Shown: positions 1 through 64,000 of the stretch, in pieces
Position numbering within the stretch: position 1 is the stretch's first letter
Layout of the letters: the number at the start of each line of letters is the position of its first letter
NCBI GenBank assembly: GCA_026005175.1
Contig: BPKO01000004.1
Coordinates: 1-64,000 of the forward strand
Direction of reading: 5' to 3'
Length of the DNA: 64,000 nucleotides
Source of the DNA: Candidatus Tectimicrobiota bacterium
GTDB taxonomy: Bacteria > Tectomicrobia > Entotheonellia > Entotheonellales > Entotheonellaceae
Notes under the pieces: model-generated
Databases searched by the model: none
What the model was told of the DNA's origin: nothing
Seen by the model: only the letters and a program-made list of their open reading frames with translations
Program-made: the position numbers and the translations under genes

Positions 1-386
1 GGGCAAGCGCCCATTGCCCGATGCTCTGCCGAACGGTCATGGTGCTCCTCCCTACCGTGGATGTTTCAGGAAAAGCGCAGGGACAGGCGTCGGTTCGGGG
101 TCCGGGCCGATGAGGGGGTCATCGGTCCCAAGTCAGGCGGTATGTGATGACTTCCATCGCCATCACATGGGCCAGGGAGACCTCCAGGCGGTATTGACTC
201 TTTTGGGATGGGTTATGAAGCGCACTATGTTTATCGCCAACCCGTCACGCCTTGCTATCCTGGAAGCATGGCGAAACGGGCGCTCGCCGCATACTATAGC
301 TCATCACCAGCTCAGTTGAAAAGGGCCTGCAAGGGGAGGTAGGACAAGACTCACGCCTTGAGGCGGCTTGAGGCGAGCCTTCGCGC

Positions 387-409
387 AAATGGGGTCACAA
401 ATGGGGTCA
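387..409. repeat. Short tandem pair of AAATGGGGTCA
   Basis: The 11-mer AAATGGGGTCA occurs at 387-397 and again at 399-409, followed by GGTCTTGAATCGTGA. From memory, GGGGTCAGGTCTTGAAT-like strings occur at the ends of REP-associated IS200-type transposase units in proteobacteria. No transposase gene is visible here, so at most this is the end of such an element or a remnant. The recollection has not been searched. Confidence 0.25.
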
Positions 410-439
410 GGTCTTGAATCGTGACTTACCCCGAGCGGG

Positions 440-580
440 TCATCGCCCAGGTCATTCACCAACACCGCCTCGGCGCTGGCCGACGCCGCCTGGGTGGCCC
501 AGCGGCGCGCCAGCGCCACGCAGCAGGCCGCGGCCTTCAACGCCGCCGTGTGCGCCTTCCTGCGGCAGCACCGGGGGTGA
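440..580 (+). pseudogene. Possible C-terminal remnant of an alpha/beta hydrolase
   Basis: One plus-strand frame ending at the TGA at 578-580 reads like a protein C-terminus (ALADAAWVAQRRAS, then FNAAVCAFLRQHRG). Alpha/beta hydrolases often end with a helix of the type FNAALLAFL. No catalytic motif or start lies upstream, and 1-386 shows nothing I recognise. With the converging fragment at 593-949 it suggests that the array's trailer flank is built of broken genes. The family call is weak. Confidence 0.25.
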
Positions 581-592
581 AGGCCCCTCCCC

Positions 593-949
593 TTACGGCT
601 CGCTGCGGTCCCAGCCCTCTAGCACCCAGTAGCCCACCCGCGGCACCGCCACCACCGGCGAGAGTCCCTGCGCCCGCTTGAGGCGCTGGATGTTGTAGAG
701 GTGCGTGACTTCTTCAAAGTACATGTGCCGGAAAGTGGCCTCCAGGGTCATCACCAGCTCGCCCGGCGCCTCGGCCGGCGTCACGCCGTGGGGGTGCGCC
801 TGGATCATCAGCTGCCAGTGCGGCGGGAAGTCGCGGCGGCAGGTGTGCTGGCGCAGGAAGGCGCCGTCGTGCGTGGCCAGCACCCGCTGCGCCAGCGCCG
901 CTGAGCTTCTGGCGAATGCTCCACTGCGCCCCCGCCCAGCGCTCGGAAG
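593..949 (-). pseudogene. C-terminal fragment of an unknown protein, cut by the CRISPR array
   Basis: The minus-strand frame 593-883 encodes a protein-like sequence (RRDFPPHWQLMIQAHPHGV, FRHMYFEEVTHLYNIQRLK, VPRVGYWVLEGWD). A second frame upstream to about 949 (SERWAGAQWSIRQKL) joins it smoothly if one extra base near 900-910 is skipped. Upstream coding potential stops exactly where the first CRISPR repeat begins at 950, so the 5' part of the gene seems lost or displaced by the array. I do not recognise the family. It could also be a chance open frame, since GC-rich DNA has many. Confidence 0.35.
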
Positions 950-3900
950 GCTTCAAACCCTCATAGGTAGCCTCTCAACTGGCCAGCAGCTCAGCCACAT
1001 GGCCTGGCCTATCTAGTTTCAAACCCTCATAGGTAGCCTCTCAACCTGGATTCGTTACTTGGCAAGCAGCATCGGCGGCTGTGGCGGGCTCCGGTTTCAA
1101 ACCCTCATAGGTAGCCTCTCAACGGCCCTGCAGTGAGGGCCCGCACTCGCGCCCGTTTCAAACCCTCATAGGTAGCCTCTCAACCCGCACGCCATACGTG
1201 GCACTCGCGGCGCCTAGGTTTCAAACCCTCATAGGTAGCCTCTCAACGTGAACTGCGGCTGCACTGCCAATTGAGCCGCGTTTCAAACCCTCATAGGTAG
1301 CCTCTCAACCCTTTCAGGTAGCCGGCGCTTGACCATATTGGTTTCAAACCCTCATAGGTAGCCTCTCAACCGTATCTGCGGCCGAGTGCGTGGATCAGAT
1401 CACGTTGTTTCAAACCCTCATAGGTAGCCTCTCAACGCCAGGCCGCAGAAGGCTCACCTGCGTAGACGACGGTTTCAAACCCTCATAGGTAGCCTCTCAA
1501 CGGCAGCCAGGCGAGGCCCGCGACGGTCTCGAGGGCCGTTTCAAACCCTCATAGGTAGCCTCTCAACGTTTGGTGTTGCCATGACGACTAGTAAACGATG
1601 TTTCAAACCCTCATAGGTAGCCTCTCAACGCAGCTGATGACCACTGGACGAGCATCGGCGAATGTTTCAAACCCTCATAGGTAGCCTCTCAACGGCCTCG
1701 ATAGTTACTGCCAGGGGATGTGCTACGTTTCAAACCCTCATAGGTAGCCTCTCAACGCCCGCGTCCCGTGCCGCGCTCCATTCGATCAGGTTTCAAACCC
1801 TCATAGGTAGCCTCTCAACCTGGTTTTGACCGAAGATTATCTCCTCGAAGAGTTTCAAACCCTCATAGGTAGCCTCTCAACGCGGCAGCCCGGGCCTTCA
1901 GGGATGCTGGCCCAGGTTTCAAACCCTCATAGGTAGCCTCTCAACGCGGCGCGCCAGCGGCCACGGTACAGCGTTTCAAACCCTCATAGGTAGCCTCTCA
2001 ACAACATGCCGTTGCCGCCATGATCGTTTCAAACCCTCATAGGTAGCCTCTCAACGACTCGCAGGTTGTCTCAGTCCTAGCATGATCATGGGTTTCAAAC
2101 CCTCATAGGTAGCCTCTCAACGCATGGAAGCGAGAGCACCTCCAGCTGGCTTCCAGTTTCAAACCCTCATAGGTAGCCTCTCAACCGCGGACCGCCGTTG
2201 CCATCAGCGAGTTTCAAACCCTCATAGGTAGCCTCTCAACTGGAGGAACTCCGACGAATCTGTTTCAAACCCTCATAGGTAGCCTCTCAACTGGATCATC
2301 GGTCATCTGGCATGTCTTATGCCTGTTTCAAACCCTCATAGGTAGCCTCTCAACCTCCACTGCCTATCTCACGCTGGACGGTCGCGGAGTTTCAAACCCT
2401 CATAGGTAGCCTCTCAACCCCACCGCTCGGCAGGTTTCATCATACTTGCGCTAGTTTCAAACCCTCATAGGTAGCCTCTCAACAGGGCCGCCGCGCGGCG
2501 GCGCTCCGGCGTTTCAAACCCTCATAGGTAGCCTCTCAACGTCGCTCTGTGGTAGCATTATCGCAGTTTCAAACCCTCATAGGTAGCCTCTCAACGATCG
2601 CCGTTTCAGAGTCTTGAAGCCGACCCGTTCGAGTTTCAAACCCTCATAGGTAGCCTCTCAACATCGGGTTGGGTTCGGATTGTCGGATTTCTCAGGTTTC
2701 AAACCCTCATAGGTAGCCTCTCAACGACGGCGCCCGTCGACGTAGCCCAGCTCCAGGATTCGTTTCAAACCCTCATAGGTAGCCTCTCAACCGATCCCGG
2801 CCGCTGCGTCCAGGACAGCATGTGGTTTCAAACCCTCATAGGTAGCCTCTCAACAGGTCACTTTCCCACCTTGAAACGGCTATGGACGCGTTTCAAACCC
2901 TCATAGGTAGCCTCTCAACGCTGCCCTGTAGACTCCGTTCAGCTCCGTGTAGATGTTTCAAACCCTCATAGGTAGCCTCTCAACCAACACGTACCACGAG
3001 CTGTACCTGTAATACGGTTTCAAACCCTCATAGGTAGCCTCTCAACGGGCCGGATGGAGGCTGCAATGCTGCTACCCGGTTTCAAACCCTCATAGGTAGC
3101 CTCTCAACTTACCTGTACGCTCATAGGGCTGTGTCCGAGCATGTTTCAAACCCTCATAGGTAGCCTCTCAACCAGGAGAGGCCGCTGACATGCGCAGAGG
3201 ACGCCGTTTCAAACCCTCATAGGTAGCCTCTCAACTCGGAGACACGCCCGCTGCCCGTCAGCTGCGATGGGTTTCAAACCCTCATAGGTAGCCTCTCAAC
3301 CGATTGCGGTGGTCGAGCAGCTCGACCGCCGTTTCAAACCCTCATAGGTAGCCTCTCAACGCAAGCGCCAGAGGCTGCTTTGCTGAGACAGGTTTCAAAC
3401 CCTCATAGGTAGCCTCTCAACGTCCTAAACCGGTCGGTCCATCATCTACCCGGTTTCAAACCCTCATAGGTAGCCTCTCAACCTGGCAGGAGAGTCCTAC
3501 GCGACTTCAGGCGTAGTTTCAAACCCTCATAGGTAGCCTCTCAACTTCGGCGAGAGCGCACTCGCATCGTGCCGACTGCCGGTTTCAAACCCTCATAGGT
3601 AGCCTCTCAACGACTTGTCTTGTATCATGACGTACTTCACAGTTTCAAACCCTCATAGGTAGCCTCTCAACCAGTTACATTTTTCGTTCGGTAGCCTCTC
3701 AACTGCATAGTGAGCAAGTCCGCCCGCTGGGGGTGGACGCGACGAGTAGTTTCAAACCCTCATAGGTAGCCTCTCAACACAGGATGTTTTTTAGGGGGCT
3801 GACTCCGGACCACGTTCGAAAGAGTTTCAAACCCTCATAGGTAGCCTCTCAACCGTCGCCACGCGGACCTGTTGCGCAGGTCATCGCTCCTCGCGGGTTT

Positions 3901-4279
3901 CAAACCCTCATAGGTAGCCTCTCAACTCGTGTGGATACTCACAATCCCCAAATTGGACTTGAGTTTCCAACCCTCATAGGTAGCCTCTCAACAGGTGCCG
4001 CGGGCCATGCTGCTTCAGCCCGGATCCGGGTTTCAAACCCTCATAGGTAGCCTCTCAACCTGCTGGCACTGGACGAAATCGCCTGGGTCCATGAAGTACC
4101 GGGTTTCAAACCCTCATAGGTAGCCTCTCAACAGCGACGACTTTGCAGTCCTGAGACGCAGCGTGATGGTCTGGGGTTTCAAACCCTCATAGGTAGCCTC
4201 TCAACGAGCGCCCCGAAGGCGATCCCGGCACTGGTTCGTGCCACACCCTGTTTCAAACCCTCATAGGTAGCCTCTCAAC
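950..4279 (-). CRISPR. CRISPR array, 53 repeat units of 30 bp
   Basis: A 30-bp unit (plus strand begins GTTTCAAACCCTCATAG and ends GTAGCCTCTCAAC) recurs 53 times from 950 to 4279. Unit 1 (950) has a C at its second base, the unit at 3963 has an A-to-C change, and the unit at 3674-3703 is truncated or degenerate. Spacers range from 21 to 48 nt. Read on the minus strand the repeat ends in TTTGAAAC, close to the ATTGAAAC 5' crRNA handle of type I-B/III repeats. The array is therefore probably transcribed leftward, with its leader at the cas2 side and the altered unit at 950 as the old trailer end. It is adjacent to a complete set of I-B genes with a Cas6 to process it. No spacer target could be searched. 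Confidence 0.98.
3672..3703 (-). repeat. Truncated CRISPR repeat at a junction in the array
   Basis: After the normal unit 3642-3671 come 18 bases and then only the last 14 bases of a repeat (GGTAGCCTCTCAAC, 3690-3703). Counting back 30 bases to 3674, the left half matches the consensus poorly. The distance between the flanking intact repeats (3671 to 3749) is about 25 bases shorter than a normal spacer-repeat-spacer. This fits a deletion or recombination joint. Spacers to its left are about 30-36 nt and those to its right 36-45 nt. Confidence 0.8.
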
Positions 4280-4505
4280 CAAAACCAATCCTATTGGGTT
4301 CTCGCCGGACGACTGACCACTCTCCTGTCAAAAATCGAGTAAGGTGGAAGAGAACTTGCCCGCATCGCCGCAATTTGTCAAGTCGAGAGGGCACTACGCC
4401 AGTGGCGTCGCCTCCCCCGCTATCGTGCACGATCGGAAGTCGACGACCTCAAAGGAGCCCGCACGACCGCCTCTGCGCCCAGCTCCCGAGGCATGGATCA
4501 ATCGG
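4280..4505 (-). promoter_or_regulatory. Putative CRISPR leader
   Basis: This 226-bp non-coding stretch lies between the last repeat and the cas2 stop. Repeat orientation and the cleanness of adjacent repeats make it the leader side. An inverted repeat CCAAT-CCT-ATTGG (4285-4297) sits five bases from the first repeat on the leader side. On the minus strand a TTGACA (4326-4331) and a TAGGAT (4288-4293) are present, but 32 bases apart, too far for one sigma-70 promoter. Short open frames here do not look coding. Confidence 0.6.
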
Positions 4506-4769
4506 TTAGACGAGCCATTCCGGCCCACCCTTACGCCTCCCCAGTTCCCGGCGTTCCAACCACCTCTCGGTCCGCAGCATGTAGATCAGCACGCTGTCCT
4601 CCTCCTCGTCCATTACGTGGCGAAGCTCCCCCAGAAGCTTTTCTAGCTGTGCCCAAGTCAGCTCTCCTTCCAACACGGAGTTCTGCACCCAGGTAAGGTA
4701 TTTCCGCCCAACCTTCAACACCTTGGCCACCCGCTCCACCGCCACGTCATAGACCAAGATCACGTACAT
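4506..4769 (-). CDS. cas2: CRISPR-associated endonuclease Cas2
   Basis: This 87-residue protein is normal length for Cas2, the small ferredoxin-fold dimer that bridges Cas1 in the spacer-integration complex. It starts MYVILVYDV, the usual first strand with its conserved Asp (D8), and continues with the amphipathic helix and WVQNSVLEGEL typical of I-B Cas2. The frame stays open further upstream to 4946, but the family N-terminus begins at the ATG at 4769. It is the last gene of the leftward cas operon, 79 bp after cas1 and next to the leader. Confidence 0.95.
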   Translation of the reverse strand: MYVILVYDVAVERVAKVLKVGRKYLTWVQNSVLEGELTWAQLEKLLGELRHVMDEEEDSVLIYMLRTERWLERRELGRRKGGPEWLV

Positions 4770-4848
4770 GCCAGCTCGCTTTCCCTGAAAAGGGCTCTCT
4801 TCGACGTCCCGTTCGGCATCCTGCGTTAGGAAACATTCCCGGAAAAAG

Positions 4849-5874
4849 CTACCAGCGGCTCCTGAACGGTTCGTAGAGTTTTTCACCCAGGAGATGCTTT
4901 TCCAACTTGTAGAGCTCCAAGCGGATGAGGCGCCGATACGAGACATTCCGCCGCAATCCCCGGTGGTGGATAGTGGTCTGCAGCCGCTCTTCCCAGGCCT
5001 GTAGAAATATTTTCCGTCCTGCTTCCGTCAAGTAAAGCCCCTCAAGCGCCTCCTCGAAGTGTTTCGGCTGAATCTGCCGCCTCTGTACCATGCTCAGTAC
5101 TAAGCGATCTACCAGCAGGGGCTTAAAAATCTCGGCCACATCAAGGTTGAGCGTGAAGCGCCGAAAGTTCGTGGTGTGTAGAAAGCCGATTCGTGGATCG
5201 AGATGGGTCTTGTAGATCTCGGCGAGGGTCGCGGTGTAAAGCAGTGAGTTCCCAAAGGAGATCAGCGCGTTCAGTCGGTTGCGGGGCGGCCGCCGGGTAC
5301 GGGCCTCAAAGGCAAATGCCTCATTTTGCAAGATGAGGTCAAAGGCGCGGTAGTAGGCCTCACGGGCTTGGCCCTCGGCCTGCATCAGCCGCTCCACGCC
5401 GTCGCATCCCTCCAAAGGCCCCCGCTGCCGCTCCACTGTCTGCACGATTGGCTCCAGCTCGGTGCTCAAGCCCCGGTTCCGATAGTAGCGCAGGACCCGG
5501 AGCATATTCTCCAACGCCCCCTCCACGAAGCGGCGTGCTAAGTCCAACCGCTTGACCTCGTCGAGGTAGTACTCTGCCTGCTTGAGGGTCAAATACCCGG
5601 AGTTGTAGTGCTCCCGGGGGTAGAAGCTGCCCACGTAATAGCCACGGCGGCTGTAGAAGTGTAGCGAGACCTCGTTCTTGCTTAGGAATTCGAGCAAGCG
5701 CTTGTTGAAGTCCAGCTCCCCGAAGGCATGAATCTCCCCAATTTGCTCAATGGGAAAGTATTTCTTCTTGCCGGCTTCTCCTTCACTTCCACTCGGGGAA
5801 GGGATCTCTAAAACGAGGGTATTTTGCCTACGGCGCAATCGCCCGCTGCTCATCAGATAGAGCGTCCGCTTCAT
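4849..5874 (-). CDS. cas1: CRISPR-associated integrase Cas1 (type I-B)
   Basis: At 341 residues this is a full-length Cas1, the metal-dependent integrase that with Cas2 inserts new spacers at the leader-proximal repeat. An N-terminal beta domain (about 1-80) precedes the helical catalytic domain. Visible metal-ligand candidates are E167 in MQAEGQAREAYY, H233 in GFLHTT and D245 in LNLDVAEIFKP. RRPPRNRLNALISFGNSLLY is the characteristic core. It begins with ATG at 5874, 12 bp downstream of cas4. It is the only cas1 in the window, so both interference modules probably depend on it for new spacers. Confidence 0.97.
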   Translation of the reverse strand: MKRTLYLMSSGRLRRRQNTLVLEIPSPSGSEGEAGKKKYFPIEQIGEIHAFGELDFNKRLLEFLSKNEVSLHFYSRRGYYVGSFYPREHYNSGYLTLKQAEYYLDEVKRLDLARRFVEGALENMLRVLRYYRNRGLSTELEPIVQTVERQRGPLEGCDGVERLMQAEGQAREAYYRAFDLILQNEAFAFEARTRRPPRNRLNALISFGNSLLYTATLAEIYKTHLDPRIGFLHTTNFRRFTLNLDVAEIFKPLLVDRLVLSMVQRRQIQPKHFEEALEGLYLTEAGRKIFLQAWEERLQTTIHHRGLRRNVSYRRLIRLELYKLEKHLLGEKLYEPFRSRW

Positions 5875-5886
5875 TGTCTGCCTCCT

Positions 5887-6408
5887 TTAGGGCTCAGGGT
5901 CAGGCTCAAGAAGGTCGCCCCAGCAGAAGTCGCGGTAGGCGCAGCGGCGGCACCATGGGATGCGCTCTGGGGGCGGGGGCAGGTGCTCTTGTAGCAACTC
6001 CTGGAGCCCTTCAATGGCCGCTTGGAGGCGAGCGCGGCCCTCTTCGTCCAGCTCGACAGAGAAACGCCGGCGCTCCCTGGGAACGCGAAGCTCCCCACGG
6101 GCCCGGACCCCATACTCTTCCAGGCGCTTGAGGTAAAAGAGAAGCTGGAGGCGGGCGGCCTCGACGAAGCGGGAGGACTTCTTTACTTCGGCGGCGACCA
6201 CCTCGCCCTCGTCCGTCTCGAGGAGGTCGAGCTTCATCCCCGGAAGCGAAAGCTCTCGACGCTTAGAGCGGGGGTAAGCCCTTTCGCTCAGGAAGCGCCC
6301 CAGCTCCAGATAAGGGTCGTCCTCGTCGGGGGTGATCTCGTGAGCCATAAGCCACGCCTCTCGACGACAGATAGCCCAGTACCATAGCAGCGTCCCTGTA
6401 AGCTTCAT
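5887..6408 (-). CDS. cas4: CRISPR-associated exonuclease Cas4
   Basis: This 173-residue RecB-family nuclease trims prespacers and helps set PAM and spacer length in I-B adaptation. Four cysteines that would hold a [4Fe-4S] cluster are present: C14 and C153, C156, C162 (WCRRCAYRDFC). The nuclease core shows D61 in MKLDLLE and E74/K76 in VAAEVKKS. It lies 16 bp after cas3 and just before cas1, the usual cas4-cas1-cas2 order. Spacer length varies strikingly in the array, which makes this gene's activity of interest. Confidence 0.95.
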   Translation of the reverse strand: MKLTGTLLWYWAICRREAWLMAHEITPDEDDPYLELGRFLSERAYPRSKRRELSLPGMKLDLLETDEGEVVAAEVKKSSRFVEAARLQLLFYLKRLEEYGVRARGELRVPRERRRFSVELDEEGRARLQAAIEGLQELLQEHLPPPPERIPWCRRCAYRDFCWGDLLEPDPEP

Positions 6409-6424
6409 CGCCGTTCCTTCAGGC

Positions 6425-8863
6425 TTACTCGATCCAAGCGCCGGTTAGCTCCTCCGGCTCCCATACAAAGCCCGTTTCCAGGTCGTAGAAGCGCTTGAGC
6501 TGCCCATAGGGCACCCAGCGCAATCCCTCGGGGTCGTGCAGGGCGGGCGGGAGGTTCTGTTGGGCGCGGCGGAGCAAGGGGCGCACTGTGAAGTCGTGCA
6601 GCTTCTTTCGGTATCGCAAATAAGCCGAACGGCGGGCCTGGGGATCTCGGGACCTCAGTACTTCTGGTTGGAAGCGTTCCAGAAGCCAGCGCTCCCGCTT
6701 GGGGCTAAGAGCAACGAAGATGGGAACCTGTTCAGGGCTCTCGATGAGGTGGAACTCGCTGAGGACCGGGTCTTCGAGGCGGTCATAGGCCAAACGGCAG
6801 TAGGCTTGCCAAAACTCTTCTGCGCGTGCCTGTGAAAGGCGCTCTTGAGCCTCGCGGAAGTAGCGTTCGACCCACTCCGGGTAGGCTGTCTCGGGCAGCT
6901 CGCGGAGCCCCTCAAGTAGCCGGCGGGCGACGTGGATGTGGATTGCGCCGTAGACGCGGGCGGCTCCACCCTCCCGAAGGGGTAGGACGTAGGCCTGCCC
7001 CTCGGGTCGGGTTCCCTCGCGGTTGCAGCGGCCTGCCACCTGCACCAGCGCGTCTATGGGCCCCAGGTCCCGCACCGTGGCGGGGAAATCCAGATCGACT
7101 CCGGCCTCGACCACCTGGGTGGAGACGACCAGCGCCCGGCCGCCAGCCCGCAGGTGCCGCCTCAAGGCCCGCAGGCGGACCTTCCGCTGCCAAGGGACAA
7201 TGTTGGTGGAAAGATGGACGAGCCACTTGTCCCCACGAGGAGGGCCGAGGCCGAAAGGCTCCACCCGGCCCCGAAGGCGCTCCCGCAGCGCCCTGTAGAC
7301 CTCAAGCGAGGCGCGGACGGTATTGACCACGCAGAGGAGCGAGCCGTTCTCCTCATAGAGCTCCAGGATCCGCTCAGCCCAGGACTCCCGCTCAAGCTCG
7401 TCGGGATGGACCTGGAGCCGGGTGCGCGTCTGCCCCCGGAAGAGAGCGGATGGGTCGGGATGAAGCTCCCGCACCTCGGACTCGGGAAAGAGAAGCGGGC
7501 GGGTGGCGGTCATCTGAAGGACGACCAGCCCAAGCTCCCGCCGCAAGAGTTCAAACACCTTCCGCAGGAGGGGCCAGTACTCCATGGGGAGGGCTTGAGG
7601 CTCGTCCAGCACCACCACGGCCCCGACAAGGTTATGGAACTTTTTGAGGAAGCGATTCCGATACCCCACGAGCGTCTGGAAGAGCTGGACGAAAGTGGTC
7701 ACGACCACCTCGCTCTCCCAGGCCTCGACCATCAGGAGCGCTTGATCTAGAGGGAGGATTTCGTTATCTGTGCGATAGGCAATCTCCGCGAGGTGATGGT
7801 GGCGCAGCAGTAGCGTCTCGGGCACGGACCCTCCGGGATACACTGTGCGGAAGGCGTCCCGGAAGGCGCGGTAGTTTTGCTCGATAACAGTGATGAAAGG
7901 GAGGGCGTAGACGACGCGGGGAACGCGTTCTTCACCCCAAAGCGACTTCAGTTTGGCCCGCAGGCGCAGGGCTACGTCCAGGGCCGCAAACGTCTTCCCC
8001 AAGCCAGTGGGGGCCGTCATCGAGAAGACCGAACCGGGGATCTCCTCTAAATCAAGGGCTTCCACTGCCCGGCGGATCACCTGCTGAAACTCCTGGCGTC
8101 GACGGTCCAGCTCGTGGCGCGGCTTGGGGTGCCGCCCTCTGAGAAAGCGCTCGACGAGGTCTTTAGGAACAGGAGAGCGCCCGCCCCCCTCCAAGCGGGC
8201 GGCGCTGCGCTTGTCGGCGTCGAGCAGGGCGGAGAAGAGGAGTTGGCCCCAAAGGCAGAGCCGTGCCCCCTCCTCGGCGAGACGGTTCAGCTCGTAGGCC
8301 AGCCGATCCAGCTTCCCAAAGAGCCCCTTGAGGTCGGGCTTCTCGACGAACGCTACGGCTTGGTCCAGCCCTAGCGACTTCCACTCCTTGGCCCAAGTGC
8401 GCTCCTGTCGGAGGGCTTGGAGCTGTTGCAATAGGGCCCGCAGCGCCCGCCGCAGCTCCCCTGTAGCTTTGTCGGGGTCCCCCAAGGGCGGGAGAATCGC
8501 CTCCGGGGCGACCAGATTTCCGTGATGCCGGTGCACGGCCAGATACCCCAAGAGAGGCAAGAACTCCCGGCCAGGGGCTTCTGGGAGTTCCTCCTTAGAT
8601 AAGAGCCAAGCGGCGAGGACGGCCCCCAAGAAGGCGTGTCGCTCCAGCCCGCCCTCAAAGTGCTTTCTCTCCCTCAAGTGCGCCTGGAAGAAGGGGGTAT
8701 ACTTGCCCAGATCGTGGGCCAGTCCGACGAACTGAGCGGCCTCGCGCAGCAGTGTCCGGTGGCGCAGGGCCGGGTGATCCAGCCTTTCCCGGGCCCCTGC
8801 GCCCACCTCCCGAAGGTGCTCGCTTAGGGACTTTCCGGGGTGGGATTCGTAGCGCACCTCCAT
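6425..8863 (-). CDS. cas3: CRISPR-associated helicase/nuclease Cas3 (HD + DExD/H)
   Basis: This 812-residue Cas3 is the effector nuclease-helicase that type I Cascade recruits to shred target DNA. The N-terminal HD nuclease shows H50-D51 in FVGLAHDLGKY with further histidines (HAFLG, HRHHG). The helicase has a Walker A TAPTGLGKT (283-291), the DExx-box variant DEPQ (420-423), a SAT-like MTATRP, and the C-terminal QVAGRCNREG motif. All catalytic signatures look intact and the frame is uninterrupted. The start codon lies at the edge of a 9-bp inverted repeat that could affect translation. Confidence 0.97.
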   Translation of the reverse strand: MEVRYESHPGKSLSEHLREVGAGARERLDHPALRHRTLLREAAQFVGLAHDLGKYTPFFQAHLRERKHFEGGLERHAFLGAVLAAWLLSKEELPEAPGREFLPLLGYLAVHRHHGNLVAPEAILPPLGDPDKATGELRRALRALLQQLQALRQERTWAKEWKSLGLDQAVAFVEKPDLKGLFGKLDRLAYELNRLAEEGARLCLWGQLLFSALLDADKRSAARLEGGGRSPVPKDLVERFLRGRHPKPRHELDRRRQEFQQVIRRAVEALDLEEIPGSVFSMTAPTGLGKTFAALDVALRLRAKLKSLWGEERVPRVVYALPFITVIEQNYRAFRDAFRTVYPGGSVPETLLLRHHHLAEIAYRTDNEILPLDQALLMVEAWESEVVVTTFVQLFQTLVGYRNRFLKKFHNLVGAVVVLDEPQALPMEYWPLLRKVFELLRRELGLVVLQMTATRPLLFPESEVRELHPDPSALFRGQTRTRLQVHPDELERESWAERILELYEENGSLLCVVNTVRASLEVYRALRERLRGRVEPFGLGPPRGDKWLVHLSTNIVPWQRKVRLRALRRHLRAGGRALVVSTQVVEAGVDLDFPATVRDLGPIDALVQVAGRCNREGTRPEGQAYVLPLREGGAARVYGAIHIHVARRLLEGLRELPETAYPEWVERYFREAQERLSQARAEEFWQAYCRLAYDRLEDPVLSEFHLIESPEQVPIFVALSPKRERWLLERFQPEVLRSRDPQARRSAYLRYRKKLHDFTVRPLLRRAQQNLPPALHDPEGLRWVPYGQLKRFYDLETGFVWEPEELTGAWIE

Positions 8864-8890
8864 CTCGACTCATCTCCCTCGAGTCGAGAT
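8862..8890 (-). promoter_or_regulatory. Inverted repeat spanning the cas5-cas3 junction
   Basis: ATCTCGACT (8862-8870) and AGTCGAGAT (8882-8890) are perfect 9-bp arms around an 11-base loop. On the mRNA strand the loop carries the cas3 Shine-Dalgarno (GGGAG), and the first two bases of the cas3 ATG are the end of the 3' arm. Folding would pair part of the start codon. The arms lie between the cas5 stop and the cas3 start, so coding constraint does not explain them. The alternatives are a protein-binding operator or a processing site. Confidence 0.55.
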
Positions 8891-8891
8891 T

Positions 8892-9692
8892 TTAAAGTTC
8901 CAGGAAGCAGCCGTAGGTCTCCTCGTCGGGCGGGCGGAAGAGCTCGCCCCGAAGCCGCAGGGGCAGGGGGCGCCCTTCAGCCTCCCAGAGCACGTCGACG
9001 ACGGCCTTAAGCCGTCGCCTCGCATCGAAGTCCAGCGGCATGCGGTCTTTGAGAAGGCGACGGTCAGCCAGGCGCTCCACCGGCGGCAGCTCGGCTAGCC
9101 GGGGAAGCGGAACCGCCGTCCCCACTTCCAGCGGCTCCTCGGGGTCCTGCACCCGGTTGACCTCCTCGGGCCGGTAGAGACGGGAATGCTCCGCCCATGC
9201 CAAACACTCCGAAAGCCCCAGGGAGAGCGGATAGCAGTACTCACCCCGCGCCAGTTGCTGGTACAGCCCATTTATGAGCCCCTCGTCGCGATGTTGCATA
9301 TAGACGCGATAGCGCAAGAAGCGCTCCGGCGGCCGCGGGAGAATGAACTCCACGGGGATCTGGGTGCGACGCTTGACACCATGCCAATCTTGATCATCGG
9401 TGGCTAAGTAGTTGACCGTCTGCATCACGCTGCGAACGGGGGTTTTGAGCGCGACGCCCAGATGGGCTTGTTCCATCCCCAGCGCCTCGTAGTAGGAGTC
9501 GCGCTCCCGCCCCAGGAGGGCCGCGATCAGCCCCATAAGCGCCGTCCGAGGCGGCATCGGATACGAAAGCGACGAAGAATTCGTGTAGAACCTGCGGAAG
9601 TGGGCCATCGGCCCCACGACATCGAAGACAAGCAGCGGCCCCCTTCCCTGACCCTGGCCTTGGTCTTTTCCCGTTCCCACGCCGACGGCCAT
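8892..9692 (-). CDS. cas5: Type I-B Cascade subunit Cas5
   Basis: This roughly 266-residue Cas5b/Cas5h RAMP caps the 5' handle of the crRNA in Cascade. After a short Gly-rich N-terminus comes the family start LLVFDVVGPMAHFRRFYT, followed by SYPMPPRTALMGLIAALLG, both typical of the Csh-type Cas5. I chose the ATG at 9692 because AGGGAGGG lies about 4-8 bases before it. A TTG at 9716 in the same frame would overlap the cas7 stop. It sits between cas7 and cas3 as in canonical I-B operons, and its frame is intact. Confidence 0.93.
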   Translation of the reverse strand: MAVGVGTGKDQGQGQGRGPLLVFDVVGPMAHFRRFYTNSSSLSYPMPPRTALMGLIAALLGRERDSYYEALGMEQAHLGVALKTPVRSVMQTVNYLATDDQDWHGVKRRTQIPVEFILPRPPERFLRYRVYMQHRDEGLINGLYQQLARGEYCYPLSLGLSECLAWAEHSRLYRPEEVNRVQDPEEPLEVGTAVPLPRLAELPPVERLADRRLLKDRMPLDFDARRRLKAVVDVLWEAEGRPLPLRLRGELFRPPDEETYGCFLEL

Positions 9693-9712
9693 CGGGGCTC
9701 CCTCCCTTTGGA

Positions 9713-10742
9713 TCAAGCCGCAGTTGCACCCGGAGGCTGCACGCCCGTTACGGAGAGGCCCGCTCCCTCCAGGGCAGCCTTAAGAGGCGATCCGGAGGCG
9801 AAGTCGGGATGGGCCCAGAAGACGATTTTTTCGATCTTGTCTTTAGCGTCCCGAAGCCGTTGGACGAGGCCGGTGAAGTCCAGCTCGACGTCCTTGAGGT
9901 CCTCGAGCCCTTGCTCCTTCTCGAGGCTCAATCCCGCCCGCAGGTCGCCCAGGAAGGTCCGATCGTCGGTGTACTGCACCCGCATATAGAGCCGGGGGGT
10001 TTGGCCCAGCTTGCTGCGGGTGGTGGCCAAAAGGGGCAGCGCCTCCAGGAGCGAGTGGTCCAGGAGTTTGACGTCTTGCTCGGTGAGCCCGGTGCGGCGG
10101 GCGCGCCAGGCGCTAATCGTCCCGTAGAAGGCCAAAAGCGAATACTTGACCCGCCAGTCTTTCCCGAAGGTGCCGTACTGGCCTTTCTCCTCCTGTTCGC
10201 GGCCGGCGAACTGGGAGCTGATCGTGGCCGAGGGCAGGATCTCTGCCCGGTTGAGCGAGTATCCCCAGGAGAACTGGGCCGGTCCCGTTAACGTCAAGGA
10301 GGCCCCCGCCGCGCTCCCCCTCGCCCTCCCCGATCGGGATGGTGGCCCCAAAGAGGCGCGCGTCGACCAGCCTCTGCAAGAGCCGTTGGGAAAACTCCGG
10401 CTTCTTGGCGGCCTCCTTGGCTGATTTCTCCCCGAACGCCTTGGCCAGCGCCTCCACCCGCTGCTTGGCCGAGACTCGCTGCAGCCCGCCGTTCTCGTCC
10501 TCCAGCTGCCGCACCCAGACGTCGGGCCGGGGGTCGTAGCCCAACGCCCGCCAGGCTTCGTCGCTTAAATGGAGCCAGTAATCCCGAAGGTAGCGCTTGA
10601 GGCGGACGTCGCTGGAGAGATTCCGCCCCGCTTCGTAGTCCATACGCGGCTTGTTCTCCTCGTCGGGGTCGCCGTTGGGGTTACACAGCCGCGCGTCGTA
10701 AAGATAGAGGAGCTCGCTGTTCTTCTGAACGACCTCGCTCAT
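9713..10742 (-). CDS. cas7: Type I-B Cascade backbone Cas7 (Csh2), with a frameshift
   Basis: Cas7 forms the helical backbone that coats the spacer part of the crRNA. The N-terminal part reads NSELLYLYDARLCNPNGDPD then DVRLKRYLRDYW, classic Csh2. The C-terminal half, starting ASLTLTGPAQFSWGYSLNRAE, is in the next frame. The two halves join at about 10300-10315 if one G is dropped from a run of five (minus strand GGCGGGGGCC), giving a normal length of about 342 residues. As written the protein would stop after 209 residues. An assembly error is the likelier cause because other genes here show the same defect. Confidence 0.92.
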
Positions 10743-10745
10743 CGC

Positions 10746-12892
10746 TTAACCCTCCTCTCCGTTCTCTCCCTCGGCCTCCGCCGCCTGCTGCGACCTCTTG
10801 AGCCGTCCGGCCCGGATCGCCCGCTGGGTCTCGTAGGCATACCCCGCCAGCACCCAGTAGACGTTTTCCTGGGGGGAGCCCAGCTCCTCTTCGCTTACGC
10901 CCCGATCGAGATGGGCCTTCATCGCGGCGTAGAGCCCTTCGTTATAGTCCGCGATCTTGTACTGCCGGAGCTTCTCGTAGACCTCGTTGGCCAGGCGGAC
11001 GACCTTGAGCGGGTCCATCCCCTGGAAGTGGACCTTGTTGAGGATAGGCTTTCCGCTCTCGCGCTGCTCCGAGGTGGAGCCAATCTTCCCGATTAGCACG
11101 CCCAACAGGAAGAGCCCTCGCCTTGCTCCTGTAAGGCCGAGGCCGTCCATCCAGCTCCGAAGGCCCTCGTCCAGCAGCGCCTGCTCGATCTCGGCGGCTT
11201 GCCCTGACATCATCTCCGTCATTGCCATCGCTCTCATCTCACCTCCCTCTCTCCCGTTTTCGTTCAAACCGTGCAGCTGCCCCAATTCCTTCAGATAGCG
11301 CAGGAAGAGCTGCGCCTGAAGCAGGTGCACGACCAAAGCCCGCTCCGAGTCGTCGGGGCGGTTGTGCGCATGGGCTTCGTAGCGCTCAAAGCGGTGGATC
11401 GCGGCCGTCTCTAAGAGCTGGGGGATCAGCGCTTGGGCGCTCAGGGGGCGGCCGGTAAGAAGCGCATCCAGCAGCTCCAGATAAGGCTTCGCCTCGACCT
11501 GGCGGTCCCGCTGTCTGAGGGGCAGCAGGTAGAAGAGCCTTCTCAGTCCGAGGTCCCACTCGTTCCGCTCGCCCAGCTGATCGGCCGCCCAGTCGTAGAC
11601 GCACCGCCGCGCGTCGTCCAGCTGGTCGAGCCGGGAAGGGGGCACCTCGGCGATCAGCTTGTCGATTTTGACGGCCGCTTGCCCCTTGGTCGCGAACAGG
11701 AAGTTCAGCACGAAGAGGGCCTTCCGCTCCTCATAGGAGCGGTACTGCTCAAGCCTCTGTTGAAAGTTGTGCCACTCCTCCAGTGTGTCGGAGGCGGCCA
11801 AACGGCTCTTGAGGTAGTTGGCCCACTCCCCCAACCGCTCGGGCGCGGGTCGGGCCTCCGGGAGATGAAAGACGGGGACGAGGTAAACGTTGGAGCGCCC
11901 CAGGCGGGTGCGCAGCTCGTTCTCCACGAACCGCTCCCCCGCCAAAAGCGCCCGATAACACCCCCCGCAGAGGGTGTAGTTGCGCAAAAAGCCCCCCTTG
12001 TGCAGTCGTGAGGCAAACCCCGGCTTGTCCGTGATGTAGAACTTCAAAAGCTTGAAGCGGGTAGTGTTCGAGGTCACCCGCTCGGGAGAGCCGCAGACGT
12101 GGCAGACCCCCTTTTCGGCTTCTGGACCCGCGAAGGTCTCGTCCACCAGCTTACGCTCGATGTACTTGACGTAGTCGGGGTGTCGGACGAGCCATTCTCC
12201 GTCGAGAGCCAGCGTGTAGAGCTGGATCTGAGAGCTTTTGACGTCCAGCTCCCGGGCTACCCAGCCTTGTAAAACTTGACCGACGAGCTTGACGACCTCC
12301 GCCGCCCTCCCCTTTGCGCGGGCATAGGGCCCTGCAAGAACCTCTCGCTCAAGAACTCGACGCCCTCTTGGGTGCAAATTCTTTCTACCTCTTCCCGATC
12401 CCTCCGTCCGGAGAGAAGGTCTGGGACGGAGTTGAGCCCCAGCTTCCGAAGATCCCACACCTGGCGATAGCGCTCGTACTGCCCATCGCCGCCCCCATTG
12501 GGGAACAGCTCGCCCTTCTCCCCGAGATCGATGTAAGCAGCTTCACGCAGCGTCCGGAGCTTCACGACAAGCGAGCCGTCCTTGGGCAGCGTCTTCAGCA
12601 GGTTGGGCACCGTCTGAGAGGCCAGATACTCGGGATGGTCCGTGGTGAGGCGATCCTGAGGGCTGTTCGAGCCCGCAGCGTTCCCCACCCAGAAGGCATC
12701 AACAAGTGTTTCTTTGTCTAACTGCTGTAAGTCCACCCGTAGCCGGCGCTCGTTCGGGCAGACATCCAGAACGACGAGGTAGCCCTTCTCCCCCTCCCTA
12801 AGCCGCTCCAGGGGGCGCAAGTCGACCAGAGCTTCTATCAAGGGCGCCTGCTCAAGGGCGGCCTCCCCGAGCGCGCGAATCCCTTCCAGCAT
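10746..12892 (-). CDS. cas8b: Type I-B Cascade large subunit Cas8b (Csh1/TM1802-like), with a frameshift
   Basis: Cas8b is the large subunit that recognises the PAM and helps recruit Cas3. The first frame (12892 down to about 12310) starts MLEGIRALGEAALE and contains DLRKLGLNSVPDLLSG. The second frame (to 10746) holds the zinc-binding pairs CHVCG and CGGC and the rest. The halves overlap in frames near 12290-12330. Joining them needs one base added in a G/A-rich stretch (AAAGGGGAGGG on the coding strand), giving about 715 residues. The shift is opposite in sign to the others in this window. The start has GGAGGGAA upstream and overlaps the cas6 end by 41 bp. Confidence 0.88.
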
Positions 12893-13796
12893 CGCGCTTC
12901 CCTCCCTTCTTCTTCCCCTCTTTCTCCTTCCCCGTCTCCTTGGGTCTCCACGGCCCGATGCACCCGAACCCCTGGGAGTTCTTGGCTCCCAGCCCGGCGT
13001 CGAAGGCCAGCTCCATCAGCTTCGGGGGCAGCTCCAGCTCGTAGACCCCCGTCCAGGCCTTGATGACCGTCCCCTTGTAGAAGAGGATATGCTCGTCCCG
13101 CAGGCTCACCTTCAGGGGCCGGATCCTCGCCTCCGCTCCCTCTCCCGGGGGGTAGGCCTCCTCCCCCACTCCCGTTCCCGCGGTGGCGGCCCGATCGCCC
13201 GCTTCGGGGAGGCCCAGAAGGGCCAGCCAGGCCCGCCACGCCCGCAGCTTCCGGCGTAAATTTTCGAGCAGCAACCGCTCAAACTCCTCCTCGAAGGGGG
13301 GGACGTAATAGGTCTTGCGCTTCCCCTCGGCGGTGTAGAGGGTGCGGTAGACAGTGATGGGGGAGAGAGCCTCGACCTGCACCGGGCTTGTGTAGGCAGG
13401 AAGGGGCTCTACCACCACGTCAAGGAGGCGGACCTCCTGAGTGCCGAGCCGCAGCCGCCTGACCGTGAGCAAATGCTCGAGTAGGGAGCGAAGGAAGGGC
13501 TCCAGGGGAGAGGCAACCACCATCCGGACAGGGCCTTGGAAGGCCATCCGCTCGCCCAGGAGACGGAAGCGCCCCTGAAGCCGGGAGAAAGTAAAGAGCT
13601 TTAAGCGGCGCTTGATATTTTGGGGGTCGGGGAGGCCTTCGTCGTGGAGGGTCCGGGCGAGCCAGCGGTCGAGATGGCGGTAGAGGAAGCCCTGGACGAG
13701 GGCGTTGTAGTGGCGGGGAAGGACCAGCTCGCGGCCGCTCTGGGCTTCCAGAGTCAGTCGCAGGCGCACAGTGCTCCGCTCCCATCCGCTAGACAC
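12852..13796 (-). CDS. cas6: CRISPR RNA endoribonuclease Cas6
   Basis: This 314-residue RAMP-fold enzyme cuts the pre-crRNA within repeats. It shows the two-ferredoxin-fold layout and the C-terminal Gly-rich loop GLGAKNSQGFGCI. A proline/glycine/alanine-rich insertion (about residues 197-225) and a Lys/Arg-rich tail of some 30 residues (ETGKEKEGKKKGGKRDAG) are extra to the usual 240-270 residues. It starts at GTG 13796 with AGGAGG ten bases upstream and is the first gene of the leftward operon. No other cas6 is in the window, so it probably feeds crRNAs to both effector complexes. Confidence 0.92.
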   Translation of the reverse strand: MSSGWERSTVRLRLTLEAQSGRELVLPRHYNALVQGFLYRHLDRWLARTLHDEGLPDPQNIKRRLKLFTFSRLQGRFRLLGERMAFQGPVRMVVASPLEPFLRSLLEHLLTVRRLRLGTQEVRLLDVVVEPLPAYTSPVQVEALSPITVYRTLYTAEGKRKTYYVPPFEEEFERLLLENLRRKLRAWRAWLALLGLPEAGDRAATAGTGVGEEAYPPGEGAEARIRPLKVSLRDEHILFYKGTVIKAWTGVYELELPPKLMELAFDAGLGAKNSQGFGCIGPWRPKETGKEKEGKKKGGKRDAGRDSRARGGRP

Positions 13797-13871
13797 GCTT
13801 TGCCAACCTCCTCTTCACCCAGTCCCGTCTCGAGCCGTCCACACTTCTCCCCCTCGGGTGAGATGGAGCGA

Positions 13872-13901
13872 ATGTTACCCCAACTTCTTGCGTTCGGTCA
13901 A
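13872..13901 (-). promoter_or_regulatory. Candidate sigma-70 promoter for the cas6-led operon
   Basis: On the minus strand TTGACC (13896-13901) is followed after 18 bases by TAACAT (13872-13877), about 75 bp before the cas6 GTG. It is the best match in this stretch. No operator is obvious. Confidence 0.45.
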
Positions 13902-13918
13902 CTTTTCTAGGAATCCGC

Positions 13919-13947
13919 TTGACAAAATGGAAGGATACTTCTAGAAG
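13919..13947 (+). promoter_or_regulatory. Candidate promoter for the type III operon
   Basis: A perfect TTGACA (13919-13924) is followed after 17 bases by TAGAAG (13942-13947), a weak -10. If used, it would give a 5' untranslated leader of about 510 bases before cmr1. It lies back to back with the cas6 promoter candidate. Confidence 0.35.
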
Positions 13948-14468
13948 TCTTTCCGAGTTGACTGATGGTCAACAATAGCCATAGACTGCGGCTGAGACGG
14001 AAGGAGGATCGGAGCCGCGAAGCGGATACGCAATGGGCTCATGGCGTGCCGCCTCTACCTCCCAGAAACCCTGGGGCAAGTACAGGGCCGACGGCCACTA
14101 GACCCTGAAAGGCAGTAATGCTGGTGGTGGCGGGCTTTCCCATGAGGTCTGCTGCTGCTGGAGAGCACCCAGAGACGTGAAGTAAAGTTGGACCAAGGAG
14201 GCTCTGGTAACAGTGAAGGTGGCCGCTCGGGCGGAGTACCCCAGGGCAAGGCCAGAGGAGCTGGTAGCCAACAAGGGCGACGAGAGCGGCGCTCTGCACC
14301 AGAGGCTACAGGCCTGGGGCAGCCCCAGAAGTAGGACGCCCGATCCAGCCGGGCAGGAAGACCGACCTCTCGGGCTATCGTTTCGTCGCCGTCCTCCGAA
14401 CCATTATTGATTCAGCCGTTCGCCGCCCCGGCGGGGCGTAGGAAGGGACACCAAGGGAGATTACGGTG

Positions 14469-15594
14469 ATGGGCGAGAACTTGCGGGTGGAGCTGCGAAC
14501 ACGGACGCCCCTCTGGACCGGGGGTGCGGGGGGCACCATGGACCGCATCCACGAGACCGGGATTTTAGGGAGCCTGCGGTGGTGGTACGAGGCCATCGTG
14601 CGGGGGCTGGGGGGGACGGCGTGTGACCCGGCTTCGGGGTCCCAAAAGTGTCAGTACAATTCGCGAGACCGACAATCACCGGAAGAACAGCTCTGTTTTG
14701 CCTGCTACGTCTTCGGAGCCACGGGCTGGAGAAGGCGTTTTTCGCTGAAGGTAGTGGAAGATCGGACAAAACCGGCCCTGGACGTCCGCCTCCGCCCTGA
14801 ACATCCGCCCTCCGAGCCGCCGCCGGGGCTGGTACCTCCCGCCGAGCCGGATGGGGAAGTTCACCCTAGAGATCCAGGGTGAGAAGTCAGTCTTGCAGCA
14901 ACTAGCCGCTCTCCTGCTGTTTCTAGAGCAGTGGGGACATTTGGGAGCCAAGCCGCAGCTGGGATACGGGATCCTTCAGATCCTCAATCGCGAGGAGGTG
15001 CGCGGCTGGGCAAGAGGGATGTCTTGGAATGTAGGCTCAAACGCTCCAACTCCCAATGAAAATCTGCCGGATCTTCGGCGCTTTGGGTTCTTCCGCTATA
15101 GGTTTTCGCCGCAGGGCGATTGGTGGACCCACGTCCCCGGACTGAATGCAGACGGGACGAAGGAGCGAGTGCAACAGCTCCTCTCCCACTACAACACAGT
15201 TCCAGTTTCCCCCGCGCTCAAGAACGAATGGCGATTTCAGCGCTGGAAAGGAAAGCGTCAGGACGAGCAGTGGATGTTCGGCACCACCCGATGGCGCAGG
15301 AACCGCGAAACGGTCCGCGTGCGTAGTAAGATCGTTGTTAGCTGGGCTTACAAGCTGGATAGAGAATGGGAGATCCGAGGATGGGCATGGTTGCAAAAGC
15401 CTGCTATTGCTGCGGACGTATGGGAGTTGCTTAAAGACGAAGCGGGTTGGCAGAGCGTGCTAAGTTTGCAAGGGAAGTTGCAGGGGGAGCCGTCAGGGAA
15501 CTGGACGGAACGGTCGGGCCCGAACAAGTCAGAGATCTGCTTCACAGGGTCACATCATAATGGAGTTGGAGTATATTCTCTGGCTGCGCCGTAA
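14469..15594 (+). CDS. cmr1: Type III RAMP protein Cmr1, with a frameshift
   Basis: Cmr1 caps the type III effector at the 3' end of the crRNA and helps bind target RNA. The N-terminal part is clearly Cmr1: TRTPLWTGGAGG, then ETGILGSLRWWYEAIVRGLGG, and a cysteine pair CFACYVFGATGW. The frame breaks at about 14850 and continues as GKFTLEIQGE. Removing one G from GATGGGGAAG (14853-14862) restores about 374 residues. The ATG at 14469 (or the GTG just before it) follows GGGAG at a suitable distance. First gene of the rightward type III operon. Confidence 0.9.
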
Positions 15595-15595
15595 A

Positions 15596-16511
15596 ATGGA
15601 TTCGGCGCTTCAGCAGCTCGTACAAGCTGCTGAAAAGCTAAAAGAAGCCAAACGACAAGGGAAAGACAAAAAGCGCTACGAGCAGCAGATCAAAGAAGCC
15701 GCTCGTCAAGCCTGCGAGGTTGATCCAGCAGCTGCGCCTACCGTTGCCTTCTTGTGGCTAAGAGCTTGTTATCGTGGCCTTGAAGACCATATCCGTGATG
15801 TCTGGTCACCTTTCTTAAATGAAGAGAGCATTTGTAATCAGTTATTAGATCATGCTTCTCTGCATACTTCGAAGTATTGGAGGATTGCCTTGGATTTTAC
15901 CCTCCGCAAGCCCTATCTAAGCAAGGACGACACGGACTTCTACATCCTGGACAACCCTGTGCGAAAGGAGTGGGTCTTCCAGGTGCCTTACATCGCCCCC
16001 AGCCAGTGGAAGGGCGCGCTGCGGGCGGCCATGCGTCGGCGGCGCGGCTACACCTCCTGGGAGCAGGAGGCTCAAGACGAGCAGATGATCCGACTTTTCG
16101 GCAACGTTAAGGGGGAGGAAAACGAGTTCAGCGCGGGCTGGCTCCACTTCTACCCTACGTACTTCGACCGCATCGGCCCTGGAGGTCATCAACCCCCATG
16201 ACCGGCAGACCGGGGCGGGCAAGCAACCCATCTACTTCGAGTGTGTGCCTCCAGGGACGGAGGGTCGCTTTGTCCTGCTCTATGTCCCTCTGGGCGAGGT
16301 CACCCCGGACGAGGTGAAGGGTGACTTCCGGGCGGTGGCCGAGGGCCTTAAGGCCATGTTCACAGAATACGGTTTCGGGGCCAAGACGAGCAGCGGCTTC
16401 GGGCGGGCGGAGGGTCACTGGGAGAGGGCCGAAATCCGGCCGGAGAAGCAAGAGCTCCGAGAAGAATGGAAGCGCGTCTGGAGCGAAGGCGGTGGCGAGA
16501 CTCATGAGTAA
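15596..16511 (+). CDS. Type III RAMP protein (Cas7 group, Cmr6-like), with a frameshift
   Basis: A RAMP protein with a helical N-terminus rich in Lys/Glu (about 1-55), then the RAMP core YIAPSQWKGALRAAM, RLFGNVKG, LHFYPTYFDRIG, and a C-terminal Gly-rich loop FGAKTSSGFGRAEG. The frame breaks at GGCCCTGG (about 16180-16187). Dropping one C gives DRIGLEVINPHDRQTGAG and about 304 residues. The ATG at 15596 comes right after the cmr1 stop; an earlier in-frame ATG at 15560 lies inside cmr1. It probably takes a Cas7-like backbone or capping position. Cmr6 is the closest role but I am not certain. Confidence 0.8.
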
Positions 16512-19396
16512 GCTAAAAGGTCTAAAACAAAACCAAAGCGAGCTTCAAAAAGCCGAGATTGCAGCTTGGCTGCATAATTGGCGAAAGTGCTCGGATGAGC
16601 ATATCAAAGTTTCCGCGAGCACACCGCCAAGTGGCGCGCAGAATTTACCAAAAACTTGGCTCCAGGTAAAGCTTGGCACCACTATAACGATTACCTGCCT
16701 AAATGAATCGATCGTACTGCTGGATTTGGTTGAACGTGGCCGAAAAGGAGATCCTGAAGAAACAGGGATCCCTCGCTTGACTGCTTATCTGCGACGGTGC
16801 CACCGTGCTTCTCATATCGAAAAGGAGGAGACCGACGACTTAGGGAAGCAACCTGATACTGACACCCGAATGAGCAGCCCATTTGGGTATGAAGGGAAAC
16901 CCCTCTCCGGATTGACGCAGCTTCTCGAAAACCTTCCTTGGGACGATGTTTTGGATCGTGGCCGGTTTCTCCCGCAGCTTCAGGAAGCCTTCAAGCAAGC
17001 CCTCGGAGAGACCCGTCGCCCTGAAAACGAGGTCACCCTGTGGGACTGGTCCCTCATCGTGGCCGCCCTCTACAAGGCCGCCCTGGCTGGGGCTTTGCTT
17101 GATTACAAGTCGAAGCCCAACGATCTGCGCTGGCGGCTCCTCTCCGTCCACTTCGACGGTCTGGGGTTCTTAAGCGAGGCCCCACCGCATCCCCGATCTC
17201 TTGGGTCGCAAGCAGGCTTTACAGAATGCCCTCGACGCCGTACAGAACTTGCTAGAAGTCGAGTATCCCCTGGGCACCGAGGTCTACCGCGATGAGAATG
17301 GGAGCATCTTCGTGGTGCCGGGCTGCGAGAAGGGGGACTGCACACTCAACCTCCTAAGGCTGCAAGACGACAACGGCAAATCCCTAGAAGCCCTCCTCGA
17401 GAAGAAGTTTCTGGACGCTCTGGCGGGCGAAATCGTCCCCCGGATCGAGCTGGACGAGGAGCCCTGGTGGGGCCAGGATCCGGGATGGAAAAGCAAACAA
17501 AGCCAGGGCATTTTGCAATTCAACGACGAGTACCCTCCGGTGGCCGAGCACCTGAAGCCCGTGGAAAGCGGGGCCGACCCGCAGCGACTCTGGCAGGATT
17601 GGCAGAACCAACGGGCGGAAGTCTGCACCGTCTGCGGGCTGCGGCCGCAAAGCCCTAAAATTCGGGACCGGCACATCTGCGAAGTCTGCAATGAGCGCCG
17701 CGCTCGCCGCGTGAGGGGGTGGCTTGAAGACTTAAGCACGACCGTCTGGATCAACGAGGTGGCGGACGACAACGCCCGGGTAGCCCTGATCGTGGGGCGC
17801 TTCGATCTCACCCATTGGCTTGACGGGACGCTGGTGCGCACCCTGCGGGTGACCGATCCGGCTTCCCCCACCCCACCCAAATACGTGACGGAGAAGATCC
17901 CCTCGTTCGTGCGGCTCCACCGCATCTTGAACACAACCCGCCGCTTCTGGCAGGAGCTCTGCCCGACGGACCCCGAGGTAAATATGAAGGAGTCCGTCGT
18001 GGGCAGAAGCGTACAGCCGAGAAGGCCGCGCCTTGAGATCCAGGGGGCATTCAGCCCCGCCCACCCCGCAACGAGCCTGGAACGCTATCAGGCCTACGAG
18101 CTCGTGCTGGAACGCGGGATCGCGCTGAGCGTCGTGTGGGATGAGGATGGTCGGCGCTTTATCACCTGCGATAACCTCGACTATTTGGAATCCGAACGCC
18201 AGCTGGGCTGGTCCATCAAGGAGATTCTCCAAGGCGCAACCGTTCGCATCGAGCAGCCTGTCGGGTACGGAGCGCAGAACCGGCTTATCGGGGACTTCGT
18301 CGTAAGTAAGGTGGATGAGCTCGCCCCTGAGTACCTTCCCGTCATTCCCCTCCTGGCCGAGCCGCAGACGTTCATGGCCCTGGTCCCCGCCGACCGCGCG
18401 ATCGAGGTCGTCAAGGGGATCAAGGCCAAATACGAGCAGGAGATGGGCAAAGTTAGGAACCGGCTGCCGCTGCACCTGGGTGTCGTCTTTGCCCATCGGC
18501 GCACACCTCTTCGGGCCATCCTGGATGCCGGAAGGCGTATGCTCAAGCAACATGCTCCTGCCAAGGGATGGGAAATCGTCTGTGCTGCCCGAAAATCGAT
18601 CGAAAAACAGGACCCGCTGCCGGAACGCTTTCAGAAAGAGGGCAAGGACCACTTCAAGGAGTGGCTTGAGGTCACGCTCAAGAAGGAAGATCGCCAGCTG
18701 GTCTGGAATGTGCCCCTTCTCATGGGCGACGGCCAAACCCGAGATAACTGGTATCCCTATATTTTTCTTGATCAGACCGTGGAGCCCACCGGGCGCCGGC
18801 GTGCCTTCCAAGCCCTGAATCCTTGGACAGACCAAAAGCAGTGGCTCGTCCACGTTGAGGACCTGAAGCCAGGAGACACGGTCTTCTTCACCCCGGCCAC
18901 CTTTGACTGGGTCTGGCTCGACAGCAACGCCCGCCGGTTCGAGATCGCCTACGACGGGCAAGTCCAACGCCGCTCTTCCCACCAAAAGCAGAGACCCTAC
19001 CTCCTCGACGAGCTGGAGACCCTTGAATCCATCTGGCAGACGCTGGAGTCCCACCTCCACCGAGCCCAAATCCACATGCTGCGCGAGACGATCGAGGCCA
19101 AGCGAGCGGCGTGGGGCTTCCCCTATGACGAGACGTTTCGACGGTTCTGTCGGGACCTTTTGGCGGAGGCCGAGTGGCGTCGCGGCACTTCGAGGGCTCC
19201 CAAGGCGCGTCGCAATAAGCTCCCCTGGGAGGTGGACAGCCGAGAGAAGGGCCAATGGCTGGAACGATGGGCGGACTATGCCGCCCGCGGTTGGCTAAGC
19301 GATGCGGTTGAGCTTTACGGGGAGATCCTGAAAGCCCGAGGGGGCGAGGGGGAAGAGGAGCGAGAGCCTGTAAGGGCGGAGGTTAAAGGGAGATGA
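16504..19396 (+). CDS. csx11: Cas10 homolog of the Csx11 type, inactive-looking palm, with a frameshift
   Basis: This is the large subunit of the type III complex, about 963 residues once one C is removed from GGCCCCACC (about 17178-17186). Near the N-terminus AAWLHNWRK (H24-N25) sits where Cas10 HD nucleases have LHDxGK. A zinc ribbon CTVCG...CEVC follows at about residues 370-395. The first palm reads ALIVGRFDLTHWLDG. The second, where GGDD is expected, reads AEPQTFMALVPADRA (EPQT at about 618-621). Without GGDD it should not make cyclic oligoadenylate. Csx11 proteins (over 900 residues, CRISPR-associated) are linked in the literature to subtype III-C-like systems. The C-terminal ~250 residues are helical and charged. 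Confidence 0.85.
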
Positions 19397-20487
19397 GCTA
19401 CGAGAACCATCGCTACGTGCTGATGACGGTGGACCCCGTCCATATTGGGACGGGCGGGATGCGGCTGGGGCGGGTGGACCTGAGCATCGTGCGCGAGCCG
19501 GGGACGAACCTCCCCAAGATTCCCGGGACCGCGCTGCATGGGGCCGTCCGCTCCTACGCCGCCCACCGCTACGGAAAGCCCCGCTGTGCGGGACTAGGCC
19601 AAACCCGGGATGGCAGAGGGGGCCACTGCGGCCGCCCCACCTGCCCTATTTGCTACACCTTCGGCTACGTCGGGGGCGAGGACACAGCTCAAGCCCACTC
19701 CGGCGTGGTCACCCTTACCGACGCCCGCATTCTCCTTTTCCCTGTCTACTCCATGGTCGGGCCGCTCTGGGTGACGAGCCCCTCGACCCTCGAGGACTTC
19801 GGCGCTGGGAGCCAGACGGTCGACGAGGGAAAGGCCAAGTGGCCGAAGGACCTCACGAGCCAGCAGCACCTCAACCTGGGCTGGCTCATGGTGGAGAAGG
19901 AAGCGAACCTCAACGTCTCGAATCTCAATCTCCCCCAGAAGCAGGCTGTTCGCGACCGCATCGTGCTGATCTCTGACAAGCTCTTCACCCACGTGGTGAA
20001 CTCCAATCTGGAGGTGCGCACCTCGGTGAGCCTCAACCCCGAGACGGGCGCGGCGGAGGAGGGCGCCCTCTTCACCTACGAGGCCATCCCACGGGCCACG
20101 TTCCTGTGGCTGGACGTGATCGTAGATGACCACCGCGGGGAGTTCCCCAACGAAGAGCGTCTGAAGCAGTGGGAGCAAACGCTAGAGGACGACGATGCCG
20201 ACGCGAAGAAGGCGCTTCTCAAGAGCTGGCGCTTGTTGAAGCCAAGCGACGAAAGCGACGAACAGAAGCTGGAAGAGGCCCTTCAAAGGGCGGAGCGCTG
20301 GCTTCGCGAGGAAAAAACGCAAGAACAGGAGCAGGAAAAGTGGCGCTGGAAGATGTCCACGATGAACGGCGTTGAGCAGACTTCGGGCGGGATCGTCGCC
20401 GCCGGGCTGGAGTGGGCAAAAGATCTGGGCATCGGAGGGATGGGCACGCGGGGCTTCGGGCGCGTGCGCAAGGTGGCGGAGGTCTAA
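19393..20487 (+). CDS. cmr4: Type III backbone RAMP Cmr4 (Cas7)
   Basis: This 364-residue protein is a Cmr4-type Cas7 that builds the backbone and cuts target RNA at 6-nt steps. The start MTVDPVHIGTGG, then GRVDLSIVREPG and LPKIPGTALHGAVRS, matches Cmr4. D29 in GRVDLSIVRE lines up with the catalytic Asp of Pyrococcus Cmr4, so RNA cleavage should be intact. A Cys/His cluster follows (CAGLG, HCGRPTCPICYTFGY). The C-terminal part has a Glu/Lys-rich charged stretch (about 255-325), then GMGTRGFGRV. It overlaps the cas10 stop by ATGA, indicating translational coupling. The frame is intact. Confidence 0.93.
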   Translation: MSYENHRYVLMTVDPVHIGTGGMRLGRVDLSIVREPGTNLPKIPGTALHGAVRSYAAHRYGKPRCAGLGQTRDGRGGHCGRPTCPICYTFGYVGGEDTAQAHSGVVTLTDARILLFPVYSMVGPLWVTSPSTLEDFGAGSQTVDEGKAKWPKDLTSQQHLNLGWLMVEKEANLNVSNLNLPQKQAVRDRIVLISDKLFTHVVNSNLEVRTSVSLNPETGAAEEGALFTYEAIPRATFLWLDVIVDDHRGEFPNEERLKQWEQTLEDDDADAKKALLKSWRLLKPSDESDEQKLEEALQRAERWLREEKTQEQEQEKWRWKMSTMNGVEQTSGGIVAAGLEWAKDLGIGGMGTRGFGRVRKVAEV

Positions 20488-20489
20488 CG

Positions 20490-20957
20490 ATGAGCACGCT
20501 CAATCTCGACAAGCTGGCCGCCGAGCGGGCCCAGGCCGTCGTTGCCGACGTTCAAGCGGGCATCCCCGGCGTGCGGAAGCCCGTGGAGACGCTGGAGCGC
20601 CTGGCCACCAAGACCCTGGGCGTGCTCCAGGCGCAGGGCATCTACGCCATGTTGCTCTTCCTCTTCTCCCGAAGCAGCGATGAGGAGAAGGTCGCGCCCC
20701 TCATTCGGGGCCAGCTCTTCGAGGCCCTCAAGGCGTTGCCCGGCTTCCAGGGCAACAACAAGATCCGGGCGCTGAGCGAGGCCACCGAGGCACAGCAGGC
20801 GCTCAAGGTCTACAGCGACCACGTGCTCGACAACCTCGACACCCTCCTCCTGGTGCGGGATCTGTACGAGCAGACGCTGATCTACACCCGCTTCGGGGCC
20901 AAGGCGGCCAAGGCGGCAGTGGAAACCCAGGAGGAATCAACGGGCGCGGAGGCTTAG
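20490..20957 (+). CDS. cmr5: Type III small subunit Cmr5 (Cas11)
   Basis: This 155-residue, nearly all-helical protein matches Cmr5, the small subunit that forms the inner filament of the complex. It contains LNLDKLAAERAQAVVADVQ, a long KTLGVLQAQGIYAMLLFLFS segment and a C-terminal LYEQTLIYTRFGAKAAKA helix. The ATG is two bases after the cmr4 stop (TAACGATG). It is slightly longer than typical Cmr5 because of an acidic C-terminal tail (EESTGAEA). Confidence 0.88.
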   Translation: MSTLNLDKLAAERAQAVVADVQAGIPGVRKPVETLERLATKTLGVLQAQGIYAMLLFLFSRSSDEEKVAPLIRGQLFEALKALPGFQGNNKIRALSEATEAQQALKVYSDHVLDNLDTLLLVRDLYEQTLIYTRFGAKAAKAAVETQEESTGAEA

Positions 20958-21830
20958 ATGGGCTGGACGCATTATACCCTGAGCTTCCGGCTCCTCAGCC
21001 CCTTGCACGTGGGCCATCGCCGGATGGGCAACCTCATGCAGACAAAGCCCTACGTGCCGGGCAAGCCCCTCTGGGCGGCGCTTACCACCCGTCTCACTCG
21101 CGATCGGAATCGCTCCAATGCCCCAGGCCGGGAGGACTATAGGCGTGTCGGCGAGGCCTTAATGAAATACTTCCGCTTCGGGTACTTGTGGCCCTCGCTC
21201 GACGGGAAGAGCCCCTGCTTCCCCTGGGCGCACGAGGCGTTCGAGTACACGTTTCTGGGGAGCTACATGAGCACGGCGCTCGACTACGGCCGCCAGGCCG
21301 CCGAGGAGGGCGCTCTCCACGAGGTGGAGTTCCTCTCGCCCTACACCCCCGAGGGACGGCCCGTTTTCCTGGTGGGCGACCTCTGGGTGCGCGAAGAGGC
21401 CCTGTCCGCCGAGAACGCCGACAACCAAGAGAAAGAAGAGCTAAAAGCCTGGCGGGAAGCGCTCGGGCGGATCCAGCTGGGCGGGGAGCGCAACTACGGC
21501 TGGGGACGGGTACGGCTCCTCTCGGACCTTAAGGAGGGTCGCCTGGAGCGGGGCCACACGGTGACGGGCTTCCGCTGGGAAGTCCACAATGAGGAGGTCG
21601 TCCTCCGACTCCCGGAAGGGAGCCGCCTGCCGGCGCACTCCCTGATCGCCGACGGAACGATAGAGGGCCCGGTGGAGGTGCTCAACGGCTGGGAACACAA
21701 GTTGGAGGCGTCCGAGAGGAGGTGGCAACTAGCCGAGGCAAAGCCGGCCTACGCACCGGGAACCCGGGTGGTCAAGCAGGGTGAGTTGCCCCTCGTCGTC
21801 CGGCCTTGGGGATGGCTCGCCTCCCCGTAA
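20958..21830 (+). CDS. Type III Cas5-like RAMP protein (Cmr3-position)
   Basis: A 290-residue RAMP protein beginning right after the cmr5 stop. It has the first RAMP strand SFRLLSPLHVGHRR, a conserved YVPGKPLWAALTTRL helix, and the Gly-rich loop GGERNYGWGRVRLL. Every type III complex needs a Cas5-family subunit to hold the crRNA 5' handle, and this is the only candidate in the operon. It is short compared with Cmr3 and diverged, as in other Csx11-type loci. It is the last gene of the operon. No Csm6/Csx1-type nuclease follows. Confidence 0.8.
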   Translation: MGWTHYTLSFRLLSPLHVGHRRMGNLMQTKPYVPGKPLWAALTTRLTRDRNRSNAPGREDYRRVGEALMKYFRFGYLWPSLDGKSPCFPWAHEAFEYTFLGSYMSTALDYGRQAAEEGALHEVEFLSPYTPEGRPVFLVGDLWVREEALSAENADNQEKEELKAWREALGRIQLGGERNYGWGRVRLLSDLKEGRLERGHTVTGFRWEVHNEEVVLRLPEGSRLPAHSLIADGTIEGPVEVLNGWEHKLEASERRWQLAEAKPAYAPGTRVVKQGELPLVVRPWGWLASP

Positions 21831-21842
21831 AGGGAAGGCGAG
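21816..21842. terminator. Hairpin between convergent genes
   Basis: CTCGCC (21816-21821) pairs with GGCGAG (21837-21842), with additional CC/GG pairing inside. It spans the stop of the last type III gene and precedes the convergent decarboxylase gene. No T-run follows, so intrinsic termination is uncertain. Confidence 0.35.
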
Positions 21843-21879
21843 GATGAGGCACCTTTCCCCTCAACTGTGGTGCGGGCAG

Positions 21880-22449
21880 TTAGCGCGCAGACGCCAACGC
21901 CTCCATGAGCCGCCGGGCGCGCTCGGGCGCCGGCAGGCGCTGCAGCGGCGCGGTGGGCGGTTCGGGCGCCACGCGCAGGGTGACAAAGAGCGGGCCGGGC
22001 TCGCGCCGCAGGGCGGGCAGCGCCGCGGCAAAGGCCTCGAGCGCCGCAAAGTCGTACGCCTTGGCAATGCCGGCGGCACGCGCCAGGCCGGCAAAGTCCA
22101 GGGTCGCGGTGCCGGGGATGGGCTGGCCGCCGGTGACCTCGTAGACGTTGTTCTGGAAGACAAAGACCACCAAGTTGGGGGGCGCCTGCTGGGCGATGGT
22201 GACCAGCTGCCCCAGGTTCATCAGCATGCTGCCGTCGCCGTTGAGCACCCAGACGCGGCGCTCGGGATGCGCCAGGGCCAGCCCCAGGGCAATGCCGGTG
22301 GCATGCCCCATGCCGGTGCCCGAGGAATCAAAGTCGAGCGGGTGCTGCGAAAAGCGCGGCCACTCGCGGGCAGCCATCATGGCGGTGACCACGATCTCGT
22401 CGGTGCGGGCGGCAGCCAGCTGCTTGAGGACCTCGCTGCGCGACATCAT
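21880..22449 (-). CDS. TPP-dependent decarboxylase, beta (PP-domain) subunit
   Basis: This 189-residue protein has the thiamine pyrophosphate-binding signature of the PP domain: GMGHATGIALGLAL, then NGDGSMLMNLGQLV and FVFQNNVYEVTG, which coordinate Mg and the diphosphate (GDGS...NN). With the gene upstream it forms the split two-subunit arrangement of sulfopyruvate decarboxylase (ComD/ComE) and phosphonopyruvate decarboxylase relatives. The real start is one of two ATGs at 22449/22446. The frame stays open further upstream but out of family. No coenzyme M or phosphonate gene is adjacent, so the 2-oxoacid substrate is open. Confidence 0.85.
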   Translation of the reverse strand: MMSRSEVLKQLAAARTDEIVVTAMMAAREWPRFSQHPLDFDSSGTGMGHATGIALGLALAHPERRVWVLNGDGSMLMNLGQLVTIAQQAPPNLVVFVFQNNVYEVTGGQPIPGTATLDFAGLARAAGIAKAYDFAALEAFAAALPALRREPGPLFVTLRVAPEPPTAPLQRLPAPERARRLMEALASAR

Positions 22450-22462
22450 GGGCGGCTTCCTC

Positions 22463-22960
22463 CTACGCCTCGTATTCCCGGCAGATGAGCACCGCCACCG
22501 GCGCCTGGCGCTGGCGGCTGTCGGCAAAGGCCTGCGGGATCTGGTCGACGTCGGCGTCGGTGTCGACCAGCACGTAGGGAATGCCCCAGGCCCGCAGGAT
22601 GGGCTCGGTATAGACCGCCGCCGTGTCCACCGGCTGGCGGCCGGCACGCATGCCGTGGTAGCCGCGGTAGCCGATGAGCAGCAGCAGGGGCAGGCGCAGG
22701 GTGAGAAAGGTGCCGCGCAGCACGTCGCCCGACTCGAAAAAGCCGGTGTTCTGGATGAGCACCACCGGCGTCTTGCCGCCCAGGTGCAGGCCGGCGGCAA
22801 TGCCAAAGGCCTCGCCCTCGCGGCACACCGGCACCAGGGTGAGCTGGGGCACGGCACGCAGCGCGTCGTACATGAAGCGCGACTCGCTGTCGGGCAGCCA
22901 CACCACGTGCGTCACGCCACACTTCTGCAACGCTTCGACAATGAGGTGGGAGCGAGCCAT
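22463..22960 (-). CDS. TPP-dependent decarboxylase, alpha (PYR-domain) subunit
   Basis: This 165-residue protein matches the pyrimidine-binding half: LQKCGVTHVVWLPDSESRF, then PVCREGEAFGIAAGLHLGG with the glutamate (E in REGEA) that activates TPP, and LIQNTGFFESG. It would pair with the beta subunit 13 bp downstream into one active enzyme. Both follow the zinc dehydrogenase gene, giving a leftward three-gene operon in which the dehydrogenase could oxidise or reduce the aldehyde product. That link is inferred from order only. Confidence 0.83.
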   Translation of the reverse strand: MARSHLIVEALQKCGVTHVVWLPDSESRFMYDALRAVPQLTLVPVCREGEAFGIAAGLHLGGKTPVVLIQNTGFFESGDVLRGTFLTLRLPLLLLIGYRGYHGMRAGRQPVDTAAVYTEPILRAWGIPYVLVDTDADVDQIPQAFADSRQRQAPVAVLICREYEA

Positions 22961-22973
22961 GGCCTTTTCTCCC

Positions 22974-24095
22974 TCACGCCAGCACCACCACCGGCTTGAT
23001 CTCGCGCCACTGCCGCATGGCTTCCAGGGCCTCGTTGATTTGTTCTAGCCGGTAGCGGTTGGACAGCAGCGCCTCGAAGCGAAAGCGCTCGCGGTTGTGC
23101 TTGAGGAACTGCAAGGCTTTGTAGTAGTGGTCGACGTCGCCCGACATCACCCCGAGCACGGTGAGCTGCTTTTCCACGATGAGCCGCGGCGCCAGCGCCA
23201 CCTCGTGCCCGCCCACCTGGCCGATGACCAGGTAGCGGCCGCCGCGGCGCAGCATGGCCACCCCCTCGGGAAAGGCGGTGGCGCCGCCGGAGACCTCGAT
23301 GACCACGTCGGCGCCGCGCCCCTCGGTGCAGGCGCGGATGTAGCGCAAGCGCTCGCGCGCATCGGGCATGGCGTCGAGGTCGAGGGTGTGGGTGACGCCC
23401 CACTGCCGGGCCACTTCCAGGCGCACGGCCGGCGCGCCGATGAGGATGACCTGGTGCACGCCGGCGCGCAAGGCCATGGCCGCAGCAAACAGGCCCAGAG
23501 GACCGGCTCCCTGGATGACCACCGTCTCGTAGTCCTCAAGGCGTCCCAGGCGGTCAAAGCCGTGCACCACGGTGCGCAGCGCGCAGCTGGCTGCCGAGGC
23601 CAGCTCGCTGGGCACCTCGTCGGGCACCTTGACGCGGCCAGAAGTGGGCCACACGTAGACGTACTCGGCAAAGCCGCCCACCAGGTAAGGCGGTTGCTGG
23701 CAGGAAGTGAACATGTACATGCGCCGACGCGGGCACAGCGTAGGCTGGTGCGTCACCGTGCAGGCGTAGCACTCGCCGCACGAAGCGTGCGTCCACACGA
23801 TGCGGTCGCCCTCGGCCAGCGGCTGGCCCACCGAGTCGCGGCTCACCCCGGGCCCCAGGCGCACCACGCGCCCCACCATCTCGTGCCCCAGCACCACGGG
23901 CAGCGGCAGGCGGTCGCGCACCCCCACCTCGCCTTGCCACAGGTGCACGTCCGAGCCACAGATAGAGGCCACTTCCGTGCGTACCAGCACCGCCCCCGGC
24001 TCGAGGGTTTCGGGAATGGGAAGCTCTCGGATCTCGAGCGGCTGCCCGAAAGCCACCAGGCACGCCGCACGGCTGCTCTTGGGAACGCTGGACAT
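22974..24095 (-). CDS. Zinc-dependent alcohol dehydrogenase (MDR family)
   Basis: This is a medium-chain dehydrogenase/reductase of about 373 residues. It shows the catalytic zinc site (CGSDVH, GHEMVGRV), a structural-zinc-like cysteine group (CGECYACTVTHQPTLC) and the Rossmann motif GAGPLGLFAAAMALRAG. The ATG at 24095 is preceded by AAGGAG at eight bases, so I prefer it to the upstream in-frame start at 24161. It leads the operon with the split decarboxylase. The substrate is unknown. Confidence 0.88.
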   Translation of the reverse strand: MSSVPKSSRAACLVAFGQPLEIRELPIPETLEPGAVLVRTEVASICGSDVHLWQGEVGVRDRLPLPVVLGHEMVGRVVRLGPGVSRDSVGQPLAEGDRIVWTHASCGECYACTVTHQPTLCPRRRMYMFTSCQQPPYLVGGFAEYVYVWPTSGRVKVPDEVPSELASAASCALRTVVHGFDRLGRLEDYETVVIQGAGPLGLFAAAMALRAGVHQVILIGAPAVRLEVARQWGVTHTLDLDAMPDARERLRYIRACTEGRGADVVIEVSGGATAFPEGVAMLRRGGRYLVIGQVGGHEVALAPRLIVEKQLTVLGVMSGDVDHYYKALQFLKHNRERFRFEALLSNRYRLEQINEALEAMRQWREIKPVVVLA

Positions 24096-24176
24096 GGCGC
24101 TTTTCTCCTTGCCGGGCGGGTCGCTACTTTCTGTGATACACGAGGCGGCGGTGCCCGGCACGCCCCAGCCGCCGGC

Positions 24177-24206
24177 TTGACCAGACCCACCACCCTATGG
24201 TAGGGA
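24177..24206 (+). promoter_or_regulatory. Candidate promoter of the LLM oxidoreductase
   Basis: TTGACC (24177-24182), 18 bases, then TAGGGA (24201-24206) lie 30 bp before the LLM gene ATG. The -10 is poor; this is the best match in the short divergent region. Confidence 0.3.
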
Positions 24207-24235
24207 AAAGGGCGTCTACGCTCAAGGAGCCGCGT

Positions 24236-25423
24236 ATGCGCTTTTACTGCTTTCACCTCATGCCCTGGCCCTACTTGCCCGCCGACTTTGCCCAGCGCTA
24301 CGACAGCGCCTGGGTCACCTGCCCCAACACCCTCTACGACCCCGAGCCGGGTCACGTGCTTTACAACCGCTACCTCGACGAGCTGGAGCTGGCCGACGCC
24401 CTGGGCTTCGAAGGGGTGTGCGTCAACGAGCATCACCAGAACGCCTACGGCCTGATGCCCTCACCCAACATCATGGCTGCTTGCTTGGCCCGCCGCACCC
24501 GCCAGGCCAAGCTGGTGATCCTGGGCAACGTGCTGCCCCTCTACGACCACCCCCAGCGGGTGGCCGAAGAAATTGCCATGCTCGACGTCATCACCCGGGG
24601 CCGTGTCATCTCCGGCATGGTGGTGGGCACGGGCATGGAGTACTTTTCGTACAACATCAACCCCACTTACGCCCGCGAGCGCTTTCACGAAGCGCACGAC
24701 CTCATCCTCAAAGCCTGGACCACCCCCGGGCCCTTTAGCTGGTTGGGCAAGCACTACCGCTTTCGTTACCTCAACCCGTGGCCCAAGCCTTACCAGAAGC
24801 CCCACCCGCCCATCTGGATTCCGGGCTCTGGCAGCCCCGAAACCATGGAATGGGTGGCGCAGAAGCGCTACACCTACATGGTGCTACCCACCCTGGCGCC
24901 TTTTGAGCTGCGGCGGCAAAGCGCCGCTTACTTCCGCGAGTGCTGCGAAAAAGCGGGCTACACGGCGCGGCACGAGCAGATCGGCTGGGGCATCGGCATC
25001 TACGTCGCCGAAACCGACGCCCAGGCGCGGCGCGAGTACGAGCCTCACTTCTGGTACTACGCCCGCAACCTGCTCAAAACGCCCCCCCAGCTCAGCCTGC
25101 CGCCCGGCCATACCTCGCTGCCTACCATGCTCAGCATGGCCGAGCGCCGCCTCAAGTCGCGCCCCGGTGGCCTGCGCACTTGGGAAGAGGTGGAAAAGGG
25201 CGGCTACGTGGTGGTAGGCAGTCCGGAAACGGTGCGCCAGCGCCTGGAGGCGTACGCCAAGGAGGTGGGTTTTGGCCTGCTCATCGCCAATTTCTCGGTG
25301 GGCAGCGTGCCCCACGAGCTGACGCGCAAGAGCATGACCCTGTTTGCCCAGGAGGTTATGCCCAAGCTGCGGCCCCTCAACACCGACCCGCCTGCCGCGG
25401 CCGATGCCGGAGGGACGCCGTGA
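24236..25423 (+). CDS. LLM-class flavin-dependent oxidoreductase
   Basis: This 395-residue luciferase-like monooxygenase family TIM barrel uses reduced FMN or F420. Typical elements are GFEGVCVNEHH early on, the substrate-loop stretch VAEEIAMLDVITRGRVISGMVVG, and GSPETVRQRLEAYAKEVGFG near the C-terminus. The ATG at 24236 has AAGGAG before it. It is translationally coupled to the following hydrolase (TGATG overlap at 25421-25425), so the pair may act on one substrate, for example an oxidative cleavage followed by hydrolysis. Family members this diverse do not allow a substrate call. Confidence 0.88.
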   Translation: MRFYCFHLMPWPYLPADFAQRYDSAWVTCPNTLYDPEPGHVLYNRYLDELELADALGFEGVCVNEHHQNAYGLMPSPNIMAACLARRTRQAKLVILGNVLPLYDHPQRVAEEIAMLDVITRGRVISGMVVGTGMEYFSYNINPTYARERFHEAHDLILKAWTTPGPFSWLGKHYRFRYLNPWPKPYQKPHPPIWIPGSGSPETMEWVAQKRYTYMVLPTLAPFELRRQSAAYFRECCEKAGYTARHEQIGWGIGIYVAETDAQARREYEPHFWYYARNLLKTPPQLSLPPGHTSLPTMLSMAERRLKSRPGGLRTWEEVEKGGYVVVGSPETVRQRLEAYAKEVGFGLLIANFSVGSVPHELTRKSMTLFAQEVMPKLRPLNTDPPAAADAGGTP

Positions 25424-26199
25424 TGCACGAAACCACCCTCGACCTGCGCGGCCTTCAGGTGCGGCTGCTACGCGGCGGCCGCGGCCTGCCGCTGCTGTAC
25501 CTGCACGACACCTTTACCCTCGCCTGGCTGCCGGTGCACAACCGCCTGGCCACGGCCTGCGAAGTCTTCTTTCCCGTGCATCCCGGCTGTGCCGGCGCCG
25601 CGGGCCTCGAGCACTTCGACGACCTGGAGGACCTGGTCTTTTATTACCTCGACCTGTGCGAGGCGCTGCACCTGGAGCGCCCCGTGCTCCTGGGCGCTTC
25701 GCTGGGCGGCTGGCTGGCCGCAGAAATGGCGGTGCGCTACAGCCACCTGCTGCGCGGCCTCGTGCTTGTCGGCGCCCTTGGCCTACACCTGCCTGCGGCG
25801 CCGGCCACCGACCTCTTCCGGCTCGACCCGGCGCAGGTGCGCGCCGCCCTCTTTGCCGACCCCACGGCGCCGCTGGCGCAGCGCCTGGTGCCTGACACCC
25901 CCGACCCGGCAGCGCTCCCGTCCCTGCTGCAGGCCCGCCAGATGCTGGCCCGCTTTGCCTGGCAGTTCCCCGACAACCCCAAGCTGGCCCGCTACCTCTA
26001 CCGCGTGCGCCTGCCCACCCTCATCGTCTGGGGCGCCCAAGACGGCGTGGTGCCGCCTGCCCACGGACAGGCCTACCAGGAGGCCATTGCCGGCTCGCAG
26101 CTGGTGGTGCTGCCGCAGTGCGGCCATCTGCCCCACGCCGAACAGCCCGAGGCCTTTGCCCGCGTGGTCCTGGACTGGCTGGCCCGCCTTACGCCCTGA
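25423..26199 (+). CDS. Alpha/beta-fold hydrolase
   Basis: This 258-residue hydrolase has the nucleophile elbow GASLGGWLA, the acid in VWGAQDGVVPP and the catalytic histidine in QCGHLPHAEQP. The oxyanion strand LPLLYLHDTF replaces the usual HGxP. It starts at the ATG overlapping the LLM gene stop. Its 3' end overlaps the convergent molybdopterin gene by 11 bp. Confidence 0.87.
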   Translation: MHETTLDLRGLQVRLLRGGRGLPLLYLHDTFTLAWLPVHNRLATACEVFFPVHPGCAGAAGLEHFDDLEDLVFYYLDLCEALHLERPVLLGASLGGWLAAEMAVRYSHLLRGLVLVGALGLHLPAAPATDLFRLDPAQVRAALFADPTAPLAQRLVPDTPDPAALPSLLQARQMLARFAWQFPDNPKLARYLYRVRLPTLIVWGAQDGVVPPAHGQAYQEAIAGSQLVVLPQCGHLPHAEQPEAFARVVLDWLARLTP

Positions 26200-28225
26200 C
26201 GCCGGGCAGCGCTGCCACCTCGACGCGGGCGTCGTTGAAGCAGGCGCCCTCGCTGAGATCGGCATAGTGTGCCGGCGCCAGCGCCGAAACCGTCTGGCCA
26301 TTGGGGCTGGTGCGCAACCAGGCGCCTTTGGGCGAGCAGACAACCCCGGGCCGCACCGCCTCGGTGATCCGCAGGCGCAGGTGCACCTCGCCTAGGTCGT
26401 TCCACACCCGCACCCACGTGCCGTGGCGCAGCTGCCGCGCCGCGGCGTCCTCGGGATGCATCTCCAGCCAGCCCTCGTCGCGCGACGGCAGGCTGCCAAA
26501 GGTGGAGTTGGTGCGCCACGCCGCCCCGGGAGAGATGAGAATCAGCGGGTAAGGGGAGGCCAGCGGCCGGTATACGGGCAAGGGCAGGCCGCAGGTGCGC
26601 TCGAGATAGGTGGAGTAAAGCTCGATCTTGCCACTGGGCGTGCGCGGAAAGACCGTCTGGAAGAGAATCGCCTCGTCGCCGGCAAAGGTCATCGACAGCG
26701 CCTGCTGCACCGGCAGCTGGCTGGGGCGGCAGCCCCCCAGGCGCGGGTCATCGCCGTCGAGCATCAGGTCCATGAGCTCGGCGTCGCTGGCCTCAAAGAC
26801 AGGGTCGCTGAAGCCAAAGCGCCGCGCCAGCCGCCGGAAGATCTCGGTGTTGGGGAGGGCTTCGCCTTGCGGCGGCAGCACCGCCTCGGCCCGCTGCAAG
26901 AAGTGGTGGCCGTAGGCGGGATAGAGGTCAGGGTGCTCGAAGTGCGAGCAGGCCGGCAGCACCACGTCGGCATAGCGGGCGGTATCGGTGAGCACCACGT
27001 CGCACACCACGGTAAAGAGGTCCTCGCGGGCCAGGCCGCGGCGCAGGGTATTCTGCTCCGGGTGGACGATGAGGGGGTTGTGGTTGTACACGAACAGCGC
27101 CTGGATGGGCGGCTGCAGGGTGGCATCGGTGAGGGCGCGCCCCACGCTCACGATGTTCAAGGTACGGGTGCCCGGCGGGCACAGCTCCGGCCCTTGCACG
27201 CGTTCGGGGGTTTTGGGAAAAGCGGCGCTGGCTCCCAGGAGAATGCCACCGCCGCGCACGCCGAACTTGCCTGCCAGCGCCGGCAGGGCAAAAATGGCCC
27301 GCAGGCCGCTGCCGCCGTTGCGGTTGCGCTCCGGGCCGTTGCCCGGGCAGATCACTGCCGGGGAAATGGCCTGGTAGAGGGCGGCAAGCTGGCGGATTTG
27401 GGCTTCTTCCACGCCGCAGAGGGCCGCTGCCTCGGCCACGGGAATGCGCCGTGCCTGCGCCAGAAAGGCCTCGGCCCCTAGCACGTGCTGCGCGATGAAG
27501 GCGTGGTCGAGGCCGCCGCGGCGCTCCAGCTCGGCGGCCAGGGCCCACGCCAGCACCACGTCGGTGCCGGGGCGAATGGCCAGGTGCAGGTCGGCACGGC
27601 GGGCAAGGGGAATGCGGCGCGGATCGACCACCACCAGCTTGGCGCCGCGCCGGCAGGCGGCGGCGATGAAAGGCAGCAGGTGCAACTGCGACACGGTGAC
27701 GTTGTTGCCCCACACGACGATCAGGCGGGCGTCGGCCACGTGTTCCGGCCGCATCAGCGGCACTGGGCCAAAGGTGCCCAGCCACGCCTGCTCTTTGACG
27801 CCGCCGCACAGGGGCCGGCGCGCCAGCTGCGAGGCGCCCAGGCGGTGGAAGAAGCGCCGGTCGAGTGAGCCCCCGGCCAGCAGGCCGTGCGGCCCGGCGT
27901 AGTTGAGGGGCAGGATGGCCTGCGGCCCGTATGCCTGGCAAATGGCCGTAAAGCGGGCGTAGATGAGGTCGAGCGCTTCCTCCCAGCTGAGGCGGCCAAA
28001 GCGGCCCTCGCCTTTGGCGCCCAGCCGCCGCAGGGGGGTCAGCAGGCGGTGCGGCCCGTGTACCAGCTGCGGGTAGCGGGTCACCTTGGCGCAGATGGCA
28101 CCGCGGGTAAGCGGGTTGGCGTACGAACCGCGCACGCTCACCAGCCTGCCGTTGTCTACCGTCACCGCCAGGCTACAGGTATCGGGGCAATCGAGCGGAC
28201 ACACGCTGGGCAGCCCTTGCGCCAT
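26189..28225 (-). CDS. Molybdopterin-dependent oxidoreductase (DMSO reductase family)
   Basis: This 678-residue protein starts with the [4Fe-4S] site CPLDCPDTC plus a fourth Cys in GAICAKV, continues with the MGD-binding fold (VVWGNNVTVSQLH, VVDPRR, CPGNGPERNRNG) and ends with the molydopterin dinucleotide domain (LHLRL..GVVCSPKGAW). No twin-arginine signal is present, so it is probably cytoplasmic. It resembles assimilatory/biosynthetic-type enzymes with an unknown substrate. It is the last gene of the leftward six-gene operon, 20 bp after the metallo-hydrolase. Confidence 0.9.
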   Translation of the reverse strand: MAQGLPSVCPLDCPDTCSLAVTVDNGRLVSVRGSYANPLTRGAICAKVTRYPQLVHGPHRLLTPLRRLGAKGEGRFGRLSWEEALDLIYARFTAICQAYGPQAILPLNYAGPHGLLAGGSLDRRFFHRLGASQLARRPLCGGVKEQAWLGTFGPVPLMRPEHVADARLIVVWGNNVTVSQLHLLPFIAAACRRGAKLVVVDPRRIPLARRADLHLAIRPGTDVVLAWALAAELERRGGLDHAFIAQHVLGAEAFLAQARRIPVAEAAALCGVEEAQIRQLAALYQAISPAVICPGNGPERNRNGGSGLRAIFALPALAGKFGVRGGGILLGASAAFPKTPERVQGPELCPPGTRTLNIVSVGRALTDATLQPPIQALFVYNHNPLIVHPEQNTLRRGLAREDLFTVVCDVVLTDTARYADVVLPACSHFEHPDLYPAYGHHFLQRAEAVLPPQGEALPNTEIFRRLARRFGFSDPVFEASDAELMDLMLDGDDPRLGGCRPSQLPVQQALSMTFAGDEAILFQTVFPRTPSGKIELYSTYLERTCGLPLPVYRPLASPYPLILISPGAAWRTNSTFGSLPSRDEGWLEMHPEDAAARQLRHGTWVRVWNDLGEVHLRLRITEAVRPGVVCSPKGAWLRTSPNGQTVSALAPAHYADLSEGACFNDARVEVAALPGVRA

Positions 28226-28245
28226 CGCGCTTCTCCTTGTCAGGC

Positions 28246-29082
28246 TTACAGTCCCTGCCAGTAGCGGCGGTTGGCCAGGCGTACGATGCGGCCAAAGCCC
28301 GGAGGGGGAAAGTGGCCGGCGGCCACCAGGGTGCCCTCGCGCTCCAAGCGTTCGAGCAGCGCCCGCCGCGTCTCGCGCGCCAGGTCAGGATCGATGTCGG
28401 CGCGGGAGGCCCAGTCTGGCTCCTGCACCTGCGCCGGGCTGTGCATGACGTCGCCCAGGATGAGGGCCCGCTCGCCCTGCGAGGTCACCAGCAGGCTCAT
28501 GTGGCCCGGGGTATGCCCGGGGGTGGGCACGGCGGTGAGCTCCTGCGTCAGGGTGTACTCCCCCTCCATGAACTCCACCAGGCCCAGCTCGGCCAGCGGC
28601 CAGACGCAGGTAGGGGCGTTGGGGAAGCGCTCGCGCAGCGCTTCCTGATGGCAGGCTTCCCAGTCTTTGGCGCTTAGCCAGTAGCGGGCGTTGGGAAAGG
28701 TCGGCACGACTTTGCCCTCTTGCTGGCTTAGATTCCAGCCCACGTGGTCGCGATGCAGGTGGGTCAGCACCACCATGTCCACATCTTCGGGGCGCACGGC
28801 GTGGGCAGCCAAGTCTTCGAGCAGCTTGCCCCAGGTGACGGCGGGCAGCCCGGCCGGCACTGGCCCCAGCCCGGTGTCAACGAGGATCGTTTTGCCCTGC
28901 GAGCGCAGCAAAAACGAGCCCAGGTTGAAGCGCACCCGGTGCTCTGCGGTGAGGTGGTCAGTGTAGGGGGCCCACTGCGCCGCCGGCACGGTGGGGAAAA
29001 AGGCGCAGGGATCGAACTCAAGCAGGCCGTCCGACAGCGCCAGGATCTCGACGTTGCCCACGCGGAGGCGTTCTTGCGGCAT
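28246..29082 (-). CDS. Metallo-beta-lactamase-fold hydrolase (copy 1)
   Basis: This 278-residue MBL-fold protein has the full metal site: THLHRDHVGW (HxHxDH), then PGHTPGHMS, LGDVMH and the late GHFPPP. The overall layout is like quorum-quenching lactonases and related hydrolases. It lies in the operon between the SDR (11 bp) and the molybdopterin gene (20 bp). A second homologous MBL protein at 31568-32428 shares motif wording (PGHTPGH, HLHxDHVGWN), so the pair may be an old duplication. Confidence 0.88.
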   Translation of the reverse strand: MPQERLRVGNVEILALSDGLLEFDPCAFFPTVPAAQWAPYTDHLTAEHRVRFNLGSFLLRSQGKTILVDTGLGPVPAGLPAVTWGKLLEDLAAHAVRPEDVDMVVLTHLHRDHVGWNLSQQEGKVVPTFPNARYWLSAKDWEACHQEALRERFPNAPTCVWPLAELGLVEFMEGEYTLTQELTAVPTPGHTPGHMSLLVTSQGERALILGDVMHSPAQVQEPDWASRADIDPDLARETRRALLERLEREGTLVAAGHFPPPGFGRIVRLANRRYWQGL

Positions 29083-29093
29083 GCGGTGTCTCC

Positions 29094-29870
29094 TTAGCTC
29101 ATGATCGTTCCGCCGTCGATGTTGAGCGTTTGCCCGGTGAGGTAATCGGCGCTGCTGGACGCCAGAAACACCGCCACCCGGGCGATGTCCTCGGGCTGGG
29201 CCGGGCGCCCCAGCGGGATGCGGCGAATGCGCCGCGCCCGCGGCTCACCCGGCGGCAAGCCGCGCAGCGCCGCGGTTTGGGCGTCGATGAGGGCCCACAT
29301 GTCGGTGTCCACCATGCCCGGCGCCAGGGCGTTCACAGTAATGCCGTGCGGCGCCAGGCTCAGGGCCATGGAGCGCGTCAGCGACATCACCGCCGCCTTG
29401 CTGGCGGCGTAGACGGCGCTGTCGGGCACCCCCTGGCGGGCGGCGATGGAAGCGGTATTGATGATTTTGCCGCCGCCTTGCCGCACCATTTGCCGCGCCA
29501 CTGCCTGGGCGCAGAGAAACACGCCCTTGGCGTTAACGGCCATGATGGTGTCCCAGTCTTCTTCGGTGATGTCGAGGAAGTCGTGGATCTTGATGATTCC
29601 GGCGTTGTTGAAAAAGACGTCGATGCGGCCAAACGCCGCCACCGTCTGGGCCACCATCTGCGCCACTTCCGCCTTGCGCGTCACGTCCACACCCAGGGCC
29701 AAGCTGCGGCGGCCGTGCTCCTGCACGCGGGCGGCGGTCTCCTCAAGCAAGTCGGTGCGCACGTCGGCCACCGCCACGTCGGCACCTTCCTGGGCCAGGG
29801 CCACGGCAATGGCGCGCCCGATGCCGCGGGCGGCCCCGGTGACCAGGGCTATTTTGCCGGCAAGCTGCAT
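29094..29870 (-). CDS. Short-chain dehydrogenase/reductase (SDR)
   Basis: This classical SDR of 258 residues has the cofactor motif TGAARGIG (11-18), NNAG, a catalytic Ser in NTASIAA and YAASK for Tyr/Lys, then LAPGMVDT. The ATG at 29870 has AAGGAGA upstream; the longer frame to 30116 runs into the preceding gene and is not coding. It resembles FabG-like alcohol dehydrogenases with broad substrates. Confidence 0.9.
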   Translation of the reverse strand: MQLAGKIALVTGAARGIGRAIAVALAQEGADVAVADVRTDLLEETAARVQEHGRRSLALGVDVTRKAEVAQMVAQTVAAFGRIDVFFNNAGIIKIHDFLDITEEDWDTIMAVNAKGVFLCAQAVARQMVRQGGGKIINTASIAARQGVPDSAVYAASKAAVMSLTRSMALSLAPHGITVNALAPGMVDTDMWALIDAQTAALRGLPPGEPRARRIRRIPLGRPAQPEDIARVAVFLASSSADYLTGQTLNIDGGTIMS

Positions 29871-29892
29871 GCGGCTCTCCTTCTGAAGCGGC

Positions 29893-31503
29893 CTATCGCT
29901 GGTAGACCCGCACCCCGTCGACGTAGGTCTGCTCCACGGTGATGTCGCGCAGGAACTCAGGGTCCACCGCCGTGGGGTCGTGGCTGAGCACCACCATGTC
30001 GGCACGCTTGCCCACTTCCAGCGAGCCCACCTCGTGGTCGCGGCGCAACGCGTAGGCAGCGTTGAGCGTGTACAGGCGCAGCCCTTCCAGGGGCCCCACC
30101 GCCTCCTCAGGAGCAATGGGAGCGGCCTCGTCGCGGTGGCGGCGGGTCACCAGGGCGTAAAGCCCCAGCAGCGGCTCCACCGGGGCGCAGGGACTGTCGG
30201 AGGAAGCGGCCACGGTGAGCCCTGCGGCAAGCATGCTGCCAAAGGCCAGGGGGCGCACCTCGCCGCCCACTTCCTGCGCCGTGCGGCGGTACGCCTCGCC
30301 GCGCGTGTACACAAAGGGCGGCTGCACCACGGCAATCACCCCCAGGTCGCGGGCGCGCCGCATCTGCGCCGGCGTCGCCAGGGTGAAGTGCTCGATGCGA
30401 AAGCGCGGCTCGGCGCGCGGATGCTCGCGCAAGGCGCGCTCGCAGGCATTGAGCGCCATCTCTACCGCGCCGTTGCCCAAGCAGTGAAGGGCCACCTGCA
30501 GGCCGCGGCGGTGGGCGGCCAGCACCAGGGCATCGAGTTCGTCCTGCGTGTAGTAGCGCTCGCCGTAGTGCTCCACGCCGCCACAAGGATGAGGGCGCAT
30601 GAGGGCATAGGTGGGAAACGCCGGATCGAGGAAGAGCTTCATGGTGTTGCCGCGCAAGCGGTCGCTGACGTCGCTAGTGTCGACGTCGCCGCGCGCCACT
30701 TCCTGCGGCGGGGCAAAGAAGTGGCGGCCGCCAAAGAGCTGGTGCACCACCAGCGGCAGCTTGTGCTGCGCTTCTGCCAGCCGGTACAGCCGCGCCGCTT
30801 CCGGGGTTACCAGGGCATCGCCGACGCCGGTAATGCCGCAGGCCAGCAGCCGCCGGCAGGCGGCGGCGAGCAAGTCGGCGACGCCGTCGCCGAAGCGGTC
30901 GAGGTAGGCCTGCAGCGACAGGGTATAGACGGCGTTCATGGCGCTTTCCCACAGGGTGCCGGTGAGCTCGCCGCGGGTGTCGCGCAGGTACTGGCCGTGG
31001 GGCGGATCAGGAGTGTAGCGGTCGATGCCGGCTAGCGCCAGGGCCGCGGAGTTGACGTAGCAGGCGTGGACCGAGCCGTCGAGAAGACACACCGGGTGGT
31101 GCGGCGCCACCTCGTCGAGCTCCCAGCGCGTGGGCGCCCGCTTTTCGCGCAGCAAGAAAGTGCGCAGGCCCCAGCCGCGGATCCACTGTCCGCGCGGCGC
31201 GCTGCGCGCTGCCGCAGCAATGGCGGCCAGGATGCTGCTCAAGCGCTCGTGCGGCGGCGTGCGGCAGTCTACCGCCACGGGTTCAAAGGCGGTGATGCTG
31301 AAGTGGTGGTGGGGGTCGAGAAAGCCGGGCAGCAGGGCCCGCCCGGCCAAGTCGACCACCGTGGTGGTGGGGCCGATCAGGTTGGCAATTTCGGCCGCCA
31401 GGCCAACAGCGGCAATGCGGCCGCCTTGCACGGCCACCGCTTCGGCCCGCGGATGGTGGCGGTCCATGGTGAGCACGGTACCGCCGGTGAGGACCAGGTC
31501 CAT
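29893..31503 (-). CDS. Amidohydrolase family 3 (YtcJ-like)
   Basis: This 536-residue metal-dependent amidohydrolase begins MDLVLTGGTVLTMD, the usual beta-sandwich strand. It then has LLPGFLDPHHHF (metal histidines), a long central insertion, FRIEHFTLATPAQM with another ligand, and the C-terminal DMVVLSHDP. The ATG at 31503 follows GGGAG; the upstream frame extension is non-coding. Relatives cleave amides, formamides or lactam-like bonds. It sits in the operon with two MBL hydrolases and an ACMSD-like amidohydrolase, a set that suggests stepwise ring or amide breakdown. Confidence 0.87.
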   Translation of the reverse strand: MDLVLTGGTVLTMDRHHPRAEAVAVQGGRIAAVGLAAEIANLIGPTTTVVDLAGRALLPGFLDPHHHFSITAFEPVAVDCRTPPHERLSSILAAIAAAARSAPRGQWIRGWGLRTFLLREKRAPTRWELDEVAPHHPVCLLDGSVHACYVNSAALALAGIDRYTPDPPHGQYLRDTRGELTGTLWESAMNAVYTLSLQAYLDRFGDGVADLLAAACRRLLACGITGVGDALVTPEAARLYRLAEAQHKLPLVVHQLFGGRHFFAPPQEVARGDVDTSDVSDRLRGNTMKLFLDPAFPTYALMRPHPCGGVEHYGERYYTQDELDALVLAAHRRGLQVALHCLGNGAVEMALNACERALREHPRAEPRFRIEHFTLATPAQMRRARDLGVIAVVQPPFVYTRGEAYRRTAQEVGGEVRPLAFGSMLAAGLTVAASSDSPCAPVEPLLGLYALVTRRHRDEAAPIAPEEAVGPLEGLRLYTLNAAYALRRDHEVGSLEVGKRADMVVLSHDPTAVDPEFLRDITVEQTYVDGVRVYQR

Positions 31504-31567
31504 GGCGTTTCTCCCTGCGCGGTCAGGGCAAGCATAGCACGCTTTGGCGCAGAGGGCCACCGGCGCC

Positions 31568-32428
31568 TTATGGCATGTCGTAGCGGATGCCCAGGCCTTC
31601 GCCCTGGCGGACGAGGTAAACGGCGGTAGGCGGCGCGAAGTGGGTGCCCAGGATCAGCGTGCCGCTATCGGCGTAGCGGTGGAGAAAGGCGAGGCGCGTG
31701 GCAATCGAGAGCTCGCGGTCCCAGCAGGCACGCGACACCCACTGCGGCTGCGCCACCTGGGCAGGGTGGTGGATCAAGTCACCGGTGATCACCGCCTCGG
31801 CCCCCTGCGAGCTCAAGTGCACGCTGCAGTGGCCCGGGGTGTGGCCGGGGGTGGGCTCCAGCCAGACGCCCTCGTCGAGCACGTAGGCGTCGTCCACCAG
31901 GGTGACGCGGCCGGCGTCAAAGATGGGCTGCAGGCTGTCGCGCACCACCTGCGCCTGGTTGTCCTCTTCGGTGTGGCGCCAGAACTCCCACTCCTTGCGG
32001 TGAAAGAGGTAGGTGGCGTTGGGAAAAGTGGGCACCCAGCGGCCGTTTTCCAGGCGCGTGTTCCAGCCCACGTGATCGACGTGCATGTGGGTACAAAAGA
32101 CGTAGTCAACGCGCGCCGGGTCGACGCCAGCAGCGGCCAGGTTGGCCAGGTAGGCGGTGCGCATGTTGGTCCACTGGGGGATGTCGCGCTGGCGGTCGTT
32201 GCCGATGCAGGTATCGACGACGATGGTGCAGCGAGGGGTGCGCACCACAAAGGAGTGGATGCTGAGGCGCATTTTCAGGTCGGGGGTGCTGAAGTGGGGC
32301 ACCAGCCAGTCGCGGTAGGGCTCGAAGTCGGCGTACGTCACCTGGGGGAAAAGAAAGCGCGGGCTGATGGTCCAGATGAGCTCCTCGACGCGGTGCACGG
32401 TGATGCGGCCAAGGGTGACGGGGTGCAT
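31568..32428 (-). CDS. Metallo-beta-lactamase-fold hydrolase (copy 2)
   Basis: This 286-residue MBL-fold hydrolase has CTHMHVDHVGWN, PGHTPGHCS, TGDLIHH and a late GTHFAPPT, all metal ligands in place. It is similar in layout to the protein encoded at 28246-29082. It lies 64 bp from the YtcJ-like gene and 58 bp from the next upstream gene, all leftward, consistent with one transcript. Confidence 0.88.
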   Translation of the reverse strand: MHPVTLGRITVHRVEELIWTISPRFLFPQVTYADFEPYRDWLVPHFSTPDLKMRLSIHSFVVRTPRCTIVVDTCIGNDRQRDIPQWTNMRTAYLANLAAAGVDPARVDYVFCTHMHVDHVGWNTRLENGRWVPTFPNATYLFHRKEWEFWRHTEEDNQAQVVRDSLQPIFDAGRVTLVDDAYVLDEGVWLEPTPGHTPGHCSVHLSSQGAEAVITGDLIHHPAQVAQPQWVSRACWDRELSIATRLAFLHRYADSGTLILGTHFAPPTAVYLVRQGEGLGIRYDMP

Positions 32429-32486
32429 GCGGGCGCTCCTCGCGTCGGGCTGGCCCGCACCGACGAGCGCGGGCCAGCGAGCACGT

Positions 32487-33629
32487 TTAGGACATAAGGC
32501 CGTAGAAGCGGCCGGCGTTGGCGCACGTGATCTGGTAGGTCACCTCGGGCGGCAGGTGGCCGAACTGCTCGGCGATGTACTTCGAGGACTCCGGCCACAC
32601 CCCGTCGCCGTGGGGGTAATCCGAGCCCCACATCAGGGTTTCCACGCCGATATACTCGATCATGCGCGCTCCAATAGGATCGAACTGGAACGTCGCTTTA
32701 CACTGCCGGCGCCAGTAGTCGCTGGGCTTCATGGTCAGGCCGAGGTCGCGGAAGCGGTCCTCCCACTCGAAGTCCATGCGGTCGAGCACGTAGGGCAGCC
32801 AGCCGATGCCGCTTTCGCCAAAGGCAAGGCGCACGTTGGGATAACGCTCGAGCACGGCGCTGCCGATGACGGCGGCGATGATGTTGACCAGGTTCATCTG
32901 GAAGCCCGAGACCACGGTAAAGAAAGCGGCGCGGCGCGTGCGCCCCGTCTCCTTGTCGAGGCGCCCCGGCGGCAAGGAGGGGAAGGTGTGGAAGTGCAGC
33001 GGCAGGGCCACCTCGTTCACCGCCTGCCACAGGGGCTCCCACACCGGGTGCCACATGGGCTCCATGTCCCAGGAGCAAGAAAGCTCCATGCCGCGCAAGC
33101 CCAGTTTGGCCACCCGGTACACTTCCTTGACGGCGGCGTCGATGTCGCCGTAAGGCAGACAGGCCAGGCCAATCTGGCGGTCGGGGTAGTGGCTGCAGAA
33201 GTCGGCCAGCCAGTCGTTGTAGATGCGCATCATCTCGTTGGCCGCCTCGTGGTCGCCAAGACGCGACGCGACCCCTAGAATGCCGTAAATCACCTCGGCC
33301 TGCACCCCGTCGCGCTCCATGTCCTTGAGGCGCAGGTGGGGATCGGTAACGCGCCGGATGCCGCGCTTGCCATCTTCATAAAGGCCGGTAGCGGCCATGA
33401 TGTCGACGCGGGCGTGCTGCCCCGGCACGTACTTGGCCCCGGCCGGCCCCACGCCGCCCACCAGCCCCAGCGACATGCCGTTCTTGCACGTCCAGTACGG
33501 GCCATCGGGTCCCTCGGTGACGTACGGCATGCGGTCCTTGAAAGCCGGCGCGGCGTTGGCGGTGAAGAGATCCGGCGGAAGCCAGCACAGGTCGATGTGG
33601 CAGTCGGCAGAAATGCGGGAGTATTCCAT
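32487..33629 (-). CDS. Amidohydrolase family 2 (ACMSD-like)
   Basis: This 380-residue TIM-barrel protein has features of the aminocarboxymuconate-semialdehyde decarboxylase group: ISADCHIDL at the N-terminus (one of the usual two His replaced by Cys/Asp context), LPLHFHTFP in the barrel, and LMWGSDYPHGDGVWP with the catalytic Asp. The family carries out decarboxylations or hydrolyses of aromatic-derived acids. It is the first gene of the leftward operon; the ~90 bp upstream, up to the hpnH stop, is non-coding. Confidence 0.87.
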   Translation of the reverse strand: MEYSRISADCHIDLCWLPPDLFTANAAPAFKDRMPYVTEGPDGPYWTCKNGMSLGLVGGVGPAGAKYVPGQHARVDIMAATGLYEDGKRGIRRVTDPHLRLKDMERDGVQAEVIYGILGVASRLGDHEAANEMMRIYNDWLADFCSHYPDRQIGLACLPYGDIDAAVKEVYRVAKLGLRGMELSCSWDMEPMWHPVWEPLWQAVNEVALPLHFHTFPSLPPGRLDKETGRTRRAAFFTVVSGFQMNLVNIIAAVIGSAVLERYPNVRLAFGESGIGWLPYVLDRMDFEWEDRFRDLGLTMKPSDYWRRQCKATFQFDPIGARMIEYIGVETLMWGSDYPHGDGVWPESSKYIAEQFGHLPPEVTYQITCANAGRFYGLMS

Positions 33630-33719
33630 AGCTTGCTCCTAGCGTGGCAGGTAAACCGAGCTCAGGGCCCGATTATAGCACAGGGCCGGCCTTGGATCTG
33701 GCGAGCGCCTGGAGCCTAC

Positions 33720-34724
33720 CTAGCGCAGTGCCGCCAGTGCCGCCTTGAGCATTTTGGCCGGCGAGCTCAAGCTGTCGACCACCGCCGTGGGCTCGTAGCC
33801 GCAGTGCACCATGCAGTTGGCGCAGCGCGGGTCGCGGCCGGTGCCATAGCGCTCCCACGGGGTGTCGCGCATCAGCTCCTCGAAGCTCTTGGCATAGCCG
33901 TCGGCCAGCAAGTAGCACGGCCGCTGCCAGCCCAGCACGCTGAAGTTGGGGTTGCCCCACGGCGTGCAGGGGTAGTGGCGCCTTCCTTGCAAGAACTCGA
34001 GGAAAAAGGGCGAGTGGTTGAACTTCCAGGCTTTCTTCGGGTTGGCCAGCGCCTGGCGAAACAGCGCCTGCGTCTGCTCCCGCGCCAGGAAGTGCTCCTG
34101 GTCCGGCGCCTTCTCGTAGCTGTAGCCCGGCGACACCATCATGCCGTCGACGCCCAGGGTGGCGACGAAGTCAAAGAAGCGGCGCAGCTCCTGCGGGCTG
34201 TCGCCGTCAAAGACGGTGGTGTTGGTGGTGACGCGAAAGCCGGCGGCTTTGGCCGCCTTGATGGCCCGCACCGCGATGTCGAAAACCCCCTGGCGGCACA
34301 CCAGCTGGTCGTGCCGCTCGCGCAGGCCGTCGAGGTGGACGCTGAAGGTCAGGTACGGCGAGGGGGTGAACTTGGGCAGCGCCTTTTCCAGCAGCAAGGC
34401 ATTGGTGCAGAGGTAGACAAACTTCTTGCGCGCCACCAGGCCGGCAACGATGGCGTCGATTTGCGGGTGTAGCAGCGGCTCGCCGCCGGCAATCGACACC
34501 ACCGGCGCGCCGCATTCCTCGGCAGCGCGAAAGCACTCTTCGGGCGACAGCTGCTGGCGCAGGATGGCCGGCGGGTGCTGGATCTTGCCGCAGCCGGCGC
34601 AGGCGAGGTTGCAGCGAAACAGCGGCTCGAGCATGAGGACAAGCGGAAACCGCTTGCGCCCCCGCAGGCGCTGCCGCACGATGTAAGCGCCCACACGCAC
34701 CGCCTGTCGCAAGGGAATGCTCAT
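33720..34724 (-). CDS. hpnH: Adenosyl-hopene transferase HpnH (radical SAM)
   Basis: This 334-residue radical SAM enzyme joins a 5'-deoxyadenosyl group to diploptene, the first step toward C35 extended hopanoids. The cluster motif CNLACAGCG is at about 43-51, followed by [11 protein letters not shown]. The C-terminal part holds further cysteines ([20 protein letters not shown]) typical of HpnH. The ATG at 34724 has AGGAG ten bases upstream. It shares its orientation with the MlaC-like gene upstream and is divergent from hpnD, so this is a hopanoid cluster fragment; no squalene-hopene cyclase is in the window. Confidence 0.93.
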
Positions 34725-34833
34725 GGTGGGGGTCTCCTGCGCTCGGGCCAGCTCCTTGTGCCTTGCCACCGCGGCAAGGCAGCACAGGGAAAGAGTACCG
34801 CCCCTTGGGGTGGCGTGCAAGGCCAGCGCGGGG

Positions 34834-35400
34834 CTACTCGGCCAGCTTGTCGCGCATGCGGCGCACCAGCTCGGCGTAGGAGTGCTCGCGGATGATCTTG
34901 AGGCACTGGGTGCGCAGGTTGGTGGCCAGGCTAACGTCGTCAAGCAGGATGTCGTAAACCTGCCAGCTGCCGTTGCGCTGGTGCAGCTTGTAGTCGATGG
35001 TGATCAGGCCTTCTTTGGGGTGGCGCACCCGCGTGCTCACCACGGCCCGCTCGCCCCGCACGCGTTCGCCAGCAATCTCCACCTCGAGGTCGCGGAAGAA
35101 CTCGGCCGACTTGGGATACGCCACCTTGGCAAAGAGCTGCTCGAGCAAGGCGACGAATTCCTGCTGCTCGGCCGGAGTGCGCTCTTGCCAGTATGGCCCC
35201 AGCGCCCACTGGCTCACCCCAGGCAAGTCAAGGAGGGCATTGGCTGCCCGGGCCGCTTCCGCGTTGGGCGCCGCCCCGTTGGGCGCAAAACTGCGAATGA
35301 CGCTGACCAGGCGCTGCACCACCTGCTGCGGCGGCTCGACGGCCGCCGCCGCGGTGCCCAACCATGCCAGACCGAGAAGAACGAAGACCACACGCCGCAC
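34834..35400 (-). CDS. hpnM: MlaC/HpnM-like periplasmic protein
   Basis: This 188-residue protein starts at GTG 35400 (AGGAGGAG eight bases upstream) with a signal peptide [20 protein letters not shown]. The mature part has the toluene-tolerance/MlaC pattern: [29 protein letters not shown], then [19 protein letters not shown] and a C-terminal helix. MlaC proteins ferry phospholipids between membranes. The version next to hopanoid genes (HpnM) is thought to act in hopanoid transport. The assignment to HpnM rather than plain MlaC rests on the hpnH and hpnD neighbours. Confidence 0.82.
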
Positions 35401-35438
35401 GGCTTGCTCCTCCTGCTGCTGCGACACCCCTCTAGGGA

Positions 35439-35468
35439 AGTAAAGCAAACGGCTTTCCCGCCTGTCAA
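35439..35468 (-). promoter_or_regulatory. Promoter candidate for the hpnM-hpnH unit
   Basis: On the minus strand a perfect TTGACA (35463-35468) and TTTACT (35439-35444) are 18 bases apart and lie 39 bp before the GTG start. Its -35 is only five bases from the -35 of the divergent hpnD candidate. Confidence 0.5.
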
Positions 35469-35473
35469 CGCCA

Positions 35474-35502
35474 TTGCCAGTGTGGCCCGAATCTGCCACA
35501 AT
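35474..35502 (+). promoter_or_regulatory. Promoter candidate for hpnD
   Basis: TTGCCA (35474-35479) is followed after 17 bases by CACAAT (35497-35502), with ACAATA one base further right as an alternative -10. It lies about 47 bp before the hpnD GTG. Confidence 0.45.
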
Positions 35503-35548
35503 ACAGGCGTGTACGGCCGTCCCACCGCCGCCTGGCAAGGAGCCGCGT

Positions 35549-36436
35549 GTGAACGCTGCAGCCGCCCTGGCCCACTGCCGCCGCGTCACCAAGGCACAGG
35601 CCAAGAACTTCTACTACGCCTTTCTCTTCCTTCCGCGCGCCCAGCGCCAGGCCATCTACGCCGTCTACGCCTTTTGCCGCTACTGCGACGACATCGCCGA
35701 CGGCCAGCTCCCCGCCGTGCAGCAGCAAGCGCAGCTGCAGGCCTGGCGCCAGGAGCTGGACCGCTGCTACGCCGGCACCCCGGGCCACCTCGTCACCCAG
35801 GCCCTGCACCCTGTCGTCACCCGCTACCGCATTCCCAAAGCGTACTTTGAGGAACTCATCCGCGGCGTGGAGATGGACCTGGCCATCCGGCGCTACGCCA
35901 CCTTTGCCGAGCTCGAGCAGTACTGCTACCGCGTAGCTTCGGTGGTGGGCCTCATCTGCATCGAGATCTTCGGCTACAGCCACCCTGGGGTGCAGGGCTA
36001 CGCGCGTCACCTGGGCATTGCCCTGCAGCTCACCAACATCCTGCGCGACGTCAAGGAAGACGCCGAGCGCGGCCGCATCTACCTGCCGCTGGAGGACCTG
36101 GCGGCTTTTCGCTACTCCGAAGAAGCGCTGCTGCACCACCGCTACACGCCAGAATTCGTGGCCCTGATGCGCTTCCAGGCGCAGCGCGCCCTGGAGTACT
36201 ACCGCAAAGCCGAAGCCTGCCTACTGGCCGGCGACCACGCCCGCCTGGTGGCGCCCGAGATCATGGCCGCCATTTACCGCGCCACGCTGCGCAAAATTGC
36301 CCGCCACCGCTACAACGTCTTTCAGGGCCGGCTGAGCGTGGCCACGCCCTACAAGGTGCTGATCGCCCTACGCGTCTTTGGCCGCATCTGGCTGCAAGCG
36401 CGCCTGCGGCCTGCCCGCACGCCGGCCACTCCCTGA
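35549..36436 (+). CDS. hpnD: Presqualene diphosphate synthase HpnD (squalene/phytoene synthase family)
   Basis: This 295-residue trans-isoprenyl diphosphate synthase condenses two farnesyl diphosphates toward squalene for hopanoids. The first aspartate-rich motif is YCDDIAD and the second QLTNILRDVKEDAERGRIYLP in two parts (QLTNILRDVKED, ERGRIYLP). KAKNFYYAF-like KAQAKNFYYAFLFLP is at the N-terminus. The GTG at 35549 follows AAGGAG. HpnC is the close alternative; the intact first motif and the hpnH neighbour favour HpnD. A zinc dehydrogenase gene starts 12 bp after its stop and may be co-transcribed. Confidence 0.88.
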   Translation: MNAAAALAHCRRVTKAQAKNFYYAFLFLPRAQRQAIYAVYAFCRYCDDIADGQLPAVQQQAQLQAWRQELDRCYAGTPGHLVTQALHPVVTRYRIPKAYFEELIRGVEMDLAIRRYATFAELEQYCYRVASVVGLICIEIFGYSHPGVQGYARHLGIALQLTNILRDVKEDAERGRIYLPLEDLAAFRYSEEALLHHRYTPEFVALMRFQAQRALEYYRKAEACLLAGDHARLVAPEIMAAIYRATLRKIARHRYNVFQGRLSVATPYKVLIALRVFGRIWLQARLRPARTPATP

Positions 36437-36447
36437 GCGAGCCCGCC

Positions 36448-37476
36448 ATGCGTGCCATTATCCTTCACGGCCCCCGCCGCATCACCCTGGAAGACGTGCC
36501 CGTGCCGGCCATTGCCGCCGACGAGGTGCTGGTCAAAATCGCCGTGGCCACCACCTGCGGCACCGACCTCAAGGTTTACGAGCAGGGCGGGCACCCGCGC
36601 ATGCTGCGGCCGCCAACGCCGTTTGGCCACGAGTGGAGTGGGACCTTGGCCGCTGTGGGCTCGCGCGTGCGCGGCTTTCGCGAAGGCATGCGCGTGGTGG
36701 CCAACAACTCGGCCCCCTGCTTGCAGTGCTTCTACTGCCGCCGCCAGCTCTTCAACCTCTGCGAGGACCTGCTTTTCGTCAACGGCGCTTTTGCCGAGTA
36801 CCTGGTCCTGCCCGCCCGCCTGGTGCAGACCAACCTCCTGGTGGTGCCCGAAGGGCTGCCTCTGGCCCTGGCCTGCCTGACCGAGCCTCTGGCCTGCGTG
36901 CTACACTGCCTCGACCAAGTGACCCTGCACCCTGGCGACACGGTGGTGATCAACGGCGACGGCCCTCACGGCCTGCTGCTGGCGGCGGTGGCCAAGCGGC
37001 GCGGCGCGCGGGTCATCCTCTGCGGCCGTGCCCCGCAGCGGCTGGCTTTGGCGCCGCGCTTTGGCGCCGACGCGGTGGTCAATTACGCTGCGGTGCCCGA
37101 CCAGGCAGCGGCGGTGCGCGCCCTCACCGAGGGGCAGCGCGGCGCCGACGTGGCCATTGAGGCCGTGGGGCGCCCGCAGGTGTGGGAAGCCACGGCGGCA
37201 ATGGTGCGCAAAGGCGGCCAAGTGGTCTTTTACGGCGGCTGCCCGCCCCACACCCGCGCCTGCTTCGACACCCAGGCCCTGCACTACGACCAGCTGACGC
37301 TGCGCGGCGTCTTTCACAACACGCCGGCCCACGTGCGCCAGGCGCTGGCGCTGCTTGGCGAAGCCGACTTCCCCGCCGCCGCCCTCCTCACCCACACCCT
37401 GCCCTTGAGCGAGCTGGCTACCGCCTTTGCCCTCATGGCCTCGCGCCAGGCGCTGAAAGTGGCGCTGCAGCCCTGA
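36448..37476 (+). CDS. Zinc-dependent dehydrogenase (MDR family)
   Basis: This 342-residue medium-chain dehydrogenase has the catalytic zinc ligands TTCGTDLKVYE and FGHEWSG. Its structural-zinc cysteines (CLQCFYCRRQLFNLC) are complete. A Rossmann fold follows with INGDGPHGLLLAAVAKRRG. It is similar in build to sorbitol/threonine dehydrogenases. Its gene starts 12 bp after hpnD, so a role on a polyol or on hopanoid side-chain precursors is possible but only inferred. Confidence 0.86.
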   Translation: MRAIILHGPRRITLEDVPVPAIAADEVLVKIAVATTCGTDLKVYEQGGHPRMLRPPTPFGHEWSGTLAAVGSRVRGFREGMRVVANNSAPCLQCFYCRRQLFNLCEDLLFVNGAFAEYLVLPARLVQTNLLVVPEGLPLALACLTEPLACVLHCLDQVTLHPGDTVVINGDGPHGLLLAAVAKRRGARVILCGRAPQRLALAPRFGADAVVNYAAVPDQAAAVRALTEGQRGADVAIEAVGRPQVWEATAAMVRKGGQVVFYGGCPPHTRACFDTQALHYDQLTLRGVFHNTPAHVRQALALLGEADFPAAALLTHTLPLSELATAFALMASRQALKVALQP

Positions 37477-37797
37477 GGCCGGCGGCGGCAGCGCCACCGG
37501 CTCGGCAGCATGCATGCTGTGCGCCGCTTCCTCGCCAGGTGGCGCCATGCCCTGTCAGCAGCCCTCCCGCCCTACCCTCCTGGGCCAGTCGACGCCACTT
37601 TCCCCACCTCGCCATATGTGCTCAGCCACCCAGAGCCGCATCGCTGGCACCGCTGCGCCGCCAAAAACGCATTTTTTGCAACGGAGGTCTTGACGTCTGG
37701 CAAAGAGAATGTAGAATCTAGAGCAAAACCGGGAGTCTCACCGGCAAGGAGGAGGCAAAGGTCCGACTCTCACCTCTGAAAACAGGGAGGCGAGCCT
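37477..37797 (+). promoter_or_regulatory. Intergenic region with the HU promoter
   Basis: No gene is seen in these 320 bp. A good sigma-70 promoter lies at 37690-37717: TTGACG, 16 bases, TAGAAT. It would give a leader of about 75 bases before the HU ATG at 37798, with GGGAGG as ribosome binding site. The rest shows nothing recognisable. Confidence 0.65.
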
Positions 37798-38076
37798 ATG
37801 ACCAAAGCGGAATTTGTGGACCAGGTTGCCAAGTCCACGAAGACGGTGAACCTGAGCAAGAAAGCTGCCAGCGAGCTGATCGACAACGTGTTCGACGCCC
37901 TTGCTAAGGCCATCAAAAAAGATGGCCGCTTTTCGTATCCGGGCTTCGGCACCTTCACCGTCAAGCGCCGCGCCGCACGCAAGGGCCGCAACCCGCGTAC
38001 CGGCGCCGAGATCCGCATCAAGGCCAGCAAGACGGTGGGCTTCAAGCCGGCGCCCAGCCTGAAGAAGACCCTGTAG
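37798..38076 (+). CDS. HU family DNA-binding protein
   Basis: This 92-residue histone-like protein bends and compacts DNA. It starts MTKAEFVDQVAKSTK, has the dimer helices, and the DNA-binding arm with GFGTFTVKRRAARKGRNP (the RNP at the arm tip) and a VGFKPAPSLKKTL end, as in HupB. It is monocistronic, between its own promoter and a strong terminator. It also resembles IHF subunits in length; the arm favours HU. Confidence 0.95.
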   Translation: MTKAEFVDQVAKSTKTVNLSKKAASELIDNVFDALAKAIKKDGRFSYPGFGTFTVKRRAARKGRNPRTGAEIRIKASKTVGFKPAPSLKKTL

Positions 38077-38085
38077 CTCTCCTAC

Positions 38086-38119
38086 CCCCCGGGGCTCCAG
38101 GCCCCGGGGGATTTTTTTT
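38086..38119 (+). terminator. Strong rho-independent terminator of HU
   Basis: CCCCCGGGGC (38086-38095), loop TCCAG, GCCCCGGGGG (38101-38110) form a perfect 10-bp GC stem, followed by A and eight T (38112-38119). It is ten bases after the HU stop. Confidence 0.93.
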
Positions 38120-38270
38120 CTTCCGCCACGGCGTGCGCGGGAGGCCGGCAAGGCCTTTTCCCGCCGAGGGGACCCGAGCACGCCATCGATGCCCGCTGCC
38201 GGCCGCCCCGCCCAGGGCGGCAAAGGGGGCTCTTCCTACACCGGGCGCAGGATTGCCGCCAGAGAGGATA

Positions 38271-38288
38271 CTAAGCACAAAGGCTTAG
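38271..38288. promoter_or_regulatory. Small inverted repeat upstream of the MFS gene
   Basis: CTAAGC (38271-38276), six-base loop, GCTTAG (38283-38288) lies about 70 bp before the MFS start. It may be an operator; no -35/-10 pair is clear. The rest of 38120-38355 is non-coding. Confidence 0.25.
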
Positions 38289-38355
38289 CTGCGGCAGACC
38301 GCACTGTCACTGGTTCTGTGGTAGCATAAGGAGTCGCTTGGGAGGAGCCGGTGCC

Positions 38356-39574
38356 GTGCTGCGGTCTGCGCGCGTTTTTTACGGCTGGGTGGTGGTGGCC
38401 TGTGCTTGCCTGGTGATGCTGCTGGCTTACGGCGCCCAGTACTCGTTTGGGGTCTTTTTCAGCGCCATGCTGGCCGAGCTGGGCTGGAGCCGCGCCGGCC
38501 CTGGCGGGAGCCTTTTCGCTTTACAGCCTGGTCTACATCGGTCTGAGCTCCTGGAGTGGTCGCCTTACCGACCGCCTGGGGCCGCGGTGGGTGGTGGCGC
38601 TCGGGGGGCTGTTTCTGGGCGGCGGCATGGTGCTGGTGAGCCGCGTGCACACCCCCTGGCAGTTTTACCTCGCCTACGGGCTGGTGGCCGGCATCGGCAT
38701 GAGTGCGGCCTACGTGCCCTGCAACGCCACGGTGGTCAAGTGGTTCGTGCGCCGCCGCAGCCTGGCCCTGGGCCTCACCGGCAGCGGCGCCAGCCTCGGC
38801 ATCGCTGCTTTCCCGCCGCTCAGCGAGGCCCTCATTGCCCGCTACGGCTGGCGCACCACGTATCTGCTCTTCGGCCTGATGGTGCTTGGCTGCCTCAACC
38901 TGCTGGCGTGCTTCCTGGTGCGCGACCCGGAAGCGCTGGGGCTGCACCCTGACGGCGAGCACGATGCCGACCCGCGGCCGGTGGCCGCGCAGGAAGCAGC
39001 CTGGACGCCACGCCAGGCCCTGCGCAGCCGGCCGTTCTGGCTGCTGAGCGGGGTCATGGTGCTGTCGCTGAGCACTATTCCTTCGGCGTACGTCCACCTG
39101 CCCCAGCACGCCGCCGACCTGGGCCTGGGCGTGCCGCGCTCGACGTTCATTATGCTGGTGGGGCTGAGCGCGCTGCTGGGCAACTTGCTGCTGGGGCGCC
39201 TGGCAGCCTGGCTGACGCGGCGCGGCGCCCTGCTTTTCTCCCTGAGCCTGGGGACGCTCGCCTTTGGCGGCTTCAGCGTGGCGCGCAGCGCGCTTCTGCT
39301 CTATGCCGCGGCCGCGGCGTTTGGCTTTTACTACGGCACGTATGCCAGCCTCTTTCCCGCCGTGGTGGGCGACTTCTTCGGCCGCCAGCACGCCGGCACC
39401 CTTACCGGCCTCAGCTTCGCCCTGGGCAGCGTTGCTTCGGCCATCGGGCCGGCGGCCATGGGGCTCGTTGCCGACCGCAGCGGCCACTACCTGCCCGCAT
39501 TTCTTGGCGGCACGGCGATCAACGCCCTGGCCACCGGCCTGTTTGTCCTGGCGCGGCCGCCGCAGCGCCGCTAG
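38356..39574 (+). CDS. MFS transporter (oxalate/formate antiporter-like), with a frameshift
   Basis: A twelve-helix major facilitator, about 405 residues after correction. The N-terminus VFYGWVVVACACLVML starts the first helix; the frame breaks in GGCCCTGGCGGG (about 38497-38508). Dropping one C gives RAGLAGAFSLYSLVYIGL. GRLTDRLGPRWVV is the conserved loop 2-3 motif. The wording FYGWxVVA and AGxGMSAAYVPCNATVVKWF is common in monocarboxylate/oxalate antiporter-type MFS proteins. GTG at 38356 follows GGAGGAG. It overlaps the convergent gamma-glutamyltransferase by 4 bp. Confidence 0.87.
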
Positions 39575-41196
39575 TAGCCGATGGCGCAGCCGTCCTTGCG
39601 GGGGTCGCTGCCGCCGTGTAGCACGCCGCGCGCCCCGTCGATGAGGATGGCCTGCCCGCCGCCGTAAGGCGTGCCCGGCGGCAGCTCGCCGTAGGGCAAG
39701 AGCTCGTGCCCCATGGCCGCGAGTGCGCGGCGCACTTCCTGGGAGATAGCGCGCTCGAGGGCCACGCGGCGCCCGCCCAGCACGCGGTAGCGCGGCGCCT
39801 CCAGCGCCTCCTGCACGTTCATGTCGAAGTCGATGAGGTTGACCAGCACCTGCACGTGGCCCTGCGCCTGCATGTCGCCGCCCATGACGCCGTAGCACAG
39901 CCACGGCCGCCCGTCTTTGAGCACCATGGCGGGAATCAGGGTGTGCAGCGGCCGCTTGCCCGGCGCCAAGGCGTTGGGGTGCTCGGGGTCGGCAACGAAG
40001 CCGGCGCCGCGGTTGTGCAGGCAGATGCCGGTGTCTCCGGCCACCACCCCCGAGCCAAAGCCCATGAACAGGCTGTGGATGAGCGATACCACATTGCGCT
40101 CGCGGTCGACGCAGGCCACGTACACGGTGTTGCCAAAGGCGGCGGGGTCGCCGGGGCCAAAGTCGCCGGCACGCCGAGGCGAAATTTCCTGCCGCCGCTG
40201 CGCGGCGTACGCCTTGGCGAGCAGACCGGCCACGGGCACTGCCGCGCAAGCAGGATCGGCCACGTAGCGGTTGCGGTCAGCCAGGGCGAGCTTGGTGGCC
40301 TCGATGAGAAGGTGGTAGTAAGCCGGCGAGCCGTACGTCATGGCCGCCAGCTCGAAGCCCTCAAGAAGGTTGAGGGCCAAAAGGGCGGCCACGCCCTGGG
40401 TGTTGGGCGGCAGCTCGAGCACCGTATAGCCGCGGTAGGTGGTGCCGATAGGCTCGACCCACTCGCTGGTGTGGGTGGCAAAGTCCTCCAGGGTAAGAAA
40501 GCCGCCGTTTTCTTGCACGAACTGCACGATGCGGCGGGCCAGCTCGCCGCGATAGAAGACCTCACGCCCGCCGGCGGCCAGCAGGCGCAGGGTGCGCGCC
40601 AGCTCGGGCTGGCGGTGGACGTCGCCAGGGCGCGGCGCCTTGCCGTCAATCAGGTACGTGCGAGCGCTGGTGGGGTACTGCGACAGCAGCGGTACGGCCT
40701 GCTGCCACTGCGCAGCGATGATCTCGCTCACCGGAAAGCCTTCACTGGCGTAGTAAATCGCCGGCTCGAAGAGGGCGGCAAACGGCAGGCGGCCGTGGCG
40801 CTGGTGCGCTTCCCAGAAGGCATCGATGGCCCCGGGCACGGTGACCGAGGCCAGGCCGCGCTGGGGAATGCCGTGGATGCCCCGCTGCCGCAGCGCCTCC
40901 AGGGTAAGCTGGCGCGGGCAGCGGCCGCTGCCGTTGAGGCCGTAAATGCGATCGTCGGCGGCGCTGTAGTAAAGCAAAAAGGCGTCGCCGCCGATGCCCG
41001 TGGACATCGGCTCCACCACGCTCAAAGTCAGCGCCGTGGCAATGGCGGCGTCGAGGGCATTGCCGCCCTGCTTGAGAATGCTCACCCCGGCCTCGACGGC
41101 CAGCGGCTGGCTGGTAGCCACCATGCCCTGGCAGGCCATGACCACCGAGCGCTGCGCGGCAACCCCCGCCCGCTCGAGGCGACAGGTGTCAAACAT
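39571..41196 (-). CDS. Gamma-glutamyltransferase family protein
   Basis: This 541-residue Ntn-hydrolase precursor self-cleaves into two subunits. The nucleophile Thr is in FGNTVYVACVDR (about 360), where the small subunit begins. The large subunit shows GGNALDAAIATALTLSVVEPMSTGIGG in two parts (GGNALDAAIATAL, PMSTGIGGDAF). PYGGGQAILID and HGGSDPRKDGCAIGY are near the end. There is no signal peptide, so it is probably a cytoplasmic GGT or cephalosporin acylase-like enzyme. An in-frame ATG inside at MACQGMVATSQP is a possible alternative start. Confidence 0.9.
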   Translation of the reverse strand: MFDTCRLERAGVAAQRSVVMACQGMVATSQPLAVEAGVSILKQGGNALDAAIATALTLSVVEPMSTGIGGDAFLLYYSAADDRIYGLNGSGRCPRQLTLEALRQRGIHGIPQRGLASVTVPGAIDAFWEAHQRHGRLPFAALFEPAIYYASEGFPVSEIIAAQWQQAVPLLSQYPTSARTYLIDGKAPRPGDVHRQPELARTLRLLAAGGREVFYRGELARRIVQFVQENGGFLTLEDFATHTSEWVEPIGTTYRGYTVLELPPNTQGVAALLALNLLEGFELAAMTYGSPAYYHLLIEATKLALADRNRYVADPACAAVPVAGLLAKAYAAQRRQEISPRRAGDFGPGDPAAFGNTVYVACVDRERNVVSLIHSLFMGFGSGVVAGDTGICLHNRGAGFVADPEHPNALAPGKRPLHTLIPAMVLKDGRPWLCYGVMGGDMQAQGHVQVLVNLIDFDMNVQEALEAPRYRVLGGRRVALERAISQEVRRALAAMGHELLPYGELPPGTPYGGGQAILIDGARGVLHGGSDPRKDGCAIGY

Positions 41197-41210
41197 GCCT
41201 CATCCTCCTT

Positions 41211-42023
41211 TTATCCTTGCTGGCGCAGGCGCTCCCAGAGGGCGTCGAGCTCCGCCAGGCTGGCCTCGTCAACGCGGCGCCCCTGGCGCGCCAGTTCGGC
41301 TTCGATGGCGCGAAAGCGGCGCTCGAACTTGGCAATGGCCTGACGTAGCGCTCCCTCGGCGTCAAGGCGCAGGAAGCGCGCCAGGTTCACCAGGCTGAAG
41401 AGGAGGTCGCCAAACTCCTCGGCCACCGCCGCCGCGTCCCCGGCGTCGCAGGCGGCGCGCAGCTCGGCCAGCTCTTCGCCCACCTTGGCCCACACCTCCT
41501 CCAGGCGCTCCCAGTCAAAGCCCACCGCCGCCGCTTTCTCCTGCACCCGCTGCGCCCGCGTCAGGGCCGGCAGCTGGCGCGGCACGCCGTCGAGCAGCGA
41601 CGTCCGCCCCTTTTCGCGCTGCTTGGCCGTCTCCCAGCGCTGCCGTGCCTCGGCAGGCCCCGCCGCTGCGGCGTCGCCAAAGACGTGGGGGTGGCGGCGC
41701 ACCAGCTTGTCGGCGACGCGCTGCAGGCAGTCGGCAATGGTAAACTGCCCCTGCTCCTGGGCCAGGCGCGCCTGGAAGACGACGTGCAGCAGCACGTCGC
41801 CCAGCTCTTCCTGAAGGGCCTGCGGCCGCTCCGCTTCGATGCTCTCGATGACTTCGTACACTTCTTCAAGAAAGTATGGCAGCAGGCTGCGCGGCGTCTG
41901 GGCACGGTCCCAGGGGCAGCCGCCGGGCGAGCGCAGGCGGTCGACGGTGTCGAGGAGCCGCACAAAGCGCTGCGCCACATCGGGCGGCCGCGCCAGCGGC
42001 GCGGCTTTGGGTTCGCTGTCCAT
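41211..42023 (-). CDS. mazG: Nucleoside triphosphate pyrophosphohydrolase MazG
   Basis: This 270-residue protein carries two MazG repeats. The N-terminal one has CPWDRAQTPRSL, EEVYEVIESIE and EELGDVLLHVVFQ (EExxE...ExxD Mg ligands). The C-terminal one has KVGEELAELRAA and EEFGDLLFSLVNLARF. It hydrolyses non-canonical or excess NTPs and can lower alarmone-driven toxin action. The ATG at 42023 has GGAGGAAG upstream. It is 14 bp after the gamma-glutamyltransferase start, same strand. Confidence 0.94.
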   Translation of the reverse strand: MDSEPKAAPLARPPDVAQRFVRLLDTVDRLRSPGGCPWDRAQTPRSLLPYFLEEVYEVIESIEAERPQALQEELGDVLLHVVFQARLAQEQGQFTIADCLQRVADKLVRRHPHVFGDAAAAGPAEARQRWETAKQREKGRTSLLDGVPRQLPALTRAQRVQEKAAAVGFDWERLEEVWAKVGEELAELRAACDAGDAAAVAEEFGDLLFSLVNLARFLRLDAEGALRQAIAKFERRFRAIEAELARQGRRVDEASLAELDALWERLRQQG

Positions 42024-42075
42024 TGGCTTCCTCCGCCTCGAGCTCCGCTTATCACAATATAGCACAGGGCGCGAC

Positions 42076-43902
42076 TCAGGCTGCGCGGCGCAGGCGCGCC
42101 AGCACGGCTTTGGCCTGCGCCGGCACGGCGGTAAAGCGCAGGCGCACGCCACCCTGCTCCACAGGCGCCACGGCGCGGGCGTATACTTCCAGCTCCCCGG
42201 CCTCGGCCGCGGTAAAGCGCAGCAGCACGGTGCTGGGCACGGGCAGCGTGCCTTCCAGCGCCACCTCGGCGGCCGTGGCGCCAAGCCGCAGCAGCCGCCC
42301 CGCCACGCCAGTGGCCGCCACCGCTTTGTCTTCAACGGGGAAGCAAGTCACCGGCAGCGGCGGGTCGACCGCCACCAGCGGCGCGGCGGCGGCTTCGGGC
42401 ACCTCGCCGGCATAGGCGCCGCCGATGCCGGCCACGTCGTACAGCGTCAGGGGCGCCTCCAGGCCCTTGAACTGCACCTGCAGCGTGCCGCGCACCTGCA
42501 CCAGGTGGCGCACGCGCTCGTACGTGCTGGGGCTGATGAGAATCTGGCCGTCCACGGTGTAGGATTCGATGCGGTAGGCAACGTTAATGGCGCTGCCCAC
42601 GGCACCATACTTGGCGCGCTTTTCCGAGCCGATGTTGCCCACCACCACCTCGCCGGTGTTGATGCCAATACCCATGGCCAGCTCGGGCAAGCCCAGGCGG
42701 CGGTGCTCGGCGTTGAGGGCCTGCAGGGCCTGCTGCATGGCCACGGCGCAGGCCACGGCACGCTCGGGATCGTCGGTCGCTGCCAGCGGCGCCCCGAAGA
42801 AAGCGAGGATGCCGTCGCCCTGGAACTCGTCGACGGTGCCGCGGTAGTGGGCCAGGGTGTCCACCATGCGCTCCAGGTAGCGGTTGAGCAGCGCGATGAC
42901 TTCCTGCGGCGGCAAGGCCGCAGCCAGCGCCGTAAAGCCGCGCAGGTCGGCCACCAAAAAGGTCACCTCGCGCAGCTCCCCGCCCAGCTTCAGGGCCTCG
43001 GGGGAGCTGAGCAGCGCTTCGGCCACTTCCTGACTGAGGTAGCGGCCAAAGGTGTCGCGGATGAAGTCCCGCTGCCGCAGTCCCTCAAGCATGGTGGCAA
43101 AGGCCGCCGCCAGGCGCCCGACTTCGTCGCGGCGCCGCACCGCCGGCAGCGGCACGTGCAGGTCGCCGCGCGCCACGGCTCCCGCCGCGGCGGTGAGGGC
43201 CCGCAGGGGGCGCAGCAGGCGGGCCGAGAGGAGGCCGAAGAGGGCAAGGCCGACGGCGACGATGGCGGCGGTGAGGCCGACCACTTTCAGGGTCTTGGCG
43301 CGCACCGCCGCCGCCACCGGGTTGGCAAACTTGTTGAGCATGAGGATGGCCACCACCTTGCCCTCGTGCTTGAGCGGCGCGTTGATTTGCAAGAACTGGT
43401 CGAAGACGTATTCGCCCACGCGGCCGCCAAAGAGCTGGCTGTGCATCATCTCGCCGCGCTCCCAGGTGTCGTTGGTGGCCTTGTAGGTGGCGGGAAACCA
43501 GGCATGAATGTGCACCGGCTGGCCGATGGCAAAGCCGCCGTGGCCGGCTGCCACGTAAGTGTAGCTGCCGTCTTCCTGGCGGCGCATGACGATGGCGTTG
43601 TCAACGCCAAATTCCTGCTTGATGCGGTTGAGAGTGCGCACGAGCTGGCGGTAGGCCGGCGTTTGCTTGTCCTCGGGCCGCCTGAGGGTGGTAATGGCCG
43701 GCACGTCGAGCCAGGAAGCGCCGCGCTCGGCAAAGAACTCCAGCCGCGAGGCCAGGTTCTGGATTTCGTACGCGCGGCTGTCCTGGTAGTAGCGCCAGGC
43801 CAGCGGCACCACGGCGACAAGCAGAATGAGCAAGAAAAGCAGCAGGTTTTTGACCACGATGGAGCAGTGGGGCAAGCGCCACCGCAACGGCAACCGCCTC
43901 AT
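42076..43902 (-). CDS. Membrane-bound class III adenylate/guanylate cyclase with HAMP
   Basis: A 608-residue cyclase. A transmembrane helix (about 18-36) and a second (about 205-228) flank a periplasmic sensor of some 165 residues. A HAMP linker (LLRPLRALTAAAGAVARGD) leads into the class III domain: VTFLVADLRGFTALA with the first metal Asp, GTVDEFQGDGILAFFGAP with the second, and GIGINTGEVVVGNIGS. A C-terminal domain of about 100 residues resembles PilZ but has no clear RxxxR. It probably makes cAMP in response to an external signal. It is divergent from the KaiC-like operon. Confidence 0.88.
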   Translation of the reverse strand: MRRLPLRWRLPHCSIVVKNLLLFLLILLVAVVPLAWRYYQDSRAYEIQNLASRLEFFAERGASWLDVPAITTLRRPEDKQTPAYRQLVRTLNRIKQEFGVDNAIVMRRQEDGSYTYVAAGHGGFAIGQPVHIHAWFPATYKATNDTWERGEMMHSQLFGGRVGEYVFDQFLQINAPLKHEGKVVAILMLNKFANPVAAAVRAKTLKVVGLTAAIVAVGLALFGLLSARLLRPLRALTAAAGAVARGDLHVPLPAVRRRDEVGRLAAAFATMLEGLRQRDFIRDTFGRYLSQEVAEALLSSPEALKLGGELREVTFLVADLRGFTALAAALPPQEVIALLNRYLERMVDTLAHYRGTVDEFQGDGILAFFGAPLAATDDPERAVACAVAMQQALQALNAEHRRLGLPELAMGIGINTGEVVVGNIGSEKRAKYGAVGSAINVAYRIESYTVDGQILISPSTYERVRHLVQVRGTLQVQFKGLEAPLTLYDVAGIGGAYAGEVPEAAAAPLVAVDPPLPVTCFPVEDKAVAATGVAGRLLRLGATAAEVALEGTLPVPSTVLLRFTAAEAGELEVYARAVAPVEQGGVRLRFTAVPAQAKAVLARLRRAA

Positions 43903-44079
43903 CTCCTTTCTCTCCGCATACCTCGGCCCGAGGGATCGGGACTTTTGTGAAGCATAACACCTGGCGTTTGGCGTTTCTTCCTTTTTTTCTTGCCACCCCA
44001 GGGGCAGCGGAGTATCATCAGCATCACGTCGCAGGAAGCCACGAGAAGCTTAGCCCGTCCGGAGTCCTCAGAGGGGACC

Positions 44080-45510
44080 ATGGCCAGCGAGCGTATCGCC
44101 ACCGGCGTTGCCGGACTGGACGAGGTCTTGCACGGCGGCTTGCTTCCCCGCCGCGCTTACCTGGTGCGCGGGGCGCCGGGGACGGGAAAGACGACGCTGG
44201 GCCTGCACTTTCTCACCGCCGGCGCGGCGGCCGGCGAGGCCACCCTGCTCATCAGCCTCGACGAGCCCGAAGAGCAGCTGCGCGACAACGCCACCCGCCT
44301 TGGCTTCGACCTGTCCCGTATCAGCCTCCTCGACCTGAGCCCGACGCCCGAATTCTTCACCCAGGTGGAAACTTACGACCTCTTTGCTCCCGCAGAAGTG
44401 GAGCGCGAACCCCTGGCCAAGACCATCACCGCGCGGGTAGAAGCCCTGCAGCCACAGCGGATCTTTATCGACGCCATGACGCAGCTGCGCTACCTGGCCC
44501 CCGACCCTTACCAGTTCCGCAAGCAGGTGCGCTCCCTCCTGCGCTTCCTGGTGCGCCAGGGAGCCACGGTGCTGTTTTCTTCCGAGGCAAGCCCGGAGGC
44601 GCCCGACCACGACCTGCAGTTTCTCAGCGACGGCATCCTCACCCTGGAGATGCGCCCGGAGGGCCGCTTCCTCCACGTCGTCAAGTTCCGCGGCTCGGAC
44701 TTCGCCCCCGGGCCGCACGCCCTGCGCCTGGACGCCCGCGGCCTGGAGGTGCTGCCGCGCCTGGTGCCGGAGGTCTTCGGCCGCCCCTTTGCCGCCGACT
44801 TGGTGCCCTCGGGGGTGCCGGAGCTGGACGAGCTCCTTGGTGGCGGCCTCGAGCGCGGTACGGTCGCCCTCATCAGCGGCCCTACCGGCGTGGGCAAGAC
44901 CACCCTGGGCATGCAGTTTGCCAAAGAAGCCGCCGGCCGCGGCGAGCGCACCGCCGTCTACCTGTTCGAAGAGCGTCTCGAGGCCCTGCTGCACCGCTGC
45001 CAGGCCATCGGCATTCCGGTGCACGCCATGGTGGAGCGCGGCACTCTGGCCGTGGTGCCGGTGGAGCCGCTGCGCCTCTCCCCGGACGAGCTGGCGCTGC
45101 GGGTGCGCCAGGAAGTGGAAGCGCAGGAAGCGCGGCTGGTGCTGCTCGACAGCCTTGCCGGCTACCGCCTGGCGCTGCGCGGCGGAGACTTGGAGTCCCA
45201 CCTGCATGCCCTGAGCCGCTACCTGAAGAACATGGGGGTCACGACGCTGCTGGTCAACGAGACGGAGGCCATTACTGGCGACTTCCAGGCCACGGAGGCC
45301 GGCCTCAGCCACCTGGCCGACACCCTTCTCTTCCTGCGCTACCTGGAAATCGACGGCGAGCTGCGCCGGGCTATCGGCGTGCTCAAAAAGCGCCTGGGCG
45401 ACTTCGAAAAGACGCTGCGCGAGTTCACCATCACGCGCTACGGCCTCCGCGTGGGGCCGCCGCTGCGCCACCTGCGCGGCATTCTGAGCGGCCTGCCGCA
45501 GGGAACCTGA
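44080..45510 (+). CDS. KaiC-like double-domain RecA ATPase
   Basis: This 476-residue protein has two KaiC-type ATPase domains. Walker A sites are GAPGTGKTT (31-39) and GPTGVGKTT (about 267-275), each followed by the paired carboxylates (ISLDEPEEQ; LFEERLEAL). Where cyanobacterial KaiC has the Ser431-Thr432 phosphosite before TDT, this protein has LSHLADT: the Ser is kept, the Thr is His. The C-terminal LREFTITRYGLRVG matches the KaiC end. No kaiA or kaiB is visible. It leads an operon with two histidine kinases, so signal transduction is more likely than a full clock. Start at the ATG at 44080 after GAGGGGACC. Confidence 0.9.
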   Translation: MASERIATGVAGLDEVLHGGLLPRRAYLVRGAPGTGKTTLGLHFLTAGAAAGEATLLISLDEPEEQLRDNATRLGFDLSRISLLDLSPTPEFFTQVETYDLFAPAEVEREPLAKTITARVEALQPQRIFIDAMTQLRYLAPDPYQFRKQVRSLLRFLVRQGATVLFSSEASPEAPDHDLQFLSDGILTLEMRPEGRFLHVVKFRGSDFAPGPHALRLDARGLEVLPRLVPEVFGRPFAADLVPSGVPELDELLGGGLERGTVALISGPTGVGKTTLGMQFAKEAAGRGERTAVYLFEERLEALLHRCQAIGIPVHAMVERGTLAVVPVEPLRLSPDELALRVRQEVEAQEARLVLLDSLAGYRLALRGGDLESHLHALSRYLKNMGVTTLLVNETEAITGDFQATEAGLSHLADTLLFLRYLEIDGELRRAIGVLKKRLGDFEKTLREFTITRYGLRVGPPLRHLRGILSGLPQGT

Positions 45511-45554
45511 GCCGTGACCGCGCCTGGTGCCCGCCCTGGTCGGAGAAGGCGATC

Positions 45555-47060
45555 GTGGAGCGCCTCCTGCTGATGCTGGAGCCGGGGGAAAACCGCCGCC
45601 TGCTCGAGGCGCTGCTGGCGCCGCGTTACGAGGTGCTGCTGGGCACAGACGCCGCGGCTTTGCAGCAGGCTTTCGACTTGCTCCTTCTCGACGGCGTCTC
45701 CCTGAAGCGCCTGCGCGCCGAGGTCGAGGCGCGCAGGGCGGCAGAGGCGCCGCTGCTCCTCCCCGTTCTCCTTCTTACCACCCGCCAGGAGGTAGGGCTG
45801 GCCACCGCGCACCTGTGGCAGACGGTGGACGAGGTGGTGCTGTTGCCGGTGGAGAAAATAGAACTGCTGGCCGGTCTCGAGGTTTGCCTGCGGGCGCGGC
45901 GCCTGTCGCGCGAGCAGGAGCAGCTGCGGCTGGCTCTGGCCGACTCCGAAGCGCGCTACCGCCAGCTGGTGGAAAACCCGCTGGTGGGGGCCTGGGAAGC
46001 CGACCTCGAAGGGCGCTATGTCTTCGTCAGCCGGCGCTTGGCAGAGATGGCCGGCTACACGCCCGAGGAGGTGCTCGGCATGTCGATGCTCGACCGCATT
46101 GCCCCGGAGCAGCGGCCGTGGCTGGCCGCGCGCCTGCAGCAGCGCCGCGCCGGCCAGCTGCCGCCCGACGTGGTGGAGGCGGAGCTGGTGCGCAAGGACG
46201 GCTCGCGCTTCACGGCCCTGGTGGCTCCGGCCACCCTCTATGACTCCCAGGGTCGGGTCAAGGGCTTCATTGGCCTCAAGCTCGACATCAGCGAACGCAA
46301 GCAGCTGGAGCAGGAGCTGGCCCGGCGCGTGCAGGAGCTGGAAGCCCTCAACCGGCAGCTGGCGGCAGCCAACGCCGACCTCGAGACGTACGCGCGCAGT
46401 ATCGCCCACGACCTGAGGGCGCCGCTGCGGGCCATTCAGGCCTTTGCCGCGGTGCTGCGCGACGAGTACGGGGCGGTGCTCGACGCCACGGGGCAGGACT
46501 ACGCACAGCGCATTGTCGCGGCCGCCGAGCGCCTCGACACCCTCATTGCCGACTTGCTGGCCTGGAGCCGGCTGGGCACGGCAGCGCTGGTGCCCGAGCC
46601 GGTGGCGCTGGCCGAGGTGGTCGACGAGGCGCAGCGGCTGCTGGCCGCAGAGATTGCAGCACGGCAGGCCGAAATCGCGGTGGCATTGCCCTTGCCGCGC
46701 GTGCGCGCCCACCGCGCCACTTTGCTGCAGGTGGTGCTCAACCTGCTCTCCAACGCCATCAAGTTCGTGGCCCCCGGCGTGCGGCCGCAGGTGCGCCTGT
46801 GGGCCGAGGCACGCCAGGGGCGGGTGCGGCTGTGGGTGGCCGACAACGGCATCGGCATTGCCCCGGAAGCTCAGGAACGCATTTTTGGTGTTTTCGAACG
46901 CCTGCACGGCATCGAGGCTTACCCCGGCACCGGCATGGGTCTGGCCATCGTGCGCAGAGCCATGGAGCGGCTGGGCGGCGCCGTGGGCGTGGAATCGGCG
47001 CCTGGAGAGGGCAGCCGCTTCTGGATCGAGCTGCCCCAGGCTGAAGAACCCGAGGCGTAA
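45555..47060 (+). CDS. Sensor histidine kinase with degenerate receiver and PAS domain
   Basis: About 501 residues. Residues 1-110 resemble a receiver fold (FDLLLLDGVSLKRL), but a normal acidic pocket is not seen at the N-terminus (VERLLLMLEPGEN). A PAS domain follows (about 130-255, EARYRQLVENPLVGAWEAD), then a coiled coil, the H-box SIAHDLRAPLRAIQAF, and the ATP-binding domain with LLSNAIKFV, VADNGIGI and GTGMGLAIV. GTG at 45555 follows GGAGAAGG; the frame stays open upstream through the KaiC-like gene but the kinase cannot start there. The gene is 44 bp after the KaiC-like gene. The layout resembles cyanobacteriochrome-type or KaiC-linked kinases. Confidence 0.86.
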   Translation: MERLLLMLEPGENRRLLEALLAPRYEVLLGTDAAALQQAFDLLLLDGVSLKRLRAEVEARRAAEAPLLLPVLLLTTRQEVGLATAHLWQTVDEVVLLPVEKIELLAGLEVCLRARRLSREQEQLRLALADSEARYRQLVENPLVGAWEADLEGRYVFVSRRLAEMAGYTPEEVLGMSMLDRIAPEQRPWLAARLQQRRAGQLPPDVVEAELVRKDGSRFTALVAPATLYDSQGRVKGFIGLKLDISERKQLEQELARRVQELEALNRQLAAANADLETYARSIAHDLRAPLRAIQAFAAVLRDEYGAVLDATGQDYAQRIVAAAERLDTLIADLLAWSRLGTAALVPEPVALAEVVDEAQRLLAAEIAARQAEIAVALPLPRVRAHRATLLQVVLNLLSNAIKFVAPGVRPQVRLWAEARQGRVRLWVADNGIGIAPEAQERIFGVFERLHGIEAYPGTGMGLAIVRRAMERLGGAVGVESAPGEGSRFWIELPQAEEPEA

Positions 47061-47096
47061 CGGCAGATGACCCCTGAGCCCGACGGAGAGCGGAGG

Positions 47097-49361
47097 ATGG
47101 CTTCTCCTTTACACGTCCTGCTCGTCGACGACAACCCCGACGACCGGCTGCTGGTGGCGCGCGAGCTGCAGCGGGAGTTTGCCGAGCTGCAAGTGACGCA
47201 GGTCTTCCAGGCCGAGGACTTTGCCCAGGCCCTGGCGCGCGGCGGCATCGACTTGGTGATCACCGACTACCAGCTGCGCTGGAGCGACGGCCTGGCAGTG
47301 CTACGCGCCGTCAAAGCCCGCTGGCCTGACTGCCCGGTGATCATGTTTACCGCCACCGGCAGCGAAGAAGTGGCGGTGGCGGCGATGAAGGCCGGCCTCG
47401 ACGACTACGTCCTCAAGTCGCCCAAGCACTACGTGCGCCTGCCGGCGGCAGTGCGGGCCGCCCTGGAGCGCGCCGCCACCCGCCGGCGCGCGCAGGCGCT
47501 GGAGTCGCGGCTTAACGACTTGCTCGAGCGGCTGCACATCGGCGTTTTTCGCGCCACCCCGGCGGGCCAGCTGCTGGAAGCCAACACGGCGCTGCGCCGC
47601 CTCCTGGGCCTGCCCGACGAGGCAGCCGTGACGCGCCATACCCTGCCCGAGCTGCTGGGGCAGCCGCTGCGGCCCGAGCCGGAGCAGGAGTTGCAAGTGC
47701 GGCGGGCCGACGGCCGCGTGGTCTGGCTCGCCCTGAGCACAGCCCTCACCGCCGCTGCTGAAGGGGAGCCTTTGCTCGAGGGGCTGGTCGAGGACATCAC
47801 GGCGCGCAAGAACATGGAGCAGGCCCTGCGCCAGAGCGAGGCGCGCTACCGCACCCTGTTTGAGGATTCGCACGACGCCGTTTACATCGTCAGCCGCGAC
47901 GGCCGCCTTCTTGCCGCCAACCGGGCCACGCAAGCGCTGCTGGGCTACTCCTGGGAGGAGCTGCAGCAGCTCAACGCCCGAGACCTCTACGCCGATCCGA
48001 CGGCGCGGCAGCGCTTCCAGCAGGAAATCGAGCGCACCGGCGCGGTCAAGGACTACGCGGTGCAATTTCGCCGCAAGGACGGGGCGGTGCGCGACTGCCT
48101 GCTCACCGCCACGGTGTGGCGCGACGCCCAGGGCCAGGTGGGAGGCTACCAGGGGATCATCCGCGACATCACGGAGCAGAAGCGGCTCGAAGCCCAGGTG
48201 CGGCAGCTCCAGAAAATGGAGGCCCTGGGCACCCTGGCCGGGGGCATTGCCCACGACTTCAACAACATCCTGGCGGCCATCCTGGGTTACACCGAGCTGG
48301 CGCTGGCCGACGCGGGCCATTCCGAGGCGCTGCGGCGCCACCTGCAGGAGGTGCTGGCCGCCTGCCGGCGCGCCCGCGACCTGGTGAAGCAGATCCTGAC
48401 TTTTAGCCGCCAGCAGGAGCAGGTGCGGCAGCTGGTGTCGCTGCCGGCGGTGGTCAAAGAAGCCCTGGCCTTTTTGCGCGCCACCCTGCCCACCACCATC
48501 GCCATCGAGCAGGCGCTTGACGAGACCCTGGGGCCGGTGCTGGCCGATGCCACCCAGCTCCAGCAGATGCTGCTCAACCTGGGGGCCAACGCTGCCCACG
48601 CCATGCGCGAGGGCGGCGGGGTTCTCACGGTACGCCTAGAGGGCTTTGACGTCGACGCCGCCTTCGCCGCCACCCATCCGCCGCTGCGCCCCGGACCCCA
48701 CGCGCGCCTGGTGGTGCGCGACACCGGCCACGGCATCCCGCCCGCCATTCGCGAGCGCATCTTCGAGCCTTTTTTTACCACCAAAGGGCCCGGAGAAGGC
48801 ACCGGCATGGGGCTGGCAGTGGTGCACGGCATCGTCACCCAGTATGGAGGCGCCATCGAGGTGGAGAGCACCCCCGGGCAGGGCACCATGTTTACGATTT
48901 ACTTGCCGCTGGCCGAGCCGCTGCCGGTGGCGCCGCGGCCGGCGGCGGCTGCCCCCTTGCAGCGCGGCCACGAGCACATCCTGCTGGTGGAAGACGAGGC
49001 GGTTCTGGCGCAGCTGGGGCAGGAGCTGCTGACGCGGCTGGGCTACCGGGTAACGGTGCGCACCAGCAGCCTCGAAGCCCTAGAGGCCTTCCGCGCCAAC
49101 CCGCAGCGCTTTGACTTGGTGCTTACCGATCAGACGATGCCCAACCTGACCGGCGACCGGCTGGCGCAGGAGCTGCGGCGGCTGCGTCCCGACATTCCCA
49201 TCGTGCTGTGCACCGGCTTTAGCGCCATGCTCACCGAGGCACGGGCCCGCGAGCTGGGCATCGACGCCCTGCTGCTCAAGCCGCTGACCGCCGAGGAGCT
49301 GTCCCGCACCCTGCGCCGCGTGCTCGACGCCTCCCGCCGCGCACCTCAGGGCATGGCGTAG
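47097..49361 (+). CDS. Hybrid histidine kinase (REC-PAS-PAS-HisKA-HATPase-REC)
   Basis: About 754 residues. The N-terminal receiver has VLLVDDNPDDR, the acceptor Asp in LVITDYQLR and the Lys in VLKSPKH. Two PAS domains follow (about 140-250 and 255-385). The kinase has GGIAHDFNNILAAILGYTEL as H-box, LNLGANAAHAM, RDTGHGIP and GEGTGMGLAVV. The C-terminal receiver has ILLVEDEAVL, LVLTDQTMP and LLKPLT. An ATG at 47067 could also start it; 47097 has GGAG-type sites just before. It has the form of a phosphorelay component with two receivers, third gene of the KaiC-like operon. Confidence 0.9.
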   Translation: MASPLHVLLVDDNPDDRLLVARELQREFAELQVTQVFQAEDFAQALARGGIDLVITDYQLRWSDGLAVLRAVKARWPDCPVIMFTATGSEEVAVAAMKAGLDDYVLKSPKHYVRLPAAVRAALERAATRRRAQALESRLNDLLERLHIGVFRATPAGQLLEANTALRRLLGLPDEAAVTRHTLPELLGQPLRPEPEQELQVRRADGRVVWLALSTALTAAAEGEPLLEGLVEDITARKNMEQALRQSEARYRTLFEDSHDAVYIVSRDGRLLAANRATQALLGYSWEELQQLNARDLYADPTARQRFQQEIERTGAVKDYAVQFRRKDGAVRDCLLTATVWRDAQGQVGGYQGIIRDITEQKRLEAQVRQLQKMEALGTLAGGIAHDFNNILAAILGYTELALADAGHSEALRRHLQEVLAACRRARDLVKQILTFSRQQEQVRQLVSLPAVVKEALAFLRATLPTTIAIEQALDETLGPVLADATQLQQMLLNLGANAAHAMREGGGVLTVRLEGFDVDAAFAATHPPLRPGPHARLVVRDTGHGIPPAIRERIFEPFFTTKGPGEGTGMGLAVVHGIVTQYGGAIEVESTPGQGTMFTIYLPLAEPLPVAPRPAAAAPLQRGHEHILLVEDEAVLAQLGQELLTRLGYRVTVRTSSLEALEAFRANPQRFDLVLTDQTMPNLTGDRLAQELRRLRPDIPIVLCTGFSAMLTEARARELGIDALLLKPLTAEELSRTLRRVLDASRRAPQGMA

Positions 49362-49990
49362 CCCGAGAGAAACTGCACGCCGTCGAAGAAGCCGCTGGCC
49401 CCGCCCCACAGCTCGGGGTTGACGAGCGTGCCGGTGGGCGTGCCGTCGTCGGTGTTGAGGGTGTCCGGGATGCGGCAGCTGCTGCTGCTGCCCCAGCCCC
49501 ACGGCCCGCGGCTGTAGACAAAAAAGTGGCCGGCAGCCATGTTTCCTACCCGCGCGGTGATGTCCACCGGCGGCGCAGCGCGGTGGTCGGCAGGGCGGAC
49601 GATATCCCGCAACAGGCCGCGGGCATTGCCGTTGCAGTCGGTGAGGAGGTTGCCCACCTTCACCCGCGTGGTGGTGGGATCCCCACCCACAGGGACCCAG
49701 TACACCTCGTAGAGGTTGAAAGGCTGGGCGCCGACGAGGCTGGCGCGGATGAAGCGGCCGGCAACGATGCCGATGTCGCCGCGGTCAAGCGGGTCGCCGC
49801 CGCACACCGCATCGGTGCCGTGATACATCATGCCGTAGTACTGGCCGTAAGCCCCGGCTTCGAAGTGCGTTTCGCTGCAGGGCACCAGCTGCTGCCGGGT
49901 GTCGGCCTGTGCCGGTGTCAGTCCCAAAAGCAGCAGCGCGCCGGCAAGTACGGTGCTTCCAAGCAGGGCCTTCGGGCATGAACGGGCCAT
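49346..49990 (-). CDS. Secreted protein of unknown function
   Basis: I do not recognise this 214-residue protein. It starts with a clear signal peptide, MARSCPKALLGSTVLAGALL then LGLTPAQA with a cleavage site at AQA-DT. The mature part contains four cysteines (CSETHF, VCGGD, DCNGN, SCRIPD), possibly two disulfides. It is rich in Gly, Asp and aromatic residues (YGQYYGMMYHGTD, RGPWGWGSSSSC), suggesting a compact beta-rich exported protein. The 3' end overlaps the hybrid kinase gene by 16 bp on the other strand. Confidence 0.75.
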   Translation of the reverse strand: MARSCPKALLGSTVLAGALLLLGLTPAQADTRQQLVPCSETHFEAGAYGQYYGMMYHGTDAVCGGDPLDRGDIGIVAGRFIRASLVGAQPFNLYEVYWVPVGGDPTTTRVKVGNLLTDCNGNARGLLRDIVRPADHRAAPPVDITARVGNMAAGHFFVYSRGPWGWGSSSSCRIPDTLNTDDGTPTGTLVNPELWGGASGFFDGVQFLSGYAMP

Positions 49991-50129
49991 TGCAATCTCC
50001 TCCTTGCGTGCCGGTGGTGGATTTTCCTTTTCTCATCGGCACGCGCCGGCGGAGGCTTGACCCGGCCCGCCGGGCTTTGGCAAGCGCGTGGCTTTGCCAC
50101 ACGGAGAAAGGCAAGCAGGCGGCAAGGCG

Positions 50130-50166
50130 CCGCTCCTGCCAGAGCGGTGCCTTCTGGCAGGAGCGG
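50130..50166 (-). terminator. Perfect 14-bp inverted repeat after the DHDPS-like gene
   Basis: CCGCTCCTGCCAGA (50130-50143) and TCTGGCAGGAGCGG (50153-50166) flank a 9-base loop, seven bases after the stop of the leftward DHDPS-like gene. The following T-run on that strand is weak (CCTTTCTCC further on). It may act as terminator or 3' RNA stabiliser. It also lies upstream of the secreted-protein gene. Confidence 0.55.
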
Positions 50167-50173
50167 GGAAAAG

Positions 50174-51079
50174 CTAGCCAACCGTGGCGGCAGCGGCGAG
50201 GAGCCCGGTGTGGTGCAAGGCGGCGCGCAGGCGCGCCTCGACCGATGCCTCGGGCATGGCAAAGGGGCGCCGTGGCCGGCCGGCTGCCCGGCCCTGGAGT
50301 TGTAGCGCCAGCTTCACCGTGGCCGGCAGGCAAGGACCGGCGAGGGCCTGCCAGAGGATCAGAAGCTGTTCGTGCAACTGGCGCGCCCGCCGGTGGTCTC
50401 CTTGCTGCACCGCCTGCCACAGGGCCACGCAGAGCTGTGGCGCGGCGGTGACAATAGCGGCAATGGCGCCATCAGCCCCCAGGACGAAGCAGGGGTAAAG
50501 CAAGTCGTCCACCGCGGCAAACACCTTACCGTGGCCGGCCATGGCGGTGAGCAAGGTGGCCAGGGCGTGCATGTCACCGGCACTCTGCTTGACGCCGATC
50601 ACCTCGTCGATCTCGCGCACCATTTTCACCAGCAGCTCCGGCGCCACATAAGCCCAAGGCACCACGTTGTAAACGAGGATGGGGAGGCCCGCGGCCCGGG
50701 CAAGGGCGGCGTAGTAAGCGTACATTTCCGCCTCGGTGGGCCGGAAGAGGTAGTGCACCGGCGTCACCTGCAGCGCTGCCACGCCCAGGTCACGCACCGC
50801 CTCGGCATAGCGGATGGCCTGGGCGGTGGAATCGGCGATGATGCCGGTGATCACCGGCAGGCGCCCCTGCACTTCCTCTACGGCGATGGCGGTGATGCGG
50901 CGCACTTCCTCGGCACTCAGGGTGTGGCCCTCGCCGGTACTGCCGCAGACGGCGACGCCGTGCACGCCGGCAGCGAGCATGTAGCGCAGCTCTTGCCGCA
51001 GGGCGGTTTCGTCCACGCGATCCTCGGCGTCAAAGGGGGTCACCAGCGGCGGGATAACCCCTAAGAGTTCCTGCGCCAT
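50174..51079 (-). CDS. Dihydrodipicolinate synthase family aldolase/lyase
   Basis: This 301-residue class I aldolase of the DapA/NAL family has the TIM-barrel start GVIPPLVTPFD, GSTGEGHTLS, the proton-relay Tyr in PILVYNVVP, and the Schiff-base Lys in VIGVKQSAGD. It acts on a pyruvate-type 2-oxoacid. Last gene of a leftward operon with a cyclase-family hydrolase and an FAH-family hydrolase, it is more likely catabolic than lysine-biosynthetic. The ATG at 51079 follows AAGGAG. Confidence 0.9.
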   Translation of the reverse strand: MAQELLGVIPPLVTPFDAEDRVDETALRQELRYMLAAGVHGVAVCGSTGEGHTLSAEEVRRITAIAVEEVQGRLPVITGIIADSTAQAIRYAEAVRDLGVAALQVTPVHYLFRPTEAEMYAYYAALARAAGLPILVYNVVPWAYVAPELLVKMVREIDEVIGVKQSAGDMHALATLLTAMAGHGKVFAAVDDLLYPCFVLGADGAIAAIVTAAPQLCVALWQAVQQGDHRRARQLHEQLLILWQALAGPCLPATVKLALQLQGRAAGRPRRPFAMPEASVEARLRAALHHTGLLAAAATVG

Positions 51080-51102
51080 GGCGTTCTCCTTAGGATGCCC
51101 CT

Positions 51103-52056
51103 TCACTTGATGGCATAGGGGTTGATGGGGGTGCCCACGGCGTGGGTCACCGGCAGGGGCGGCGCCACCAGCAGAAACGCGTAGCGGCCGTCGGCAGCGC
51201 AGTCGGCGGCCAGCTCCTCGAGGTAGAAGATCTCCCCCAGGGTCAGGCCCATGTTGGGGATGGCGCAGATGTGGAAGGGGCTGCGAAACGGCGGCAGCTC
51301 CGAGGGCCGCACTTCCACGGCGTAGGTGTCGCTGGCCACGGCGGCAATTTCCTTGGCGTGCATCCAGGGCGCCGTGTACACGGAGACCCCGGGGGCGGCG
51401 TCGAGGTCGAAGTACTTCCAGTCGCCCTTTTCCAAGTAGCGCGCCATGTGGCCGGTGCGGATGAGCAGCAAGTCGCCGCGCTGCACCTCCACCCCTTGCG
51501 CTGCCGCGGTGCCTTCCAAGTCCTCGACGGTGATGGCGTAGCCTGGCTCCAGGGCCGGCACGCCCTTGTAGCGCGCCACGTCGAGGAGGACGCCGCGGCC
51601 GACGATTTTGTCCTTGGTCTTGTCGATGCTGTTTTTGGCAGCGCCGCTGCTGGTCACCAGGGCGGCGTCGTAGCCGTTGTACATCTTGCCCTCGTAAAAG
51701 ACGTGCGCCAGGCTGTCCCACTGCGTGGCGCACTGGAGGGGCATGACGATCCAGTCGTCGGCGCCGCCGTAGCCCTGCATTTCCACCACGGCGGCGGCGT
51801 CGCGGGGCTGGTCGCCGCCGTCGCGGAACATGGCGTGGATGGGGTTAAAGCGCTGCCGCGTGCCGCTCTGCGGCCCGTGGCGCTGCAAGGGAATACCCAG
51901 GGCAAAGACCTTGCCGTCGCGCACCAGCCGGCAGGCGGCGGCCACCTTGTCGGGGGTAATGAAGTTCAGGGTGCCCAGCTCGTCGTCGGGTCCCCAGCGG
52001 CCCCAGTTGCGCACTTGCAAGGCCAGCTGCCGCAGCTTTTCCTCGTTCTCGATCAC
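51103..52056 (-). CDS. Cyclase family protein (kynurenine formamidase-like)
   Basis: This 317-residue metal-dependent hydrolase of the cyclase/KynB-like superfamily shows LGTLNFITPDKVAAA, the metal-site stretch QCATQWDSLAHVFYEG (family HxGTHxDxPxH, here diverged), GRGVLLDVARYKG and LLIRTGHMARY. PGVSVYTAPWMHAKE holds a further conserved part. Relatives hydrolyse formamides or cyclic esters. It is four bases from the FAH gene, in one operon with it. Confidence 0.87.
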   Translation of the reverse strand: MIENEEKLRQLALQVRNWGRWGPDDELGTLNFITPDKVAAACRLVRDGKVFALGIPLQRHGPQSGTRQRFNPIHAMFRDGGDQPRDAAAVVEMQGYGGADDWIVMPLQCATQWDSLAHVFYEGKMYNGYDAALVTSSGAAKNSIDKTKDKIVGRGVLLDVARYKGVPALEPGYAITVEDLEGTAAAQGVEVQRGDLLLIRTGHMARYLEKGDWKYFDLDAAPGVSVYTAPWMHAKEIAAVASDTYAVEVRPSELPPFRSPFHICAIPNMGLTLGEIFYLEELAADCAADGRYAFLLVAPPLPVTHAVGTPINPYAIK

Positions 52057-52060
52057 CGCC

Positions 52061-52828
52061 CTATTCCTTCTCCCGCACCACCGGGTTGCGCAGCACGCCG
52101 ATGCCGCTGATCTCGATCTCCACCGTGTCGCCGTCGTCCATGGGGCCCACCCCTTCGGGAGTGCCGGTGTAGATGCAGTCGCCGGGGTAGAGGGTCACCA
52201 CCTGGCTGATGAAGCTGATGGTGGTGGGCACGTTGAAGAGCAGCTGGTCGGTGGTGGTGTGCTGCTTCACCTGGCCGTTGAGGCGCGTCTCCAGGGTAAG
52301 CCGCGAGGGGTCGGGAATTTCGGTCTCGATCCAGGGCCCCAGCGGCGCAAAGGTGTCGCTCGACTTGGCGCGCCACCACTGCAAGTCGCCGCGCTGCCAG
52401 GGGCGCACGCTGACGTCGTTGCCGCAGGTGTAGCCAAAGACGTAGTCCAGCGCCTCTTCCGGCGACACGCGCTTGGCGGTTTTGCCAATCACCACCACCA
52501 GCTCGCCTTCGTAGTGGGTCTCGCCGGCCCCGGCCGGAATCACAATGGGGTCACCGGGATGGCACAGCGACGAAGGCACTTTGAAGAAGGGCTCGGGCTG
52601 CTTGGGCATCGGCCGCTTGCTTTCCTGCACGTGCAGGGCGTAGTTGAGGCCCAGGGCCAGGATCTTGCTGGGCACGCAGGGGGTGAGGAGCTTGACGGCA
52701 TCGAGGCGGTAGACGGTGCCCGTCGGCGTGTGGTCGCCAAACAGATCGCCGCGGATCTCCCGCAGCTGGTCGCCGTCGACGATGCCGTACTTGACGGTGC
52801 CGTTGACCGCAAAGCGGGCGAATTTCAT
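52061..52828 (-). CDS. Fumarylacetoacetate hydrolase (FAH) family protein
   Basis: This 255-residue FAH-type hydrolase or decarboxylase has the core metal site HYEGELVVVIG, then FGYTCGNDVSVRPWQ with DVS, and KSSDTFAPLGPWI and YTGTPEGVGPM. The ATG at 52828 matches the family N-terminus MKFARF. These enzymes cleave C-C bonds of acylpyruvates. With the cyclase-family protein and the aldolase it would make a short route for breaking down a ring-cleavage product. Confidence 0.9.
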   Translation of the reverse strand: MKFARFAVNGTVKYGIVDGDQLREIRGDLFGDHTPTGTVYRLDAVKLLTPCVPSKILALGLNYALHVQESKRPMPKQPEPFFKVPSSLCHPGDPIVIPAGAGETHYEGELVVVIGKTAKRVSPEEALDYVFGYTCGNDVSVRPWQRGDLQWWRAKSSDTFAPLGPWIETEIPDPSRLTLETRLNGQVKQHTTTDQLLFNVPTTISFISQVVTLYPGDCIYTGTPEGVGPMDDGDTVEIEISGIGVLRNPVVREKE

Positions 52829-52961
52829 CTGGCGTCTCCTTTGCAGGGGCCCCGCTGGGGGGCGGGTCGCTCTAGGCAAGGACCAAAGGTGTATGCTACG
52901 TTACTATAAGAGCGCGCCAGGGCGCAACTCCGATTCTTGCTCCGGAAAAGGGAGGCGGTGT

Positions 52962-53162
52962 ATGCGCGAGATCGAAGCCCGGCTTGTCCTCACCCAGGAT
53001 GACGTGGTCTACCTCTGGAACGGCGGCACGCTGGCGGTGAAGATCGAAGCGCCCGACGCCAGGGTGTCAGTGGACGTCTCCTGCTCCCGCAGCGGCAGCG
53101 GCAACGGCAAGCGGCAGAGCCTGCGCATCAAGCGCATCCAGGCCAAGCGCGAGCCGGCCTAA
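52962..53162 (+). CDS. Small protein of unknown function (66 residues)
   Basis: A 66-residue product starting MREIEARLVLTQDDVVYLWNG, ending in a basic QSLRIKRIQAKREPA. GGAGG is seven bases before its ATG. Predicted two or three beta strands and a basic tail; no known motif. It lies 12 bp upstream of the phosphopantetheinyl transferase gene, so it may belong to that unit. Confidence 0.6.
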   Translation: MREIEARLVLTQDDVVYLWNGGTLAVKIEAPDARVSVDVSCSRSGSGNGKRQSLRIKRIQAKREPA

Positions 53163-53174
53163 TCTGGAGGTACC

Positions 53175-53984
53175 GTGTCCCACCGCCACGCCCCGGCCGG
53201 CTGGCAGGCGCCGCCGGCGCAGCCGGTGCTCCACCACGACGAGGTGCACGTGTGGCGCCTGTGGCTAGAGGTGCCGGCGCCGAGCGTGGCAGGCTTGCAG
53301 GCGCTGCTGGCGCCTGAGGAGCAGGCGCGGGCGGCCCGCTTTTACTTTGCGCGCCACCGCCGCCGCTTCATCGTGGCCCGCGGCGTGCTGCGCCTCCTGC
53401 TTGGCCACTACACCGGCCTTCCTGCTTCCCAGATCGCCCTGGGGTACGGGCCGCAGGGCAAGCCCGCCCTGGTGCCGGAGGCGCCTTTGCGCTTTAACCT
53501 CTCGCACGCCGGCGGCCTGGCCCTTTATGCCTTTGCGTTGGGGCGCGAGGTGGGCATCGACGTGGAGCGCCTGCGCCCCGAGCCGCTAAGAGAAGGCGTG
53601 GCCGAGCGCTTTTTCTCCCCCCGCGAAGTGGCCACCCTGCGCGCCTTGCCGCCGCCGCTGCAGGTGCCGGCGTTTTTTGCCTGCTGGACGCGCAAGGAGG
53701 CCTTCATCAAAGCCAAAGGCGGTGGCCTGAGCATTCCGCTCGCGCAGTTCGACGTCACCCTGGCGCCGCACGAGCCGGTGGCCTTGCTGCGCACCGCCTG
53801 GGACGCGCAGGAAGCGGCCCGCTGGTCGCTGCAGGCCCTGGAGGCCGCGCCAGGCTACGCGGCGGCGCTGGCGGTGGAAGGTCACGGCTGGCGGCTGCGC
53901 TGCTGGGACTACCCGCCGGCGCGCCTGCACCAGGAGGTCGTATGCAGCCCGCAACACCTGAAGAGCCCGTCCGCTACAAAGTAG
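53175..53984 (+). CDS. 4'-phosphopantetheinyl transferase, Sfp type
   Basis: This 269-residue enzyme loads the phosphopantetheine arm of CoA onto carrier proteins. It shows the Sfp signatures: [35 protein letters not shown] (Mg ligands) and [21 protein letters not shown] at 53175 is the start; upstream is GGAGG. The length fits the broad-specificity Sfp group that serves NRPS and PKS. The MbtH gene overlaps its end by 43 bp. Confidence 0.93.
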
Positions 53985-54163
53985 TCGTCAACGACGAGGA
54001 ACAGTATTCCATCTGGCCCGCCGCGCAAGCCAATCCCCCGGGATGGCGCGACGCCGGCAAGGAGGGCAGCGAGGAAGAGTGCCTGGCCTACATCGAGGCG
54101 GTGTGGACCGACATGCGGCCGCTGAGCCTGCGCCGCCAGATGGGAGAATCCCCTGCGCCCTGA
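53942..54163 (+). CDS. MbtH-like protein
   Basis: This 73-residue protein has the MbtH pattern: [36 protein letters not shown] in two parts ([30 protein letters not shown]), with the three conserved Trp. MbtH proteins bind and activate NRPS adenylation domains. Starting inside the Sfp gene in another frame, it is almost certainly co-translated with it. No NRPS gene lies in the window, so this is a stand-alone accessory pair. Confidence 0.93.
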
Positions 54164-54175
54164 GGCCGCGTGCCA

Positions 54176-56536
54176 CTAGCCGCCGCGCGGCAGCGGGGCA
54201 GCCGGGTGCACCGTGGTGCGCAGCCGCATCCCCTGGGCCGAAAAGCCAAACAGCCCCTCGGGGCCAAAGACGCGGTGGAAGTCCTCGGGAGAAAAGAAAG
54301 GCTGGAACTTGCGCGCAAACTCTTCCAGGCGGCGCAAGTAGTAGTCGGTGTTCTCGTCGGGATGCGCCGGGTCCCACGCCTCGGCCAGGCGGGCGTTTTC
54401 AAAAGCGGTCACCGTGGCGCCGCTGCCGGCAATGTAGTACGCGATGCGGTCGCCCTTGCGCACCGGCTGCCCGGTCTCGCGGGCGCGGGCAATGGCCAGT
54501 TCGTAGGCCGCAGCGCGGCTGCGGCGCCCGGCGGCCACTGCCGCCTGGTAGTCCTCGGCGCTCTCCTTGAGCGTCTCGGTGCGCGCAAAGTCGGCCACCG
54601 TCCAGTCGTGGCGCAGGATGCGCTCGCGGGTAGCCAAGTAGAGGCGGTGCAGTCCCTCGATGTCCTCGCGCAAGAGCAAGGCAATGGCCTCGAGCACGAA
54701 CTGGCGGCCGAAGCGCTCAATGGCGCGCGACACCAGCGACGAGCCCTTGTAGTGCAGGGTACCGTCGTAGCCCAGCAGGGCGTAGTTTTTCTTCTTGTAC
54801 GACAGCATCTTGCAAAAGCGCCCCTCGAAGCCCAGGCGAATGCCGGCCGGCATTTCGGCGTTGAGGCACTCGAGAAAAACGCGCTCGGCGTCCTCGCCGC
54901 GCACCCCCGGCGGCGGCACGAAGAAGACGCCGTCGGTATCCACCTCTACCACCGTGCCGCCTTCGCGGCGGATGAGGGCGATGAGGTGGCGCAGGATCTG
55001 CTGCCCGGTGGCGGCCACGCGGTCGGCCTCCTCGAAGTCGTTGAACAGGGCCATGCTGAAGCCAAGCATGCCGTAAAAGCTGTTGATGAGAATTTTGTAC
55101 GAGCTCTGCTGGGCGTCGAGGCGGCTGCGCTCTTCAGAGGTGGCGGCGGTGCGCATGCGGTGCTTGGTGGCCAGGCGCAGCTCGGTAAGCCGGCGCAGCA
55201 GGGTCTGGAAGAGGCCCAGGGTGTCGGTGCGCGGCCGCACCTGGTGCTGGAGCATGATCGAGGGGTAGAGGCTCTCCACGTCGGCGTAGACCACCGGCCC
55301 CACGATGCCGGTGACGAAGACGTCGGTGTAGCCGCCCAGCTTCTGCACCCCGAGCTGGTTGCGCGGCAAGGCGTGGCGCTGGCGCAGGTACTCGCGCACG
55401 AAGAGGGCTTCGATTTTGGCCGCCGGCCCGGTGCGCGCCACCTGGCCGTAAGGCATGGGCAGCATCTGCGTCAGGTAAAACGTCGATGCCGAGAGGTGGC
55501 GGGCCAGGCGCTCGGTCTCCAGCACGTCGTCGCGGGCGTAAGCAAGCAACCGCTCGGGCTGGGTGCGCCACACTCGGGCCACCTCGGCGCCCTCCACGTA
55601 AGTGCGCTCGGGGGCGGCTAGGCCGAAGTAGCGCGCCGCCGTCTTCAGGCTGTAGTCGGGCAAGTCGCGCTTGTAGACGTCAAAAGCCAGGACCTGGAAG
55701 TAGGTGTCGATGACGTGGCGGCCGGCGATCTCCAGGGCCGGGAAATCCACGGTACGCTCGGCAAAGCGCACGCTGGCCGCAAAAGTGCGCGGCAGCGAGC
55801 CGTCGCGGCCGATGGCAAAGGGCACCCCGTGGCGCTGGCAGCGAGCCATGAGGTAAGGGAAGTCGAAGGCGTAGATGTTGTGGCCCTCGATGACGTCAGG
55901 GTCGCGGTCGCGCACGAGCGCCACCAGCGCTTCGAGCATCTCGCGCTCGCTGAGGGTGCGGCCGTCGATGAGGTGCTGCCAGCCGCGGTTGTCGGCCAGC
56001 GCGATGACGACGATGCGGTCTTCGGGGCGCTCGGCCTGCGGGAAGCTGCCCGTGGTAAGCACCTCGATGTCGAGCTGCAGGCGGTGCAGGTCGTCAAAGG
56101 TCATGCCTTTGAACAGGGTGCGGCCGCTCTGCATGAGGTACTGCTGCGCCGGGCTGGCGATGAGGTAGAGCTGGCTGGGGCGCTGCGTGCCGCTGCCGGC
56201 TGCCTGCGCCACGTGGCGCACCGCCTCGCGGTAGGCCTGCCAGGAGGTGAAGACCACCAGGTAGCGGTAGTAATTGTCGCCGCGCAGCCGCTGGCAGCGA
56301 AAGCGCTGGCGGGGAAAGCCTTCCAGCAGGCGCAAGTCGGCGAGGAAAAAGAAGGGGTAAAACGGCACGTCCTCGGTGCGCAGCCCGCCGCCGGGCGCGT
56401 CGCGCCAGTAAAGGCGCATCGCCGCTTGCTCTGCCTCCTGGCGCAGCGGGTGCAGGGCCACGAGGCGCGGCGCCGGGTCGTGGCCGTAAAGGACAGGATC
56501 CTCACCTGTGGCCGCGGCGGTGGCCGGCACGGGCAT
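54176..56536 (-). CDS. polB: DNA polymerase II, family B
   Basis: A 786-residue family B polymerase, close to E. coli Pol II (783). The exonuclease has LDIEV (D156/E158), EGHNIYAFDFPYL (D225) and YARDDVLETERL. The polymerase has motif A YADVESLYPSIMLQH, motif B KILINSFYGMLGFS and motif C VEVDTDGVFFV. Pol II serves repair and replication restart. The ATG at 56536 fits the family length; the open frame further upstream to 57136 is antisense to an SDR gene. It is convergent with MbtH. Confidence 0.95.
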   Translation of the reverse strand: MPVPATAAATGEDPVLYGHDPAPRLVALHPLRQEAEQAAMRLYWRDAPGGGLRTEDVPFYPFFFLADLRLLEGFPRQRFRCQRLRGDNYYRYLVVFTSWQAYREAVRHVAQAAGSGTQRPSQLYLIASPAQQYLMQSGRTLFKGMTFDDLHRLQLDIEVLTTGSFPQAERPEDRIVVIALADNRGWQHLIDGRTLSEREMLEALVALVRDRDPDVIEGHNIYAFDFPYLMARCQRHGVPFAIGRDGSLPRTFAASVRFAERTVDFPALEIAGRHVIDTYFQVLAFDVYKRDLPDYSLKTAARYFGLAAPERTYVEGAEVARVWRTQPERLLAYARDDVLETERLARHLSASTFYLTQMLPMPYGQVARTGPAAKIEALFVREYLRQRHALPRNQLGVQKLGGYTDVFVTGIVGPVVYADVESLYPSIMLQHQVRPRTDTLGLFQTLLRRLTELRLATKHRMRTAATSEERSRLDAQQSSYKILINSFYGMLGFSMALFNDFEEADRVAATGQQILRHLIALIRREGGTVVEVDTDGVFFVPPPGVRGEDAERVFLECLNAEMPAGIRLGFEGRFCKMLSYKKKNYALLGYDGTLHYKGSSLVSRAIERFGRQFVLEAIALLLREDIEGLHRLYLATRERILRHDWTVADFARTETLKESAEDYQAAVAAGRRSRAAAYELAIARARETGQPVRKGDRIAYYIAGSGATVTAFENARLAEAWDPAHPDENTDYYLRRLEEFARKFQPFFSPEDFHRVFGPEGLFGFSAQGMRLRTTVHPAAPLPRGG

Positions 56537-56668
56537 GGCAGGCTCCTCTGCATGGAAACGCACGTCCTGATTGTAAAGCGCCCTGCCAGCAGGTGCAATT
56601 GCCCCCCGTAGCATGGCGGCAGGGTCTATGTTATGGTTGAAATATCCCGGACAGAAGGAGACGGCGGC

Positions 56669-57437
56669 GTGTCCCTTCCTCCCCCCCTTGACCTGTCGTC
56701 GAAAGTGGCCATCGTCACCGGCGCCAGCCAGGGCATCGGCCGCGCCATTGCCGTGTGCCTGGCGCGCTGGGGCGCCCGCGTCACCCTGGCGGCGCGCCAC
56801 CGCGAGCGCTTGCTCGAAACCGCCGCGCTGGTGGCCGAAGCCGGCAGCGAGGCCCTGCGTGGTACCCACCGACGTGACGCGCGCCGACCAGGTGCAGGCG
56901 ATGGTCGATGCCACCCTGGCGCGCTTTGGGCGCCTCGACGTGCTGGTCAACAACGCCGGCATCATGCTGCAGCGCCCCTTCCTGGAGCTCAGCGAAGAAG
57001 AGTGGCACCACGTGCTGGACACCAACCTGACCAGCATGTTCCTCTGCTGCCAGCGCGCCGGCCGCCACTTCGTGGCCCAGCAGTACGGCCGCATCGTCAA
57101 CATCGCCTCGCACTGGGCCTTCATCGGGGTGAGCAACGTCGCCCCTTACTGCGCCAGCAAAGGCGGCGTGGTGCAGCTCACCCGCGCCCTGGCCGTGGAG
57201 TGGGCCCGCTACAACATCACGGTCAATGCCGTGGCCCCGGGCTACATCGCCACCGAGCTCAACGCCGAGGCGCGCAGCATCGAAGGCTTGCGCAACCACA
57301 TGCTGCGCCAGATCCCCCTGCGCCGCTTCGGTGACGTCGCGGAAGTGGCGCCCCTGGTAGCTTTTTTGAGCAGCGACGCCGCCAGCTTCATCACCGGCCA
57401 GACCTTCGTCGTCGACGGAGGGCAAATCAGTGCCTGA
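56669..57437 (+). CDS. Short-chain dehydrogenase/reductase, with a frameshift
   Basis: A classical SDR of about 255 residues after correction. The N-terminus has VAIVTGASQGIGRAIAV and LAARHRERLLET; the frame breaks at GAGGCCCTGCG (about 56850-56860). Dropping one C gives SEACVVPTDVTRADQ, then NNAGIM, NIASHW and YCASKGG. GTG at 56669 follows AAGGAG. FabG-like alcohol/oxoacyl reductases are the closest group. It overlaps the SelT/W/H-like gene by 8 bp. Confidence 0.87.
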
Positions 57438-57708
57438 GCCGCGCCTGGAGATCGAGTACTGCACCCAGTGCCGCTGGCTGCTGCGCGCCGCCTGGCTGGC
57501 GCAGGAGCTGCTGACCACCTTTGCCGCCGAGCTGGGAGAAGTGGCGCTGATTCCGGGCCGCGGCGGCGTCTTCGAGGTGCGCCTGGGCAGCGAGACCCTG
57601 TGGTCGCGCCAGGCGCAGGGCCGCTTTCCCGAACCCAAGGAAATCAAGCGGCTGCTGCGCGACCGCGTGGCGCCGGGGAAAGACTTGGGCCATGCCGACC
57701 GCCGGTGA
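57430..57708 (+). CDS. SelT/SelW/SelH family redox protein (Cys form)
   Basis: This 92-residue thioredoxin-like protein has the CxxC redox site (YCTQCRWLLRA) at residues 11-14 and the family end LWSRQAQGRFPEPKEIKRLLRD. Cysteine stands where selenoproteins of this family have Sec. It probably takes part in redox sensing or thiol repair. GTG at 57430 overlaps the SDR stop. It runs just ahead of the ABC binding protein gene. Confidence 0.85.
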   Translation: MPEPRLEIEYCTQCRWLLRAAWLAQELLTTFAAELGEVALIPGRGGVFEVRLGSETLWSRQAQGRFPEPKEIKRLLRDRVAPGKDLGHADRR

Positions 57709-57727
57709 GCGAGCGCGAGGGCGGGCA

Positions 57728-59948
57728 ATGGCAGGCAAAACGCGCGCCGCAGGGCGCTTGGGCTATGCCCTGCTGCTGGCCTGCCTCCTGGCCGCCTGCA
57801 CCAACAACCCTTACCGGCCAAGCGAGGCGGGGAAGAACATTTACTACGACACCTTTAGCGAGGAACCCAAGCACCTCGACCCGGCGCGGGCGTACTCTTC
57901 CGACGAGTATACCTTCATCAACCAGATCTACGAGCCGCCCCTGCAGTACCACTACCTCGAGCGCCCCTACACCCTGGCGCCGCTTACCGCCACCGCGGTG
58001 CCCGAGCCGCAGTACTTTGACGCCCAGGGCCGGCCCTTGCCGCCAGAAGCGCCGGCAGAGCAAGTGGCGCGGGTGGTCTACGAGATTCGCCTCAAGCCCG
58101 GCATTTACTACCAGGAGCACCCCGCCTTTGCCCGCACCGCCGACGGCCGCTACCGCTGGCACCTGCCGCCCGAGGCGTCGTTTCCCAAAGTCGAGCATCC
58201 CGACGAGCTGCCGGGCAAAGGCACGCGCACCCTGCGCGCCGAGGACTACGTCTACCAGATCAAGCGCCTGGCCCATCCCTTGCTCGAGTGCCCCATTTAC
58301 CCCTTGCTGGCCACTTACATCGAGGGCTTTGCCGCCTTCCGGCAGCGCCTGGAAGCGGAAATTGCCCGCATCCGCGCCGAGCGGCGCCGGCGGGCAGGCA
58401 TTTTTTACAACCAGGAAGCCGACGAGCGCCGCCATCCCATTTACCTCGACTTGCGCCAGTACGACTTGCCCGGGGCGCAGGTGGTGGACGAGCTGACCTT
58501 TCGCATCGTCCTCACCAAGAAGTACCCGCAGTTCCTTTACTGGCTGGCCATGCCCTTCTTTGCCCCCATGCCCTGGGAAGTGGACCGCTTCTACACCCAG
58601 GCTGCGGCGGTCGAGCAGAACCTCACCCTGGACCGCTTTCCCGTGGGCACCGGCCCCTTCACCCTGGCCATGAACCGCCCCAACTACCGCATGGTGCTGC
58701 GCCGCAACCCGCGGTTTCACGACGAGCGCTACCCCAGCGAGGGCACGCCCGAGGACGAGGCCCCTGGGGCTGCTTGCCGATCGCGGCAAGCGCCTGCCTT
58801 TTCTCGACGCCGCCGTCTACGTGCTGGAAAAAGAGAGCGTGCCGCGCTGGCACAAGTTCCTGCAGGGCTACTACGACACCTCGGGCATCACCTCGGACGT
58901 CTTCGACCAGGCGGTGCAGGTGACCGAAGCGGGCGTCGAGCTCACCGAAGCCTTGCGTGCCAAGCACATCCGCCTGCTCACCGCCGTGTCGCCCACCACT
59001 TACTACTACGCCTTCAACATGCTCGACGACGTGGTGGGGGGCTACGACGAGCGGCGGCGCAAGCTGCGCCAGGCGCTTTCTATCGCCCTCAACACCGAGG
59101 AGTACATCCAGATCTTTCTCAACGGCCGCGGCATTCCCGCCCAGAGCCCTATTCCTCCCGGCATTTTCGGCTACCAGGAAGGCCCGGAGGGGATCAACCC
59201 GGTGGTCTACGAGTGGGACGCGCGCTTGGGAAGGCCGCGGCGCAAGAGCCTGGAGGTGGCCCGCCGCCTGCTGGCCGAAGCCGGCTACCCCGGTGGCCGC
59301 GACGCCAGCGGCCGGCCGCTGGTGATTTTCTTCGACACCACCGCCGCCGGCCCCGGTTCCAAGCCCTTCCTCGACTGGCTGCGCAAGCAGTTTGCGGCCC
59401 TCGGCGTGCAGCTGCAAGTGCGCGCCACCGACTACAACCAGTTCCGCAACAAAGTGCTGCAGGGAAACTTCCAGCTCATCCAGTGGGGCTGGCACGCCGA
59501 CTACCCCGACCCGGAGAACTTTCTCTTCCTGCTTTACGGCCCCAACGCCAAAGTGCGCTCGCAGGGCGAAAACGCCGCCAACTACGACAACCCGCGCTTT
59601 AACGCGCTCTTTCGGCGCATGGAAAACATGCCCAACTCCCCCGAGCGCCTAGCCCTCATCCGCGAGATGCTGGCCATTGCCCGCGAGGACGCCCCCTGGA
59701 TCTGGGGCTTTCATCCGGTGAGCTTCGGGCTCTACCACGAGTGGTACCACAACGCCAAGCCCATGCTCTTTGGGGGTAACACCCTGAAGTACAAGCGCAT
59801 CGACGCGGCGCTGCGCGAGAAGCGCCGCGCCGAGTGGAACCGGCCGGTGACCGCGCCGCTGTGGGTGGCGCTGGCCCTGTTTCTTCTTGGCACCATTCCC
59901 GCCACCCTGACCATTTACCGGCGCCAGCGCGGAGTGCCGCAGCCATGA
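57728..59948 (+). CDS. Peptide-type ABC transporter substrate-binding lipoprotein with a C-terminal membrane helix, frameshifted
   Basis: A family 5 extracellular binding protein, about 739 residues after correction. A lipobox LLAACTNN lies near residue 22. The N-terminal lobe has EEPKHLDPARAYSSDE and the C-terminal lobe LSIALNTEEYIQIFLNGRG. The frame breaks in GAGGCCCCTGGGG (about 58758-58770); dropping one C gives EDEALGLLADRGKRLPF. Unusually it ends with a hydrophobic helix, APLWVALALFLLGTIPATL, then RRQRGVPQP. Both ends would be held in the membrane. It overlaps the permease by ATGA. Confidence 0.88.
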
Positions 59949-61270
59949 CCGCTTACATCGTCCGGCGCGTGCTCTACGCCATCCCCATCCTGCTCGGGGT
60001 CAACGTCATCGTCTTCGTGCTCTTTTTCTTCGTCAACTCCCCTGACGACATGGCGCGCGCCCACCTGGGCCACAAGCGCGTCACGCCGGAGCACATCGAC
60101 CGCTGGAAGCGCGAACGTTCTTTGCACCTGCCCTACTTTTACAACCCCGGCTGGCGGCGTATCGGCTCGCTGCCGGCGAGCGAGCGCCTCAACACCGCCA
60201 CCTTTCCCACTGCCGGCGCTGGCGAGTACGCCCTGGTGGTGGAAGCGCCGGCGGCGCGCGCCGCGGCGCAGCCGCGCCGCCTGCGCCTGCAGAGCACGCC
60301 CCCCGGGCGGCTGGTGCTGCCTGACGCCTTTGCCCCCGACGGCTGGCTGGCCTTGCCGGCCGACACCGAGCGGCGCCGCTTCGTGTTTCGCGTGACGCCG
60401 GCCGCGGCGCCGGAAGCCGAACCGCCCACCCTGCAGGTGACGTTCCAGGTGGAGACGCCGGCCCCGGCGCACCGCGTGCTGCTCGAGTACAAGGAGCCGC
60501 TGCCGCTTTTGGCCCGCTTCACCCAGACGATTTTCTTCCAGCGCTCGCTCAAGATGCTGGTCTTCCAGTACGGCACTTCTGACGACGGCAAGGACATCGG
60601 GGCAGAAATCGCCAAGCGCATCGGCCCCAGCCTGAGCATCACCGTGCCCGCTTTTGTGCTCGGGCTGCTGCTCGACGTCTTTTTCGCCATGATGGTGGCG
60701 TTCTACCGCGGCACGTACGTGGACTACTGGGCGGTGTTTGTCTGCGTCATCCTCATGTCCATCTCGGCACTGTTTTACATCCTGGGCGGCCAGGTGCTGC
60801 TGGGCAAGTACCTGCGCCTGGTACCCATCTCCGGCTTTGACTATGGCATTTACAGCCTCAAGTTTGTCGTCCTGCCGGTGCTGGTCGCCATTATTGCCGG
60901 GCTGGGGGGCCAGGTGCGCTTTTACCGCACCATTTTTCTTGAAGAGATCAACAAGGACTACGTGCGCACGGCGCGCGCCAAGGGGCTGCCCGAAAGCGTG
61001 GTGCTTTTCGTGCACACCCTCAAAAACGCCATGATCCCCATTCTCACCAGCGTGGTGGTCAGCCTGCCCTTTCTTTTTGCCGGCAGCCTGCTGCTGGAGT
61101 CGTTTTTTGCCATTCCCGGCATGGGCTCTTTTATGCTCGACGCCATCCAGCGGCAGGACTTTGCGGTGGTGCAGGCCATGGTGTCGCTGGGCTCGTTTCT
61201 CTACGTGGTGGGGCTGCTGCTGACCGACATCAGCTACACCCTGGTTGACCCGCGGGTGCGGCTGGAGTGA
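59945..61270 (+). CDS. ABC transporter permease 1 (DppB-like, large periplasmic insertion)
   Basis: A 441-residue DppB-type permease. The first helix (AYIVRRVLYAIPILLGVNVIV) starts normally. After VNSPDDMARAHLGHKRVTPE comes an insertion of about 150 residues (roughly 70-215), rich in Ala/Pro and predicted beta, before the core resumes. The cytoplasmic EAA loop is VRTARAKGLPESVVLFVHTLK, as is usual for this family. The insertion faces the periplasm and could contact the doubly anchored binding protein. Confidence 0.9.
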   Translation: MTAYIVRRVLYAIPILLGVNVIVFVLFFFVNSPDDMARAHLGHKRVTPEHIDRWKRERSLHLPYFYNPGWRRIGSLPASERLNTATFPTAGAGEYALVVEAPAARAAAQPRRLRLQSTPPGRLVLPDAFAPDGWLALPADTERRRFVFRVTPAAAPEAEPPTLQVTFQVETPAPAHRVLLEYKEPLPLLARFTQTIFFQRSLKMLVFQYGTSDDGKDIGAEIAKRIGPSLSITVPAFVLGLLLDVFFAMMVAFYRGTYVDYWAVFVCVILMSISALFYILGGQVLLGKYLRLVPISGFDYGIYSLKFVVLPVLVAIIAGLGGQVRFYRTIFLEEINKDYVRTARAKGLPESVVLFVHTLKNAMIPILTSVVVSLPFLFAGSLLLESFFAIPGMGSFMLDAIQRQDFAVVQAMVSLGSFLYVVGLLLTDISYTLVDPRVRLE

Positions 61271-61275
61271 GGGCG

Positions 61276-62643
61276 ATGTTGGGCGTGCAACCGGTGCTGC
61301 TGTGGAGCGACGCGCTCATTTTTGCGCTGCTGCTGGGCGGCGGGGTGTGGCTGGGGCTGGCGCTGCGGCGCGAGTACTGGCGCGTGGCGCTGCGGCAGGT
61401 GGCGAGCAACCGCGCGGCGGCGCTCTGCTTTGGCATCCTCTGCCTTTACGGCGCGGTGGGCTTTCTTGACACGCTTCACTTCCGCGTGGTGTCGCCGGCT
61501 GCACCGGCGGGGGGAAACATCCAGAGCCTGCTCGACCTTCTCTGCCGGCGCCTGGCACAGCAAAGCGAGAAGACCTACTCGGCGCCTTTTGCCACCCACC
61601 TCTACACCAAAGAGACGGTCTTTTTGCCCGACGGCCGCCAGGTGCGCACTTACCCGCGGCTGCGCTACGGCGGCCGCCACTTGCAGGTTCCGCAGCAGCG
61701 CTGGCCCGATATCCGCGCCCGCCTGGTGGAAGGGCTGGGCTGGGGCCTGGGCAGCGGCGTCGTGCTGCTGCTGGGGCTGCTGGGCTTGCTGGCCTGGGGG
61801 CGGCGGCGCGGCGTGGCGGCAGAGCGCCTGGCCGCCTGGCGGCGGCGCGGCCTGGGGGTGGTGGGCTTCCTTACCGCGGTGGCGGTGCTGGTGGCGGAAG
61901 TGGTGGTGCTCAGCGCCGGCTATCACATTCTGGGCACCGACAAGGCAGGGCAAGACGTCTTTTACACCGCCCTCAAGAGCGTGCGCACCGGGCTGGTCAT
62001 CGGCACCCTCACCACGCTCATCGTCACCCCCTTTGCCATTCTCTTCGGGGTGCTGGCCGGCTACTTCGGTGGCCGCGTCGACGACGTCATCCAGTACATT
62101 TACACCACCCTCTCCTCTATCCCCGACATTTTGCTCATCGCCGCCGCCATGCTCATTTTCCAGGTGGGCCTTACCGCCAAAGAGACGGTCATTTCGGCCG
62201 ACGAGCGCCTCGTGTACCTGTGCCTCATCATGGGCATTACTTCCTGGACCGGCCTGTGCCGCCTCATCCGCGCCGAGGTGCTCAAGCTGCGCGAGATCGA
62301 GTACGTGCAAGCGGCCGATGCCTTTGGCGTGTCGCGCGCCACCATCATCCTGCGCCACCTGGTGCCCAACGTGCTGCACATCGTGCTCATTTCCGTGATC
62401 CTGCGCTTCAGCGGCCTGGTGCTGGCCGAAGCGGTGCTGGCTTACGTGGGCATCGGCGTCGACCCTTCCATGCAGTCCTGGGGCAACATGATCAACCAGG
62501 CGCGGCTGGAGCTGGCGCGCGAGCCGGTGGTGTGGTGGAACCTCTTTGCCGCCTTTGTCTTCATGTTCGGCCTGGTGCTGCCGGCCAACATCTTTGGCGA
62601 CGCGGTGCGCGACGCCCTCGACCCCCGGCTGCGCACGCAGTAA
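61276..62643 (+). CDS. ABC transporter permease 2 (DppC-like, extended N-terminal region)
   Basis: A 455-residue DppC-type permease. Two early hydrophobic segments (about 10-30 and 55-68) bracket a loop, and a large periplasmic region follows, before a further helix (LGWGLGSGVVLLLGLLGLLAW). The core has GTDKAGQDVFYTALKSVR, the EAA loop YVQAADAFGVSRATIILRHLV and SMQSWGNMI. The start is the ATG at 61276 (a GTG at 61267 is possible). No ATP-binding subunit gene follows; they may be elsewhere. Confidence 0.9.
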   Translation: MLGVQPVLLWSDALIFALLLGGGVWLGLALRREYWRVALRQVASNRAAALCFGILCLYGAVGFLDTLHFRVVSPAAPAGGNIQSLLDLLCRRLAQQSEKTYSAPFATHLYTKETVFLPDGRQVRTYPRLRYGGRHLQVPQQRWPDIRARLVEGLGWGLGSGVVLLLGLLGLLAWGRRRGVAAERLAAWRRRGLGVVGFLTAVAVLVAEVVVLSAGYHILGTDKAGQDVFYTALKSVRTGLVIGTLTTLIVTPFAILFGVLAGYFGGRVDDVIQYIYTTLSSIPDILLIAAAMLIFQVGLTAKETVISADERLVYLCLIMGITSWTGLCRLIRAEVLKLREIEYVQAADAFGVSRATIILRHLVPNVLHIVLISVILRFSGLVLAEAVLAYVGIGVDPSMQSWGNMINQARLELAREPVVWWNLFAAFVFMFGLVLPANIFGDAVRDALDPRLRTQ

Positions 62644-62716
62644 CCGCCGCATCAGCTGGCCCTGGCTTGACCTCCCCGGCAGCGGGCGTTATGCTGGCTC
62701 GAGGGGGAAATCCGGT

Positions 62717-63004
62717 ATGGACGACGTGGCGGCCCGCCTTGGCGATCTCCACAAGCGCCTTGACGACCTGCGCAGCGAGACCACCAAGCGGCTCGACGAC
62801 CTGCGCAGCGAGATGAACAATCGCTTCGACGACCTGCGCAGCGAGATGAACAATCGCTTTAGCGATTTCAATCAGCGCTTTAGCGACCTCAATCAGCGCT
62901 TTAGCGACCTCAACCAGCGCCTCACCACCCTGATGTGGGTCATCACCGCCTGGTTCAGCCTGCTCACCGTCCTGGTGATCGTCTTTAAGTTTCTGCGCGT
63001 CTAG
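62717..63004 (+). CDS. Small coiled-coil membrane protein with 11-residue repeats
   Basis: This 95-residue protein has nearly identical repeats of the type LDDLRSEMNNRF and SDLNQRF over residues 10-70, each spaced 11 or 7 residues. They form a long amphipathic coiled coil, followed by one transmembrane helix (LMWVITAWFSLLTVLVIVFKFL). The DNA itself is repetitive at about 62755-62930. It resembles phage haemolysin XhlA-type and similar small anchors; the function is unknown. It lies 73 bp after the permease genes, in the same direction. Confidence 0.8.
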   Translation: MDDVAARLGDLHKRLDDLRSETTKRLDDLRSEMNNRFDDLRSEMNNRFSDFNQRFSDLNQRFSDLNQRLTTLMWVITAWFSLLTVLVIVFKFLRV

Positions 63005-63005
63005 C

Positions 63006-64000
63006 TCAGACCAGCTTGACCAGCATCTTGCCCAGGTTTTCGCCGTGAAAGAGCCCGATAAAGGCCTGCGGCGCCTTCTCTAGCCCCTCGACGATCGTCT
63101 CTTCCCACTTCACTTTGCCTTCGCGGATCCAGGCGGCCATGTCGGCGTGGAACGGCGCCTGGCGCTCGAGGTGATCCGAGACGATGAAGCCTTGCAGCAG
63201 GAGCCGCTTGCGCACCGCGTGCACGAGGTTGCGCGGCCCCGGCGAGGGGGCGTTGTACTGCGAGATCATGCCGCACAGGACAATGCGGCCAAAGGGCTTC
63301 ATGTGCTCCAGGGCCGCTTCGAGGTGGGCGCCGCCGACGTTTTCGAAGTAGATGTCGATGCCCTCCGGGGCGAGGCGGCCAAGCTCGTCAACGAGCGAGG
63401 GCACGGTCTTGTAGTTGAATGCCGCGTCGATGCCCGCCACTTCCAGCAGCCACTGCACCTTGCTCGGCGAGCCGGCACTGCCGATGACGCGGCAGCCCTT
63501 GAGCTTGGCGATCTGGCAGGCCACCTGGCCCACCGCCCCCGCGGCTGCCGACACGAAGACCGTCTGGCCCGGCTGCGGCTTGCCGATGTCGAGGAGCCCC
63601 ACGTACGCCGTCATCCCCGGCATGCCCATCACCCCCAGGTAGGCCTGGGGCGGCACCAGGCGGGTGTCGATTTTGGTAAGCCCGCTGCCGTCAGAAAGAA
63701 AATACTCGCGCCAGCCCAGGCGACTGAGCACCATCTCCCCGGGCGAGAAGTCGGGGTGGCGGGAGGCCACCACCTCGCCGACGCTGCCCCCCTCAAGGGG
63801 TGCGCCGAGCGGAAACGGCGGCACGTAGCTGGGGCGGTCGTACATGCGGCCGCGCATGTAGGGATCGACCGACATGAAGTGGTTGCGCACCAGCACCTGG
63901 CCGGGCTGGGGGTCGGGCAGGGTGACGTCGACCAGGGCAAAGTTGTCCGGCGATGGCAGGCCCACCGGCCGGCTCTTGAGGTGGATCTCGCGGCTCTTTA
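63006..64000 (-). CDS. NADP-dependent oxidoreductase (MDR, 2-alkenal reductase type), 5' end beyond window
   Basis: A zinc-free medium-chain reductase of the leukotriene B4 dehydrogenase/curcumin reductase-like group. Seen are SVDPYMRGRMYDRPSY, GMPGMTAYVGLLDIGKP, the cofactor motif AAAGAVGQVACQIAKLKG, and FENVGGAHLEAAL. The frame is open to base 64000, and the family N-terminal wording (KSREIHLKSRPVGLPSPDNF) is just visible, so only a few start residues are missing. Its stop lies next to the stop of the coiled-coil gene. Confidence 0.92.
   Translation of the reverse strand, partial: KSREIHLKSRPVGLPSPDNFALVDVTLPDPQPGQVLVRNHFMSVDPYMRGRMYDRPSYVPPFPLGAPLEGGSVGEVVASRHPDFSPGEMVLSRLGWREYFLSDGSGLTKIDTRLVPPQAYLGVMGMPGMTAYVGLLDIGKPQPGQTVFVSAAAGAVGQVACQIAKLKGCRVIGSAGSPSKVQWLLEVAGIDAAFNYKTVPSLVDELGRLAPEGIDIYFENVGGAHLEAALEHMKPFGRIVLCGMISQYNAPSPGPRNLVHAVRKRLLLQGFIVSDHLERQAPFHADMAAWIREGKVKWEETIVEGLEKAPQAFIGLFHGENLGKMLVKLV

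Follow-up and report, generated by a model that had tools for sequence, protein, structure and literature searches.

Why should the spacers of one CRISPR array fall into two lengths that meet at a truncated repeat? The question is raised by an array near the left end of the window, the stretch of DNA analysed here, which covers the opening 64 kb of contig C4 in a genome of 4.0 Mb (14 contigs, completeness estimate 77%). The first-pass annotation of this DNA offered two readings: either two arrays recombined at that repeat, or spacer sizing changed before the newest acquisitions, for example through altered Cas4 trimming.

The type I-B locus and its array

The cas genes beside the array all lie on the minus strand. 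Nearest is cas2 (4506-4772; PF09827, E 1.4e-20), followed by cas1b (4849-5874; TIGR03641, 441 bits) and cas4 (5887-6408), which is full length, is recognized by TIGR00372, the Cas4b model and alignment, and keeps the aspartate, E-x-K, glutamine and cysteine positions in that alignment. This cas4-cas1b-cas2 adaptation set adjoins the array. Further on are cas3 with its HD nuclease and helicase (6425-8863; TIGR01596 and TIGR01587, both over cut-off), cas5b (8892-9716; TIGR02592 below cut-off, and TIGR02593), cas7b (9713-10742; tblastn with Thermus Cas7b), cas8b (10746-12892; TIGR02591 and TIGR02556 over cut-off, and tblastn) and cas6 (12852-13796; TIGR01877). The signature gene cas8b, together with cas5b, cas7b and cas3, places the locus in type I-B. 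Both cas7b, near a G-rich stretch, and cas8b are split over two frames, and these splits (within 9713-12892, with G runs beside cas7b) may be either decay or sequencing error. After the I-B genes comes a type III gene set on the plus strand (14466-21830; Cmr-like, Csx11-containing), several reading frames of which look broken too.

The repeat of the array (950-4279) is GTTTCAAACCCTCATAGGTAGCCTCTCAAC, present in 52 full copies. None of these has an indel and 50 are exact; of the others, the outermost repeat (950-979) has its first base changed (GCTTC) and the repeat at 3963-3992 has a single base change. Read on the minus strand the repeat is GTTGAGAGGCTACCTATGAGGGTTTGAAAC, with the 3' end ...GTTTGAAAC. 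Since cas2-cas1-cas4 sit to the right of the array and the minus-strand repeat ends in this way, the leader lies at the right, which makes the long spacers there the newest, as the first-pass annotation had assumed. Three parts were distinguished, all read on the minus strand: an older, leader-distal block of 44 repeats and 43 spacers (950-3671); a joint (3672-3703), in which 18 nt left over from a spacer (3672-3689) adjoin 14 nt of repeat (3690-3703); and the newest, leader-proximal block of eight spacers and eight full repeats (3704-4279). The presumed leader (4280-4505, minus strand) is recognized by its position between cas2 and the array and by its composition, its A+T content being 0.41 vs 0.29 in the left flank; no conserved motif was found when it was aligned with relatives.

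Left of the joint, the 43 spacers average 32.6 nt (median 33 nt) and include one of 48 nt and six of 21-27 nt, whereas the eight to its right measure 45, 45, 43, 36, 37, 43, 43 and 44 nt (mean 42.0 nt; Mann-Whitney p = 3.5e-5), two of these eight (36 and 37 nt) being of near-ordinary length. When the 51 lengths are divided into two segments, the best division is exactly at the joint, and 2 of 20,000 permutations did as well. Both tests bear out the jump in length at the truncated repeat that had been noted before. The very short spacers, earlier described as a run at 1946-2565, do lie in that interval but are not continuous; they form three adjacent pairs (27/23, 25/21 and 27/25 nt; permutation p = 0.0017) among spacers of normal length. 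Each pair is perhaps two pieces of one precursor that were captured together.

New repeats in a CRISPR array are copied from the leader-proximal repeat. All of the repeats on the leader side of 3690-3703 are full length, and this repeat was therefore truncated after its role as template had ended. Its truncation is best read as a separate and later event, most simply an internal deletion, and gives no date for the change in spacer size. Mis-sized second-strand integration was also considered as the origin of the truncated repeat and was rejected, because a truncated first repeat cannot template later full repeats.

Spacer lengths in the other arrays of the genome

The genome has three cas1 loci, namely the I-B locus on C4, a locus on C9 and one of type III. 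The second of these (locus L026) is a separate type I system with its own cas4 (full length), cas1 and cas2. Behind these genes lies an array, built on the repeat GTCTGAAAGACCATTAGGCCCTGAAAGGGATTGAAAC, which extends from L026:16323 to the contig end. At 37 nt this repeat differs strongly from the 30-nt repeat of the I-B array. Bulk C9 DNA and the window show a tetranucleotide correlation of 0.92-0.96, and C9 and C4 thus belong to one genome. The Cas1 of C9 matches TIGR04093 (I-D) over its cut-off, with the I-C and I-G Cas1 models scoring close, and the best PADLOC matches of its Cas4 and Cas3 are Cas4d and Cas3d. Its effectors match the PADLOC type I-B models Cas8b, Cas7b and Cas5b, with no match for these proteins in Pfam or NCBIfam; the Cas10d and Csc1/Csc2 effector of type I-D was sought in the locus and not found. 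An assignment to plain type I-D was consequently rejected, and the locus is referred to here as the C9 system. Its cas genes (L026:5162-16118) have a G+C content of 0.56 compared with about 0.67 for the genome, so this system was probably acquired.

In the C9 array the 21 spacers nearest the leader are all 40-47 nt long; of the 26 behind them, most measure 27-38 nt and six measure 42-46 nt. The shift is thus present in both arrays. It is partly gradual in C9, since long spacers also occur earlier, whereas in the I-B array it is abrupt, and no truncated repeat was found at the C9 transition. In seven C9 repeats (L026:16648-18635) a run of C or G has grown longer (GCCC to GCCCC..GCCCCCCCC, or GGCCC). 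All seven have long spacers on both sides (Fisher p = 0.009, noticed post hoc), and the long runs were not passed to newer repeats. They could have come from slippage in repeat copying or from sequencing error, possibly with thinner sequencing of the newest part.

The variable C and G runs in these seven repeats, together with the frameshifts in cas7 (beside G runs), cas8 and the type III cas2, make indel errors plausible in this metagenome genome. That the shift itself arose from assembly or sequencing is nevertheless very improbable: 50 of the 52 full I-B repeats are exact, with indels in none, and one-base errors cannot give a 10-nt shift that is limited to the spacers in two arrays.

The type III array (locus L027) has 57 repeats and spacers of 28-47 nt, the longer spacers being leader-distal, at the old end. 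On this account the history of the genome was not one simple switch. Decay of spacers with age was rejected as an explanation for the same reason. At L027:9939-12723 an IS66-type transposase gene interrupts the type III cas1, and cas2 is split over two frames. To judge from these broken genes, acquisition at this locus is probably dead, which may explain only the absence of a late long phase. Within the array (L027:5532-9675), the 5' half GTTGGAAGTTTT (crRNA strand) occurs at both ends and flanks some 50 repeats with GTTCGAACCGAT. The array looks composite, and the layout of the variants is not accounted for by polar growth starting at the first repeat.

A composite origin also has to be weighed for the I-B array, where two I-B arrays with different spacer sizes would have recombined at 3690-3703. 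In favour of this, the length changes exactly where the repeat is truncated, and the genome has a composite-looking array in its type III locus. Against it, the C9 array shows the same shift without a joint and would need an unrelated cause. The two I-B blocks have an identical repeat, and no other array with the I-B repeat, and hence no donor of long spacers, was found in the 77%-complete assembly or in 144 other genomes. Recombination, the first of the two readings offered earlier, is therefore disfavoured, and we regard it as distinctly unlikely.

Related arrays and searches for spacer sources

Arrays near Cas1 genes were surveyed in three genomes from the same family, in other genomes with a C9-related Cas1 and at 80 loci with an I-B-related Cas1. 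The survey gave 73 arrays with at least 12 spacers, the three of this genome and 70 others, the comparison being one by Cas1 relationship. Most of the 73 arrays have spacer lengths with a standard deviation of 0.5-2 nt, as against 5.2, 6.1 and 4.2 nt for the three in this genome. A narrow distribution is usual in the related arrays, without defining the subtype, and the I-B array (5.2 nt) departs from it. The best change points of this genome's three arrays separate means that differ by 9.0, 8.8 and 6.5 nt (each 0 of 2000 permutations). None of the 70 other arrays has a comparable significant shift, the largest separation at p < 0.05 being 2.5 nt; a separation of 7.1 nt in one array (L148; p = 0.10) is due to 11- and 14-nt intervals and a shortened repeat consensus. 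Long spacers spread evenly through related arrays would have been a refutation according to the first-pass annotation, but the related arrays are uniform in length.

Close relatives of the I-B and C9 systems have uniform spacers centred on 35-38 nt, and neither 33 nor 44 nt is thus the expected size. The type I-B systems of Thermus plasmids (L063-L065) resemble the present one in their Cas1b (55-56% identical), a nearly identical repeat (GTTTCAAACCCTCATAGGTACGGT...), a Cas4-Cas1 set and type III-B Cmr genes nearby, but their spacers measure about 35-41 nt without a comparable shift.

Two size classes were found in both arrays of this genome. The C9 lengths fit two components of 32.7 and 44.0 nt, and the I-B lengths fit three, of 24.8 (minor), 33.7 and 44.4 nt, only slightly better than two. 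Long and short spacers are grouped into eight runs in C9 (0 of 50,000 permutations) and six in I-B (p = 0.0003), much of this signal being the main shift itself. Confined to the older spacers of C9, the runs test is no more than suggestive (p = 0.07), with a lag-1 correlation of 0.38 (p = 0.018).

Two discrete classes in both arrays would fit a history in which one 44-nt adaptation complex, either that of C9 or one outside the assembly (77% complete), wrote into both arrays after a complex of ~33 nt had written the older spacers. The C9 cas genes, with their G+C content of 0.56 against about 0.67, may indeed be a later arrival. Such a complex would have had to write beside strongly different repeats (30 vs 37 nt), however, and among the relatives of the C9 Cas1 whose arrays were measured, the closest have spacers of 35-36 nt, so that 44 nt is not the known size of that branch. 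We consider this history unlikely.

It is less likely still, and in our view quite improbable, that each module changed independently, for example through mutations in its own Cas1, Cas2 or Cas4, and that the agreement is coincidental. Each locus does have its own complete set, and the C9 shift is partly gradual where that of I-B is abrupt. Both arrays reach the same size, though, and the lack of any such significant shift among the 70 other arrays makes two by chance unlikely.

No protospacers were found when the whole I-B and C9 arrays were compared with phage and plasmid records, where the plasmid matches were to Thermus loci whose CRISPR repeats are similar, apart from a single weak match to Streptomyces. 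There was likewise none for the two arrays in their own genome and four relatives, or for 20-21-mers of five recent long spacers in IMG/VR. Exact repeats were absent from IMG/VR, and the I-B repeat from 144 other genomes. Composition at the spacer ends, long compared with short, gave no convincing motif, and in a search for related spacers among 155 sequences the best scores equalled the shuffled level.

A possible shared cause of the size change

The second reading offered in the first-pass annotation, a change in spacer sizing before the newest acquisitions, is supported and can be extended to two arrays. On balance, the I-B array appears to belong to an ordinary type I-B system whose sizing changed late, from ~33 to ~44 nt, most likely through a trans-acting cause affecting the whole cell. 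The simplest such cause would be a host nuclease, common to both systems, that trimmed less than before. We infer a cause in trans because two modules, each with its own genes and repeat, shifted alike to the same size; trimming would then be the step affected, and a host nuclease the proposed agent. In such a scheme the Cas1-Cas2 of either system would hold a DNA fragment, Cas4 would cut one end of the fragment at the PAM, and the host nuclease would trim the other end. With the shared trimming weak or absent, the integrated fragment would gain about 10-11 nt in length, or about one helical turn. The helical turn is suggested by the difference between the two size classes, about 10.7-11.3 nt.

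The earlier proposal of altered Cas4 trimming as the cause is not supported in that form. Loss of Cas4 trimming requires that cas4 be absent or broken, which is the case in neither I-B nor C9, and with both genes apparently full length Cas4 is a poor candidate for the cause of the shift. Loss of a trimming factor does lengthen spacers in the type I-D system of Synechocystis (PMC10212523) and in type V-A (PMC9419969). In the former, however, removal of Cas4 raises the mode from 35 to 36 nt, a gain of 1 nt (PMC10212523), and in the latter it only broadens the distribution toward longer spacers (PMC9419969), while the change here is about 10 nt with cas4 intact.

Spacer length also depends on trimming beside Cas1-Cas2 in the type II-A Cas9-integrase (PMC8034620), in Cas2/DEDDh systems (PMC10284694) and in type I-E of E. 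coli with RecJ and ExoVII (PMC9699676). These are laboratory systems, in contrast to the present case, and no natural switch is recorded in their arrays. In type II-A, Cas1-Cas2 that lacks its trimming partner inserts DNA of unprocessed length, and a trimming-defective complex gives more ectopic and recombination products in vitro (PMC8034620). In type I-D the non-PAM end of the prespacer is trimmed by an endogenous nuclease described as unknown (PMC10212523). The single 3' nucleases DnaQ and ExoT, candidates for such an agent, are dispensable for correct prespacer ends in E. coli (PMC9699676), which speaks against the proposed mechanism.

A length change inside an array is by itself no evidence of a composite array, and spacer length can carry information on the time or conditions of acquisition. 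Two modules resized alike in a natural genome point to a shared factor and offer a route to the nuclease acting at the non-PAM end in type I-D (PMC10212523). In the part of the literature covered, we found no account of arrays that share a size switch. We suggest only tentatively, and with some doubt, that spacer length is switched in discrete steps of ~one helical turn by the condition of the host during each acquisition episode (for instance, by the level of a nuclease, or by an invader that blocks it), so that arrays belonging to different CRISPR systems within one cell record the same switch. If this were true, spacer length would be a fossil record of the nuclease state of the host.
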